The notes beneath the pieces were generated by a model that made no database searches, was not told the origin of the DNA, and saw only the letters and a list, made by a program, of their open reading frames with translations. Made by a program: the position numbers and the translations under genes. Below, in pieces: positions 1-64,000 of a DNA stretch of 64,000 nt. The number at the start of each line of letters is the position of its first letter. The first letter of the stretch is position 1. This DNA is from Polytrichum commune (taxonomy: Eukaryota > Streptophyta > Polytrichopsida > Polytrichales > Polytrichaceae): the NCBI GenBank assembly GCA_950295325.1, contig OX485804.1, positions 66,254,033 through 66,318,032 on the forward strand, in the 5' to 3' direction.

Positions 1-151
1 GGATAGGTGTGAAATTTACTTGCATGACATTTGCACAGCTTGTAGGCGTTACAGAGCTGTTTAGTCACCGTACGTTTTCCTTTGCTAGAATGGTTATTGT
101 GTTTCCGCAATTGTGTAATGGACGTTCACAATAGCAATTGTCTTCATGCAG

Positions 152-2001
152 GCAGAAGGCACTCAATTGCCGGCCAGGGTCTCCGGTCATATTATGGAGC
201 GGGCAGTCCCGAGTACTCAACTCCTTATGAAGAGAAGCCGTTATCTCCAAAGTTTGAGGAGATGGCCGTAAATACTGGTAAACCCGAGGGTTTGACACAT
301 AGTGCTTCTCAGAAAAAGCGCTCCAAGACGCTCTCATTTGGTGATTTGTCACGAAGATTTGACCTGTCACGGTCAGCTGGAAAGCCATTAGCGCAAACAG
401 AAGATATGATGTCCAAAGGACTTGGAAAAGGCAGAGAGGCTCACGTGAGAGGCAGTGAGGGGGCCAGACTGTTCGATGACCAACCTGAATCACCAAGGTT
501 TGAGCTAACAAGAGAAGTAATGCAGCTGGAAACATCCGAAAAGGACAAAGAGAGGACACCGGGGCTCAGCACATTGAGATCCTCAGGTAAGATGCAAATA
601 TCCCTAGAGTGATACTTGCAGCTAATAAATTTTTGACACTGGATAAGCCCAACCCAAGGAAGCAAATCAAAGAGGAGGAGATTGATTGGACTACATTCCT
701 TACTGCTAGTGCAATAGGACATAATTTCAATTGACCGAATTCCTTGTTTCGCAATGTGTAATTACAAGCTGACATTCTGAGTGGTCCAACGCAGATGAAA
801 CCATGGAGGTACAAGTACCGAAGCATTCACGTTCAGTTTCTATGAAAGAGATAAGCATTAATCTGCCACCATCTCCTCCTCCTGTTGCTGACCTCCAAGA
901 ATCCTCTAGTCACAGGGACATGGGTACACAGATGACTCCTGCTGAAAGCCAGAAGAACTCAACCTGTACAACTCCAGGATTCACAACTTCACCCACACGA
1001 CACAACACCCCAGCACGCTCAGGTCGGAGGTCCGCTTCACTTGGGGCACTTCCCGGAGTTGAGGTGCTTGAACTGAAAAGTTGTCATTTGGCCAAGTTGG
1101 AACTTCGCAAGCTAGCAGGAGATGGTCAGCCTACCCTTGACAGAAATGCAGTGTGGAATACCCGAGAAGAGGAACTTATGGAGAGTTCCGCAAGACTGCG
1201 GCAAAATGATACAGGAACTGTGGAGAAATGTGACTTGGCTACTAGGGCTACAGCATGGGAGGAGGCCGAGCTAACCAAATACACAGCCAGGTCAGTGATT
1301 CTTGGTTTTTAGTTTGTTACTCAGCAGGCTAGGTCAGTCCATATGTAATGAATGCCTGGGATCAAGGCTGTACCATATTGATATCAGTAGTTTTTGCACA
1401 TGTCAGGATTATTTGCTTCCAGAAAGATGTTCCCTGCAGTGGGCAGCACACTTGGCGAGAAAAAATGCATAGGTTTCACGTACGAAATGGACTCAATATC
1501 CTAAGAAATGTCCACACTTGCTGAACAGGTTCATTAAAGACGAAGCGGAAATCAAAGCATGGGAGGACCTTCAAGTTGCTAAGGCTGAAGCCGAGATGGA
1601 AAAGATAAAGGTAGGTATTCTTCTAGGATATCTGGTCGTTATCGTGCGTTTTGAGATCATTTCACTGGGTCACCCGTACGTATGTTTTGAGTCAGTAAGG
1701 ACAACGCCTTTCATACATACGGGTTACCCAACCTAGCTCCTCAATTGTATCCAGAAGATAAAGTGATTTGTTGGTTGTGGAGACGCAGGCAAAAATTGAC
1801 AAGATGCGCAGAGAAGCTGACGAGAAGATGAAGAGCAGGATAGCTGTGTCAACGCGGAAAGCAGAAGAAATGAGAGCTGCAGCACGGGCTATTCGAGCAG
1901 AGCAAGCTGCCAAGACAACCCAGCAGGCAGAGCACATGCGCATCACGAGCAGCCCATCTCCTTGTTCCAGGTCTTCCTTCCGATGTTGCTTCACAGCTTA
2001 G
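152..2001 (+). CDS. Remorin family protein, long N-terminus (5' end outside window)
   Basis: Visible coding exons: 152-586, 795-1290, 1529-1610, 1789-2001, with GT–AG introns and consistent phases 1, 2 and 0; about 407 codons then TAG. The first exon begins after a plausible acceptor (AG at 150-151) in the middle of a codon, so the start lies left of the window. The last ~115 residues form the Remorin_C domain: RATAWEEAE, then IKAWEDLQVAKAEAEMEKIK, then a long Lys/Arg/Glu/Ala-rich coiled coil ending QAAKTTQQAEHMR. The tail SSFRCCFTA has two Cys suited to S-acylation. The N-terminal half is disordered and Ser/Pro-rich, and contains HRDMGTQMTP followed by TTSP and NTPARSG, as in plant remorin groups with long N-termini (Arabidopsis group 5/6 type, from memory). 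Family role: plasma-membrane nanodomain scaffold. The exact group is inferred. Confidence 0.9.
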
Positions 2002-2824
2002 CCAATTTAAGCTTAGGTAGTCCTCATCAACTAACCCCAACCGTTCACTTAGGTCCTTCAATCGAGGAGCTTCATCAAATTTTCTCACTGTGGCCATCTT
2101 CCGGTTGCATCCCGTGAGCCTGGGATTCAATGATCCTATAAGTATATCATCTACATTCATGCGGTGTCCACATAGTATAAGCTTCACTGCCTTCGTCTCT
2201 TCACAGGTCACCAACATCTCAGTAGGTAAATAGCAAACCCAATGGCTAAATTGTGGAATTTCTTGATTTTGGGCACATTTAGTAGGGCATATCAATGACT
2301 TTGATGTCAACCGTGAAATTTTAGTGTCTGGCGACGAAATATGATGATATAATGGATACCTCTGATGTCGGAGGTGTTATGCTATTGAGCTGCACCTTGT
2401 GGTTTTATTGTGGCGTAGGGTCAACTTTACCTTCTTTCAGGGTGGACAACTTCGATGTAATCGTAAGAGCATACACAAGTAGAAACAAGGGATCGAAATG
2501 ACACGTCCATCTGACATTAAAAAAATTATGTGGAAAGTTTCAACACCATGTCCAATTGCGGCAAAGCAGTCGAGAGAAATCTGACTGCTGTTGAAAGGTT
2601 CACACCCACTAGTAAGACTCCTAGCTCTTGAATTAAATAGAGGTACATGAATCTGCTCTGGAGATGTCTTTAATGTTTAAGTGTCAGATGGTCAACCTCA
2701 CAGAGACAACCTGTGATTTCGATGACCCTGCAGTGACTGTTACTTCTCACTGTACGCTAATCAAACCCAATGTCTGGGGAAATTTCGGGGTATAATCAGT
2801 CAAACTCCTAGTGTTTCCAAGTCC

Positions 2825-3405
2825 AACCAGTTACATGTTGTGATCTTTCGGTTGTCCTTCATTATTTTGAGATATATTCCATAGATTTCTCTAAAATGAT
2901 CATTAATTTCCTGAAGTCAACTGGTTCATCTGTAACTAGCAGTCAGTTCTCCCCGTCCACTGAGACGAACTCCGACGAACTCCATTCTCATCGATCGTTT
3001 GGTATGCATCTAGGTATGCATTTGGCTTAGACTAAGCAACAAGCTGGGCCATCCTTAGAAGGGACAGTTGCCAGATACAATTGCCCCGGTACTTTTTACA
3101 ATAATAACAGGACTTGGTAACCAGTTACATGTTGTGATCTTTCGGTTGTCCTTCATTATTTTGAGATATATTCCATAGATTTCTCTAAAATGATCATTAA
3201 TTTTCCTGAAGTCAACTGGTTCATCTGTAACTAGCAGTCAGTTCTCCCCGTCCACTGAGACAAACTCCATTCTCATTGATCGTTTGGTATGCATCTAGGT
3301 ATGCATTTGGCTTAGACTAAGCAACAAGCTGGGCCATCCTTAGAAGGGACAGTTGCCAGATACAATTGCCCCGGTACTTTTTATAATTAATCACAGGACT
3401 TGGTA
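2825..3405. repeat. Tandem duplication, ~290 bp x 2, downstream of the remorin gene
   Basis: Copy 1 (2825-3118) and copy 2 (3119-3405) are almost identical and abut directly. Copy 1 has an extra 10-bp duplication of the GACGAACTCC type near 2965-2985. Neither copy has a convincing ORF. The block lies 0.8 kb past the remorin stop, in the 3' flank or UTR. The high identity implies a recent duplication. Confidence 0.85.
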
Positions 3406-3536
3406 GCCACAATTTTTGTGATGAAATATTGACGTCGGGGAGGCTCGGTATAGGTTCGGGAGGGGGCTCGGCACATGTAAGGCATCGAAGACACATCCGA
3501 CACCAGTGCATGCTGCGTTTGAAGGCTGGGGATCAT

Positions 3537-4178
3537 CACTACTAGAAATGTGGTAGTTTCACGACACGACGATTCGACACGGAGTGATCAGAATGACTCA
3601 TGGCCACTTCACACACGAGCCAAGAGCCATGACCATGAAATTGTGAGAGCCCAAAAGAAAGTGTCCAAAGGCCGTCCCAACACACCTCCAAACTCATCTA
3701 TTGTGGTCACGGACCCTCAAGTGTAGTGTGAAGCCATTTGTGACTGGGCCCTCAACCAAATGCTATTTCAATGAACGTCTATGCATGCAGGTCGCCACAC
3801 ATGATAAAAATAGAATGAACCAACGGTTGTGAGCATTCGGAGTGCCATGATCTCCCGATTTTGTGTTAGGCCTACCTCCAAGAGGTGGTTTTTGAAAATA
3901 ATCCAAGTGACCGTGAAACATGATCCATTTGATGCCATGTGGGAGTTCGTGTAGACTTTACATCCATCTTGCATTCACATACTCCGTTGGCCCCTCAAGC
4001 ATCGTGTGAAGTAGTGAACTTGGACCGGCTCCGCCTTTTCCACCAATGCGAGTGCGTGAAGTGTGCTGGTCACAGGCTCTCGGTCTCATGTCTGACTCAA
4101 GGCCGAGTCAGGCTTGTGTCGTTTTGATCACTTCGTGTCAAATCATCGTGTCGTGAAACTACCACATTTCTAGTAGTG
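3537..4178. mobile_element. CACTA-ended foldback element (contains a nested Harbinger-type MITE)
   Basis: The ends are inverted repeats of about 62 bp starting CACTACTAGAAATGTGG at 3537 and ending with its complement at 4178. The arms differ at only about six positions, mostly C/T or A/G transitions. CACTACTAGAAA is a classic CACTA/EnSpm terminus. No transposase remains. A 3-bp target duplication is not visible (CAT on the left, GGT on the right). The interior is almost entirely a copy of the GGCCAC family described next. Confidence 0.7.
3601..4103 (-). mobile_element. GGCCAC-family (Tourist/Harbinger-like) MITE, nested, decayed right end
   Basis: Same family as the copies at 24521, 26049 and 32636 and in the same orientation. 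The left end is TGGCCACTTCACACACGAG (first G changed to T). The right end departs from the family after the GGTCTC motif near 4083, so that boundary is approximate. It sits exactly between the two CACTA-type arms. Strand is given by the short ORF shared between copies. Confidence 0.65.
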
Positions 4179-4910
4179 GGTGGTGTCCATGATGGTTGGG
4201 ATTAATTACAACATGATTTGGAGGCGGGCACCAAACATCTAACATGAGTCAGAAGTGCCCCAACACTGTTAAATGTGTGTCATTTTGTGTCATTTTTGAC
4301 ACCTTGTTTCTACTAGTGATAGTTGCACCGGCTATCCTATCGTGGGAGGCTATGGAATTGAAGTACTAAATCGCTCAAAGATCAAGTATCATATTATTGT
4401 GTGCTAGGTACCAATACAAGTTTCAATTAGATGTTAATCAATTACTAATTTCATCAGTAGCACAAGTGGCAACACCCTGTGGATTAATGGCACTGGTTTT
4501 TGGTTTATTAATGATTTACAATGAATCCTCCAATATATCATCATACTAAGGCATGCGAAGGCATGCGAAGGCAGTTATGATGAGCGTCCTATTGCTGCTT
4601 CAATTGGGGAAACTTGAGCTTCAAACCCCTCTACATTACTTTGTTCGATCAGCTGCATGGTTGTGTTCCATTCTATATTTTGCATCTGACATGGGCTTCC
4701 ACTATCTTATCTTCATGGTAAGAAACTTAGAAAATAAGAAGAAATTGATGTTGATACAAATAATGAATAGTGTTGGTTTGAATAGTAAGAATGTTGTGAA
4801 TAGTGTCGGCCTTTTCAATGATAAGTTGTCTATTAATAGTCAATATAGGGGGATAGTATTAGGATGAATAATGCGAATATTATTCTTGAGATGAACAATA
4901 TAGGACTCTC
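4179..4910. other. Intergenic, no gene seen
   Basis: AT-rich sequence without a supported gene. A sequence at about 4307-4319 reads as the complement of CACTAGTAGAAAC and may be another isolated CACTA-type end; no partner was found. Short direct duplication GGCATGCGAA at 4550-4570. Confidence 0.5.
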
Positions 4911-5508
4911 CCGCTTAAGTACGCACTTTGAATTGGAGCCGTTGGTGCGTACTTTACTCATATCGCTTTCTAGACCCTCTGATTCGATGAATCGCAATGG
5001 GAAATGGATGAAACCTAAGGCAACCCGCTTGACTGAAACCCAATGATGTGAAATCATACGAAATGAGCGGTTTTTTTTTATATTGATGATGCAAACAACA
5101 AAGAATATTGTGTTGTTATGTTGGAGGACGTTGATGAAGTTTTTGAAACAATGCAAATTGAAGAAGAACCACCTATCGATGACAAAATCCAGCTATCGAG
5201 ACCTTTGATGAATCTGAAAGTGCTATTGACTTCAAAGGCTTTAAAGCTCTATACTGCATTGTCCTCAACATCGACGACCAATTGCTTTGCTCTGATGTTC
5301 AAACGGAAGTTGGATAAATGTATAATGAACTGCGATGATCTTTTGAGACCTTTCAACGAAATGGTAACAAACTAACATTGAATGTCAAGCATGAAAAAAT
5401 CATGCATTCGTGGCAAGTGCATATGCATGACATGTTCAAAAAATAAAGTATGACCTTGATTTTTGTCAAAAAAATTGTGCACTTAATTGGGATGCGTACT
5501 TAAGCCGC
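4911..5508. mobile_element. Candidate ~600 bp inverted-repeat element
   Basis: A 13-bp inverted repeat GCTTAAGTACGCA lies at about 4913-4925 and, complemented, at about 5492-5504; the core GTGCGTACTT recurs internally near 4944. The interior holds an 85-codon ORF (5118-5375) and out-of-frame peptide-like stretches that I cannot assign. No target duplication was identified. This may be a degraded non-autonomous DNA transposon. Confidence 0.35.
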
Positions 5509-7195
5509 AGATTGTTGTACTTCTTGTGCATAGTGTTGGGAACATAAGGGTGGGTTTCCATGTAGGCCGCTCGCCCACCAGATTCTAGTGTGAATAAGGA
5601 CTAACTTGCCCAAATGTAGGGGGAATATGGTGGGATAAGGTTTGTATGTGCCAACTATCTACTCCCATCTTCTCAAATCCAGGCCCACCTACTAAGCTCC
5701 TCCTCCTAAAACCGGTCTTCAAAACCTTCAGTGACTAGCACTCGTAGGTTAAAGATTCTTCAATGGGCACATGGAAGTCTAGCGGCCCATGTCCATGGCC
5801 CTCCACATTCTAGTAGTTTGCCATAATGTGGTTGGATAGCGGCTTGCGCTTAAGTTCATGCAAACACCTCCAACCCATTATTTTCTAGAATCTAATGGGC
5901 AAGTGGCGTACATGGAAACTCACCTAACTCCACCCAAATTTCCAAGTTCAACTTGAATGTATGAGAGTAAACAAATATTTTCAATTTGTTTGAGGGGCCC
6001 ACAAAATATAATTAACATATTCCAAGGTCATGGAATTGACCCACGTGGCTGAATAATGTTATGTAGACTCTCGATGGGTTGTTGGAATTTAGAATGCTCC
6101 TGATGTACTCCAACACATTATTCACCTTAGTGTGAATTTGTAAACAATTATTCACAATTGTCATCATGTACGAAACCAATCAAAAGTTGCAAAGTTGTGC
6201 ACAACACACCACTAAATAGTCTTAGTAGCATGGATGGAAAATTAGAGTAGAAATAATGAGTGTGGGCCCATGCTAATTTTCTACTATAAATTTAGTGCAA
6301 AGCTCAAAACTAATGTGACCTACATTAATTCCCATTTTGAGAATTAGTGTGGGCTCTAGAAAATTATCGTGGCCCACAATAATAGGATTATTTAGTATTC
6401 CTCATAATTGTCAAGCAAATTATCCTTCATGGTTTGTTATTTATAATCACCATAATGCAAATAGCATACCAAGTCCTCACTGTAGGGATATACATAGGAG
6501 GATTAACTTACCAGAGTGCCTAGATCTCTCTCTCTTTCTCTCTCTCCCCCCCCCCCCCCAAATCATCATAGCAGCAATTGATCTTAAAACACAACAACCT
6601 TTATAGGGCCCACCCACTGCAAGGTAGGCAATAAACGCTGGCCTATATACAAAAAGGACTCCTTAACAAGTTAGGGCCAACATGCTCAAATTTATGTCAA
6701 TATAATACAAATCTTATATTTTCCTTTCTTAACATATCAAATTACGTACTTGCATTATAACATCTAAAGTTATCATGACTACCATCATGAAAAGTTGAGC
6801 TGCCAAAGCTGCAAGTTTGACTAATATATGGTCATACACCGCCACCAAATACCTAATACATTTAATGTATTAGTCTTTGGGCAAAAATAACTTGGAGTCA
6901 CGTCAACCCCTCAACGTCTAACAGGCCTTAATATTCAATCCTCTCCATGTACAAAAATGTGTGTTGGGCAACATGCGGCTTTCATTTTTAGCTATTTATG
7001 TCAAAAATGACCTTATTAAAATTTTACTCATTCTTCTAAGATACAACTGAAATCAATTGAAAACCTTAATGTTATTGTAGATTTGGGTTAAAGTACATAA
7101 AGTTACGTGTCTTTGGATACAAAATCGGATTTAGAATTTTGATCATTTATATCATGTGTGAGTGTATTTTTATTTTCTCCTCAACATACAATGAC
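5509..7195. other. Intergenic, AT-rich, no gene seen
   Basis: No supported ORF. Contains a (CT)n-C13 tract at about 6527-6559 and, at about 6230-6380, a segment related to one at about 48530-48660 (both have ATTAGTGTGGG-like and TCTAGA motifs), suggesting another low-copy dispersed repeat. Confidence 0.5.
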
Positions 7196-7350
7196 ATAAC
7201 ATTATTCAGATCCATAACAGTGTTATGTGGAACTGACAGTATTCCACACAATATTCTAGGATATTTTTCACATTAAGTCTGAATGTGGGAAATATCCCGT
7301 GGAATATTGTCAGTCCCACAAAACATTGTTATGGATCTGAATAATGTTAT
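7196..7350. mobile_element. Small foldback MITE (155 bp)
   Basis: Nearly palindromic. The left arm begins ATAACATTATTCAGATCC at 7196 and the right arm ends with its exact complement at 7350; similarity continues about 55 bp inward with a few mismatches. No coding capacity. No clear target duplication, so the superfamily is unassigned. Confidence 0.75.
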
Positions 7351-8759
7351 GGACGCGCAAAATAAAGCACAAAACCCAAAACTATGATTTTTAAATAAAT
7401 GAATAAACATGTGTTTTAAACTTCACGAGGCTCATACAAATTGTGTATTTGGTTATGTATTTGATTGTGTATTTGGCCCCTCAGTCATTTAAGGGTTAAG
7501 GTTGACTTATCATTCTCTTCAGTCACACACACAAAATCCAAGTTGGGAAGATGGTTATATATAGCCCTCATATGCGTTATGTTCAAGCAAGCTCTAGTAA
7601 GCTCTAAGGTGACAACCATATGGTTGATACTACATTGATGTTAGCTTTAGTTGGCCATAAATATTATGCTAAATAGTGGTGTTTTGTTTATTTGTTTTGT
7701 AATAGGTTCATAACATTTTTAAGCCTTGTGAAAGAGCTCCCTTTCTTCTCTAGCTTCAAGTATAAATTTCCAATTATCAAATTTATGATTGCATGCATGA
7801 ATGCCGAGCATAGTCAAGTGGCTAGCTCTCATTCGTTGACACCCCATTGTTCCCTATCTTCAAACATGAAACGTTCCCTCATCTACCAAGATTCAATTGT
7901 AAAGGTGCCTCCCAAAATGAAATCAATTTGAGGTTGTCCAAATTTCTTATATATTATATCATTTGTGTCAATAGACTAAACATGCCACTCAAGAATGTGT
8001 ATTGTTGGGAATTCCCTTAATAAGTTAGCCACAATCCAGAGAGCAAAACTCAAGGAAGCCCATGAACGCTCTAGGAGCCTCCAAATGGTAGAAAACTAGA
8101 ACCTAGATGCAAGCCCTAACAAGAAAGGTAAGGGTAGTCATTGAGGATTATTCTCACACGACAATAATGGATGAAAACATGAATGGGATGAAACTAGCAC
8201 ATCCATTGTGATTTTTTTCTCCAAACCTCGGGGTCATCTTTTGTACATCTACCTTAACTTTAGATTTCTTGTTAGCCTTTTATAATGTACACACTAGAGG
8301 AAAATAATACCTCTGCCTTATGTGTATTATATATAATGTCTCAAAGAATAGCCCTTCTTACACTCATGCTAGTTTGTACATGATATGAAGAGTCCACCCC
8401 CTAAGGTGGCCTTATTATGGGCACTTCCCACTTCAAACACAAATTTGGTTGTCAAATCAGAACGGGAATAGTCTCGTCCAATTAGCAATCGTAAATTTTA
8501 AAGGATGTCATTTCAAGTTTCAAAATTGAAGTTTAATCAAAATAAATATAAGAGGTCAAAATGACAATCCTCCTTCTCTTCAAAAGAGATTCACATAAAT
8601 TTACATTGACCCTCCCAATTATCTTAACAATTGAACCTAAAATGATTATATTTTAAGCATATAGTCCAATCTCATTGTAACACATGTCTATTGTTATGAT
8701 TAGGGCGTACAAACCTTGCCATGTACTAACTCAAATATAGGTATCCAATAGTGATGTGC
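7351..8759. other. Intergenic, no gene seen
   Basis: AT-rich. A TGTTGGGAATTCCC sequence at about 8004 resembles the start of some LTRs, but no matching end or second copy was found. Short ORFs here have no recognisable content. Confidence 0.45.
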
Positions 8760-9089
8760 CTTAATCCAACACCGGACTTGATTAGACACCTAGATCTGAG
8801 TGGTATGTGATTAGGCGTATCATCTAAGAATAGACACCAAGAACACATGTGTCTAAAAGAGATTGAACTATGTGCTCAAAATCTGCTAACTATTTGCAAT
8901 AGTCAACACAAGGGGGGGCACCTATATGAGTATTTAATGAGCACGAGAATCTTCACTTTGATAATGAAGAAGACATTCATTGAGCTCCAAAATTTACGAG
9001 GCAAATGGCTACAAGCACGATTTGGATTTAGATTTGCTAATCATCTCGCACTAACGTAATTGCATGTTTCATATTGTATGAAAAGTGGG
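8760..9089 (+). repeat. Dispersed repeat family A (~340 bp), copy 1
   Basis: Shares the ordered landmarks of at least nine other segments here: a GACACCTA..TTTGAGTGG start, GACATGTGTTCAAAAGAGATTGG, a G-run followed by ACCTATATGA, GAGATATTCAT..GAGCTCCAAA, and a GAAGTGGG end. This copy has a run of seven G at 8912-8918. No terminal inverted repeat was seen. Confidence 0.75.
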
Positions 9090-9130
9090 TACATAGAGAA
9101 AAGTGTCCAAATAACACACGTCTAAGGTAA

Positions 9131-9470
9131 ATGTGCCATATTTGGTTACTTACCTTAATCAGACACCTAGTTTTGATTGGTACTATGTGGTTTGGTGTGG
9201 CTCCAAAAGAAAATACCAAAAAGACATGTGTTCAAGAGAAATTGGACTGCGTGTTCAGAATGTGATAACCATTCTAGGCCCAATGGTCAACATTAGGGGG
9301 ACCTATATGACCATTTAACAAGCACAATTTTCTTTTAACTTTGGTAATGAATAAGATATTCATGCGAGCTCCATAAATTATGAGGAAAGTGACTACAACT
9401 TTCATTTGGATTCACTAACCATCTCGTATGTACTAATTGCGACTTTCCTATCCTATGAGAAGTGGGCTAG
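9131..9470 (+). repeat. Dispersed repeat family A, copy 2
   Basis: Same landmarks in the same order as the copy just upstream and the same orientation; only about 40 bp separates the two, so the pair may be a local duplication. Confidence 0.75.
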
Positions 9471-9504
9471 TCATAAAATATATAGATGGGTCTTAAAGAA
9501 CCAT

Positions 9505-9735
9505 TTAAGGTCCATCTACCTTACTGTAAAGACCTATGTCAAACTTCCCTTTGTAATTTAAGATTATCTTATGCACTTTGAAGTGCATTACGTTTTTGAT
9601 ATTTCTCCAACCAATCTAAATTTAAAGTCCATCTACCTTACTGTAAAGACCTATGTCAAATTTCCCTTTGTAATTTGAGATTATCTTACGCACTTTGGAG
9701 TGCATTACGTTTTTGATGTTTCTCCAACCAATCAG
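9505..9735. repeat. Tandem duplication, ~117 bp x 2
   Basis: Two adjacent copies (from about 9505 and about 9622) both run from TCCATCTACCTTACTGTAAA to TTCTCCAACCAATC, with about six differences. The motif TCCATCTACCTT also occurs at the far end of some family A copies (31400, 60215), so this is probably an extended tail of that repeat. Confidence 0.8.
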
Positions 9736-9879
9736 AGCTGCTAAATTATGTCCTTGTGCCTTTACATATAGGGGAGCGAATTAAGTATTACTTATTCCCC
9801 ATCATGCACTCCCCTCATGCATTAGCTATATTACTTATATCACATTCTTGGAGCTCATTTGGGTGTTTCGTGTATGGTG

Positions 9880-10554
9880 ACCGTTCTATGCCCGGAAGAC
9901 GTCATTGATGGGTGTTGACGGGAGTTGACGGGTGACGGGCCACCGTTCCGCATGCCCTAGCGTCCGTTTCCACTCCGAAACCCTTCCGTCTTCAATCCTC
10001 TGCCTCCTGATTCCGACCAAGCTGCTGCCGATCTTGGTTCCTTGTTTACTTAGCGACGATGATTCTCGGTTTTTACTTTCTGTTTTCCTTTCGACGGAGT
10101 GAGGACTCCACAAATAGCTCGATGAACAAGCTCCACAAGAAGCGCTTCGTGGTCACTTGCGGGCCAATCAACAAAGCTTGAGCAGATCGCCCAAGTCATT
10201 GCTCTTGCCAGATTGTCATTTCATCTTTGGTGCAATGAGTCTGTTTATGTTTCTGGACGAGTGACGCAAAAGCACGTGTATGTGTCGGCACAAGAACTTC
10301 GAGTTTGTAAAGTTGCATAACAGAACCGATTCTGGCTGGGAATCTCAGATTTCCTGTGGTTCCTTGGCTATTTTGAGTGCAGCTTCGCACACGGTACAAG
10401 GATTATGTACATGCGACATAGCCTTCTCCAAATTTGAAGGTGTTTCTGAAGGGGATTGCGAAGGAATAGCTCGTCAATTGCAACGGCAGACGGTGCTCTA
10501 GGGTTTCGAAGGGTGGAATTTGGATTGGCATTGGATAGGAATAAGAAAGAAAGC
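9880..10554 (+). promoter_or_regulatory. Probable promoter and 5' leader of the plastid-protein gene
   Basis: Base composition rises from AT-rich repeat to mixed sequence at about 9880 and stays so up to the ATG at 10555. Two W-box cores (TTGAC) lie ten bases apart at 9914-9918 and 9924-9928, followed by TGACGGGCC. ORFs here on either strand look non-coding. The transcription start is not determinable by eye. Confidence 0.4.
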
Positions 10555-13096
10555 ATGGCCGATGGAATTTGCTTGCAGATAAACTGGATTGCTCTCCCTC
10601 GAGTTCAAACTAGGTCGGCGATTCCTCAGAAGACCAGCTTGAAGACTTGTACAGCAAGTATTCCGCAAGTCTGTGTTGGACCACGGCTGCAATGGTGGAG
10701 GAGTACCTTCAAGCAAGTCAATAACAGGAATTACAGATTAAGCACGGCGTCTGCACAATCGAGGCATGGCAATAATAACGATGGGAATGAGAGCGATGAT
10801 GCAGAGGGCAGGCCATCGTGGAGCCCCCGTGACGACTACGGCCTTTATCCGTGGGATCCTTCCTGGGAGCTACCAGAACAGAATGGTATGACGGCTTACA
10901 AACGTGTTATGACTTATATGCCTTACCATTTGGAGAATTAAAATGTTCAGAGTGAATGTGTTCATCACAGAATGGTATGACAGCTTATAGAGTTGTAACG
11001 ACTGTCTTACATGTGCTATTCTGCATTACCATTGGAGAACCAAATTGTTCAGATAGAATGTGTTCATCAAATCACAGTATGGCAGCTTACAAAGGTGTAA
11101 TGCCTTACATGTGGGATTAAAATGTTCAGACAGAATGTATTCATCACAAAAGGGTATGTTAGGTTAGAGAGGTGTAATGACCTACATGTGATATTCTGCT
11201 TTTACCATTTAGAGGATTAAAATGGTCATACAGAATGTGTTCATCACAGAATAGTCTGGCACCTTATCATTGTGTGAACCGTTATCATGATGGGCTGCAA
11301 TATGATTTTAGAGTTCTGTTCTGCTATCAGGTTGCATCTAAAGGAGAGAATTGAGCATCTTCTACATAACGAATGGCTTGCTTTCCTTTTCTTTCTGGTG
11401 CTGGAATATCTGTTATGTCGTTCCTGTTCTAATTTTTACCAGAATGGATTTTGGAAGCTCATGGAAAAGGTGTGCCTTTCTGACAGGTGTGGAATGGATT
11501 CAAGACGATGTCATTACTCTATTCACCACAGACGGATTAGTACGGATTGGGGGTTCCATACGTCCTTCAAATGAGGTTGGTCATTCTTATAAATTTTTGC
11601 TATGAGAGTACAAGCTTTGCTTCTTGTCCAGCTCAAATTCACATTTTTAGTGCCAGAAGACAAGCTTTCTTTTTAAACAACTTGGCAGTTGCAGTATGAG
11701 CAACTGAGGCCAAGAAACTGGGTGACAGATAAGGCATTCTCAATCAAGAGCATCGATTAGAAAGCGACGCTATAGGGAAGAAGACTATATGGATCCCAAA
11801 CAAGGCCTTTGTTTGGGTGCCATATTCGACATCGCAGCAACCAATGTGAGTGTTTGATACTTGAAATATTTACAAACTAGGGGTGATTGCTCATTAATGG
11901 AAAGCCAATTGGAGAAGCCAAACTGTTGTAACCTTAATGATTGCTTTGCCGTACATTGTTGTTTGACACCCATGTATATTATAACAAGCAGTTCACTGGG
12001 AATCAGCTGTGCATAATGTACCAAACTCAATGCTCCAAGAACCAACACCCACCAGTAATTATAACTTGGTGCTTCTTACTCAAACCTGTAGGGTATATGC
12101 AAGCATTGTATGGGCACCAAAATTGACAGTGATGTGGCAGGGTCTGGACAGGGGCCGAAGGATCTGTGTGTTTGGCTTCTGCCGTTCTATTGAGATGCTG
12201 AATGATGTGGTCCAAGACACCGTACTGGATTTGGGTGGCGAGGTACACATTACCTCCCTGAGTTTGATTCTGTAAATCATAGTGCACAGTTTATGAGCAT
12301 GCAATCTGGACTTTTACAAAAGGCTCCTACAGTATGCCACTGTGTAAACTCTAGTTTGACCATTCAATCATAGCATTCACACGGTACTACTCCTGGTGGC
12401 CAGAATGGCTTCCATAACTTCTCTTTCCTTGTACTTATGCTAAGCGATTCTGGTTTTTGTCTTTTTGTTCCATCACTTGGTGACAGAATTCTGTGGATAT
12501 TGGTTATTAACAGAAAAAATAACAAATTTTGTTGACTTGCTTCCATTGTGCTAATTATATTAGAACCAGTTAGTGGGGAAGAGGAGAAAGCATGGACAGT
12601 ATTCTGGTCACCAAAAGCTGTTGATGTAAATGTGCTATGCATCTTTGCAGCTGTCTCTGGGTTCCAAATATTTTGCAAATTGGATCAAGCACTGGATCAG
12701 TCCAGAGCTAGAAACATAATATGTTAGCTTCTACCAGTAGCTTCTTGTAGATATTAATTGCACAGCGTGATTCCTGGATCTCAAGTCAGGTGATTGACCA
12801 ATCACAATGTGCAGTAAATAATTGAAATGGGCAGATGCAAGTTCATAGAACTTGCCCTTTTTCCACGTGTGCACAAGATTTTCCATGATGGGAATCTAAC
12901 TTGAAGTTTATGATTTCTGTTGCAGGTTGTAATGGCAGAGAAAGGCACGACCGAAGGCCTGCATGAGAAGCTCTCCATGACAGTGGCCATGCCACTACTT
13001 TGGGGTGTGCCTCCAGCAGTGGACACCCTTCACTACGCCATCAGGTCAGGTGGCGGTATTGTAGAGAAGACCTATAAGCAGTGGCAGTTCCTATGA
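10555..13096 (+). CDS. Predicted plastid-targeted conserved plant protein of unknown function
   Basis: Five coding exons: 10555-10885, 11487-11575, 11729-11845, 12141-12242, 12926-13096; all introns GT–AG and phases agree (1, 0, 0, 0), giving 269 residues. Residues 1 to ~70 are Ser/Thr/Arg-rich and poor in acidic residues, like a chloroplast transit peptide. Next come an acidic linker and a conserved-looking body: YPWDPSWELPE, VEWIQDDVITLFTTDGLVRI, YMDPKQGLCLGAIFDIAATN, GRRICVFGFCRSIEML, MPLLWGVPPA, and the C-terminus RSGGGIVEKTYKQWQFL. From memory this resembles an uncharacterised Arabidopsis protein (possibly At3g15110); I could not check this. No catalytic motif is obvious. An upstream TTG-initiated extension in the same frame was not used because ATG 10555 opens the transit-like region. 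Confidence 0.8.
10879..11285 (+). repeat. Tandem repeat in intron 1 that includes the splice donor
   Basis: About 4.5 units of 72-107 bp start at 10879, 10968, 11075, 11147 and 11247. Each begins with a version of CAGAATGGTATGAC, which in unit 1 is the exon 1 end plus the GT donor, and continues through TGTAATG..TTACATG, TTACCATTTGGAG and TGTTCAG..GAATGTGTTCATCA. Later units carry altered donor-like sequences. Confidence 0.8.
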
Positions 13097-13584
13097 TTCA
13101 TTTGTACAGCTGAGTTGTCTCGATATTTATCTGTAGCATAGACACAGATTGCTAGATTGTGAATGTCTGAGGTAGAAAAGGGTATCTGCCATTGTAGACT
13201 GTATATAGACGGCCGAATGCCAAGCGTCAATTGTAAGTACTGTATTTGTCCGTCTGCTGTACCATGCCACCATTGACACTTCAATTGTTCTGTAAATACA
13301 ACACATTGTTGGAACAAAATGATTCAGACCGACCCAGCTGACAAGTTCTGCAGATGGTCAAACAGTTCTTGGACTAACTAGTTCTATGTTTTTTAGCAAC
13401 TGGGTTTGAGCAACTCCTACAGTCACTGACAAATTGTTCTCTCAATAGTCGGCTTTCTAGGTTTTTGGGGTGCAAGGCTGTTTTCCAAATCCTTATTGCC
13501 TATTGATTATTGAGATAGGTGATCCTCTAAACACCTTCCCACCCTCAAGAATTGAGGATCAAAGGTTGCAGGTCATTCTCTCAA
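13097..13584. other. 3' flank of the plastid-protein gene
   Basis: Non-coding on inspection; the mixed composition of the transcribed region continues to about 13320, probably the 3' UTR, then grades into repeat sequence. No canonical AATAAA was singled out. Confidence 0.4.
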
Positions 13585-13795
13585 CAATTACACTGATTAT
13601 CACTATTCAGAGTTACGCAGTGCAATAATGTCTTACTCAGGAGTTCAATCTTTACTCATGAAAGTTCAATAGGTTGTTCGGATATAATAGAACATAAATG
13701 ATTTACTTGATAAAATATTACTTCCTCATTAAATGTTATAGCACTGTGTAACTCCGAATAAGGACACACACTAATTGGGATAATCAGTGTAGTTG
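13585..13795. mobile_element. Foldback repeat (~211 bp)
   Basis: The left arm has ACACTGATTATC, then AGAGTTACGCAGTGCAATAA; the right arm ends with the complement of the same blocks (GTTATAGCACTGTGTAACTC.., GGGATAATCAGTGTAG). Half-copies of the same unit recur at about 14630-14715, 14870-14930 and 15000-15030, so this is a small family clustered in this spacer. Confidence 0.6.
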
Positions 13796-13845
13796 GCATT
13801 TAATATGTATGATGTAAGGTTGGTGGGTGTTCTGTGGTCACTGTT

Positions 13846-14040
13846 CTTAATTGATCACCTACATTTGAGTGGTAATGGCATGACTTGTTATTAAGAACAC
13901 ACACTCAAAAGATATGTGTTGCGATGAGATTGGAGCATGTGCTTAAATCAAAGATACAACGACTCTAGGCTCAATTGTGACCACAATTGGGAGGGCTTAT
14001 GTGATCACTTATAACATAAAAGAATCTTTACTTTGAGCTT
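13846..14040 (+). repeat. Dispersed repeat family A, partial copy 3
   Basis: Contains the ATTTGAGTGGTA, GATATGTGTTG..GAGATTGGA, CTAGGCTCAA and AGAATCTTTACTTTGA landmarks but lacks the GAGCTCC..GAAGTGGG end. Confidence 0.6.
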
Positions 14041-15389
14041 CTATACACTGTGCATCTCAACTTAGATTTTGAAACTTAATCGACAAACTTTGTGATTTGC
14101 AATTGCCAATTGGGATGAGATGATCCTTGATCCGGTTAAAATTGCTTATGGAGTTGGAAGTGCCCACAATAGTTCCACTTACATCTGATGAGCATGCAGC
14201 ATTGGCCCAAATTTTTTGTGGAAGTCGATTATTTTGAGAGAAAACCATCCTAGAGTGAGCATAGGAGTTGCTCTTACCATTAACTAGGGTTAAGGATGTT
14301 CTTTGTTCTCTTATCTCCTCCCTTGATGCACGTAAATGATATCATTGTCCAATGTCAGAAGTAAAGTCAACATTTGATTTATTCATGTGGTGGATGAACA
14401 CTTGGATAAAAAGTAAAATAAATTAAATTAGAAATTGGTGTTATATTGACATGAATGTGAGCCCATTGTTGAACAAGGGCACTTTTGAACAAGGGCATTT
14501 AATTTGTGCATGCTTTTATAGTTCACATTTGGTTACCTTTGACAGTGAAATTGGAAATTACATACAAGCAGCTCCAAAAGGCCAACATTGAAACATGGTT
14601 AGTTGAAACATGACTTTGGTTAGTAAAATATTACACACTCATCAAATAGTAATAGCATTGCGTAACTCCAAATAGTAATACACACTAATTGGGATAATCA
14701 ATGTAGTTGGGAAAAGTAACCATTCAAGACTAATCTACTTTAGCTTTGTCATTGGTTCCTGATCATCAATCTTGGTAGTTTTTAAGCTAACTAGACGTGC
14801 TTAATTCAGTTGCTTATCTTCATTGGCCAACATTGAAACATGGTTAGTTGAAACAACCTATTGAACTTCTGAGTAAGACGTTCTTGCACTGCGTAGCTCT
14901 AAATAGTAACATACACTAATCAATGTAGCCCACTTCTCCTAGGATATGAAACACACAATTAGTACGAGATGGTTAGCAAATCCAAATTGAGGCCACAACC
15001 ACTACATCGATTATCCCAATTGGTGCGTGTGGTACTAATTCCCGAAACACAAATTATTTTTCCAAGACTAAAAGTTAATGAGGACTAAATTTTTTACTGA
15101 GTGATGCTAATGCTCATTTACCATACTCTTCAAGAAAACTAGTGCATGCTATAAGGAGCGTGCATATATATATATATATATGCATGCAAACAAATAGTGC
15201 CAGTACTTTCAATGAATAGTGCAGATAGGAATAGTATTCTCAATCAATATAATGCCAAGATGAACAAAGTTTCCTAGACCTTTTTGGTGGCACTAATTTC
15301 ATATGTAAAGATATTTAGTATCACCTTCACCAATTTCCCACTCACTATTAGCCCTCCCTCACCAATTGAGATAATTAGTGGTCAGAGCT
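14041..15389. other. Repeat-rich spacer without genes
   Basis: Holds half-copies of the 13585 foldback unit, two copies of CCAACATTGAAACATGGTTA (about 14582 and 14826), and a (TA)n tract at about 15164-15180. No supported coding sequence. Confidence 0.5.
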
Positions 15390-15610
15390 CATATAAGCAT
15401 CTTGTGTATTATCAAAGTGAAGATTCTCTTGCTCATTAAGTGGTCACATAGGTGCCCACAATTATGGTAACTACTGACCCCTAGAATGGTTATAATATTT
15501 TGAGCATGTAGTCCAATCTCTTTTGAACACATGCCTCTTTGGTATCCATACTTGGAGCCACACGTAATGGCGTACCACTCAAATCTACTGTAGGTGTCCA
15601 ATTAAAATAA
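15390..15610 (-). repeat. Dispersed repeat family A, partial copy 4 (reverse)
   Basis: Reverse-complement landmarks in order: AAAGTGAAGATTCT, TTGAGCATGTAGTCCAATCT, GAACACATG, GGAGCCACAC and ACTCAAAT..AGGTGTCCAATTA. Only the first two thirds of the unit is present. Confidence 0.7.
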
Positions 15611-16979
15611 GCAATCTGCCAGACACATGTCGAGCAAGAGAAGACAACAGGTTCAAACAGAGGGTTGATTCAGTCTTCTGAACTGACAAAAATTTTATAA
15701 GAATTTCAAGACACACGTCATTATTTTGCATCGGAAGGTCGCAAAATTTCCACATGGAAATGTCGCAACCTGTCAAATCAAAATAACTTTTGGATATGGG
15801 AAGAGGCCCTCAGAGCCTCAGAGGCTACTACATACAAGGAGTGTAGGAAGTGTTAGTAGTTGAGAACCCAAGGAGTTGAGGACGTCAAGGAGCAGGTTGC
15901 CTCTAATTTACACTACAAGAACGAACACATGGGTCTATATGACACGGTCCAAAAATGATGGAAATCCATCACCATAAAATTAGGAACAAATTATGAGAAT
16001 GCAAAATTAGTATCACAATTGTTTCCGTTTCAAGACAGTTCTGGCCGTTTGGACACAAATGCGTCCTCTGCGAACTGGTCTGAATGATACGATGTCATTT
16101 GATACATGTAATTTAGACTCATGTTTGGTTGGCGAGTGGCATGAAAGCTTGAGAATATGCCACTTCTCATCATCAAGATGACAAGAGGGATATTCCAGGA
16201 TGACACCAATTAAGCCAACCTCGTTTCCTTCTTTCCCCTCCCTCCTCAGGCTTGCAACAACCACAACTAACTGTGCTGCATCCACAGAAAACTATGAAAA
16301 AGAAGTGGAATTTCACTCAAATCGTGCTCAACGAAACTATTAAGGCAAGTTAAGAAAAGAAAAAGAAAAGGTAGGGGATATGTTTACATCAGCATACAAG
16401 TATCCCTCATAGTTGGAGGGATGGTAATGCTTAAAGTTGGCAAGAACCCTAAAGTAGCCACTCTCAAAGGTTGCAGATTTATATCAGCTAGTAACAGTCT
16501 CATGTACTATGCTACAAGTTGTGTGCACACCTTGTCTGCGTAAACTAGAGCATCAGGAGTCGCTTGCAGGTGTTTTCAACATCGAAATTCCATCATCTGG
16601 TCCAGTAAGTGTCACCTGTACCACCAAAACGTTTTTAGTATACAGCTTCCACACACTCTCTAGTTAATGCATAGCGAACTTATAAAAGTTCGTGCTGTAC
16701 TCCATTTCCCGGTTGACTGGAGGATTCGCCAGAATAAATGACCAAAACATTATGCAATTATTGATGAGCGTTTGAAGATTGCTGTGAGGGAGCTGGGTAA
16801 GCAGCTTGTCAAGTATTCTTTAAGCATCTTGCACAAGTTTCCTCCTCCAACAAGAGAATATGCTTCCTGACCATCTGCTGTTGAAAGAAAGATTCTTCTT
16901 CAAAGTATGAACTTCACATACACCTACATAAGGATTTCAGAACTCTAAATTCCTTCACAATTGTAAGATGGGGCCACTC
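15611..16979. other. 3' flank of the SCAB1-like gene; no gene seen
   Basis: A lone CACTACAAGAACG at 15911 looks like a CACTA-type terminus, but no matching end was found. A 90-codon minus-strand ORF at 16013-16285 has no family resemblance and lies where the 3' UTR or flank would be. The 3' UTR of the gene probably occupies part of 16500-16979. Confidence 0.45.
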
Positions 16980-19900
16980 CTAGGGCGTATGCAATCCCGA
17001 ACTCACATTTTGATCTCTGGCAAATCGTCTTGCCAACAAAATTGCTGCATTTCGTTCTCTTTCAGATTCCAGTACAAGCATCAAGCTCAGACTCTTATTT
17101 GCTACCCAATACAAGGCACGTGCAGCTGCCTGACCCCCACCACGTGCTCCACAAACCTGCACATATTGCATAACCTTGTTGTGACTTGTTACCGCATTTG
17201 TGACTTAAAAAGCTTCTCCATTGGCTATTTATGTAAGCTACTCTGACGACTGGTCACTGGAAACATCACAGAGAACGGATTGTCTGATTGCAGAATAGAA
17301 ACCTGGATGATTGAGGTGTACTCCTCTCTGGCCTTTGTTGTCCTGCCTTTAAAAAGTTTCATTCTTGTCTTGTCAATGAGCAGCACATGAAGTAATGGCT
17401 TCTCAAGAACTTCTCCGTTTTGTTGGACTAATCTAACCTGCACCCATATGAATTACATGGTGAGAAAGACTCTTAAGGGCTTTGAGGTACAGGATCATGA
17501 AACGTGATCACTTTGCAACGGCTGTTCAATGCTGTGATCACCTAAATAGCACATTGGATCTGAATCTATGTTCCGAATTTTTTTAATCTGAAAACAAGAA
17601 CACATAAGACTTACATTGAACTCGGCACCCCCTTTCTTGAATAAGGCCTCCACGTAGTTACCAAGCCCAGGAGCTACCACCATCACATGATCTCTATTAG
17701 TCAACACTGTCCGCCCAGAAAAAATACATGATAGAGAGTAGGGTGATAATCTCTAAGAGATGATCACTTATAACACCCCTGACGAGAGCTTCAACATGAC
17801 GCCAAAACAAGTTCAGAGAAAATCCAAGTTCCTCAACAGAATAGAAACTCACCCTCGTCTAGAGGTCCTGTTGTGGTCACTGATTCCTTTGTGCCATTCG
17901 GCAGACCAAGATCAGCTCGTAACAACCAACCCACATCAAGAGGCTCAGGGGCGTATTGAGGCCTCGTGGCACCTGCAAAGACATACACGACATTGACAGG
18001 ATGCACAATGCTTTTACAGAAATGCTTCTGAGAATCAAGGCAAGAACTTTTCATGTACATGCTACAATCTCCCTACTTGTAGCAGAAATTCGAATATTTC
18101 AGGGTGTATCTACCTTGAAGTTTAACCTATTGCACACCGGATATTAACAGAGCGCTGCGCATGCTTCTTTGACTAAAACAAACCCCAAACCTTGGCATTT
18201 CTTGAAACGACAGACTCTAATAATCCTCTTCAAATTCCTTTTAAGATAAAGACGTTCGATAGATAGGACTTGTCCATATACAGGTATATAATCAAGAAGC
18301 TCACCAGATATAGGACCTCCCTTTCTTCCATCAACCGACATCCTGTTCCATTGAATAGTGCATCTGCTCACATCGACTCCCGCGTCACCTATTTGACATA
18401 CTATTAAAGCGGCCCCAAGTCGCTCCTCCCCCTGCACCTCGTAGTAACCTGAGTTACCTGCCCTCTTTGCCACCGCCAACTGTCACCACGACAGCCAAAC
18501 ATAAAAGTGATTTAGCTCCACAGGATTCAAGAATATTATCCACGGCCTATCCATCATACTCTACAAACGTACATCCTTCGTTGCGTCTCCTTTCGTTGCA
18601 TCAACCGATGCCTGATGTCCAGAGATGTTCAATCAATGAACACTTCTACATTCAGCATTACAATTTACTCATCCTTGGTGAAGGGTTCATCTCTTGCGTG
18701 TACCTCTTTACGGAGATGTATAAGATCAATTGCCTTCTGAGTAAGCTGCTGTCGCAATCCCTCTATCTCAAACTCCATATCCATGGCCTGCACAAAAGCA
18801 CCACCTTTAGTGAAGAATTCATTTTGTTGATACCTAGTCTCCGTAACCTTCAAACAATGCACAACAGGCATCCTCAAGCTTACGTGAGTTCACTAAAGTC
18901 TCTAAACATAGACGCATACCTTGCTGGGTTCGTGAAGCATCTTTATTCTACGTGCTTCAGTGATCTCCTTCCTCATCTCCTCCATCTCCTGCATTCAGAA
19001 GTAAAAAGTCCTTTCCGATAAGTAGAAATATCGGTAATAGGTTCAGGTCAAATGTGCTACAAAAAAAAACACTCTACAAAGAAAGAAAATGTTGGTGAAG
19101 CTACGAGACGTTACAAGGCCTCAGCAATCGCACAGAGGACACAGTACACATCCACTAATTGTCGCAAGGACCTTAAAACTAACAAGAACGATATATCCAT
19201 TTTAGATGTTACACGTGCAACTCATACGGTTTCTCAAATAGATTCCAATATAGAGCTCAGACGAACGTCGCTGACCTCCTTTTCAGCAATTTTGAGGGTC
19301 TGCGCTTGCTCCTCCAAGGCAGCTTCCACCCGAAGGACTGTACTGTGCGCAGACTCTACCTCAGCTCGTGCAAATGCCCGTGCTTCCTCTACCATTCTCC
19401 TTGCGTCGTCCGATGCCTGTTACTTTCCCAGAATGAGCTGCAAGACTATGCGATATATCTGATAATTAAGCAACAAATATCGAATTTAATACCACCAATT
19501 AGAGAGTAAGAAAGTAACACCTGTTTGAAGAGTGCGGCCATCTTCCGGACATCAGCCCTCTCTTGTTCCAATTCGTTTTCCTTTTGAATCCATTGCAGTT
19601 CCATAACCTCAACCTGCCAGCCTCCAGTGAAAACTGCAGTCAATATCCAGATTCAGCATTTGCAAAAATACTGCAAAGAATGCTACGCACTCTCCTGATA
19701 AAGCTCTCGCCAAGAAGACGTCCACCTATACGTACTACTCGTACGTTCTTGTCAAGAGCAACAGAGCAGCATCCTTAATGAGCAGGAAAAACAAGCCTAT
19801 ATTAGACAATAGTACTTAACTCCAAAGGATGCCTAGCTCTACACTCTTCAATGCCATTCAGATATACTTGGAACGAGACTCAGAAACGTACAATAGAGAG

Positions 19901-20951
19901 AGATTCTGTAACGTCATCCTTGTTTCTTCCAGCAACACGCATGGAAAGATCGCCCAGGAGTGTTCGTAACCTCTTGATAAGAGCAGCCCTATCCAGCGTC
20001 ATAACCTCCTTCACCTTATGCTGCAGTTCAAAGAGCCTAGAAGGTTCAGCAACCGTAAAACGACAAACTATATGCCGGAGGCTCAAATTGCTGACACTAT
20101 TACTCGACTCGTCACATTGTTTGCGACTTTTTAGTTTCAACGTACTGCTTCAACTCAATTTGTCAAATTCAAAGCAGCACTATATACAGTGTTAGAATCG
20201 TGAAATGGAGAAGCACTAGTCCAGGAAATCAAAGGACATGCAGAACACATTGTACTCGGCCAAAATGAAAGGTGAGGACATTTTCCAACTGATAGTTTAA
20301 AGGAGCAACCCTGACATTGACTACATTAACATGAATGTATCCTAAAACAGTCAAGCACTAACCCTTTCGCATTCGCGAATATTCCCACTCGTTCGTCTCA
20401 AGGAGCTCCGAAGGGCGGGAGGGCCATCACTGGGGCTCCGGCCTGCACTTGAAGGACTATGTCCATGTGTTGGACCGTGTGAATGGTTGCAGTGATTATC
20501 ACCTGGACTATGTCCAGGTGATTGACTATGTGCGTGATTGCAGTGATGATCACCTGATGATCGTCGTTTGATATCCTTTGGTGGAGTGCTAAATTCCTGC
20601 AGAATCTCGTAACAGTTTCAGTCAGCATTTCTTCCAGAAATTCAAGAACCTAAGTTGTGTAGCAGGAGTATTTCAAGCAGACACTAAATCGGAAGCAACG
20701 ATCTCGGAAGTAAGGAAAGTATTTACCTTTTCTTCAGTAATTTTAGCAGCGGCAGCCTGAGCAGCAGCTAGCCCGCTCTCAAATTGCGTGGCCAAGTCAC
20801 GAACAGACAATCGATGCTGCAGTTTCTCAAGCTCCAACGACTCTTTAGCTACCACAACATTGGTTGGAGAGAATATGTCGACGTCTGGGGCAAGGAATCC
20901 ACCCCCGTTGATATTCATGTCCACGTCAGGATGAACACCTTCCGTTTCCAT
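16980..20951 (-). CDS. SCAB1-like: SCAB1-like (stomatal closure-related actin-binding) protein
   Basis: Twelve coding exons (minus strand, first to last): 20951-20727, 20596-20363, 20020-19892, 19613-19521, 19416-19276, 18988-18920, 18787-18704, 18479-18305, 17972-17853, 17673-17615, 17437-17303, 17156-16980. All introns are GT–AG; phases are 0 except the two around exon 9 (phase 1). Product 546 residues (Arabidopsis SCAB1 496). Residues ~47-70 match the N-terminal actin-binding stretch (RLSVRDLATQFESGLAA). Residues 90-123 are a His-rich repeat. Residues ~154-325 are coiled coil (LRTLLGDLSMRVAGRNKDDV, then RRIKMLHEPSK). Residues ~326-546 form the fused Ig–PH region (CTIQWNRMSVDG, QYAPEPLDVGWLL, GLGNYVEALFKK, CGARGGGQAAARALYW, ESERERNAAILLARRFARD). 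Family role: bundling and stabilising actin filaments as a dimer. The ATG at 20951 is the first after an in-frame upstream TGA; an upstream coding exon cannot be excluded. Confidence 0.9.
20453..20554 (-). repeat. 51-bp x 2 in-frame repeat encoding a His-rich segment
   Basis: Two adjacent 51-bp units (20504-20554 and 20453-20503 in coding order) inside exon 2 of the SCAB1-like gene. They encode GDHHCNHAHSQSPGHSP and GDNHCNHSHGPTHGHSP (17 residues each; residues 90-106 and 107-123). Together they carry ten His and two Cys; each unit has HCNH and ends GHSP. Confidence 0.85.
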
Positions 20952-22242
20952 CGTGCTGAACTCCGCACTTCGTGCCAGACAGGCTGGCCTCTTAGATTTG
21001 CTTCTCCCTCATCAATAGATTCCCAGATATAAGATACCGAAGACAATACTCACGTCCACCGATTTTCCGAGGTAGCACAGATTAAATTGTGTGACGCTAA
21101 GAGATTTACATAGAATCTGCAAAAGTAATAGCACCGTTCCCTGATATATTAGAAAGGAAGATACACGTGATCGATAATTAAATGAAGGAGAACACTAAGT
21201 GGTAAAAACAGCGGCCACTACAATATAAGAACTCTCAAGCGTCACTGGAGTTATAATCGTTAGGCGCAAATTGACATGGTGAGGACCAACATAATGGCGC
21301 ATTGCCAGAAAGGAAAGAGATTGTTGCACTCTTCCCCTTCCAAGGCTTCTGCAAGTGATAGACGAGGAAATTGAAGGAAAATCAAACTTCAAAAATCAAA
21401 AACAAATACAAAACAAAAAGTACTGCCGCAGAGAGGCAGAACGTGCATCAGCACCTGCTATTTTTCTGAGTTCGCAACCCGGAATCCAACGACTTTATAT
21501 CCTATCCTATGAAAAGTGTCTCTGACTTTTCTTCGCGGGAGCCTTCGGAAACAAGAGACCGATTCACTCTAGATGGGAGACGGCCAGAGCTCTCACTTAC
21601 ATGAAACCAATGTGAGAAGAGGTAGCGTGTCCATTTTCCTCGAAATCTGTACCTTACCAGACGCATTCAACGATTTTACAACACTCGATAGCGTGCTAGT
21701 ATGTCAATGAAGACTATTAAGTGTCAAGTGTAGTCTATCCTGATGCCTGAAACGAAACGCGTCCATACAATCAATTGAAGTGCTCCGCCTGCCAATCACT
21801 AATTCCCTGTAATGCGCTCTCAACTCTACAGGTATTTAGTTGTCAAGCTGCATCGAATTTCCGTCGACAATTGCGCTACTTTTCTCCATTGACGTGGTGT
21901 TCTGCTCCTATCCCCTGTCCCGCTCCACATTTACCGAATGCTATTAAATGCCTAGGATGTCTGTCAAATATCCACACAGAGAACCTACACAATTCGAAAC
22001 TTCAATACGCCCAATTCGAGTTAAAAATCCGTCCCTCCGTTGAGATTTCACTTACTCTAGCTCTGGCACCGTGATGCTTGCAATCCTGTCTACGAAATTT
22101 AACAGGCAGCTCACTGAAGGAGAAGTTGCACCAATCACAAGGAGAAGCAAAGAACCGGCTGGTTTGTCATATGCGGGACAACAATAACAACGCACAAGTC
22201 TCAACCTCGTGAATTTTCGCGGCTTCAAGCACTCGCACCAGC

Positions 22243-22284
<42 letters not shown>

Positions 22285-22300
22285 AATAGTACTGACCGAC
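20952..22300 (-). promoter_or_regulatory. Leader and upstream region of the SCAB1-like gene
   Basis: Mixed-composition, repeat-free sequence lies upstream of the ATG and has no long ORF, suggesting a long 5' leader, possibly with an intron. A (CT)19 tract on the + strand at 22245-22282, i.e. (GA)n on the sense strand, lies 1.3 kb upstream of the ATG. The transcription start is not placed. Confidence 0.4.
22245..22282. repeat. (CT)n microsatellite
   Basis: 38 bp of uninterrupted CT dinucleotides; reads as GA on the sense strand of the SCAB1-like gene. Confidence 0.95.
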
Positions 22301-22439
22301 TGAGTCAGCTAGGCTACTCCCTCCTCCCTTCTATATAATGGTGAGCCAGAATTGCTCCTCTCAAGCGCAGCCATGAGGAGGAGCAACAAACTCACACAAA
22401 CACACACGATAGTCGTGGACCTCACTCCACATGCTTCCA

Positions 22440-22960
22440 GGTACCCCGGCCGCGTGCCTAGGTGTCCGTCCTGCCCCAGATCAGCGCCATCCAAGCAGCG
22501 GCACCAGTTTCCAATGGAAAGCCACCTGAAATAAGTATTCTAACTACACAGCGTTGCATTCCTCGTACTCTCCATGTGCGATTCTCCTTCTGCCGGCACA
22601 GGACGTTTATCATCACCGCCCTGACGCCGTCGCGCTATTCTGCTCGGGGCGCGCTCCCTTCCCTTCCCTTTTCTCTTCTTTCTGTGTCCTCCTCGTCCCC
22701 CTGCTCTTCTTTCTGCAAGTCCTTGTTGCCAAAGGTTGTTCCCGCCGTCGCTAGAGGCCGTCCCTAGTCCATCCGACGGTCGAGATCGTCCGAAATCGGA
22801 CCCGACGGCTGAGCAAGCTCTCAAGAAGCCATTGCGTCGTGAGAGAAGCCTCCGCCATTCTCTTAATTCGCCAAAGCTTGTCTCCACCATCATTAGAGGC
22901 CGGCCTGTGGTCCATCTGAAGGCCCAGAACGTCTTAATTTCGATCGGACGGCTGTGAATT
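22440..22960. promoter_or_regulatory. GC-rich CpG-containing island with an internal direct repeat
   Basis: Distinctly GC-richer than its surroundings. An imperfect direct repeat AGAGGCCG..CC..TCCATC occurs at about 22752 and 22892, each followed by GATCG..CGGACGGCT-like sequence. It could be a promoter or first non-coding exon for the SCAB1-like gene, or for an undetected transcript on the + strand. ORFs on both strands are low-complexity and unsupported. Confidence 0.35.
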
Positions 22961-23249
22961 CTCCCCGGGAAGCCAGTGTTGTGGAGGGGAGGCTCTCGCC
23001 ACTCATGGCGGGAGATCCGCGTCGTAGTCTCTAGGAACTGGATGATTCATCCAAACTAACCACTCTCATCCGCCCAGTCGTGTCTAGAACTGGCATTCCG
23101 GATGAACCATGCCGTTTGTGGAAAAGTCTTCATCCGTTCCAGATATCAGTACATCCACATTGTCAAATGGGTTCAATTTTCTGTAAGGAAGTCAGTTTGG
23201 GTTATTTGGATTGCCTGTTACCCTATCCAAAACCCAGCTTGGAGGTCCG

Positions 23250-23437
23250 AGGTGACCCTAAACTATTGGAGGATGGTGGAGAGATACCCAAATCTCAAGG
23301 AAGAGGTTGCCGGTTTGATTCCCAGCCATGAAATCTCCTCTCTACTTGACAGAAAATTTGCCGAGTGGTTAACTACCTCCTATGCTTTGGCGTTGGTCTG
23401 TCGGCCTTCTATCAAAAACAAAACCAAAAAAAAAAGT
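23250..23437 (+). mobile_element. Candidate tRNA-derived SINE
   Basis: Contains GGTTTGATTCCC at about 23310-23321, close to the pol III B-box (GGTTCGANTCC), a GCCGAGTGGTTAA string at about 23361, like a tRNA A-box, and an A-rich tail (AAAACAAAACC then A10) at about 23413-23436. The A and B boxes are not in the usual order, so the structure is atypical or composite. No target duplication found. Confidence 0.3.
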
Positions 23438-24517
23438 TTGATTTCTTTACACCTACTGAGAGGTAATAGTAAAATCATGCCCCCCCCCCTTCCCCCTATA
23501 AATTGGTTGCTAATTCATTCCAAGTTTATGTTCATTGGATAGCATTTTGGAGTTTCTGAAACCAATTATAGGAGTTCATTTTCCTTTCAACAATAACCAC
23601 CGGGCTCTACAAAAAGAATTAACATTTTCACCCTCCCTAGGTTTGTCCTCCCCCTCAGTAGGTGCTCTCAACATTCAACCCCCCATAACCAACTTGAATC
23701 AACAAACTAACCCGCATCAACACACATTTCAAATCTATTTTAATAACGATAGAATTCAATCAAAAATCTCAATCCAAGGGAACCACCATCAAGACGTCTT
23801 TGGGGAGTTAATGCTCTCACGAGCACGAAACTTGAAGGAGGGGGCCCGTCAAAGTTATGTGGAACTAAGATCTCCTCTTCATTAACGTACATATGTAGAA
23901 GGAAGGGGGGGGACCCCCCCGCCCACCCCACGTGAGACACAAGGACCCCTCCCATTCATTCCGGAGGCCACTCGCTTTTACTCTTTTGGGGCTACCCTTC
24001 CACATACGGCAGGCTCGATTAGGGTTTGAGGATCTAACACCCCGCTTTGCAATGGATCTGCTCTTCAAACCGCACAAAGGGTAATTAACATAACATAGTG
24101 GCTCCCCACGCATGCCATTGCCATGGCCATTGGCACAAGTTCAATGGAAGCCTGTTAACTTAATCGTGTATTAAATACGGGTATGCATGATAGAGGTGGA
24201 AGAGTGAGTTTTGAACTGTTTTAAACTCGCTTGATAATAATAATGGCTATTAGAGTCTACATGGACTTTAATAAGTCGTGACCCTGCTTATAACCGTTAT
24301 AGCCTTTTTAACCATGCCTTATTAGATGCCTTATCCATCGCTTATGTAGGATTGGACCTCCGAATTTTCAAAAGCATCTCATTACTTGCCTCATAGGGTG
24401 TGATCGGGATTCTGGGTTATCTGTGGCCTCCGACTACATAAATAAACGTCTAATTATGTCCACGTCTGTGGGTTTTGTTTTATAGGCTGAAAGCACCAGT
24501 TTATGAAGGACCCTCTC
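23438..24517. other. Intergenic, no gene seen
   Basis: Contains C-rich and G-rich short runs near 23480 and 23906-23930. Several overlapping ORFs on both strands have no recognisable content. Confidence 0.45.
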
Positions 24518-24520
24518 TTA

Positions 24521-25016
24521 GGGCCACTTCACACACGAGCCAAGAGCCGTGACCATGGAATTGTGGGAGCCCAAACGGAAAGGGTCCAAAGGCCGTCCCA
24601 ACACACCTCCAACAATCATGTCGTGTGGTCACGGGCCGTCAAGTGGTAGTGTGAAGTCATGTGTACGTGACCGGGCCTTCGATCAAATGCTATTTTGATG
24701 AAATTATGTTCATAAGGGTCTTCGTATAGGATAAAATAAAATGAACCAACGGTTGTGAGCGTTCGGAGTGTCATGGTTTCCCGGTTTTGTGTTAGGCCTG
24801 CCTCCGAGAGGTGGTTTTTGAAAGCAGTCCAAGTGACTGTGAAATATGATCCGTTCGATGCCGTGTAAGAATCCAAGTAGACTTTTCATGGATCTTGCAT
24901 TCGCATACTCCTTCGGTCCCTCAAGCGTGGTGTGAAGCAACCTTGGACCAGCTCCACCTTTTCCACCAATGAAGTTTAATGGTCACGGGCTCTTAGTCTC
25001 ATGTGTGAAGTGGCCC
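24521..25016 (-). mobile_element. Tourist/Harbinger-like MITE, GGCCAC family, copy
   Basis: Starts GGGCCACTTCACACACGAG and ends GTGTGAAGTGGCCC; 496 bp; flanked by TTA on both sides (24518-24520 and 25017-25019). The 3-bp TWA target duplication with GG-CC ends is typical of PIF/Harbinger MITEs. Carries the short ORF shared by other copies (MDSY..ASNGSYFTVTW). Confidence 0.9.
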
Positions 25017-25038
25017 TTAGTTGATTGGGGAATAAGTT

Positions 25039-25204
25039 CGGCCACTTCACACAAGAGATTGAAGGCCCGAGACCATTGCATTTTAAGATCTCTCATTAGT
25101 TGAAAAGGCCGAGACCATCCAAGTTCACTTCACATTAGAAGGTGAAGGCCTACGTGCCCAAAGTAATCACAGTCACGGCCATTGGCTCGTGTGTGAAGTG
25201 GCCA
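25039..25204. mobile_element. Short (166 bp) GGCCAC-family derivative
   Basis: Has the family termini (GGCCACTTCACACAAGAG and CTCGTGTGTGAAGTGGCC) but only internal-deleted sequence between. Flanked by TAAGTT at 25033-25038 and 25205-25210. It starts 23 bp after the full-length copy. Confidence 0.8.
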
Positions 25205-25210
25205 TAAGTT

Positions 25211-26045
25211 GAAACACAACTTGTGGGAGAGAGGGAAACTATTGTATATGAGTGTACCTCTCATTCGTCCAACATAAAACCCCTTAAATAGTATGCAACC
25301 TAAAGGTTACTTTTAAAGTTGATTTGCCTTCAAAATTAGCTTCTAAAACCCCAAATCAATCTACTCAAGGTCATCTCATATTAATCCATAACAAACCTAC
25401 AGGGGGTTCAAGGTTTTATGTTGGATAAATGAGAGGTACGCTTGTATACAATCATAATTCCCTCTACCCCTGAACTTTACAAAATATGATGAAAATTGGC
25501 AGGTCAAATCCATGGACACGCCCATGAATTAGATTGTGTATATGCCTTAAGTGACTGGGTATTGTCACATTGGTTCAGAGTTCCCACGGAGGTGCAAGCA
25601 GGAAGACCGGATAGTGAAGGAGACGTGGAAGGGGCAGGGCCCAACTGAATGAAGATGTGATGTAGCCCGGGGCGTACCCAAGGCCAACTTTTGTAGAAAG
25701 AGTTGGCAATCTATTAATTCTTTGGACTTTCTTTTGGCTAAGTTTTTTTATTTTTTTTTAAATGCAGGGGCCACTGACCCAAAATTGAAGTGCGATTTGC
25801 CTCAAGGGAAGTGGCATGAAGGGTGGAGGGCAGAGTCTGTTCTTGGAGGTTTGGATTCTTGTCGGATGCTTGGGCAGTTCTGTCGTCGAGGATCGGATTG
25901 TAATAAAGGGTGCCAGAATTACTCAACTCTATTGCCAAATCCCAATCTCAGGAAGACTGTATTCTATTCAATTTCTTGGTGGCCTCGTTGAGGCTCACTA
26001 GATTCGATTCTATCCTATTTTTACCATTGTCATTTCTTCTCTCAC
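25211..26045. other. Intergenic, no gene seen
   Basis: Contains an imperfect repeat pair around 25255-25320 and 25400-25470 (TGAGAGGTACGCTTG-like versus GAGTGTACCTCTCATTC, inverted), perhaps a decayed foldback. Short overlapping ORFs at 25722-26001 show no family match. Confidence 0.4.
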
Positions 26046-26048
26046 TAA

Positions 26049-26547
26049 GGGCCACTTCACACACGAGCCAAGAGCCGTGACCATGAAATCGTGAGAGCCC
26101 AAACGAAAGTGTCCAAAGGCCGTCCCAACACACCTCCAAAATCATGTAGTGTGGTCATGGATTCTCAAGTGTAGTGTGAAGTCATATGTGATTAGGCCCT
26201 CAACCAAATGCTATTCCAATGAATTTCTATTTATGCAGATCTTCGCATATGATAAAATAGAATAAACCAATGATTATAAGCATTTGGAATGCCATGGTCT
26301 CTCAATTTTGTGTTAGGCCTACCTCCGAGAAGGGGTTTTTAAAATTAGTCCAAGTGACCATGAAACATGATTCATTCGATGCCACGTAGGAATCCATGTA
26401 GATTTTATGTCCATATTGCATTCACATACTCCGTTGGTCCCTCAAGCGTAGTGGGAAGCGAACTTGGACCGGCTCCGCCTTTTCCACCAATGAGAGTGCT
26501 TGAAGTGTGATGGTGACGGGCTCTCAGTCTCGTGTGTGAAGTGGCCC
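26049..26547 (-). mobile_element. Tourist/Harbinger-like MITE, GGCCAC family, copy
   Basis: 499 bp from GGGCC to GGCCC with TAA on both sides (26046-26048, 26548-26550). Same orientation as the 24521 and 32636 copies; the shared ORF is broken here by substitutions. Confidence 0.9.
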
Positions 26548-26914
26548 TAACCTTCTTTGTTGGTCATCAAATTCTATTCCTACCTTTAATTTGATGTTCC
26601 GCCCTCGCTGCATGTCACTGCTGTCATTATGAGTCTAGCATGGGCTACAGACTGCCCATGCTAGACTTGGTACTTGATATATTTGAGGATACAATACTTC
26701 ATTTCTGTCTTAGTTTTATTATGGACATAGTTTGCTAGCTCTTCTATTGCATAACATCAAAATGTAGAGTTTAAGAGTCATTATGGACCCCGTGATTTAC
26801 TTGTTTAGATGTGACAATTCTGTTTGGACATACACCAAAATGTCAATGGATTTTAGGATTTAGGCTGTTATAACTCCCTCAAATGTTGATCATCGCTTAA
26901 AACTAAACCATGTT

Positions 26915-26918
<4 letters not shown>

Positions 26919-26950
<32 letters not shown>
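26919..26950. repeat. (TA)n microsatellite
   Basis: About 32 bp of uninterrupted TA repeats just upstream of the trihelix-like relic. Confidence 0.95.
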
Positions 26951-26954
<4 letters not shown>

Positions 26955-27089
26955 TCAACTTGCCATATCCGTTACAAGTATTGCATGTCAATTTTTTTAA
27001 TCATTCAAGTTTCAATTGTCATCCTGCACATTTCCGTGACAACTGTACACCCATGTCATCATCACCGAGTAAGTCCTTTACAAAAATCC

Positions 27090-28080
27090 GACATGATCGT
27101 GGACCGGATTGAAGCATGCAAGAAATGCTTTGCTCTTGTGAATGTCAAAAGGGAGGGAATTTTACATGAATTTGATGCTATTGATAGGCATGACCTAATG
27201 GATTATGATTCTACCAAATGGAATTGCATTTCACAAAGGGTTATGACGGTGGGATTTTCTCATGTTTATCATGGCGCTTCTTGCAAGGATGAGTGACACT
27301 TGACATTGTTTGATAATTGACGGATGGCCAATTACCATGCGGAGATAGACATTCATAATGAGCATTATTGGTTGATAAGAAGTGTGAATCATGGAACTGG
27401 AAAATTACCTAGGCTCTTCTTTAAAAAGAACTACGTCCATATTCATTAATGGTCTGGGCACATGCCTTAAATGCATTCTCCACATGTCTAGGATTTGTTA
27501 AACTCTCTAATATGATATTTTCATAGGATTGATGAGAATAGTGAAGATGATGGAGATTTGGTGGTTCATGTCAGCGCAGATGGTGGAAGCCTTGAAGGCT
27601 TGAACCCCAAGAGGTGACCTACAACCTTGACGTTGTTCAAAGACATCCATTAGGCCTATTCCTATTCACTCTAGCTTACAACAAGGTTTGGGGCACCCAA
27701 AGCGAAATGGCGGCATCTATCGGAATTCCTACAAATGCTAGAGGAAATACTATGTTGCTATCCAACTTGAGCAACTCTTATAGCAAGAGGAGGACGGACA
27801 ATACCAATGTTGAGTAAAATTCCCTTGGAGGTTGTATGGCCCTTGTGAAGGTTACCATAGTGATTACGAATGAAATGAAGGAGATGGTCTTTGTAACAAA
27901 AGAAAATGGGATCTAACAAGCTCGAGGTTCAACTGGAATTGTTTACCGAACAAATGTCCATGAAAGAGAACGTAGTAAGTGACATGAGGATATATGAGCA
28001 AGGTTTATTGGTTGCGGACCACACTTGTTGAGCCATAATTAACGAGGCAAGGGTGCAATTGCTTTGAAGACATATCTCAT
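27090..28080 (+). pseudogene. Broken trihelix / Myb-SANT-like gene
   Basis: A helix-rich DNA-binding signature is readable: DYDSTKWNCISQRVM, then GFSHVYHGASCKDE, then (after a stop) YHAEIDIHNEHYWLI. This follows the trihelix pattern of Trp, Ile-Ser, Cys-Lys-Asp and Tyr-Trp positions. Farther on come an acidic segment (DENSEDDGDLVVHV), a Ser/Asn/Arg-rich linker (SNLSNSYSKRRTDNTNVE) and a coiled-coil-like end (NEMKEMVFVTKEN). At least five in-frame stops and several frame changes interrupt it, including TGA at 27294 and TAA after NTNVE at 27815. No terminal repeats or poly(A) mark it as a retrocopy. Family assignment is inferred from pattern only. Confidence 0.45.
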
Positions 28081-29999
28081 GTTTTGACATTAGGGTTTAA
28101 AACTTGTTCAATTCTTTCATCTATTGAATATGCATCTCCTTCTACAAGCGATGAACCTCCTATGCCGCTTCTATGTAGGTTTTACTAGGGTAGACAATGT
28201 ATTAAGTATAATATTTTTTAATTCGTTTGAATGTATGTTGTCACATACCAATAATAAAAAGATGCAGCCATATGTTAATTTTATGTTTGAGAGATGTGTG
28301 AATCCTCAACGACTACTTAAAATGTCATGATATAATAAAAATTAAAATCTAGATGCTAAGTTTAAGTAATTAAACGTTTAGAATGAAATTATAATAAAAA
28401 TAATTGTTTGTAATTTCACAACAATCAACTTTGCAAGTTTTATCAAAGGATCCTACCGTACAATCCTATCAAAGAATCCTATGATAAAATTCACCATGTT
28501 ATAATCATGAATTTGAACTTAATCTAAATTTTACTTAAATATCATTTTTGGGGGGTTTCTAAATGTTCACGAGCAAGAGATAATAATGGTGGTTGCTCAT
28601 GCATTGGACATATCTAGAATTGAAAACTCACATATATTGAGCATCAAAGGTTCATGAAGCCATACGAAAGAGTTTAACATCTTTGTGGCTATCTTGTGCA
28701 TGGAGGAGTTAAATATTCTTCGTTCTCCAATACATGTCCACTTACATGCCACTTAGTACACTTTATGTTGGGATAGGAGTTTGTGGTGACTACATAAACT
28801 TATTAATTGGCTTGGTGAAAATGTAACAAGTGATTCTATGACATGTATGGCATGTAACTTATCGTTCTATGAAAATACTCTTCCAAAAAACAACATGAGA
28901 GACCCCAAGATTGCTTGATGGAATCCAATTGGAATAACACGGCCATCAACATGTATTTAGATGTAAAGACCCCTTCATCCATCCATGATGGATGAGTTTA
29001 CATGGACGCCACAAACCACAATCCGTGTAGGTTCGGCATGGGGTACATGTCCCCCAATCGATGGGGATAGACCACTCATCTTCCAAATTCACACACAAAA
29101 TAGGATGTACATCAAGTCTTTGAAATACGCCTTCATACATGAAAGCCATTGATGTCTCAGTTGTTTACTCTCTTATAACGATAAGGTATCACCTCCTTTG
29201 AATGATCAAAGACGGGTTACGTACCTTCCAAATGGTATACGGAACATGTGATTTTGGAGTAGTAGAAGTAGTGAACACCATGTAAATTCTTGTAGAGATA
29301 TGCGCAAGGAGCCCTAGTGATCATACTAGGTGGAAACTCCTCTAGATTCCTTAACGAAACTTTGGAACAAAAACACACCAAATATGACCCATTAATTAAC
29401 ACCATACATAACAATGGATGGAAAATAAACCCCCTCATTAGCATCATAGTTGGGGTAAGAGGAGCCATACACAAACACTTCATCAAGAAACTCGCTAATA
29501 TCAATATCCCAATATCTGATATTAAAATCCTCATGAAAAACATACACCGAAACGCCATCAAGTACCTCACATACTTAGTCTTATAAAAAGAAAACTAGAC
29601 AATGAACAAGAACCCGTCTTCCCTCCCCCCCCCCCCCCCATAACTCTAAATAATTGTTTTACTACTAGAGCCCACCTCTCAAAAGGAGGCATAACACCTT
29701 ATCCATGACCAACATATATGGATATGGATATATGGATATCCATGACCACCATAAGGCTAACATGCTCACATTCACGCCAATACATGGATATGGACATTAC
29801 TTTTTCTTTTTTCTTTTCTTTTCCTTATTTAGTCAGAAATCAACAAACATGCAATTCCTATAACCATATCTAATAAGGAGAAGTATGATCTTCAATCCGA
29901 ATTTTCTAGATGCTTCATTATAGAAACTATACATACCTCGGACAACAATCCCACACCGCCCATTTAAACGCTATACCCAAAAGAAAGTTGAAGGGCTTT
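28081..29999. other. Intergenic, no gene seen
   Basis: AT-rich. A C15 run lies at about 29625-29639 and a GATATGGATATATGGATATCC palindrome-like stretch at about 29720-29740. A pair of overlapping ORFs on opposite strands at 29217-29586 is not assignable. Confidence 0.45.
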
Positions 30000-30402
30000 G
30001 GGCCGGTTCACATGGAGCCCCAAGTCCCAAGTCCCAAGTCCCATTCATGCTAGCAAGTCCTAACATGGAGACAAAGTCCCAACTTTTGAACCTCAAGAAA
30101 CCATAAATACATGACTTTATAATTATTGACATAAAATTTGATTACTTTAAGCACAAAATCTCGGGACTTGTGTCAAGACTTGGGTCTAGCTTTTTGCTTA
30201 ACCCAACTCTTCACACAAGTCCCAAGCCTCACCCCCAAAAAGTGTTGCCATGTAGACATCCATGTCATACTTGAGACTTAAGACTTAGGACTTTAGAGCC
30301 CGTGTGAAGTGGTCAGTACCAACTTCCATGCTCTCAACGGTTGAGATTGCACGAATTGACCTCAAGTGACTTGGGACTTGGGGATTCCGTGTGAACCGGC
30401 CC
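30000..30402. mobile_element. GGGCCGGTTCACA foldback element (~403 bp)
   Basis: Left end GGGCCGGTTCACATGG at 30000, right end CCGTGTGAACCGGCCC at 30402. The GG-CC ends resemble the GGCCAC family but the sequence differs. The right flank is TAA, the left TTT, so no clean target duplication. Next to the left end is a short array of the heptamer CAAGTCC (about 30022-30050). Confidence 0.65.
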
Positions 30403-30753
30403 TAAGATACCCTAGAGTACCACTAGAACCCCAAACCTAATATCACATCATGCACTTGAGCTCCGAGTTTGTCCTTCGTTGTTGGCTTTTAAAGCAAGTA
30501 CTTCTAAGTTATGTCGAATCATTCGATCTAATATCCTCTCCAAATCATTCCGTCCCAATGTCCTCACGGCCAAGATTACCTACCACCTTGTGTGTACATC
30601 TTAGTCTTGCACAAATGAATGGGACCGTTGCGTTACCCTTCTCATGGTGGTGGGTTTACATTACGATAAGGTAGGTCCAAGACCAAACGGACTCCAAAAT
30701 CACACTATCCTATTGGCCAAGAGGAAAACATTCAACCCAAGAAGTATGCATTA

Positions 30754-30897
30754 GGGCCACTTTACACATGGACCGAGAGTTGTGACCATGAAAATAATCT
30801 AAGGGCCCTTGAAAAACATCCAAAGGCTTTACTGTGGGAAATGGAGATACAATTTTGCAGTTGATGAGCCCTCGAGCTTAGGGTAAAGTGGATAGTG
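30754..30897. mobile_element. GGGCCACTTTACAC element, short and decayed
   Basis: Left end GGGCCACTTTACACATGGACC preceded by TTA (30751-30753). The right side has GGTAAAGTGG then TTA (30898-30900), so the end is imperfect. Related in its first 12 bases to the GGCCAC family, and to the element starting at 63299. Confidence 0.45.
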
Positions 30898-31034
30898 TTA
30901 AGGTAATCGCCCCGCATCACTGAAAGATCGTCCTACATTACTGGAAAAAAGATGCAAATCTACCGTAGTGATAGACTTGCATATATCTTCCAATGACTCA
31001 TGACATTGCCAAGGACTCATATGTTGGTTAGTAA

Positions 31035-31372
31035 GCGTGCCTAATTCGGTTACTTATCTTAATTGGACACATATATTTGAGTTTGTGACATGTGGTTGGG
31101 TGTGGCTCCGATAACGGGTACCAAGAAGACATGTGTTTGAAAGAGATTGGACTATGTGCTCAACATTTGAAAACTACTTTAGACTCAACAATCAACATGA
31201 TTGGAGGGACCTATATAACCACTTAATGAACAAGAAAATCCCCGCTTTGTCAATGAACGAGATATTCATACGAGCTCCAAAAACTATGAAAGAAGTGGCT
31301 CGGGCCTCGATTTGGATTTGCAAACCAACTTCTACTAATTGTGTGTTTCATATCCTAGGAGAAGTGGGATAG
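31035..31372 (+). repeat. Dispersed repeat family A, copy 5
   Basis: Near-complete unit from CCTAATTCGGTTACTTATC through GACATGTGTTTGAAAGAGATTGG to CATATCCTAGGAGAAGTGGG. The G-run position here has only GGAGGG. Confidence 0.75.
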
Positions 31373-32632
31373 TTGGGAAGAATAAGTGACCATTTTAAGA
31401 CCCATCATCTACCTTAGTGAAACACAATGGAGGAGAAAACAAAACAAAACAAAACATGATTGTAACATGCTTGTATGAAGTAAGTCCCGATGAGAAGGAA
31501 ACTTCAAGAGCAACAACGTACACAAAACTCCAATGACCATGATACACACTTTACTGCAACTTGGTACTAGGTAATAGAGAGCTCCGAGGAACCTTGATTG
31601 TTGAGTGAAAATGAAATGTTTCTTACTAATTTGATGTATGTCCATGGGCCCGAGCAACTGAAAATCTCATTAGAGCAGGAGATCTCACATTGCAAAATGA
31701 TTTTTTGGGGGGAAGACGCTGAAAGAATATGTATGTAATGTAGCCCAAATCAGAGGTACTTTGAAAAACGATGTGGTCCAATAACCACTCCAGATGTGTA
31801 TTTCTTCAAAAAAGACATAGTGTGCATGCAACTTTAGATGTTGACAACAAGAAATGCAATCAACATCTAAGACTAGTTCACGCCACTTCGGTAAATCTAT
31901 TTACCTTGTGATCCCAATAGAAGTGTACGTACATTCTATCATCATGTCTAAAATTCACATGCGAGTCTATATTTACTTGAAATTTGGTTAATTATAAAGA
32001 GGACTTCTAACAATACTTGGACGATATTTGAGTAAACCCAACCCTTACGAAAAATAAATATCTCACAAAATATAGCGTGTCATTGTCCTATAACATTGAC
32101 CGATGTTGGACTGGTATATGAGTGACTGCATGGTATAAGTGCACAGTATTGAAAATGATAAAAATAAACACATATTGACATGTATCATTGATGGCGATGC
32201 TCATTAGATACTAATATGTTATCAGGGTCACAAGCTAAATAGATTTTTGTATATCTGAGTCATTATTTAGGTAAAAAACATCGCAATATCACATCGATAC
32301 TAAAGTAAATTTGCATGTTCTTGGATGACATATTTATCCGAATGATATAAAAACAAATCCTCAAGTACCCATACCCTACCAACATGAAACAAAAAACAAA
32401 AAACACCTCATTATGTATACCCGAGTACTACATAGTATTCCATTCCATTTTATTTTATTTTGATACCGCTACACCACCGGTCCCGACTCCCGACCCTCCA
32501 TTGTGATGCAACCTCACGAGGAGGTACCCTTGCATTCCATGAGGTACGGATTACATGTTTGGAAAGTAGAAGGCAACTTAATTAGTGATCATAACTTAAG
32601 GATCAAGTACGGACTATAAAAACAACAAGGAC
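31373..32632. other. Intergenic, no gene seen
   Basis: AT-rich, no supported coding sequence; an (AAAAC)n run lies at about 31437-31455. Confidence 0.45.
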
Positions 32633-32635
32633 TTA

Positions 32636-33134
32636 GGGCCACTTTGCACACGAGCCAAGAGCCGTGACCATGAAATTGTGAGAGCCCAAAAGAAAGTGTC
32701 CAAAGGCTATCCCAACACACTTCCAAAACCATGTAGTGTGGTCACGGACCCTCAAGTGTAGTGTGAAGTCATATGTGACCAGGCCCTCAATCAAATTTTA
32801 TTTCAATGAATTTTTATTCAAGCGGGTCCTCACACGTGATAAAATAGAATATATCAACGATTGTGAGCATTCGGAGTGCCATGGTCTCCCGGTTTTGTGT
32901 TAGGCCCACCTCCAAGAGGTGGTTTTTGAAAACAGTCCAAGTGACTATGAAACATGATCCATTCGATGCCATGTAGGAATCCATGTAGACTTTACGTCCA
33001 TCGTGCATTCACATACTCCGTTGGTCCCTCAAGCGTAGTGTGAAGCGAACTTGGACTGGCTCCGCCTTTTTTACCAATGACAGTGCTTGAAGTGTAATGG
33101 TCACGGGCCCTCAGTCTCGTGTGTGAAGTGGCCC
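32636..33134 (-). mobile_element. Tourist/Harbinger-like MITE, GGCCAC family, copy
   Basis: 499 bp with TTA on both sides (32633-32635, 33135-33137). Left end GGGCCACTTTGCACACGAG; right end GTGTGAAGTGGCCC. Carries the shared short ORF on the minus strand (32814-33008). Confidence 0.9.
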
Positions 33135-33137
33135 TTA

Positions 33138-36100
33138 GCTTCACTTTGACATGTGGAAAGTCTTTTGATTACCACTAACTCATTAAAGTCAATGTAGGTC
33201 CTTCCATGAGCATCACTTGGAAAATCCATAAGATATTTTTACCATGACCCCACAAAAACCAAGTCAACTATCATGTTTTTCATTTAGATTTGCTAACTCA
33301 AGAAACCATTAGACATACATTAGGGGAATTTTAAAATTAAAATAATCAATCAAAATAAAAGACACTATAAAATCTTCATGATTATGAAAAGTTGTTGAGG
33401 TCATAACATATTAAGTTTATCCCATTTGCACCCTTTCTAAAAGGGCGAAGGGTGGGTGTAGGCTAGTCCCACGGTTGATGCAATTCTTGACCTAAATGTG
33501 GCATCAACTTGCTTGGTTAGTGCGACGCCCCTTGTGAACACCAACAACTTCCTCGGGGGGTTGACTGGCGAAAAATCGTAGAACAACGTGCGATAAAAAA
33601 TAGGGTCTAATATATTCATTGTAGATAAATTTTGTAAAAAACTTACATATAATATAGGGGTTTTTAAGATAATGAAAAAGGATTACATGTAAAATACCAT
33701 CACACCTTTATTTTGAAAAATACCATACCTTATAATCTTTTCTGCAAGGTAAATAGCCCCCCAATAAATAGGTCCTAGACGCACGTGTATGCAAAATAGA
33801 AGAGGGAGTGAACCCCCTGAGACAACTTCACCATTACTTTCATCTCATGACACTTGGCGTTCAAGTGCGCTTACTAACATCTAGGCATGAGCATGTTCAA
33901 CAGTGTTATGAGGTGTATGTTGATACTTGTGTTACACAATGGTCTACATGTTGACTAAAATGCACACAAATGACACTTGGCATGAGTACATTCAACATCT
34001 TTCTCTTGCATACTAAAATGTAAACTCAAGACACTTGCCATTAGTATGCTTGATAATATCTTCCCATTGCATACAAACACGTAAAACTATCGTCTCAAGT
34101 ATCCCACTGTGCTCTACTAAATGTCATAATGTAAATAAATTTTCATTTTAAAAAGTTACTTATGTTGATGAAGAGTATCGTATTGGCGTCGGTGGACGTG
34201 ACACTTTGAGACCTCTAGGCATCTAGTTTAGGCCCTTTGCAAAATAATGTAAATGAAACTAAATACCATAAATTGTTGGAGTGGGACGAGCCCTGATAAA
34301 ATTCCACATGTTGGTTCAATGTGGTAAAATGAACAAGACTCAGTTTGAATACCGATCATTTTGTAAGGTAACCCCGACATAAAAGGAAAACTATGCCTGG
34401 AAAATTCTTGACCCCACGGTACAAAAGACTATTGCTGAGTAATGTTATGCCTCCTAGTAAATTTTTGGGGGTTAAGATTAAGTTTTGTAGCATGAAATGC
34501 ATGGGTGGACTCGACGTGTAAAGCTCCCCACAACACACACTCAAAATAACAATACATGCTGCACTTGCCTACACAATAAGTTAGACTAGGCAACGATTTC
34601 CGGTTCACAAGATGCCTTGATCCGTGTTGTTGATAACATCTTGCATCATGTGTTGTTTCGGAACCCGAACCTACGTGTGATAATATTATAGTTGCCCTTT
34701 ATAAACTACTCTTACTTATAACACAAGTATGAGTGCACTGTATTTTCTAATATGTGTTTTCTTTCCCCCCCCCCTTTTCCTTTTTTAAAATCATAAATGA
34801 AAGAAAATTTTGCTCCAAGAATTGAAGAAATGACATTCATAGTATTACTAAGTCTCATGTTCCTTTCCCTGTTTCAAGTAACAGAGATGTCCTATTCCAT
34901 GGGGATTTTGTTGTGGCACTAAGACTGAACATGTTGTGTTTTGAGAATCTTAAAAAAAAAAAAAATCCGGTTCTTGGTTCAATTGTTCTCTTGCATAGGG
35001 TAAGTGACACGTGGAGGTCAACAATGTTATGCTTGAACACCCTCGAAATCTGTTAAAGACAATCTTAAATAGATGGTACTAAAATTGTCACCTCAAGCCC
35101 TTAGAGTAATTGTTATTATTGCATTGGTAAAGTTACGGATGTTTATCATTGGCAATTCAAGGGACTTCTAGCACATCAAAGTAATCCTTCTTTTGAAATC
35201 CGTATGCAAAACTTACATGGGTCCAAAGTTTTATTGGTGACACATGCTGCTTGATATCAAGGTCGTGGGCATTCTCATGGGCAATAACTCACATATTTCA
35301 TAGTGCAAGATGTAAGGTGAGGTTTCAAGTGGGGTGTTGGTTTTAGCACCCTCTCTACCTTAGTTGAACATACTCAACTGAGGATTATAAGACTTCCAAA
35401 TAGTTTCGGAATTCCTCCCTTATGAAAGTCACTAGATTGGCATCCCATGCCGTATCAAAAAAGAACAAAAGGGAAAGAAAAAGGGCCTAACAATATGCAA
35501 CGACAACCCATAAGACTAAAGTGTTTTGGATGCCAAATGGTAACGTATACGTGGGATTTAAATGGGTTTCAAGAAGTTAAAAAACAACATATGAAAATTC
35601 TTCAAAAAAGTAGATTTTATTAAAAACTGTAGCATAAAGCACTCTACAATATCGTTGTTAAACGTCTTTTTGGCTCATGTACATATATATGAATGAGAGT
35701 TAACTGGGTTGAAACCATCCTCATGTACTTTCAGTCCCATTAACCATTTCGACTTCCCGAACTTTAAAATGAATTGAATTTCAATTCATATAGAAAAAAG
35801 CCCATGCACTAGGCCTTGACCCAATTCATGACCTCGTCAAAAGCAACCGAGTCACCGACCGGCCACCATGATAAGGAGTTGAGGTGGCGGCCGCTTTGGT
35901 AGCCTATATATGTAGGTACCGGAATAATGAGACTTTAAAAAAGAATTCCATGTGCATGTGGATAATGGAACCCGAACCCCTTATGATCACGTGCAACTAA
36001 TAATAAGCTCTTAAGTTCCACATTTAAAGACTTTGAAAGTCCACGTGTGAAATTATGTGAGCTAAAAACATCGTTCATATATATAGCAACTAGAAAATCC

Positions 36101-36767
36101 CCACCTCGGAAAAGGTCATGTTATATACTTTAAGACTCCCGTACCAAACTTCGAGTCCGTGTCCGGAAAGTACAGGTCAAATAACCAGTCCAAAGCATGC
36201 ATGTTGCATTATTCGCAAGCACCGACCCTATAACTTTAACCCTTAAAGGACACATGCTCTCAAATACGGCCATTAACACACTTTATACGGGCCTCGCCAA
36301 GTTCAAAATAATTTTATTTATTTATTTATTTAAGGGTTTAAAATATGTTTTTATCCATTGTCTCATGTGAAGGTAAAAATATAAGACATAAGATTTTAGG
36401 GTTATTTGATAATAATTGGTGTTAGGGGTGAAGACTGGTAGTTCATAGGGGAGGGAAGTTGAGGCATGAGCGGTGAGTGGTAACATGTGAGCAATGATTC
36501 CAAATTTAGCATACTTTCTGGGTTTTAGGGTCCCATTGTAAATTTGGCTACCTGGTTACATATTAGATTATATATAAATAAGGATTTTATGAGTAATACA
36601 TATGATGGCCACCTATTACTATGTGCGTGTAGAAACACTTTCTATCAAATGCTAAATTTTATTGTAGTATTTTGAAACACTTGTATGGGCAACCAAATAA
36701 GTTTTTGTACACATAATGCCACTGAATGGTGATTCATCACAATGTGGCAAACATTACACTAGCTTCA
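33138..36767. other. Intergenic, 3.6 kb without a gene
   Basis: AT-rich sequence with scattered short ORFs only. About 33640-33790 contains GGTAAATAGCCCCCC, related to the interior of the 46360-46857 element. Also a C11 run at 34766, A13 at 34954 and (TTTA)n at about 36312-36332. Confidence 0.45.
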
Positions 36768-37590
36768 CTACTCACCCTCGAAGACTTTGGCTAGCTCAAC
36801 GAGTCGCATGACCTCGTTGTAGGTATATGTTGGAGCGTGAATGATTTTGTGATTGTCGTAATCAACCTTGCATGGAAACATGAATACATAGTAAAAGTGT
36901 TTGTGGTGCACCCATTTAGCCTTCTTTCCCAAGGCTTGAGAGGATATTTTTGTGAAGTCCACACACGTACATTGTGCGATTTTGCCAATCGTAATACGGT
37001 AGGTGACGTCCTCCTTGGAGACAAGCTCGATTATCACTCCAAATCATGGATATGGAATGGCAGTGACTCCAACCACATAGTAAATGTCCGTGAGTCCAAC
37101 GTTTTTTCCATTTGTTCTTGTGATTATCCATTGGTGTTTTTGGATTCCGATGTACTATTTTGGATAATCAGGAGGTTGGGCGGGCGTCTGGGTTCAAAGG
37201 CATCCAAAAATGCAACCAAGGGATGAGAAGTGTTGCAATTGTTAAAAGTTTGCAACGAGGTGAAAGTGCCTCCCTTTGCTGTAATTGAAATCCAGTATCC
37301 TCAAGTGTGAACACCTCCTCCTTGAGCATATTGGTGCCTATATTCATCGGCCTCGTGCTAGGAACTATAACCCAATCTATTACATACTTCTTCTTACTAC
37401 CACTCACACAACACTTGATGTCATCACAACTAAACCAATACTCATACTCCACATTGTTGGTGAAGCGGAACTCTTTCTTCATCCCTTTGTACATTGGAGC
37501 ATGTGTACCATGTCTGCCAGTTCCGACTTTGGCATTGCACAAAATCTCAATATTGACACGCAATGCCCGACAATTTTTTTTTGGCAAAGT
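36768..37590 (-). pseudogene. Broken SWIM-type zinc-finger gene
   Basis: Minus strand. The upstream block (37587-37168) reads NIEILCNAKVGTGRHGTH, CCVSGSKKKYVIDWVIVPST, EEVFTLEDTGFQLQQREALS. After a frame change and stops at about 37040-37165, a second block (37037-36768) reads TCVDFTKISSQALGKKAKWV then HHKHFYYVFMFPCKVDYDN and HAPTYTYNEVMRLVELAKVF. The second block is a SWIM finger (CxCx(n)CxH) in which the second Cys is replaced by His, typical of genes derived from or associated with MULE transposases. No DDE transposase domain or long inverted repeats were seen nearby. Confidence 0.5.
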
Positions 37591-38494
37591 TAGGTGGCAA
37601 TCTTACAATATGCCATTGAAAACTAGGGCAGTCAGTCTCCAACACGGATGTGATATGAGCCATACCATGGTCTACAACATTTAATGGTTCTTAATGCATG
37701 CCCCTTTTCGCCCGAGTGATTGGACATGGAATGGAGTAGTTGATTTTGTTGGGTCACTAAATCACAATTCAAACCGGGTAGCAAGTCAAGCTTCTGCTTG
37801 GAGGACCCAAACAACTTTGAGCCTTCTAACACACAATCATGGTATTCATATCTTCTACCCTTGGAAAATACTCATGGCCTCTGCAAACAACTTGGAATCT
37901 CCGCACGTGGAAGCAACCTTGAGTTTCAAGGACGTAGAATCATAGCCTTTACCAAAAGATCCCCCTTTCAATCATGAACAATAATTTGCTATCTACATGA
38001 ACACCCTAATCAAATAATTTATCGTGGCTTCATATAAACAAATCATTTTGTTGTTTGATTGTTGGAGCCATATGTTGTGCATAGTCTCCACAAGGTTGCA
38101 TGTGGGCATTTCAAAACATTCCTCAATGGTCATGTCCTGCGTAAACACTTCATATTAGACTTTAAGGAACTATAAATTTTTTTTGTGCAACTAAGATCAT
38201 AATAATCTCATAATTGCTAAATATTAACTTCTACAAATATGAAACAAGTACTCCCCAACAACATATGGCCACCCCATTGTCTATAACAGAAAAGCCAAAA
38301 CCCAACCATTCTAAGTATCTGAGCAAAACCCTCTTCTGAGGCAACACCAGATGACAACCACCGTGACTAAATTATGAGATATTTCGTATCAACATCATCT
38401 TCATCTTCGTGTCTTTGTAGTCCTTGCATTTTTGTATATTTTTCTTAAAGAAAATTGTAGGGAGGGTTTGATATACTTCTACATCACCTTATCC
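37591..38494. other. Intergenic, possibly more of the SWIM-gene relic
   Basis: Minus-strand reading 37632-37832 is open and could be a decayed upstream part of the SWIM relic, but I cannot align it to a family. The rest is AT-rich without genes. Confidence 0.3.
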
Positions 38495-39255
38495 AAATTG
38501 GTCCATTTGAGGGGACGGTGCTTGAGCCTAAGGCCAACCTTTTGCCCATTTAAGGGCCCATACCGTCCATTTAGGTGTCCATTGAGACCATGCTTTTGGT
38601 TGAGACTACAATCCATTTATGTCTCCCTAAATTTCAGATGGAGACTACCCAAAAATATATTAAAAAACAAGAAAAATAACCGAAATCAAAGTCTCGGTGC
38701 CAAGGCTATGTTTTCTTTTCTTTTGTTTTCTTTTGCACGGATTTTTTTGGTAGATTGTAAGGCATTCACAACCTTCATTATAAGCCTATCCATTCAAATA
38801 TCCATTTTAGAGAAGGGTGCCTAAGCCTAAAGCCGGCCCCTTGCCCATGAAAGGACCCACTATATCCATTTAGGTATCCATTGAGGAGAGGGATGCTAGA
38901 GCATGGGGCCAACCTATTGCCCATTTAAGGCCCCCACTATGCCCATTTAGGTATTCATTGAGACTATAATTTTGGTTGAGACTACGGTCCATTTAGGTCT
39001 CCTTAAATTTCACATGGAGGTTACCAAAAAAGTACAAATAAAACTAAAACAAAAAACCAACAACATAGTCTCAGTGCCGAGACCGTGTCTCTAGTTTTTA
39101 TGCTCATTTATTTTATTTTATTTTATTCTTTTTGTAGATTGTACGGCATCAAGGGCCTGCATTCTAAGCTTGTCCATTTGAGGGGAGGGGTGCCTGAGCT
39201 TGAGGCCAACCCCTTGCCCATTTAAGGGCCCACTATGTCTATTTAAGTAGACTTG
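38495..39255. repeat. Complex tandem array, four truncated units
   Basis: Units start at about 38498, 38800, 38878 and 39166, each with TCCATTT.GAGGGGA, then TGCCTGAGC, then GGCCAACC..TTGCCCATTTAAGGGCCC. Long units continue with TCCATTGAGACCAT, TTTGGTTGAGACTAC, TCTCC.TAAATTTCA and AGTCTC.GTGCC.AG; units two and four are truncated after ~80 bp. Confidence 0.75.
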
Positions 39256-39281
39256 TACGGTCTCAAGGGCCTTCATACTAA

Positions 39282-39780
39282 GGGCCACTTCACACACGGG
39301 ACTGAGAGCCCGTGACCTTTACACTCCAAGCACTCTAATTGGTGGAAAGGACGAAGCCGGTCCAAGTTCACTTCACACTACGCTTGAGGGACCAACGGAG
39401 TACGTGGATGCAAGATGGATGTAAATTCTACATGGATTCCTACATGGCACCGAATGGATCACGTTTCATGGTCACTTGGACTATTTTCAAAAACCACCTC
39501 TTGGTGGTAGGCCTAACACAAAACCGGGAGACCACGACACTCCGAACGCTCACCACCGTTGGTTTATTCTACTTTATCATGTGTGAGGACCCGCGTGAAT
39601 AGAAATTCATTGAAATAGCGTTTGATTGAGGGCCCAGTCACATATGACTTCACACTACACTCGAGGGTCCGTGACCACACTACGTGATTGTGGAGGTGTG
39701 TTGGGACGGCCTTTGGACACTTTCTTTTGGGCTCTCACAATCTCATGGTCACAGCTCTTGACTCGTGTGTGAAGTGGCCC
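39282..39780 (+). mobile_element. Tourist/Harbinger-like MITE, GGCCAC family, copy (opposite orientation)
   Basis: 499 bp, TAA on both sides (39279-39281, 39781-39783). Inverted relative to the 24521, 26049 and 32636 copies. Carries the longest version of the shared ORF (39339-39602, 87 codons). Confidence 0.9.
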
Positions 39781-39783
39781 TAA

Positions 39784-40330
39784 GCCCAAGACTTGTACAT
39801 ATAGGATTGAAGGCCCAAAATCATGTTCTCTTCTAAGATTGAAACTCTGGTTCTTTATTCTTCATTTCCTTCTACTAATTGTTATTTTTATGTCTTCAAA
39901 TGTGTTCATAGGATGGGGGTTGACCATAATCCCTCAAGAAACATTTCCTTGTGGATTGGGAAATGTGGTCTTCAAAACACTAAATTTCAACTCCTTGAGT
40001 GGGAGCTTGTGCATGAAACCTAACACCAAACCTCGCTTGAATGTGCCACCTTGTTGTCTTTTGCTTTTGCCATTAGTGAGACTCATATTCGAATTGGAGG
40101 TCCAATTGGTTGATAATAGTTTGGTGTTGGATATCGTGATGGTGACAAGGTTTTGTATGTTTCAATTATGGATGACAAAAGGAGAGTGCATGAGGTGATG
40201 CACAAAGATATATGATGAATGGGATAAGCAATGGCAAGTGACCAATGATTTTTTTTAAATGTGGTTGAACATTGATGTTGAGTTGGTTGTGTTCAAGGAC
40301 AAAATGTTTTGGGTGTGGGAATGGAATCAT
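39784..40330. other. Intergenic, no gene seen
   Basis: Two overlapping ORFs (39823-40198) show no recognisable family; the second frame is hydrophobic at its start by composition only. Confidence 0.4.
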
Positions 40331-40678
40331 CTCGGGGGGGGGGGGGGGCAGTGTGTTAAAAAGTTAAGGATATAGGTGCGAACAACCACTATTCTATAGG
40401 GGGGTATTACTTTCAATTCTCCTCTTTTTTCACATGCTATCATTATGCAAATTTCTACTTTGGGTTAATAGAAAAATGGCTTGCATTACTTATAATTCCA
40501 AATTACCTATTATTCCATACCCTTTAGTACTTTAAAGATGTTCAGTGCCATTTTTGATACCCTATATTACTCTTAAGTCCATTTATAAATTTTTGCCCCC
40601 ATGTTTTTAAAATACCCTATCATTTGTTCGCACGTATATTGCTACTCCAACCAATGACTTACCCCCCCCCCCCCCGAG
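40331..40678. mobile_element. G-tipped foldback element with 8-bp target duplication
   Basis: Begins CTC followed by 15 G (40334-40348) and ends with 14 C (40662-40675) followed by GAG, so the tips are complementary. Flanked by a perfect direct repeat GGAATCAT at 40323-40330 and 40679-40686. Subterminal inverted repeats ATATAGGTGCGAACAA (40370-40385) and its near-complement (40624-40639) support a true foldback. The 8-bp target duplication suggests the hAT superfamily; the homopolymer tips are unusual. Confidence 0.75.
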
Positions 40679-41034
40679 GGAATCATAAGGTTAGTGCATG
40701 GAGGCGTCATGTTGTCTTCATTGTGATGACCATGTGTGGCATTACATGGTTGATTGCAAGGATTTCATGTTAACGTCTATCATGTCCTATGATGGTGATG
40801 TGATGCTAGACCCAAAAACATCACGTCGGGGGTGGGGGGGGGGGTTAAATTTAATTTAGGGTTTAAATTAAGGTTGGTTTTTTGATCGGACCTCCACTCA
40901 AATCATCTCCAGATGACAAAATATTACCCTCATTCAAAAGAGAGGCAAATATACCTACTCAAATCATCTCACAAATCTTGAAACCATTATTTTGTGATTT
41001 TATGAGAAGCTTTGCAATTTGAGGCAACAATGCC

Positions 41035-41281
41035 ACAATTGAACCTTATGACGGGACACCGGTGTCCCATAATACACCAATTAAACCCTAAAGCTCGTGT
41101 CGACGTCAAAAATGGCCAGTTGAAGGCTATCAAAGCAACGTTGAGATTATCTCAACATCCTATACATGCTCTGATGTTTGAAGTTGGTTTCTATTTTTCG
41201 ATCACTTACAACCACAAAACCAATCATTAAGGAGGCTCTGATATATTTGGGACGCCGGTGTCCCGCCATAAGGTTCAATTG
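41035..41281. mobile_element. Foldback element with a palindrome inside each arm
   Basis: Arms of about 35 bp: CAATTGAACCTTATGACG then GGGACACCGGTGTCCC on the left, complemented on the right with two or three changes. The left-arm segment GGGACACCGGTGTCCC is a perfect 16-bp palindrome. No target duplication recognised. About 180 bp of unrelated interior. Confidence 0.7.
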
Positions 41282-42479
41282 CACACCTTGCACATGGATT
41301 TACACCCACCAACACATGTCCCATTATAATTTCCAATATTAGATGTTTAGGATATGTTACGTTTGAGTGTCATGCAAATTTTTTACATCAATTGGGAATC
41401 ATTTACACATAGGGATCAAAAAAGAAAAAAAGAAAAGAAAAGAAAAAACATGTTTAGTATTTGTTGCCCCTAAATTGTGGAGATGACAAATGTCAAGTTT
41501 TGGTTCATGGACCGGTTCCACTGCAAACTAGTTGAGAGCACACTCCCACATTTGAATTAATCCAAAGATAGCTAAACATGTTGAACCAAAATTATCTACG
41601 TGACATAACATGGCAGACTTGAACATGAACAAGAGGAGTAGTTGAAACAATCAAAAAACCATATGAACTAGTGTCAAAGGGATTAAAGCAAACTGCTCAC
41701 GACCATATTATGGTTGCATAGGACAATAGGGGTTAAGGAACGAGCACAAAGGGCACTTTGCTTTTTGGCCATCCATCCATGATATGCATTGAACCATAGT
41801 TCAAGATTGAAGCCCTCATATGAGTTTTCATTTTGAAGGTCTCTCAAATTTCAACCCTTAAGTTGAAAGGCTCGTTAAAATCCAAGACGTCAATCCAAGA
41901 ATATAGAAATGAAATACAAAAAACTCATATTAAACTCATGCATGAATTATATCGTACAAGCTTCTAATACAATGTGAAGAATTAAGAATCAACCATCTAA
42001 CTCCACTTCTTGTAGTGACAATGCCCTACGCTTGTTGGTTCTTGTGGTGGGTAGATCAGATTACATTGAGGACATCAAGTGACGTCTTCATTTTCAATTT
42101 GGGGTTGTGTTTTGATGGGTTGTTTTGAGAGAGGTATGTTTTTAAGGGCCAAATCGCGTTTGAAGGGCATTTGAAGACTTCAATCTTGAACACTCCATTG
42201 AACCACAAAATTACTAGCATAGCTTTTGGGATATTAAATTTCACGACCCATCATTTGCATTGGGTTTGTCCAATCTGCATAAAGAAACCCATTAGCATGA
42301 GCCATTCACAAGTTGACCCCGTGACCTTTTATTGATAAGATCAATTCTTTGAGCCGCCGTTGTGTGCATGGAGTGCCACATTGAATGCTAGGGAGGAGGC
42401 AAATGCATCATCATCACAAGCGACGCTTTTGTTGGGCCCTCTAGTGAATCATTAAGTTAGCACTAATTAAGTTAGTGAG
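41282..42479. other. Intergenic, no gene seen
   Basis: AT-rich. Short ORF on the minus strand (42056-42244) without family features. Confidence 0.45.
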
Positions 42480-42818
42480 GGGTCGTAATTTGGTTACTCG
42501 TCTTAATTGGACACCGTATATTTGCGTGGTGTATGTTAGGTGTGGACACAACAACGGACACCAAAAGACATGCGTTTAAAAGAGATTGAACTATGTGTTC
42601 ATCTTCATTCTTTAATTTTTCTGTTATAAAATAGTCAACTTAATTGGGGGAGGGGGGGGGGGACCGTATGATGAATTAGTAAGAAAGAGAATGTCCAACT
42701 TGACGATGAATGAGATATTCATTTGAGCTCTAAACATTACGAGAAAAATGGCGACATGTGCAAGTTGGATTTGTTAATCAACTCACACTAACTACATGTT
42801 TCATATCTTGGAATAAGT
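42480..42818 (+). repeat. Dispersed repeat family A, copy 6
   Basis: Near-complete unit (TTGGACACC, AAAGACATGCGTTTAAAAGAG, then CATATCTTGGAATAAGTGAG). The G-run is expanded to GGGGG-A-G12 at about 42645-42662, directly followed by ACC as in other copies. Confidence 0.75.
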
Positions 42819-44009
42819 GAGTGCTAAGCAATGTACGGGGAGTACCGAGGTTTAGTTACGAGCTAGCTGCATTTTTTTCCGGAGATTTCCGAATGAGTTC
42901 ACAATGATTGGGACGAGGTACCGATGTAAAATTGTCGAGGTTAGAAATCGACTGGTTCAAGGGAGAACAGACCAGCAATATGGCTGGTTGAGGCATCATA
43001 CTTTGGGATATTTACTGAGAGTGATTCTTTACTTTAGGCAAGTACCCGAAAGGACTAGGGATAAGTAGCGGGTGGTTCTCCCCGTTCATTGATGCGCCCT
43101 TTTTGGATCCATACATTTTTCAAAGGCTACAAGATGGTGGGGGCTTGGCAAGGTTCAACTCCTTCCAGGGATACTTGAGATTTCTTTCAGCACAAACTCA
43201 CCCCCTTAAAAGCAAAACACCGATTTTCTTTTATGAAAGAAAAGGAAAACAAAAAACCCAACTTACTATACATAACTTCAGAAACATACCGAAATAAAAT
43301 CTAGAAACAAAGAAAATCACTGAATGGTAAAGGTAAATGTAAGAATTTAACCAAGAAAAAAAAACAAAAAAAAACAGGCTTTCAGTAGCTTTTGAGTAAA
43401 AAGAAAAAAATTCCGAACCTCTTTATAAAAGGTAGGAAATGTACTGATTTTTGTATAGAACTCCTGGGACTTGGTGCTGAGCCAAAAGTGTCCATTTAAA
43501 GGTCAGCTTATCTTAGTATCTGTCTTAGCAGAAGGGTTGAAATGAGCATGGGATACAATAATTTTGAGATGCTATACTGATTTTGATGTGCAAAATTAGT
43601 GTAGACCATAGTAATTTCTCCTTTATATCATTAAACACATTGTGACCCCATTACTTTCCCCTCCATACTCAGTGTCACCATAAGTATACACTAATTACCT
43701 TCAAGTGGAGGAACTTAGTCTAGTTTATACAAATTCCACCAAACACTTTATTTTTCTGCCATAGTAAATCCAATGATTGGTGTAGATAATATGCACACTA
43801 AATTTACCAAACTTCATTATAGCTTGAAAACATGGTAAGAGATTTCAACTTCACTTATCTTCAATTTGGATGTAGACATTAGGAATGTTGAATGTACGAG
43901 GACACTCTTGTTGCATGTGTCCCTTTATTGTGTATGGGAACTCGAGAGCCTTGCCTTTGTATTCTTTGTTTAGTCTATACTTGCAGGCTATCTTGGTACG
44001 TGTTGAGTC
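42819..44009. other. Intergenic, no gene seen
   Basis: No supported gene. A-rich stretch at about 43230-43410. ATTAGTGTAGACC / TACACTAATTACC motifs near 43600 and 43690 suggest an old foldback. Confidence 0.4.
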
Positions 44010-44012
44010 TAA

Positions 44013-44503
44013 GGGCCACTTCACACACGAGACTGGGAGCCCGCGACCATTACACTTCAAGCACTCTCATTGGTGGAAAAGGCGGAGCCGGTCCAAGTTT
44101 GCTACTTCACACTATGCTTGAGGGACCAACGGAGTATGTGAATGCAAGATGATGGATGTAAAGTCTACATGGATTCCTAGATGGCATCGAATGGATTATG
44201 TTTCATGGTCACTTGGACTGTTTTCAGAAACCACCTCTTGGAGGTAGGCCCAGCACAAAACCGGGGAGACCATCGCACTCCGAACGCTCACAATTATTGA
44301 TTTATTCTATTTTATTATGTGTGAGGACCCGCATGAATAGAAATTCATTGAGGGCCTGGTCACATATGACTTCACACTACACTTGAGAATCCATGACTAC
44401 ACGACATGATTTTGGAGGTGTATTTGGGATGGCCTTTGGACACTTTCTTTTGGGCTCTCACAATTTCATGGTCATGGCTCTTGGCTCGTGTGTGAAGTGG
44501 TCC
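44013..44503 (+). mobile_element. Tourist/Harbinger-like MITE, GGCCAC family, copy (opposite orientation)
   Basis: 491 bp, TAA on both sides (44010-44012, 44504-44506). Right end is GAAGTGGTCC, one base off the family terminus. Same orientation as the 39282 copy. Confidence 0.9.
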
Positions 44504-44544
44504 TAACTACTGGATGAAATTGTCTTGCACAAGTGACTTTAGAA

Positions 44545-45640
44545 TTATTGTTCCCCCTCTTTCATATGACACGTTTGGTCGCCCAAGAAAGTGTCATATC
44601 ATGTATATGTCATATTCTCGATAATATGACAAATTGGCTTGAAATGTCCTACTTTGATGTAAAATGTCATTTTGTGTACACGATGAAGATACACATGTTT
44701 AAAAGATAATTTTATAATGAAGAAATATGCTCACAATGTCACACAATATGGAGTTAATAAAATTAGAAAGTGGCGTGATGATCTCTTCACCACATCACAC
44801 ACAACGAAATAAGAAACTATTGTCTTCTGATGATGTTTGTTGATGTTGGAAACCGACATCTTGTTCATTTTATCTATAAAAAGGTTTCATGTTCATCACA
44901 TCTATTGTTTAAAACTCCAAAGAACGCTCCACTACAAAATTTGATAGTACTTCGACATACTCATAGGCTTAAGGAGGCTTGACTAATGGTGTTGGCTTGT
45001 CATCCATATCATTCTCCTTCATTGGCTCTTCATCCAAAATCTAAATCCAAATGGACTTCCCTACCCCATTCCAAATCCACCAACTCAGCCATGCCTTCAA
45101 TGCATCGCTCCCATCACACCATTCAAGATTAAACCTAGGTTGTGAGATCAATCTCTTCAATTGCAATTCTATCCACCCATCGCAAGATTCAAGAGATTAA
45201 TACCCAATCATCTGAATCCACCTCCACTCAACCTTCAATCAAAACTCCGGAAGCAATTTGTAACAACCCCTTCTTCAATTTTGCTTCAATCTCCATTCAA
45301 TCCCGAAGATTCAAAAGTACAGCATATGTTTTGGAACCAAGGCTTAAACCAAATAACTTGAGTTGAGTTAAGCTAACACACTGATGATTGTGATTCATGT
45401 TCCTTTACCAATCATTTTGTACTTGAAACAACTCCTTAATCCCAAGGCATATCCTTAGTGTGGATTCCACCACTTATGCACATCAATTACCTCTATTATG
45501 TGACAAATTGGGCCTAAAAATGTCATATTACGAGCGTCATAGTCGTAACATGGGGTAAATTCACACTAAAAAGTTTAGTTGATGAGAAATGTGTCAAATA
45601 ATCAAGATGTCGTATTATCGAGGTGAGATTGTCCAATGTT
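44545..45640. mobile_element. Possible non-autonomous element with CCTC..ATA..GACA ends
   Basis: The left side has CCCCCTCTTTCATATGACACG and ATTCTCGATAATATGACAAATTGG. The right side ends ATGTCGTATTATCGAGGTGAG, whose complement starts CTCACCTCGATAATACGACA. Such CCTCGATAATnnGACA ends occur in pogo/Tigger-type elements. The arms match only loosely and no target duplication was confirmed. A relative is visible at about 63800-63905. Confidence 0.35.
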
Positions 45641-46359
45641 GTTATGTTCAAGTTCTATCTATCAAATCTACATGGCGGTCTATGGGTAGCTTAATCCCTA
45701 AAGGACTATGCCATTTTGTGTGCACTTCATGTATAGTATGTGGTTTGTTGTACGGGTAGACCTTAGGAGTCCTTTACAAGTATTAATTCGGTTGATTTTT
45801 TTCTCATGACTATATCTCAACATATGCAATGAGTACTAATTTGTTGGGGTAACATTTTCCAAGAATTTGCATGTTAATTTACATTTTTGGGATTAGGGCA
45901 CGTTGCTAATTACTCTCTAATACCATTGCCTCCCAAGTATTTGTGGGCATATATGAACGTATTCTCCTATTGAAACCTACATCCAAGCAACAAGAATATT
46001 GGGTCATGTACAAGACAATTTTGGGTACTCCAAGTCAAGCAATCACATTGTTACTAGACCAACTTGTTGACTAATGTCATTGTTTACCCTCCACCAATAA
46101 GATGAAAGGTCATTAGGACCTGATTTTTTTTTAAACCAAAGACCCATCCATGTGATCGACTGAGCCAATAACACCCAACCTTTTTGTGAAGCAACAATTA
46201 TGTAATCTTTGAGTACAATACATGTGGAACGGCTCCCAACAATTGTGGATACATATAACTCGCTCTTGTAACAAGCATACGCATGGCCGCTTACACTTCC
46301 TCAAACTATTGAGAGCGTGAAAATTGATCAAACTCTCAATAGTTTATGACCCATAAACA
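45641..46359. other. Intergenic, no gene seen
   Basis: AT-rich; short minus-strand ORF at 46131-46331 without family features. Confidence 0.45.
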
Positions 46360-46857
46360 CACGGGTAGATCACTCTAAGGCATTTTTGTGCACCACGTGC
46401 GGCTGGGGTTTTTTTTGTTTTGGGGCTATTTACCTTCAAGGGCTAAATTAAAGCCTCCCTATAATTACTTAAATTTAAAAAATGGCCCATTTGTTTGCAC
46501 CCTTCCATTACTTATATTGTCCAAGTCACTGCAATTTTTTGTACTCTATATTCCTTTTAAGTAATTTTGGACAGATGGAAATCCCAATTATCATCCATCC
46601 CCGTGAGTCCTAAACCCATTTACATACCATACTAAACATACGTTCTAGGATCCTTATCTTCAGCCCCTATATTAATTTTACAAAAAAATAATGGCCCACG
46701 TTTTATGTCCATCTAACTTACTTATAATGGGATTGTCTACATTTAATGGCCCCTTCATTATTTGGAATTCCTTTATAATTTTTATTTCAAATGATTTTAA
46801 TCCTCTCTATATCATGCCGCACTTCGTTTTTAAAATGCACTAAGTGATCTACCCGTG
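46360..46857. mobile_element. hAT-like MITE with 8-bp target duplication
   Basis: Perfect 15-bp inverted termini CACGGGTAGATCACT / AGTGATCTACCCGTG, with weaker similarity continuing inward (GTGCGGC..). Flanked by CATAAACA at 46352-46359 and 46858-46865. The 498-bp interior has no coding capacity. An 8-bp duplication and CA-GGG-like terminus fit the hAT superfamily. Confidence 0.85.
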
Positions 46858-46977
46858 CATAAACATTACGAGATCCCTTGCACATGTGTTCACAAGCTTC
46901 CTTTGCTAAGCTACTGCAAATACGAAGCCATAGAAGCATTTTTGGGTTTGCCAATCCTTTTAACTTCAGAGGTTAAA

Positions 46978-47085
46978 CCCAAGGCCTTAAACCGAAGCCT
47001 ATGGAAACTCCAAGTTTAAGCCATCTAAGGCTAGAATAGTAGTTAGATGGGTGACCATCCTGGTACTTGATTTCCACTACACCCT
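46978..47085 (+). pseudogene. 5S-rRNA-like segment
   Basis: Aligns by eye with plant 5S rRNA: GGAAACTCCAAGTTTAAGCC matches the AACTCCGAAGTTAAGC core; then GAATAGTAGTTAGATGGGTG and ACCATCCTGG, continuing to an ACACCCT end. The 5' third is poorly conserved. Too diverged to be a working 5S gene. It could be a 5S pseudogene, a 5S-derived SINE, or the 5S-like part of a Cassandra-type LTR; no second copy was found within about 1 kb. Confidence 0.6.
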
Positions 47086-47850
47086 ACCACCGTTGATCCC
47101 CCAATCACAGTGGGTGGGTGGGGGTATCCAGGTGAACTAAATATCTTCAACCAACCATGTGGAAGCCTAGGGACTTGCTCTTTGGAGAGATAGGTGCTGG
47201 CCAACTTGCTTGTGCTTGCCAATAGTTGGGCCCTCTAGTTCTCGTAATGCCCACTTTGAATTACATATAGACATAGAAATTGATTGAAGAAACGCGTAAT
47301 TCACACCGATGGCAACATCGGAGTCCTCTTTCTTTCTTTCTTTCTTTCTTTACATGGTGGTCTACTCTATAACATGTCACATGAAAGGAAAGGAAAAACA
47401 ATGAACAAATGTGAAAGTAAGATCCATCATTTACTAATGCAATCCATTAGGCATTGGACAAAGCCTCACATTCATAAAGCCCAAAGAATTTTGATTCGTT
47501 GTTCACAATCTGGGAGAAAGGAGATTATCAGATAAGAGAGTTACCTTTTATTCATCCAACATGAAAGCCCTTGAATAGTATGCATGCCAGAGTTGATCTG
47601 TTTCAGTTGCTTTGACCACGGAATTAGGTTAAAAGCCCAAGAATTATGAGTCTAGTCCGATTCATTAGCGATGAATTGGCCACCAATCTATATGGGATCA
47701 GGTCCAATACGGTGTTGTATTCCTGCAGAATTTTGTTGTTCAAGCCATACTGAAACTAATACTCCTAAAGTAGATAGGCTGGATGGATGAAAGGTAAACT
47801 AGTATCCAATAATTCCCACTTTCCCACAATCTGAGTATCTTGGTAGCTCT
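47086..47850. other. Intergenic, no gene seen
   Basis: Contains (TTTC)n at about 47329-47350 and a CATTCATCCAACATGAAAGCCC segment at about 47550 that resembles one at about 25260. Confidence 0.4.
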
Positions 47851-47859
47851 TACCTCGAA

Positions 47860-48132
47860 GTGGTTGTCATGGCCACTAACCAAAACAGTACTTCGGATGC
47901 AAATAACAGACAGAATCACCTGCCAGGCCAATTGCTGTCAACACTGCAATTGAGGAGTCAGCCTTCAGGTAAAAAAGCCAGCCTTGGGACCCACTTTTCC
48001 TCTGCACCTGGCAACAAGAAATCTGCACATGTACCTAAGTATGGCAGTCCCCAATTTGGAACTTCTCACGAGGTGGCTACTCCTTTCATCTCTGCTTACT
48101 CACCTCTAATTCTCATAGTGAGACCCCCTTAA
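47860..48132 (+). other. Possible lone exon, Ser/Asn/Gln-rich, unassigned
   Basis: An open frame of 90 codons whose composition (NQNSTSDANNRQNHLPGQ, later SSAPGNKKSAHVPKYGSPQF) looks more protein-like than neighbouring shadow ORFs. No further exons or family match were found; transcription is unsupported. It could equally be the 5' part of a degraded gene. Confidence 0.2.
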
Positions 48133-49543
48133 CAATATCTCATAAATAATTTGAGAAGAAAATTCTGAAGGCACAAGTAATACTACATTGACAGCCCCCA
48201 AATCTTGATTGTCCAATGCATCTTTTCAATCTAAGTTTCAATGGTCATGATTTTCCAAGGACTGCACATGACCCAATAAGTAGGTTCCTATCCTGACCCC
48301 AACTCTTCTGGCCCTATCCTCAGCTTCCATACCACTTAAGACCCTTGCTCTTATTGGTTGTCGCCATTTAATTCCAAGTTTTTGTGGGGGCTCCAAAAAC
48401 TACACCAAATAGTCATGGAGACTTCCAACGATAAGGACAAAAGTTTCGTAACGACAGGGTTCTGGAAAAAAGTAGCATAAAACAAAATAATCAACCACAT
48501 CAATTTCCTAGAAAAGCAATAACCATCGCCCACACTAATTTTAAAATAGAGATTTGGGATGGATTGGAAATCGATATGGCCGACATTGATTCTCATTCTG
48601 GGAATTAATGTGGGTTCTAGAGATTTACTGCAGCCCGCACTAATAGGTTGTTAGTGCAATGACCATAAACAGAACAAGGCCCGAGACATTGGTCCTTTTC
48701 CGCATCCTGCGTACATCTTCAAAGGTCGTACTGGTGAACTGGTGCAAGGGTCATGGACCTACCAGGTGGTGCCATCACGAGTCCTTGGCTGGTGAGAACT
48801 TGGCCAGTTGCACAGATAGCTCCAAGCCTGTTCAGATGCAGCCCCCCATCGCATCTCTCTTGCGGCCGATTGTTAGCCACCCACATAACACTGACTGCCA
48901 CCTATCCATAGTAATGTACTTCATGCATTGCACAGAAGAAAAAGAAAGAGAAAACGAAATGGCAGGATACGTGCAAGGGTGAAGAGTTCAACCAGATTTT
49001 AGTGTGATAACACAAAGTTGCTGTCCCTTGCTCTTCTCCTCAACGAGGCTCAGGGGTCGTTTGTGGCATTGATCCATCCTGGCTTGATGTCAAACCAAAA
49101 GAATGCCAGTTCATCAGGGCATGACATCTCCTGGTGCTGTTTGATACAAATATAATGACATTAATCCCCATACACCAACTGAAAATGCCAAAATGGATGT
49201 CAAAATTTTGACAAGATTTAGTCCTTCAAGAGCTTCCCAGACAACATAAAGGTGCCTGTTACAGAAGATAATCTTACAAACGCTAGCTATATCCAAGATT
49301 GAGGTGAGAGACCGGGAAGGTGAAACATCAAATTGCAAAAACAACTTGCATTTGATTGCTATGTCATACGATTTCTTCCCTTTTAGTCTATCAATAATCA
49401 GTTTCTCGATGTCAGATTGCACATTTATTACTTGTGCTTGCTCAAGTGGCTATCACAATGTGCACAACATCAAAAGATGAGACTACCCTCTTGTTTTGCT
49501 ATTAACTGTGCTTGTGCTATTGGAGCCCTCCATATACTATACA
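48133..49543. other. 3' flank of the SPRY gene plus spacer
   Basis: About 49110-49543 is probably the 3' UTR or flank of the SPRY gene. About 48530-48660 is related to 6230-6380. No independent gene supported. Confidence 0.4.
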
Positions 49544-51460
49544 TCACTTTTGCTGCCCGTCTAAAACAATCTCGAAAAGGTCGGATTCAGCCTCTGACAG
49601 AACATGCTGATGCTGCAATTCTGGAGAGTTTGCATACTCAAATTCTGAGATCCACTGAGCGTCTGCTCTTCCAGTGGAAAAAAGGTCGTGGCTGTCATCA
49701 AATAAAATGCCATTTTTCCTGAGCCTTCCTTGTACCAGTCGACAGGATGGATTTGCAACTCGTTTGATGTTAGCAGGGACATATTCAAATGTTTTCTGGC
49801 CTAAGTTGACTGAAATTGTCACGTCGTAGTTACTTGCAATTGTGGGGTAAAGTGGATAGCTGAACTCGGAGCTCTTAAGATGGGCTTCGTAGACAAGTTC
49901 ACCATTCACTGTGAAGTACACCTTCTTCAATTGGCGTTCAAATCCACATCCAATTGTAGTCTTCACAGCTCCCCATGGCCGCCCTTTTACTGGCGAACCC
50001 TCCTCTCCTTCTAATTGAGGTATACCTGCATGTAACATGAAACCCTAAAAATCTTATGACAGCTCCTTCACAACAACAAAAACATTTCACTGGTTTCTGC
50101 AATTTCCGTCAATTCATACTGTCAGCTCCTGACTTCATTTGTTTACGGCACAATGTTTGGGAAGCTAAACTCCAGTTAACTTAGTAATAAGCTGCCTGTG
50201 CCCTGCCATCACATGGAGAGGTTGCTAGAGAGTTGCCAGACTATTTATTCCGTGTACTTTGTGCAATGCAATTAATCACCCGACGACTTGTATATCCATT
50301 GGCATATTAATGACCTAAGCTTAACCTATTTCACAGACCAACAACGATGCTAAGATTTGATGCAGTCTGAAATGAAAGCAGAGAGCACATGACAAGCAAA
50401 ATCATCATGCCATCGCCACTGGATGAGAAAGAGAAGAGAACTAACCATTGACATAACACTGGCCATCCGCTGAAAGGAAGCCGACAGAGCCTGGGTCGAA
50501 GCCAAGAAGCCTGAAAGGTGGTGCTTCCGCACCTGCTAGGCCCACTGAGAGAAGCTGGTCCCAGTCGATCGGAAGCACCTTCTGGAATGAATTCTCAAAA
50601 TTCGATTGATCACTTGGTGGACAAACTTTTCCTAGCTGTACATGCAGGTCCAATTCTGGGGTATGATCGCTCTCCAGCAATGTGTCTTTCTTCACATCAT
50701 TAATTCGATTGAGCTCCCCCCCCTCCACTTTAATGTGACTCAATTCAGCGCCATGAGATTGTTGTGTCGGTAAACCTTGACGTTTTTTATCATAAACTTC
50801 GGAGGTAATGGACTCTGCGATGAGCTTCACCCGTTCGCTTCCCGCTAAGGAGCCATGTTCTAAACTAAGTTCATTTCCAGAAGCTAAGATACAAATTTCA
50901 AAGTACGCATCCTGAGGAAAAGGAGAAGGACCTAGAACTGGTCCAGGTAAGGGCAGAGCAGTCTGCAGGGCCTGCACAGGAAGGACGCAGCCGTCCTTGT
51001 TTGAACGTAAACCAGGATTGAAGCGAATCCGCTGCATGTAGTTAAACTCCCCGGAGCCAGGTCCGGGTATCCATGTGATTTCAGGTGCACAGAACTTCAT
51101 TGATGCACAAGAAATGCACATCTCCCACATCTGGTGGACGGGTCCTGCAAATGCTCCCATAGCGGAGGCCGGATACGAAAATGCAAATGCCGTCCACCCA
51201 TGCTCCAAGGCCGAGATAACATGCGACGGATGTTCGCTCCATTCAAAAGCTCTTAGTGGTACAATAGTCCGCCATAGACTAGCCATCTCAGCGCTGCGCT
51301 TCAGAGCGGCATTACGCCGGTCTACTGGTGCCGCCACTGACTCTTCGGTGAAATATTTCTGCCACAACCACTTGGCGTATGCTTTAATTATAAGGATTAC
51401 CAGCAGCGACGGAAATGCTGCTGCTAGAGTTAACATAATTATTGACCAGGCTTGCTCCAT
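49544..51460 (-). CDS. Membrane-anchored SPRY-domain protein
   Basis: Two coding exons (minus strand): 51460-50446 and 50025-49544, phase-1 GT–AG intron, 498 residues. ATG at 51460 directly opens a hydrophobic segment (IIMLTLAAAFPSLLVILIIK, residues ~7-26), a likely signal-anchor, followed by basic residues. The SPRY domain spans the intron: LLGFDPGSVGFLSADGQCYV at the end of exon 1, then GRPWGAVKTTIGCGFE, KKVYFTVNGELVYEAH, LYPTIASNYDVTISVNLGQK in exon 2. Between lies a region with WTAFAFSYPASAMGAFAGP and a variable acidic stretch. SPRY domains bind protein partners; the partner here is unknown. Related plant proteins with an N-terminal anchor and C-terminal SPRY exist but are poorly characterised. 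The C-terminus ends LFEIVLDGQQK. Confidence 0.88.
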
Positions 51461-53997
51461 CTCTGTTCATGTGACAATATTCCTCCGTGGTCCTCTAGTC
51501 TTTCCAGCGGTACATCTAGGGGGCCCACGCCATGGCCTCATCCATCGTTCTCTTAGCAACTCAATATCTACCTTTGTTTTGACATGTCCATTTCCCTTCA
51601 CCAAAGTCCATCCACCCGCTAATTTGACTCTCGCCGTTAGAAGTGAAGAAACTGACATCAACCTCATTATGATAGCGGCGACATTGTTACTGGTTGAGGT
51701 AGGGTGGAAAGTCTAGCAGATGGAGATTTTTCAATCAACAAATTCTTGATCAATCGCCGTTAAAACAGTTCGCCAGATGACTTCCCCTGTTTCTCCCAGG
51801 TGGCGGCGTCGCAGCGGTCTTATGAATCTGCCGTGAGCAGACAATGCATTCAATTTAAGAACAAATTAGACCTCAGGACCTCCAAGTAAGAGGAGATTGA
51901 ATCACACAAGCCTATCCTAGCCAACACAATGTTCGAGCTACGCTTTAAACAACTCATTATGCAGCTGATACATACACCACCTGTGAGAGCTCATATTACT
52001 GGACATCAGATAATCAACAGAAAATGTGAATCACAACACCACAGTACAATTTTGAAGATATGGAACAAGTAAGGATCGGATGTATGTAGTCAATGAATCA
52101 ACGAGTCATCAAGACTAGTGAGACTAGAAATCTGTATGCCTACCTCCTACAGGATTTTTGGTTTTAGCGCTTATTGCGAAGGTCAAGGAGTAGAACTTCT
52201 GCAGCGAAATAAAAACAAGTCGTAGAGATTGCACAACCTTCACTCGGAAACGCCTAACATCTGGGATGCTCAAAGAGTTCAAGATGATACACTATTATAA
52301 GCTGCGAATGAATATATTCGAATCTTGAACACACAAGTTCTCCGTAAGTATCCTCGCAATTGATACCTTGATGATTGTAACAAGTGCGACGATGCAATGC
52401 ATCTACCACTGCAGGGAAGCGAGATGATCAAATGCTGTCGAAAAGAGATCCAGCCTGTGAGCATAAAAAAGAGGTAAATTATAATGACTTAAGAATACAA
52501 GTACGTGTTTGCGTTCTAGTGACCATATTGCACATCCCTGCGGTCCCTCACTCGGATCACAGCAAATCAAGGAACATACGTTTGTGAAGGCCTATCTGTA
52601 ACTGAGGAAATCGAACTTCATTTCTCCTTCAAATTGATCTTAGTGTGGATATTATAGCCTCCACAGAGCCTCCAGGCTAAAGCAATGCTGCCTGCAAGAC
52701 CATTCCTATACGTGTACAGCGACTACGTATTACTACTATGGTAATCGGCAGCCGTTCCTTACCTACACGTCTTCTTTTTCCGGCAGTTGCTGAGAACACA
52801 AATTTGGCCTAAATTGGCAAGAAGACGGATGTGTGATCCTCAATGTGACGTCAATCACACTCAAATTAACAGCGCAGAGTGCTTCCGTACAATAAACACC
52901 GCCAAGAGTAGAGGTCGCATTCAGCGCAGAACGAGATCAACTTGAGCACTACCAAATTGGACGTGAATAAGTGAGGAATACGTAGTCTCCTTCCTGACAG
53001 GAGTCCCGTCAGCCGTGACTCTTCATCTGAATCTACACAATTGCAGCTGCAATGGAATGGATTTGTGACAGAGAAGTTGTTAGAAAGAGCCAGGTGAAGA
53101 TAGGAGACACCGAGCCAATGCTCGTCACATCTCTATTCGACTCCAACGAACTAACACGGCACGCACGGCACATAACTTCAACGACAACAGACCTGCGAGC
53201 TCAAGCAAAAACAAGAGGCCCCCATCCAAGAAACTCACCAATAGCCAACTCCGAAGAACGCACAAGCCTCTGCATGTAACTCTCATCCCCGAGCGTCCAG
53301 AAGGGAGCTCCACGAGCTGATATTCCCGCAATCAACCCCGTTCCATGCCCCGCCAAGTAGAGACAAACCAACTAAATGCGGCCGACAATGCTCCGCGGGT
53401 ACAGAAACCATACGAAACGACTGTGAAGCGAAAAAATGCCTCCTCCAGCTCCTCTTGTCAGCCAGCAGGAACTCGTCGTACCGTGACATGAACGTACGCC
53501 TCTAAAGGAACGCCATGGCGGAGCTGCACTCTAAGGGACGGAATTAAAGGATCACGCTGGTGCCACAGTAATAAAGCAGCAGCAACGACCTCATTTATGG
53601 CCCCATTGGACTCAGACAAATGAGAGCCAAGAAAGCTGCAGAGCTTATTATTCCCGCGACGACAAGGTGAGGACGACCCCGCGAGGTTTGTGATAAGCAC
53701 ATCACAAGATGAAGAGGGAAGGAGGAACGCAAGCCCGAGAGCCTATAAACTTGAGTTAGCCTCTCTCGCTCGCTCTATCTCTCTCGCTCGCTCGCTCGCT
53801 CTGCCTGCTACTCCTGCCAGAAGACTTGCTTGCTTACTCCTCCCGACATCACCTGCACTGCCCATGCGGAAGCGCAGACAGAAAAATAAGAAGAGGAGGA
53901 GCTCCTCGCTGTGTGACGACGTAGTAACTAATAATAAGTAGTACCCTCCATAGCTGCTGCAGCAGCAGCCCTGCTGCTTAGACTAAGATGTACTGTA
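51461..53997 (-). promoter_or_regulatory. Leader and upstream region of the SPRY gene
   Basis: About 2.5 kb of repeat-poor, mixed-composition sequence with GC-richer parts at 51461-51850 and 52750-53950, and only short unsupported ORFs. Likely holds the promoter and a 5' leader, possibly intron-containing. A TCGC/TCTC-rich run lies at about 53760-53805 and a GCTGCTGCAGCAGCAGC palindrome-like run at about 53953-53972. An undetected small gene cannot be excluded. Confidence 0.4.
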
Positions 53998-54052
53998 TAT
54001 CTTAGTCCTCAAGGCTCTCCTGGGATCCCCCCTCCCTTTTCACATTGGGACC

Positions 54053-54127
<75 letters not shown>

Positions 54128-54940
54128 TTCCTTGTTCTTGTACTTGTCCAGCCAAAGCTTTCTAAGAGGGGTCCTTTATACATGATTAACATAATTTGGA
54201 TTTTCATGTTCAAATTTGGTACAATTTGTTGTTTGGAGTTTTTTCCGTCTATTATTTAAATACAAGAGGAGGGAGTCGGTTTTATGCTTGGAATGGTGCA
54301 TTCTACACTCAAGATCTAGAGGGTTCCAAGTGTAGAATCACCCCTCCCCCTTTACAAACCCTAAGGAGCAACGAATTCTAACATATAACAATTATGACAA
54401 GTATACATAAAAATCATGCACAACCTTGTATGTGTATCTTAGTCCTGGAGGCTCTCTTGAGATATCTCCACCCTTTTCACATTGCAGCTCTCTCTCTCTC
54501 TCTCTCTCTCATATTTGCTAAGCCAAAGCTTTCTAAAAGAGGTCTTTTATAACATGATTAACATGATTTGACTATTTAGTTTCAAAATTGATAGAATTTG
54601 TGTTTGGGTTCTTCCAAAAGAGGGAGGAGTCGACTTTGCATTTAGTATGGCGGATCCTATACTCAAAATCGGCATGTTCCAAGTGCAAAATCCCCCCCCC
54701 CTTTTACAAACCTTATGAAACAACAAACTCCAAATTATAATAATCCTAAACTGTGTACATTAAAACCATGCATAACCCTTTATATATATATATCTTTGCC
54801 CTCAAGGTTCTTCATGGATACCTTCACCCTTTTAAAATTGGAACTTTCTCTATCTCTTGGCTTCCTTGTACTCATATTTGCTCATCCAAGGCTTTCAAAA
54901 CAAAAAAGGCCCTCTATAGCATGATTAACATATTTGTGGG
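53998..54940. repeat. Tandem array of ~430/365 bp units with internal (CT)n
   Basis: Three units begin at about 53998, 54427 and 54790 with CTTAGTCCTCAAGGCTCTC or its variants. Each continues CCCTTTTCACATTG, a CT tract, then CTTCCTTGTACTCATATTTG-like sequence, GCCAAAGCTTTCTAA, and GGCATGATTAACAT-like sequence. The CT tract measures about 70 bp (54056-54125), 23 bp (54488-54510) and only a remnant (CTTTCTCTATCTCT) in the third, truncated unit. Confidence 0.8.
54056..54125. repeat. (CT)n microsatellite, 70 bp
   Basis: Longest simple repeat of the window, part of the first unit of the surrounding tandem array. Confidence 0.95.
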
Positions 54941-54994
54941 CAATGAATGGATTTCGTTATAAGGTAAGCAGATCTTAAATAGACATGTTTCTCT

Positions 54995-55180
54995 ATGCAC
55001 CCACTTCTTCTAGGATATGAAACACGCAATTAGTGCAAGATGATTAGCAAATCCAGTTGTGCCCATAGCCACTTTCCTCATTATTAGTTTTGGAATTCGT
55101 ATGAATATCCTATTCATTGATAAAGTGAAGATTCTTTGAGTTATTGAATAATCATATAGGTCCCCCCCCCCAACTCAATT
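54995..55180 (-). repeat. Dispersed repeat family A, partial copy 7 (reverse)
   Basis: Reverse landmarks: CACTTCTTCTAGGATATGAA, AAGATGATTAGCAAATCCA, TTCATTGATAAAGTGAAGAT, ATAGGT then C10 at 55162-55171. Truncated after the C-run. Confidence 0.7.
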
Positions 55181-55204
55181 AGACATGTGTTATTCATATA
55201 CTTT

Positions 55205-55520
55205 TCTCTTTGCCCCTGCTCCTCATAGGATATGAAACACACAATTAGCCCAAGATGATTAGCTTATCCATATCGTGCATGTAGCCGTTTGCATCATAAG
55301 TTTGGATCTTGTACAAATATCTTATGTATCACAAAAGTGTAGATTTTTTGCTCATTAAATGGTCATATAGATCCCCCCCCAACCATGTTGACTTTTAAGC
55401 TTAGAATGACCAGCATATTTTGAACACATACTCCAATCTCTTATAAACACATGACATTTTTTTAATGCTTATTCTTAGATCCACACTTATTCACATATCA
55501 CTTAGATACATGTGTCCAAA
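55205..55520 (-). repeat. Dispersed repeat family A, copy 8 (reverse)
   Basis: Starts again at the CTCCTCATAGGATATGAAAC landmark, includes AAATGGTCATATAGAT followed by C8 at 55373-55380, and runs through ACACATACTCCAATCTCTTA to ATCACTTAGATACATG. Directly follows copy 7. Confidence 0.7.
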
Positions 55521-55759
55521 TTATTGCTATGTTGGATTCAAAAACGTCTACAATATATGCATGGCCAAAGAACATGGCTTAAATGATTTTTAAAAAAAAA
55601 TTTGTTGCTTGCCATGAAATTCAACTCAAATTATCACAGTTAGGAATTTTTTTGGATCCATGATTGTGTTATAAGATTTTAGCCACAATGAATGAAGCTT
55701 TCTAATATCCCTTGTTGACCCTTGGTTTTTCAGAGTCATAAAGTGTTGAAGCCATAAAT

Positions 55760-55935
55760 GACCAAGGAGGCCCCCCAATTATCTTGACTATTGAACACGA
55801 ATTGATTAACAAAGCATGTAGTCCATTCTTTCTCAAACACATGGTGCTTTTTGGTGTCCGTTCTTAGATCCACACCTAAACACGCACCATGTACACCTAG
55901 GTTTTCAATATAGATAAGTAACTAAATTAGGTGCA
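55760..55935 (-). repeat. Dispersed repeat family A, partial copy 9 (reverse)
   Basis: Covers only GCCCCCCAATTATCTTGACT, GCATGTAGTCCATTC, TTTTTGGTGTCCGTTCTTAG and TAGATAAGTAACTAAATTAG. Confidence 0.65.
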
Positions 55936-56374
55936 CTGGTTGAATATCCTTGGGATAGTAATATTACTATTATTGCAAAAATTTGACATAATAAATTTCC
56001 TAATAAACTCATAATATTAAATTTGAAAGCTTAAATGAGACCCGATCTTTTATCGCACCACGTTTTCTAGTGGAACACCAGTTATCCCCATTGATGGTGA
56101 CCAACTTGAAATCACGACCAACAGATGATCAATGTCTCTTATTTACTTTTATCACTTATTTGTTTTTAACCAACAATGAACATTTCAAGTCAGTCACCAT
56201 TGAAGGAGCTTCGAATTTGACGGTGACCAACTTGAGATGGCTACCCCCGACCAAAAGGGACAATTCGTTAACTACCCATTGGTCAACATTTCGTGTTGAC
56301 AAGCACTCGTGCACTGGGTCATATGTCTCTCTTCATGTTGCCATCTATCGACATATATGATGTATTGTAGGCTC

Positions 56375-56815
56375 TAATCCATCTCAAGGTGATCAAGCTC
56401 GTGGTGGAATTTGACAATGAAAACCAACACATGATTATTTTAGTTTATGGCATTCATTTGGGGAAGAATTATTCACAACTTTGCAGAATACGTTGTTGCT
56501 TTAGTCCTCAAATTTGATAAATTGTCATTTCACATTGGAGCCTCTCTCTCTCTCTCTCTACGTTGCCTTGCTAGTTGCCCTCTTAACATACTATAATTTG
56601 AATATGCATTGGTGAGGTTATTATCCATCTCAAGGTGCACAAGTGGTGAATTTGATGTTCGTTTAGTGGAAATTAGTTGGAATTAATTGTTCATAAATTC
56701 ACGGGTCAAGTTGTTTACTCTAATCCTTAAGGATTTTGTATTGGAATACTTGGCCCCTTCACATTTGAGCTTGTTGTCTTCATGTTGCCATCCTAGTTGC
56801 CCTCCTAGGATAGAA
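56375..56815. repeat. Imperfect tandem duplication (~220 bp units)
   Basis: Two blocks (about 56378-56590 and 56620-56815) share ATCCATCTCAAGGTG.., TCACAACTTTGCAG / TCATAAATTCACGG, TTGTT..CTTTAGTCCT-like, TTCACATTGGAGC / TTCACATTTGAGC, and CTAGTTGCCCTCCT. The first has a (CT)n tract at about 56543-56558 and shares CACATTGGAGCCTCTC with the 53998 array. Confidence 0.55.
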
Positions 56816-56838
56816 TTTATGTGCAATACAACTCCAAC

Positions 56839-57713
56839 TGTCACGTCCCTCTTTCACACAAGAATAATAAAATCGTGAATACACAAGACACCGATACTGA
56901 GAACTTTCAAACTTTGTAATTACAAGGGTTTTACAACTTAAACACAATATTGTGATTGCTATGAGCTCGAACCACCCGACCACATGAGAGACAAAGACGA
57001 TCTTCTCCCCAAGCTCTCTCTTATACCCAAAGGCACTCCTAGTCTTATCCATCTTAATCCATAGTATCTAAGAGATACTTTAGAAGTCTCATATCTTACT
57101 AGATTTAGACTGAAGCTTCTTTATCTATATACATAGATCATTTCACTGTATGATCCATTCTTATCTTTTGGCTCAATCACAATCCTCTAGTTGGAAATGT
57201 CAAATTCCAACTTGATGCATTCATCTATTCTTCTAGTTGGAACTGTCTAATTCCAACTTGATCCGATCATCTACTCTTCTAGTTGGAACTGTCTAATGCC
57301 AACGTGATTTATTCATCCATTCTTCTAGTTGGAACTATCTAATTCCAACTAGATTTATCCACCTAGAGTTGTCTAGCTCCACTGAATAACATCCACCCGT
57401 TGGAAGTTGTCTAACTCCGATTCAGATCTTCTAGTTGTAGTTGTCTAACTTCATCACAAAGATCTTCCAAAGGGAGGTGTCTAACTTCAATGCATAGATC
57501 TTTGATCCGAGTTGTTTAACTTCCGTGCATAATTCCTTCATGGGTTGTCTAGCCCTTGTGCATCATTCTCTCTTGGGTTGTCAGACCCAATTCTTCCTTC
57601 AAAGTTGTCTGAATCCAAACACCATCTACTCACATGCTAAGTGCAGTAATGTATAATTCATCTTTCTTTCTTGTATAATCAAACATTAAGTCTTTGAATC
57701 CGGGTATATCACA
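56839..57713. mobile_element. Solo LTR (875 bp) with CCAAC target duplication
   Basis: Starts TGTCACGTCCC and ends GGGTATATCACA (TG..CA), flanked on both sides by CCAAC (56834-56838 and 57714-57718). No polyprotein or second LTR lies nearby, so this is best read as a solo LTR left by recombination. The 5-bp duplication fits LTR retrotransposon integration. Orientation and superfamily are not determined. Its second half carries the hairpin-unit array. Confidence 0.8.
57184..57620. repeat. Array of ~12 hairpin units inside the solo LTR
   Basis: Units spaced 35-47 bp apart centre on a TGTCTAA-like loop with complementary arms. Examples: AGTTGGAA..TTCCAACT (57189-57212, 57234-57258, 57327-57351), GAG..CTC at about 57366-57378, AGTT-GTCT-AACT at about 57438 and 57401, GGG-TTGTCTAG-CCC at 57542-57555, TTGGGT-TGTCAG-ACCCAA at 57574-57591. 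Spacers carry ATCATCTATTCTTCT-like sequence in the first units. Confidence 0.75.
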
Positions 57714-57718
57714 CCAAC

Positions 57719-58213
57719 ACTGACAAGTGAACTTTTTTCATGTACAAATGCGATTTTATAAACACGAATGGGATGCAAATGAGGTCATTATTATTCCAAT
57801 TTTTTTGGTGACATTGCCATGTGTATATATTTGTGAGTAAACTTTAGTCCAAAATTTTCTTTGAAGAACTATCATTTTTTATCCCAAATATGTTGAAAAT
57901 CTATATACAAGTGGTAATTCTTTTTCACCAGTTAAACACGATGGAAACACGTGAACAAATGGATCCCCATGTCCAAAGACCACTTATCAAAAAAATAAAA
58001 ATTTATAAGTAGGCTTTAGTGAAAGATGTTCATACAATTGGAATATGGCATGGACTAATCCATAAATAGGTTCTGAATATAATATCATAAATGAAGTGAA
58101 AGCACATAACAACGCAATTATACAACACTTTGCATATAGACCTCGATCACTACAATGAACCACGAAAACAAAACGACTCACATGTCACTTCCTATGATCA
58201 TCATTGTAGCTTG
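57719..58213. other. Intergenic, no gene seen
   Basis: AT-rich, short ORFs only. Confidence 0.45.
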
Positions 58214-58215
58214 TA

Positions 58216-58501
58216 CTCCCTCCGTCCTATAATCTCGCCAAAGTTAGGAACACGGACATTCATTTAAGGCCCGTTGACCATTGACCAAGTAGTTGTAAGA
58301 ATGACTTTTAAAATTAAAAAACAACAACTACTCTGAAATGCTCCCTAAAGTTTTGGTGTCGAAAGACTTCTTGATGATGAAAGTTTGGTGCGAAAATATT
58401 TGACTTTGAGCCTCAAACTTCTGGATGTGCAGGTAAACTGAGCAATCATTTGGGACCAAAAAAATCTGAGAGGTAGGACAATCATTTTGGGATAGAGGAA
58501 G
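58216..58501. mobile_element. Stowaway-like (Tc1/mariner) MITE
   Basis: Left end CTCCCTCCGTCCTATAAT preceded by TA; right end ATTTTGGGATAGAGGAAG followed by TA. The terminus CTCCCTCCGTCC and TA duplication are the Stowaway signature. 286 bp, interior without coding capacity beyond a chance ORF. Confidence 0.85.
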
Positions 58502-58503
58502 TA

Positions 58504-59327
58504 TATCATCTTTTATTAACTTGTTAGTGGGCTTGGCCGTAACAACGTCATACATCTCAAGGTGGAAATGCGAACAAGTGAATGATGGAACCCCACATTG
58601 GTTTGGTGCGGATGAATTGACCACAAACTTGGGGGACGGGTCGAGCTAGCTTTGGATGAACTCCTTTATTCGTCCAAGATGGTCTAGAGCTTTGATTCCT
58701 TTATGTACGATATCTACTTTGATATGTACAATTAGGCTTCCCCCCCACACACACACACACAATATTTTATTAACATTCCGCACTATTTTAAGTATTTATT
58801 ATTGAAATGTTAAAATAAGGAGAATTGTTTTTACTGTGGTTTTTATAGAGATGAATAAACAAAGTTATAAGTTGTTGTAATCCGATTTTTGTTTCAAGGT
58901 AATTTGCATGGGTAAAGAAGCTACCTAATTGCACTTACTAGAGCAAGTACTCCAATTTTGTGGCATCCACCAATGTTCAATGTATTAATCCACATTTGGC
59001 TACATGCCATATAAAAAAATATGTACTAGTGTTGTCTATAACCATCTTCCTTGAATACCATTTAGGTATCCATGATGAGGAGTTCACCTTTTTTGATACC
59101 AATAGGGTATGGGTATTAATCAATGTTTTTGTTTTCAATATCCTTCATGTCTATATATCATGCAGGATCCTTTATACAAAGGAACAACCACCCTAGTATC
59201 AATATGACCCAAATAATGATAACTCCCGGGTATACAAAGATTCTCTTACCTTGACATATCCAACAAATATCACTATTTAACTTGTATTACAATTTTGACA
59301 CACACACACACACGGGTCGGTTCTTTG
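58504..59327. other. Intergenic, no gene seen
   Basis: Contains (CA)n at about 58747-58762 and 59300-59313; short ORF at 58960-59196 without recognisable family. Confidence 0.45.
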
Positions 59328-59660
59328 TTACCATTATTCAACTACTTATCTTAATCAAATGCCTACATTTGAGTGGTATGCGATTTGATGCAGCTTGAAG
59401 AATGGAAACCAAAAAGATAAACGTTCAAAAGGAGATTGTACCGCATGCTCAAAATATCTAAACCTTTCTAGGTTCAATAGACAACATTGGGGAGACTTGT
59501 ATGACCATTATAATGCACACAAGAATCTCCACTTCAACAATGAATAAAATTAATTATATGAACTCCAAAACTTATGAGGAACGTGACTACGGCCTTGACT
59601 TGGATTCACTAACCATCTTGTACTAATCGTGTGTTTCCATATCATAAGCGAAGTGGGCTA
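59328..59660 (+). repeat. Dispersed repeat family A, copy 10
   Basis: Near-complete unit: ACTACTTATCTTAATCAAAT, CTACATTTGAGTGGTATG, AACGTTCAAAAGGAGATTG, ATTGGGGAGACTTGTATGAC, ACTCCAAAACTTATGAGGAA, CATATCATAAGCGAAGTGGG. A further tail fragment (AAGTAACCATTTTAAGACCC) lies at about 60197-60220. Confidence 0.75.
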
Positions 59661-62600
59661 ATGCCCCCTTCCCACTTAACTTTAGCTAAGCCTAAAAGTT
59701 GGTTCTAAAAACACGGCCTTCACACCATCCACACTATCTAGTCCCGAGCCTAGTTGGCAAATGATGTGGCACGGTTTAAAAGCGGAGGTTTTAAGCCTCA
59801 GGCACCAACCCTCCCATCAGTACCTAGACACGAGGCAAGAATGTAGGACCTTTAAAAGTGTCGCCTCCCGCCCTTGTGATTGGTTGCTTCTAGTATTAGC
59901 TATGAGGGCAGAAGGGACTCCATTAACAAAAACCGATGGTAAGATAGATGAGTGGTAAGGCATTTGGGGATGGGACAAAAACTACCCAACATGTCATTGC
60001 TTCGTAAATAAAACAATGAACATGTGTGAAAACTACTTAACTGAAACCTACTCGAAAACCTCTGGAGCAGGTTCTTGTAGGTGCATTGGGATAGTTGAAT
60101 GCCTCCGCTGTAACCGAGAGAGCTTTACCCAGTTTTTAGAATAAACTTTGGTTATTTGGTAAAGTCGGGTGGGAAGGGGGCATAAGTTGGGAAAAAGTAA
60201 CCATTTTAAGACCCATCTACCTTCGGTGTGTGTTAGCATGAAACACCATCCCTTTGCTTCAAGCTCCAACATTGTACCGGCCACCACTTTGGTGCTAAGT
60301 TAACGGTGCTAAGTTGAAGTCTATCATCATCATACTAGGTGGAAGTGAAGGTTCGGGCATCCAATGTGAGCATTTCCCCTCTCTTTAAGTCTTGGATTCT
60401 CTGACCACTAACTTAATGGCCCGGAAGAAATCGAGTTATTAAGTGTCCCTCTTGAGAAGCCTCCAAAGCTACTTACCCTTAAGTCAACTATAAAGGTACT
60501 AGAGGGACGTTTATTGCGGCTTGTAACTTTGTTATAAGCATAAATTTTGTTAGTGTTTTTGGGCCCACGTAGTACGTAGTGATTTTTATTTTGAAATCTC
60601 AAAGGAGGAGGATTGGAGTGACAAAGCCACATATGGATGATTATACCAAATTTCATCCAACTATGTACACATTCATTCAAAAGTTGGCAACTTCTTCTAG
60701 TTTTTTTTTAAATTGGTCCATGGAAATTGTGGAATATTCTATTTTAATTCTCATAGTTGTAAATCATCGATAGATAGCTAGATTAAGAATCTTTGGGCCA
60801 ACCCATTACTCCATTGATTTTGAATTTTTCTTCAATAATCTATTACTTTAGACAAATCAAACCACTATCAAGGTTGATTCAAATGAAGTCGATAGGATTG
60901 GGTGAGACGGGGTTTTGACACCAATCTTCAAGAAATTCATCACGGGCATGTGGGATTCTTTCAATTTTTTGGTTTCAGAGTCAATTAGATTAGTCGGTGA
61001 CAAAATAACACACTAGCTTGGAAGTTTACACTAAACAATCGATTTAGTGTAGCATTGAAATTGGTGCACCATATCAAATTGAGTGGTCTTTGTGACTTGT
61101 CATATAGCACCAAGTGTCATATGATCACCCCCACTAATTGCCGCCTTAGTAATTATAAGGAAGTTGATGTAGGTTGATGATGAATAGTCTAGTGAATAAC
61201 ACTAAACCAATGGCTAGTGTAGCTTCATGTATCATTTACTTCATGTGTCTCACATACCATGTTGTTCATCTCTACATATTCCTTTTTTTTAGGGGTGTTT
61301 TTAAAAAAAGAAACCTTGTCATTGTTGCACAAAGTGCTTGGAGCTTTGCGCTTGATTTCCTCTAGAAACTTGTATGCCAATCAAGCAAGCGTAGCCCCTT
61401 GAAAAAAACTAATGAGGGAGGAATTTATCTTTGGAGATGGCCTTCCAATGCAACTTCACATGTATAGAGTGCCATATCTACATATGGACTATATCTCAAA
61501 ATGATGTGGTACTTTCCAATGCATGAACGGTCCATCTTCTTAAAATAGGCAATAAGTTGCCCCCTCCCCCATGTCCATGTAGGCATGGACAAGTGGTGGT
61601 GAATGGACATCGCACATTAGTGTAAAAATACCGACATTCTATTTTCTTCTTCTTTCTTCTGTCCACGGGGAGGTCACTCCATTGTCAAGTTGAACGCCAC
61701 GTGCGAACAAAGTTTGCTATCCCTATATTACATGGCATAGATAATTTTAAATTTTATGATATTTTTTCTACATATACATAACCATTGATAATATCTTTTG
61801 TATATTTTTTGAGCTTTTTTAGTCATCTTCATTTTTTCAATAATTTTTTTAGTTCAACTCTGCATCATTCTAGTTAGAAACGGTACGTTTTAATGAAAAA
61901 AAACAAATCATTAAATTTAGTTACCATTTTTTTACTATGGTTGTAGGTACCGTGTATATCTACTCATGAAAAAGAAAATTGATAAAAGTTTGACTCTTTT
62001 TGGTGATGCTTTATGTAAAAAGTAGGGATTTTTTACATGTAAAGTGTTTGCACGTGGATGTTCAACTTTACAATGGAGTGACCTCACCCTGCTTCTGTCA
62101 ATGCACGATGGCACAACTCACAACTAGAACTTCATGGAATATGAGAGGATCAAGTGGCACTAGATTCTTCACGACTACAAGGTGCTCCCAATGGTTGCCA
62201 ATTCATAATCGGAGCAATTTGACAAATTACGAACCCCGCATACACTAATTTGTTGTTGCACGAGTAATAAGGTTACATGGGTGCTTAAGCCTCCTCAAAG
62301 CAAAGGCAAACATTCACCGTGTGGCCTCTCAAGGATTCAACCCCTCATCCCTTAGTTTATAAAGGCAACACCTTATCCACCACTTTCAACATTGACATGA
62401 GGTGTCTACAACCCTTCTTTCCCCGCCCTTTATGCAGGCACCCGCCTTGTCCATGCCATCCAACTGGGGCTACTCTTTGCACCCGTCACAAATATGTCAA
62501 ATGCTATTCATAGTCACTGGGCCCACCCCAAATGTATACATGATGCACTTTTGGCATGTGTGACACATTTGATAGGTTTGTGACGAGTGCAAAAAACACA

Positions 62601-63298
62601 CTCCATTAGGAACTTAGGGAACCCTTTGGGATCCTTCAAAATCCCACTCAAATGCTCTCATATAACCGCTTAAATTTCATTTCATTTCAAGGTTGGTCAT
62701 CAAAAGGGGCCCAAAGCTGATGGCTCGTACCCTTGATTCTACCTTTCAGAAGGAAGAGGTAGGAGTTTCAACCCCCCCCCCCCCCCTGTTGGCATCATTT
62801 CCTTCACAAGTCCTTTTTTGAAGGACTTCGTTTGAAAATTTTCATCCAAGATTCGTGAGTGAATGGAGGTGGAGATTTCATCCAACGTGAAGTTTTCCAA
62901 GCTCTACCGGAGGGGAAGAGAAGCTAGAAGATGGGGCAGCATAAGAGCCTTTAGATCTGCTAGACCACAATCGACGGCCAAGATCTTTCTAGCCCCAACC
63001 ACACAGAAGACGTTCACATTGCCTCAGTGACACAGGGGGAGGGGGGTCGTACTATATTGATTTGACATTTTCCCTCCTTTTGCTCATCACAACAATGGAC
63101 TTGTTGGCCGGTTATGTGGCCATTGATGCCTTGGTTATCGGTTTTAATTAGGCTAGTAGGTGTTTGGGTTGCTCGGTGAGTTTGTATTTTAGATCACTCA
63201 TGTCCTTATCTTCCTTCTACTCTCCATCCCAAGCCTAGCTTGGGGTGACTAGGTGGCAATCAAGTTACATTTTAAACCCATAAATGGAACTACACTTA
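59661..63298. other. Intergenic, 3.6 kb without a gene
   Basis: No supported coding sequence on either strand. A C16 run lies at about 62771-62786. Short ORFs at 60408-60773 overlap on opposite strands and have no family features. Confidence 0.45.
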
Positions 63299-64000
63299 GG
63301 GCCACTTTACACTACAGTGAAGAAGTCCATGGGTCATGAATTCTAGGGGAAATTTGAAATTGATTGGCTGAGAGTGACATTCTTGTCCGGTGATGGTTTA
63401 CACTACAGCCAAGAGTCCTTTGGTGGAAAACTTTGTACATGGATGGTAAAATGACATGGTTGCCAACGTGGCAACACTTTCTTGAAAGGGAGTTCTCTGG
63501 AGGTCAGATTTCTTGGGCAACATCAAAGCCTCGGACAAGAAACTTGGCCTCCGGAGAACTCCAACTTGAATAAAATAATTTTTCCAATTTCATTTTACAG
63601 TATGGTTGTATTGAGTGGATAAGTCATTTAATTGTAACTGCTTAGTTTGGTTGGGGCCTAATAGAAATTACGAGGCTTGTACCTTGCTATGTATAGGTAT
63701 TGTATTTTGTCATATTGTCCGTAATTTCTCATGGAATTTAAAGTTCATCGTTTGTTTTTTTTGTGGCTTCACCTCTTCAATCCCACAAGTATTGTTTTCC
63801 CTCTTTAGTATGACATGTTTGAGAAACACAAAAAAAGTCGTATTATCGAGGTGTTGTCTTCTTATCAATATGACGAATGGCGTAAAGTTGCCGTATTATT
63901 GAGGGAATACGAAAACATAAGTAATATGTGCTTGAAAATATATGCAACTAGTTTAAGCAATATAGATGGTATGAAATAATAACTTATAACTCAAAACAAA
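63299..64000. mobile_element. Start of a GGGCCACTTTACAC element; right end not found
   Basis: TTAGGGCCACTTTACACTACAG at 63296-63317 looks like a Harbinger-type left end with TTA target site, related to 30754. No GTAAAGTGGCCC right end was found before the window ends. About 63800-63905 instead has GTCGTATTATCGAGGTG and CGTATTATTGAGGG, related to the 45640 end. Confidence 0.3.

Follow-up and report, generated by a model that had tools for sequence, protein, structure and literature searches.

Between positions 56839 and 57713 of the window (the whole 64-kb stretch of DNA analyzed here, 59% A+T), a row of short inverted repeats lies within what is probably a solo long terminal repeat (LTR) of 875 bp. 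The question raised by this locus is whether the arms of these repeats pair since hairpins are kept by selection, or whether they are the remains of a palindromic promoter box. We favor the latter, with a probability of about 60%: a solo plant LTR whose U3 region carries a decayed array of cis-regulatory palindromes upstream of a TATA box. Maintenance of a hairpin is not needed in this explanation. The repeats of the window and the LTR-like ends suggest that it is plant nuclear DNA.

The palindrome array itself is real. Twelve homologous units with TGTCTA-like cores span 430 bp (57190..57619), in agreement with the preliminary description, which had reported about 12 inverted repeats around a conserved TGTC(T)A, and all the arm pairs quoted there (TTGGAA/TTCCAA, GAG/CTC, GGG/CCC, and TTGGGT/ACCCAA) are present. 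The core pattern has 13 matches in 57101-57713; the match at 57122 was dropped, as it falls beyond the array and its arms do not pair on visual inspection. Units u1 (57190..57211, core 57198), u2 (57236..57257, core 57244), u3 (57282..57303, core 57290), and u4 (57328..57349, core 57336) have Watson-Crick pairs at seven, seven, six, and seven of eight arm positions, respectively, and the pairing in u4 extends to position 12. Pairing is less complete in u5 (57362..57383, core 57370; 4/8), u6 (57400..57421, core 57408; 5/8), u8 (57470..57491, core 57478; 4/8), u9 (57505..57526, core 57513; 4/8), and u10 (57538..57559, core 57546; 5/8), and is weak in u12 (57598..57619, core 57606; 4/8). Six of the eight positions are paired in u7 (57434..57455, core 57442), with an interruption, and in u11 (57571..57592, core 57579), the unit with the TTGGGT/ACCCAA arms. 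From u1 to u12, the cores are spaced by 46, 46, 46, 34, 38, 34, 36, 35, 33, 33, and 27 bp; that is, u1-u4 repeat with a period of 46 bp and the remaining units are 27-38 bp apart. The units are widely different from each other, with u1-u4 near-identical.

The consensus of the units should be noted. Built from nine rows, with u2 representing u1-u4, it reads TTGGAGTT-GTCT-AACTCCAA. The consensus forms a perfect dyad in its own right, which suggests that the units derive from a single palindrome and have since decayed. The best conserved part is the asymmetric TGTC core, in which both T residues are found in all 12 units and the G and the C in 11 of the 12 each. When up to three mismatches are allowed, TTGGARYTGTCTARYTCCAA has eight matches at seven places (one on both strands) versus 0.07 expected, and all of them lie inside the array, within u1-u7. 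The array is depleted of CpG (6 CpG in 456 bp, observed/expected ratio 0.36, GC 0.39), and CGG or CCG occurs near only two of the 12 units (u6 and u9).

The two arms of a unit match each other better than arms dealt at random. With the right arms redealt among the units, Watson-Crick pairing fills 48.0 cells on average, compared with the 65 of 96 cells observed (12 units, eight arm positions, p = 0.0002). The tests at eight and ten positions belong to a series of 60 in which the unit set, the arm length, and the pairing rule were varied, with two shuffling schemes for each; the p values given here are those for Watson-Crick pairing and shuffled arms, uncorrected for multiple testing. The signal is lost when one arm is slid out of register. 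Much of the excess arises because u1-u4 are near-identical, and the signal is weaker when they are collapsed: 45 of 72 cells versus 34.6 with one of the four kept (p = 0.0049, eight positions), and 38 of 64 versus 31.0 in u5-u12 alone (p = 0.025, eight positions). The significance also varies with arm length. In u5-u12, 38 of 80 cells are paired at ten positions (33.7 in shuffles, p = 0.14) and 18 of 40 at positions 4-8 (13.7, p = 0.072), and positions 9-12 give no excess of pairing. For covariation over nine pairs including the core T-A, the score of the 12 units is 0.365 versus 0.249 in shuffles (3 of 500 as high), and 12 cells are changed on both sides versus 5.2 (1 of 500 as high). However, pairs with a both-sided change number 6 versus 4.1, which 71 of 500 shuffles reach, and further pair types show no excess (11 versus 12.5, 452 of 500 as high). 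The earlier proposal that the arms change in a complementary manner is partly supported for these 12 units, by the score and by the both-sided cells but not clearly by the pairs with a change and not by the pair types, and the signal weakens once u1-u4 are collapsed.

Pairing of this kind may be simply inherited. A palindromic repeat that decays without further constraint would leave pairing by shared ancestry, and the matched changes would be a few inherited events plus chance. We consider such simple decay possible, though not probable, and it is compatible with the cis-regulatory array, so that both can hold. It accords with the perfect dyad of the consensus and with u1-u4, which count one ancestral change four times. 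To provide a null for shared ancestry, the units were simulated along their own tree with parsimony site rates, using four rates and two roots. The p value for at least 65 paired cells is 0.0003-0.057 when the root is the consensus and 0.0003-0.17 when it is a perfect palindrome. The upper value of the latter range belongs to the lowest rate, where 17% of the simulations reach the observed pairing as decay would have it, whereas the three higher rates give p of 0.0003-0.023. Compensated cells, in which a Watson-Crick pair is formed by two bases that both differ from the consensus, also speak against decay alone: there are 14 among the 96 cells versus simulated means of 2.3-6.4, an excess under each of the eight settings (p = 0.001-0.042, varying with the assumed rate), which agrees with the complementary change proposed earlier. 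However, arm position 8, at which the consensus is unpaired, accounts for five of the 14, and by reading of the unit alignment the 14 reduce to about six events. Since the simulation tree comes from the same 30 columns, eight of its nine branch supports are below 80, and the events are so few, the pairing beyond shared ancestry is suggestive only.

Selection on a folded hairpin, either RNA or single-stranded DNA, would predict that the GTCT/AGAC loop is conserved while the stems change freely. The loop is indeed conserved and the stem variable, and the raised covariation score and the 14 compensated cells are in line with such selection. The array as a whole also folds better than dinucleotide shuffles, with z scores of -5.1 as DNA (+ strand), -4.3 as + strand RNA, and -3.1 as - strand RNA, and none of 100 shuffles is as good in each case. 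Contrarily, among the units taken singly, only u1, u2, u4, and u11 fold better on both strands than their mononucleotide shuffles (fraction at most 0.010). A fraction of 0.045 is reached on a single strand by u3 (the - strand) and by u6 (the + strand), and the other six (u5, u7-u10, and u12) fold no better than mononucleotide shuffles on either strand. The 31 unpaired cells include five G-U on the + strand and eight A-C, which are G-U on the - strand; equal mismatch classes would give 5.2 each, and neither strand shows a clear excess of wobble. No Rfam family matches the window at the gathering score. RNA structure is not favored over DNA dyads, because only four units fold well on both strands and wobble is not clearly enriched. 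In addition, the signal becomes weak without u1-u4 (p = 0.025 at eight positions and 0.14 at ten in u5-u12), pair types are not in excess, the tree derives from the very columns that it judges, and five of the compensated cells fall where the consensus is unpaired. A DNA dyad in partial decay accounts for much of the pattern, since the most conserved TGTC core is asymmetric and the consensus is already palindromic. The preliminary description held that the hairpin is kept while its sequence drifts; the covariation score and the compensated cells lean that way, but half of the units fold like shuffles and wobble shows no clear excess, and we judge selection on the fold to be unlikely.

Matched changes can also be produced without any selection. 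Template switching between the arms of a palindrome can correct imperfect palindromes, and such switching during replication or reverse transcription would keep the arms complementary. Unit u11 could be an example, since it departs from the consensus on both arms and yet is paired at all of its inner six positions, beside its imperfect neighbor u10. The excess also lies in Watson-Crick pairs, as templated correction would give. However, only about six events are available, and none of them can be dated or polarized from one copy. Mutational upkeep therefore seems to us an improbable source of the pairing.

The status of the surrounding segment is next considered. TG is found at 56839 and CA at 57713, and CCAAC borders both ends, at 56834..56838 on the left and 57714..57718 on the right, as a probable 5-bp target-site duplication. 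The ends of the segment, TGTCACGTCCCT and TGTGATATACCC, are mutually inverted at 7 of 12 bases. The boundaries had been called firm from TG..CA and CCAAC. Both features are present, but the word overstates them: when ends were placed at random 2000 times at distances of 0.6-1.2 kb, 23.9% of the placements had TG..CA with identical 5-bp flanks somewhere within ±100 bp, and a separate set of 1000 trials gave 25.9% for the same search range. The LTR is thus likely but less firm, since such a combination is common by chance (24-26%). When the ends are also inverted at 7 or more of 12 bases, the chance drops to 2.6% (±100 bp, 2000 placements); narrowing the search to ±50 bp gives 0.7%, and widening it to ±200 bp gives 9.6%. 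In the 64-kb window, no second LTR copy is found; away from the array and the sequence flanking it, the best match covers 36 bp at 78% identity. No internal retrotransposon region adjoining the LTR was recognized by eye. The ends of the LTR are putative and its family unassigned, since no second copy was found in the window or in the scanned collections described below. It is doubtful that there is no LTR here and that plain intergenic sequence with a tandem array of the minisatellite type has TG..CA ends by chance, as the 23.9% above and the lack of a second copy in the window or a recognizable internal region alongside would allow, but the inverted ends, at 2.6%, argue against. The left flank ACAACTCCAAC (56828-56838) resembles the right arm AACTCCAA of the array, probably by chance.

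The orientation of the LTR can be argued from TATA-like sites, all of which come from a motif scan. On the - strand, a TATA-like TATATAGATA is located at 57122..57131, 58 bp past u1, and TATAAG at 57025-57020. In this reading direction, 94 bp of LTR precede the array, and 58 bp separate it from the TATA-like box downstream. On the + strand, TATATACA (TATATA), which is nearly equal to TATATAGATA, is located at 57126. We favor the - strand as the sense strand, because this puts the TATA box downstream of the array, the order found in known cases, though this argument borrows from the comparison with Sireviruses and is not an independent proof. In the + orientation, the array would be downstream of the TATA box and hence transcribed.

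Sireviruses (Ty1/copia) provide the closest layout for comparison. As far as the excerpted text of PMC2829016 goes, 13 elements have palindromic LTR motifs, most with few intervening bases; an element has 8-32 copies overall and 3-14 in the LTR. The motifs begin 200-400 bp into the LTR, lie mostly in its upper half over 300-500 bp, and are followed by a TATA box near the middle of the LTR. They are more than 85% alike in 10 of the 13 elements, share a CGG-CCG core in 12 of the 13 (Tnd-1 is the exception), and mostly form CpG islands, which are absent from 3 of 21 elements. The same excerpts describe a C-rich integrase signal about 21 bp from the 3' end of the LTR in 17 elements, a CA/ATTGG-TATCAGAGC junction, and multiple polypurine tracts.

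Provided that the - strand is the sense strand of the LTR, our array resembles those parts of the Sirevirus description in that palindromic repeats occupy the upper half of the LTR. Unlike the Sirevirus motifs, it starts 94 bp in, not 200-400 bp, its consensus is TTGGAGTT-GTCT-AACTCCAA instead of a CGG-CCG core, CpG is depleted instead of forming an island (observed/expected 0.36), and its units are widely different. No C run is seen by eye near the LTR end in either orientation. On the - strand, TATCAGAGC is absent after the LTR, where CA is followed by GTTGG, the target duplication. Membership in the Sireviruses was considered and the array was not filed there, because it has neither the CGG-CCG core nor a CpG island, which are typical but not universal features. 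The LTR may nevertheless come from a divergent Sirevirus, since one motif-bearing Sirevirus is without the core and 3 of 21 elements are without islands. As far as its anatomy tells, the array most likely works like the Sirevirus arrays, and the LTR family is left unassigned.

As PMC10760457 and PMC5311732 describe the work of Bousios 2016, the palindrome clusters of maize Sirevirus LTRs are hotspots of small RNAs; the clustered motifs are located in the LTR regulatory region, have predicted secondary structure, and are characterized as highly variable and rapidly evolving. Our array is like these clusters in grouping palindromic motifs in a probable LTR regulatory region; the difference is that the maize motif CACCGGACNNNGTCCGGTG comes with small-RNA data, whereas the array here is one copy known from sequence alone. 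PMC10760457, in the part accessible, puts forward the hypothesis that LTR structures are caught between promoter function and serving as templates for host small RNAs. With a different motif, a similar layout, and more varied units, the present array would make this idea testable outside Sireviruses, given further copies; with only one copy at hand, its contribution is modest. A plant LTR family outside Sireviruses with its own hairpin array, in which the GTCT/AGAC loop is fixed, the stems drift, and the fold is recognized by the element or the host, seems improbable to us; if true, the array would be convergent with the maize Sirevirus palindromes.

The BII boxes of Tnt1 are repeats in U3. 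According to excerpts of PMC3316501, they are LTR promoter boxes that bind host factors induced in defense, and the symmetry of Tnt1 box I is stated in the part of PMC2829016 at hand. Tnt1 is a different element, and its boxes are likened to the present array by description, not by sequence.

In the cis-regulatory explanation, the solo LTR would be read on the - strand, and its U3 would hold 12 tandem copies of a TTGGAGTT-GTCT-AACTCCAA box just upstream of the TATA box. The array may have grown by tandem duplication, with u1-u4 added recently in steps of 46 bp to the older u5-u12. While the element was alive, the boxes would have served as repeated sites for a putative host DNA-binding protein, predicted to recognize the TGTC-centered dyad and to set promoter strength. 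Read-through transcripts could then form small hairpins usable by the small-RNA silencing of the host. This explanation is supported by the 12 homologous units, the consensus dyad, the pairing in register, the 2.6% chance of the ends (±100 bp), and a layout that resembles Sirevirus LTRs as excerpted from PMC2829016; the lack of a clear wobble excess is as expected of a DNA dyad. On the other hand, the single copy, the TATA-like sites on both strands, and the start of the array at 94 bp, not 200-400 bp as in Sireviruses, count against it.

The position of conservation within the unit should also be noted. A classical dimer site has conserved half-sites and a free spacer; the asymmetric TGTC core is instead the most conserved part here, which also counts against the cis-regulatory explanation. 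No binding factor was matched to the unit. The conserved TGTC might, as an idea only, be taken as the auxin-response motif, and a literature search on this reading returned nothing on point. A limited literature search, mostly by subject, found no report of the motif as an LTR element. Among the papers listed for a search with the sequence letters, neither of two 20-base units was found, and the two 12-base cores explain the papers listed, which treat other subjects, judged by title.

Related sequences were sought in viral and prokaryote collections. A two-unit pattern gave four loci in viral contigs and 44 in genome contigs, while two single-unit patterns had no matches in the viral contigs. 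Because these contigs are viral and prokaryotic, a lack of matches there is hardly informative for plants. When the LTR was compared with all 48 loci by BLAST (E up to 0.1), two alignments were obtained, at overlapping places of one locus, L036, each with 63 columns, 75% identity, and E of 4.9e-4. This locus, from an alphaproteobacterial MAG contig, has its own 34-bp tandem repeat (about 2870-2990), with GAAGTT..AACTTC arms around GTTGTCT, and was taken as unrelated to the LTR; its likeness to the dyad of an array unit is probably chance. Seven of the 48 loci (L001, L004, L006, L018, L020, L042, and L036) were inspected around the pattern and have other tandem or dispersed repeats, and the remaining 41 were compared by BLAST alone. 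A single Porphyromonas MAG (S15M_Sa_50) accounts for 35 of the 44 genome-contig loci and carries GTTGTCTAACTTGA-like elements at many sites, two of which were read (L006, 4157-4190; L018, 897-952). L042, from a Myxococcales MAG contig, has a tandem array of a short CCAAGTTAGACAA-type unit at about 3480-3600.

Other features of the window were also observed. A weak SPRY-domain match (E of 0.001, under the Pfam cut-off) is found in an open frame at 49544-50044 on the - strand, perhaps an exon. A 157-bp foldback at 7195-7351 is 78% identical to its own reverse complement, and a 285-bp unit at 2825-3409 is in tandem duplicate with 94% likeness. A repeat of about 505 bp has six copies across the window that are 79-90% alike, four on the + strand (3592-4095, 24517-25020, 26044-26555, and 32629-33138) and two on the - strand (39278-39787 and 44009-44506). 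By eye, five of the six end in inverted repeats resembling GGGCCACTTCACACACGAG, with flanks similar to TTA or TAA, and we take the repeat to be presumably a MITE family of the Harbinger/Tourist type. An older repeat family with copies about 68-88% alike is dispersed on both strands, at 8763-9471, 14926-15614, 31027-31373, 42471-42824, 54982-55538, and 59343-59660.
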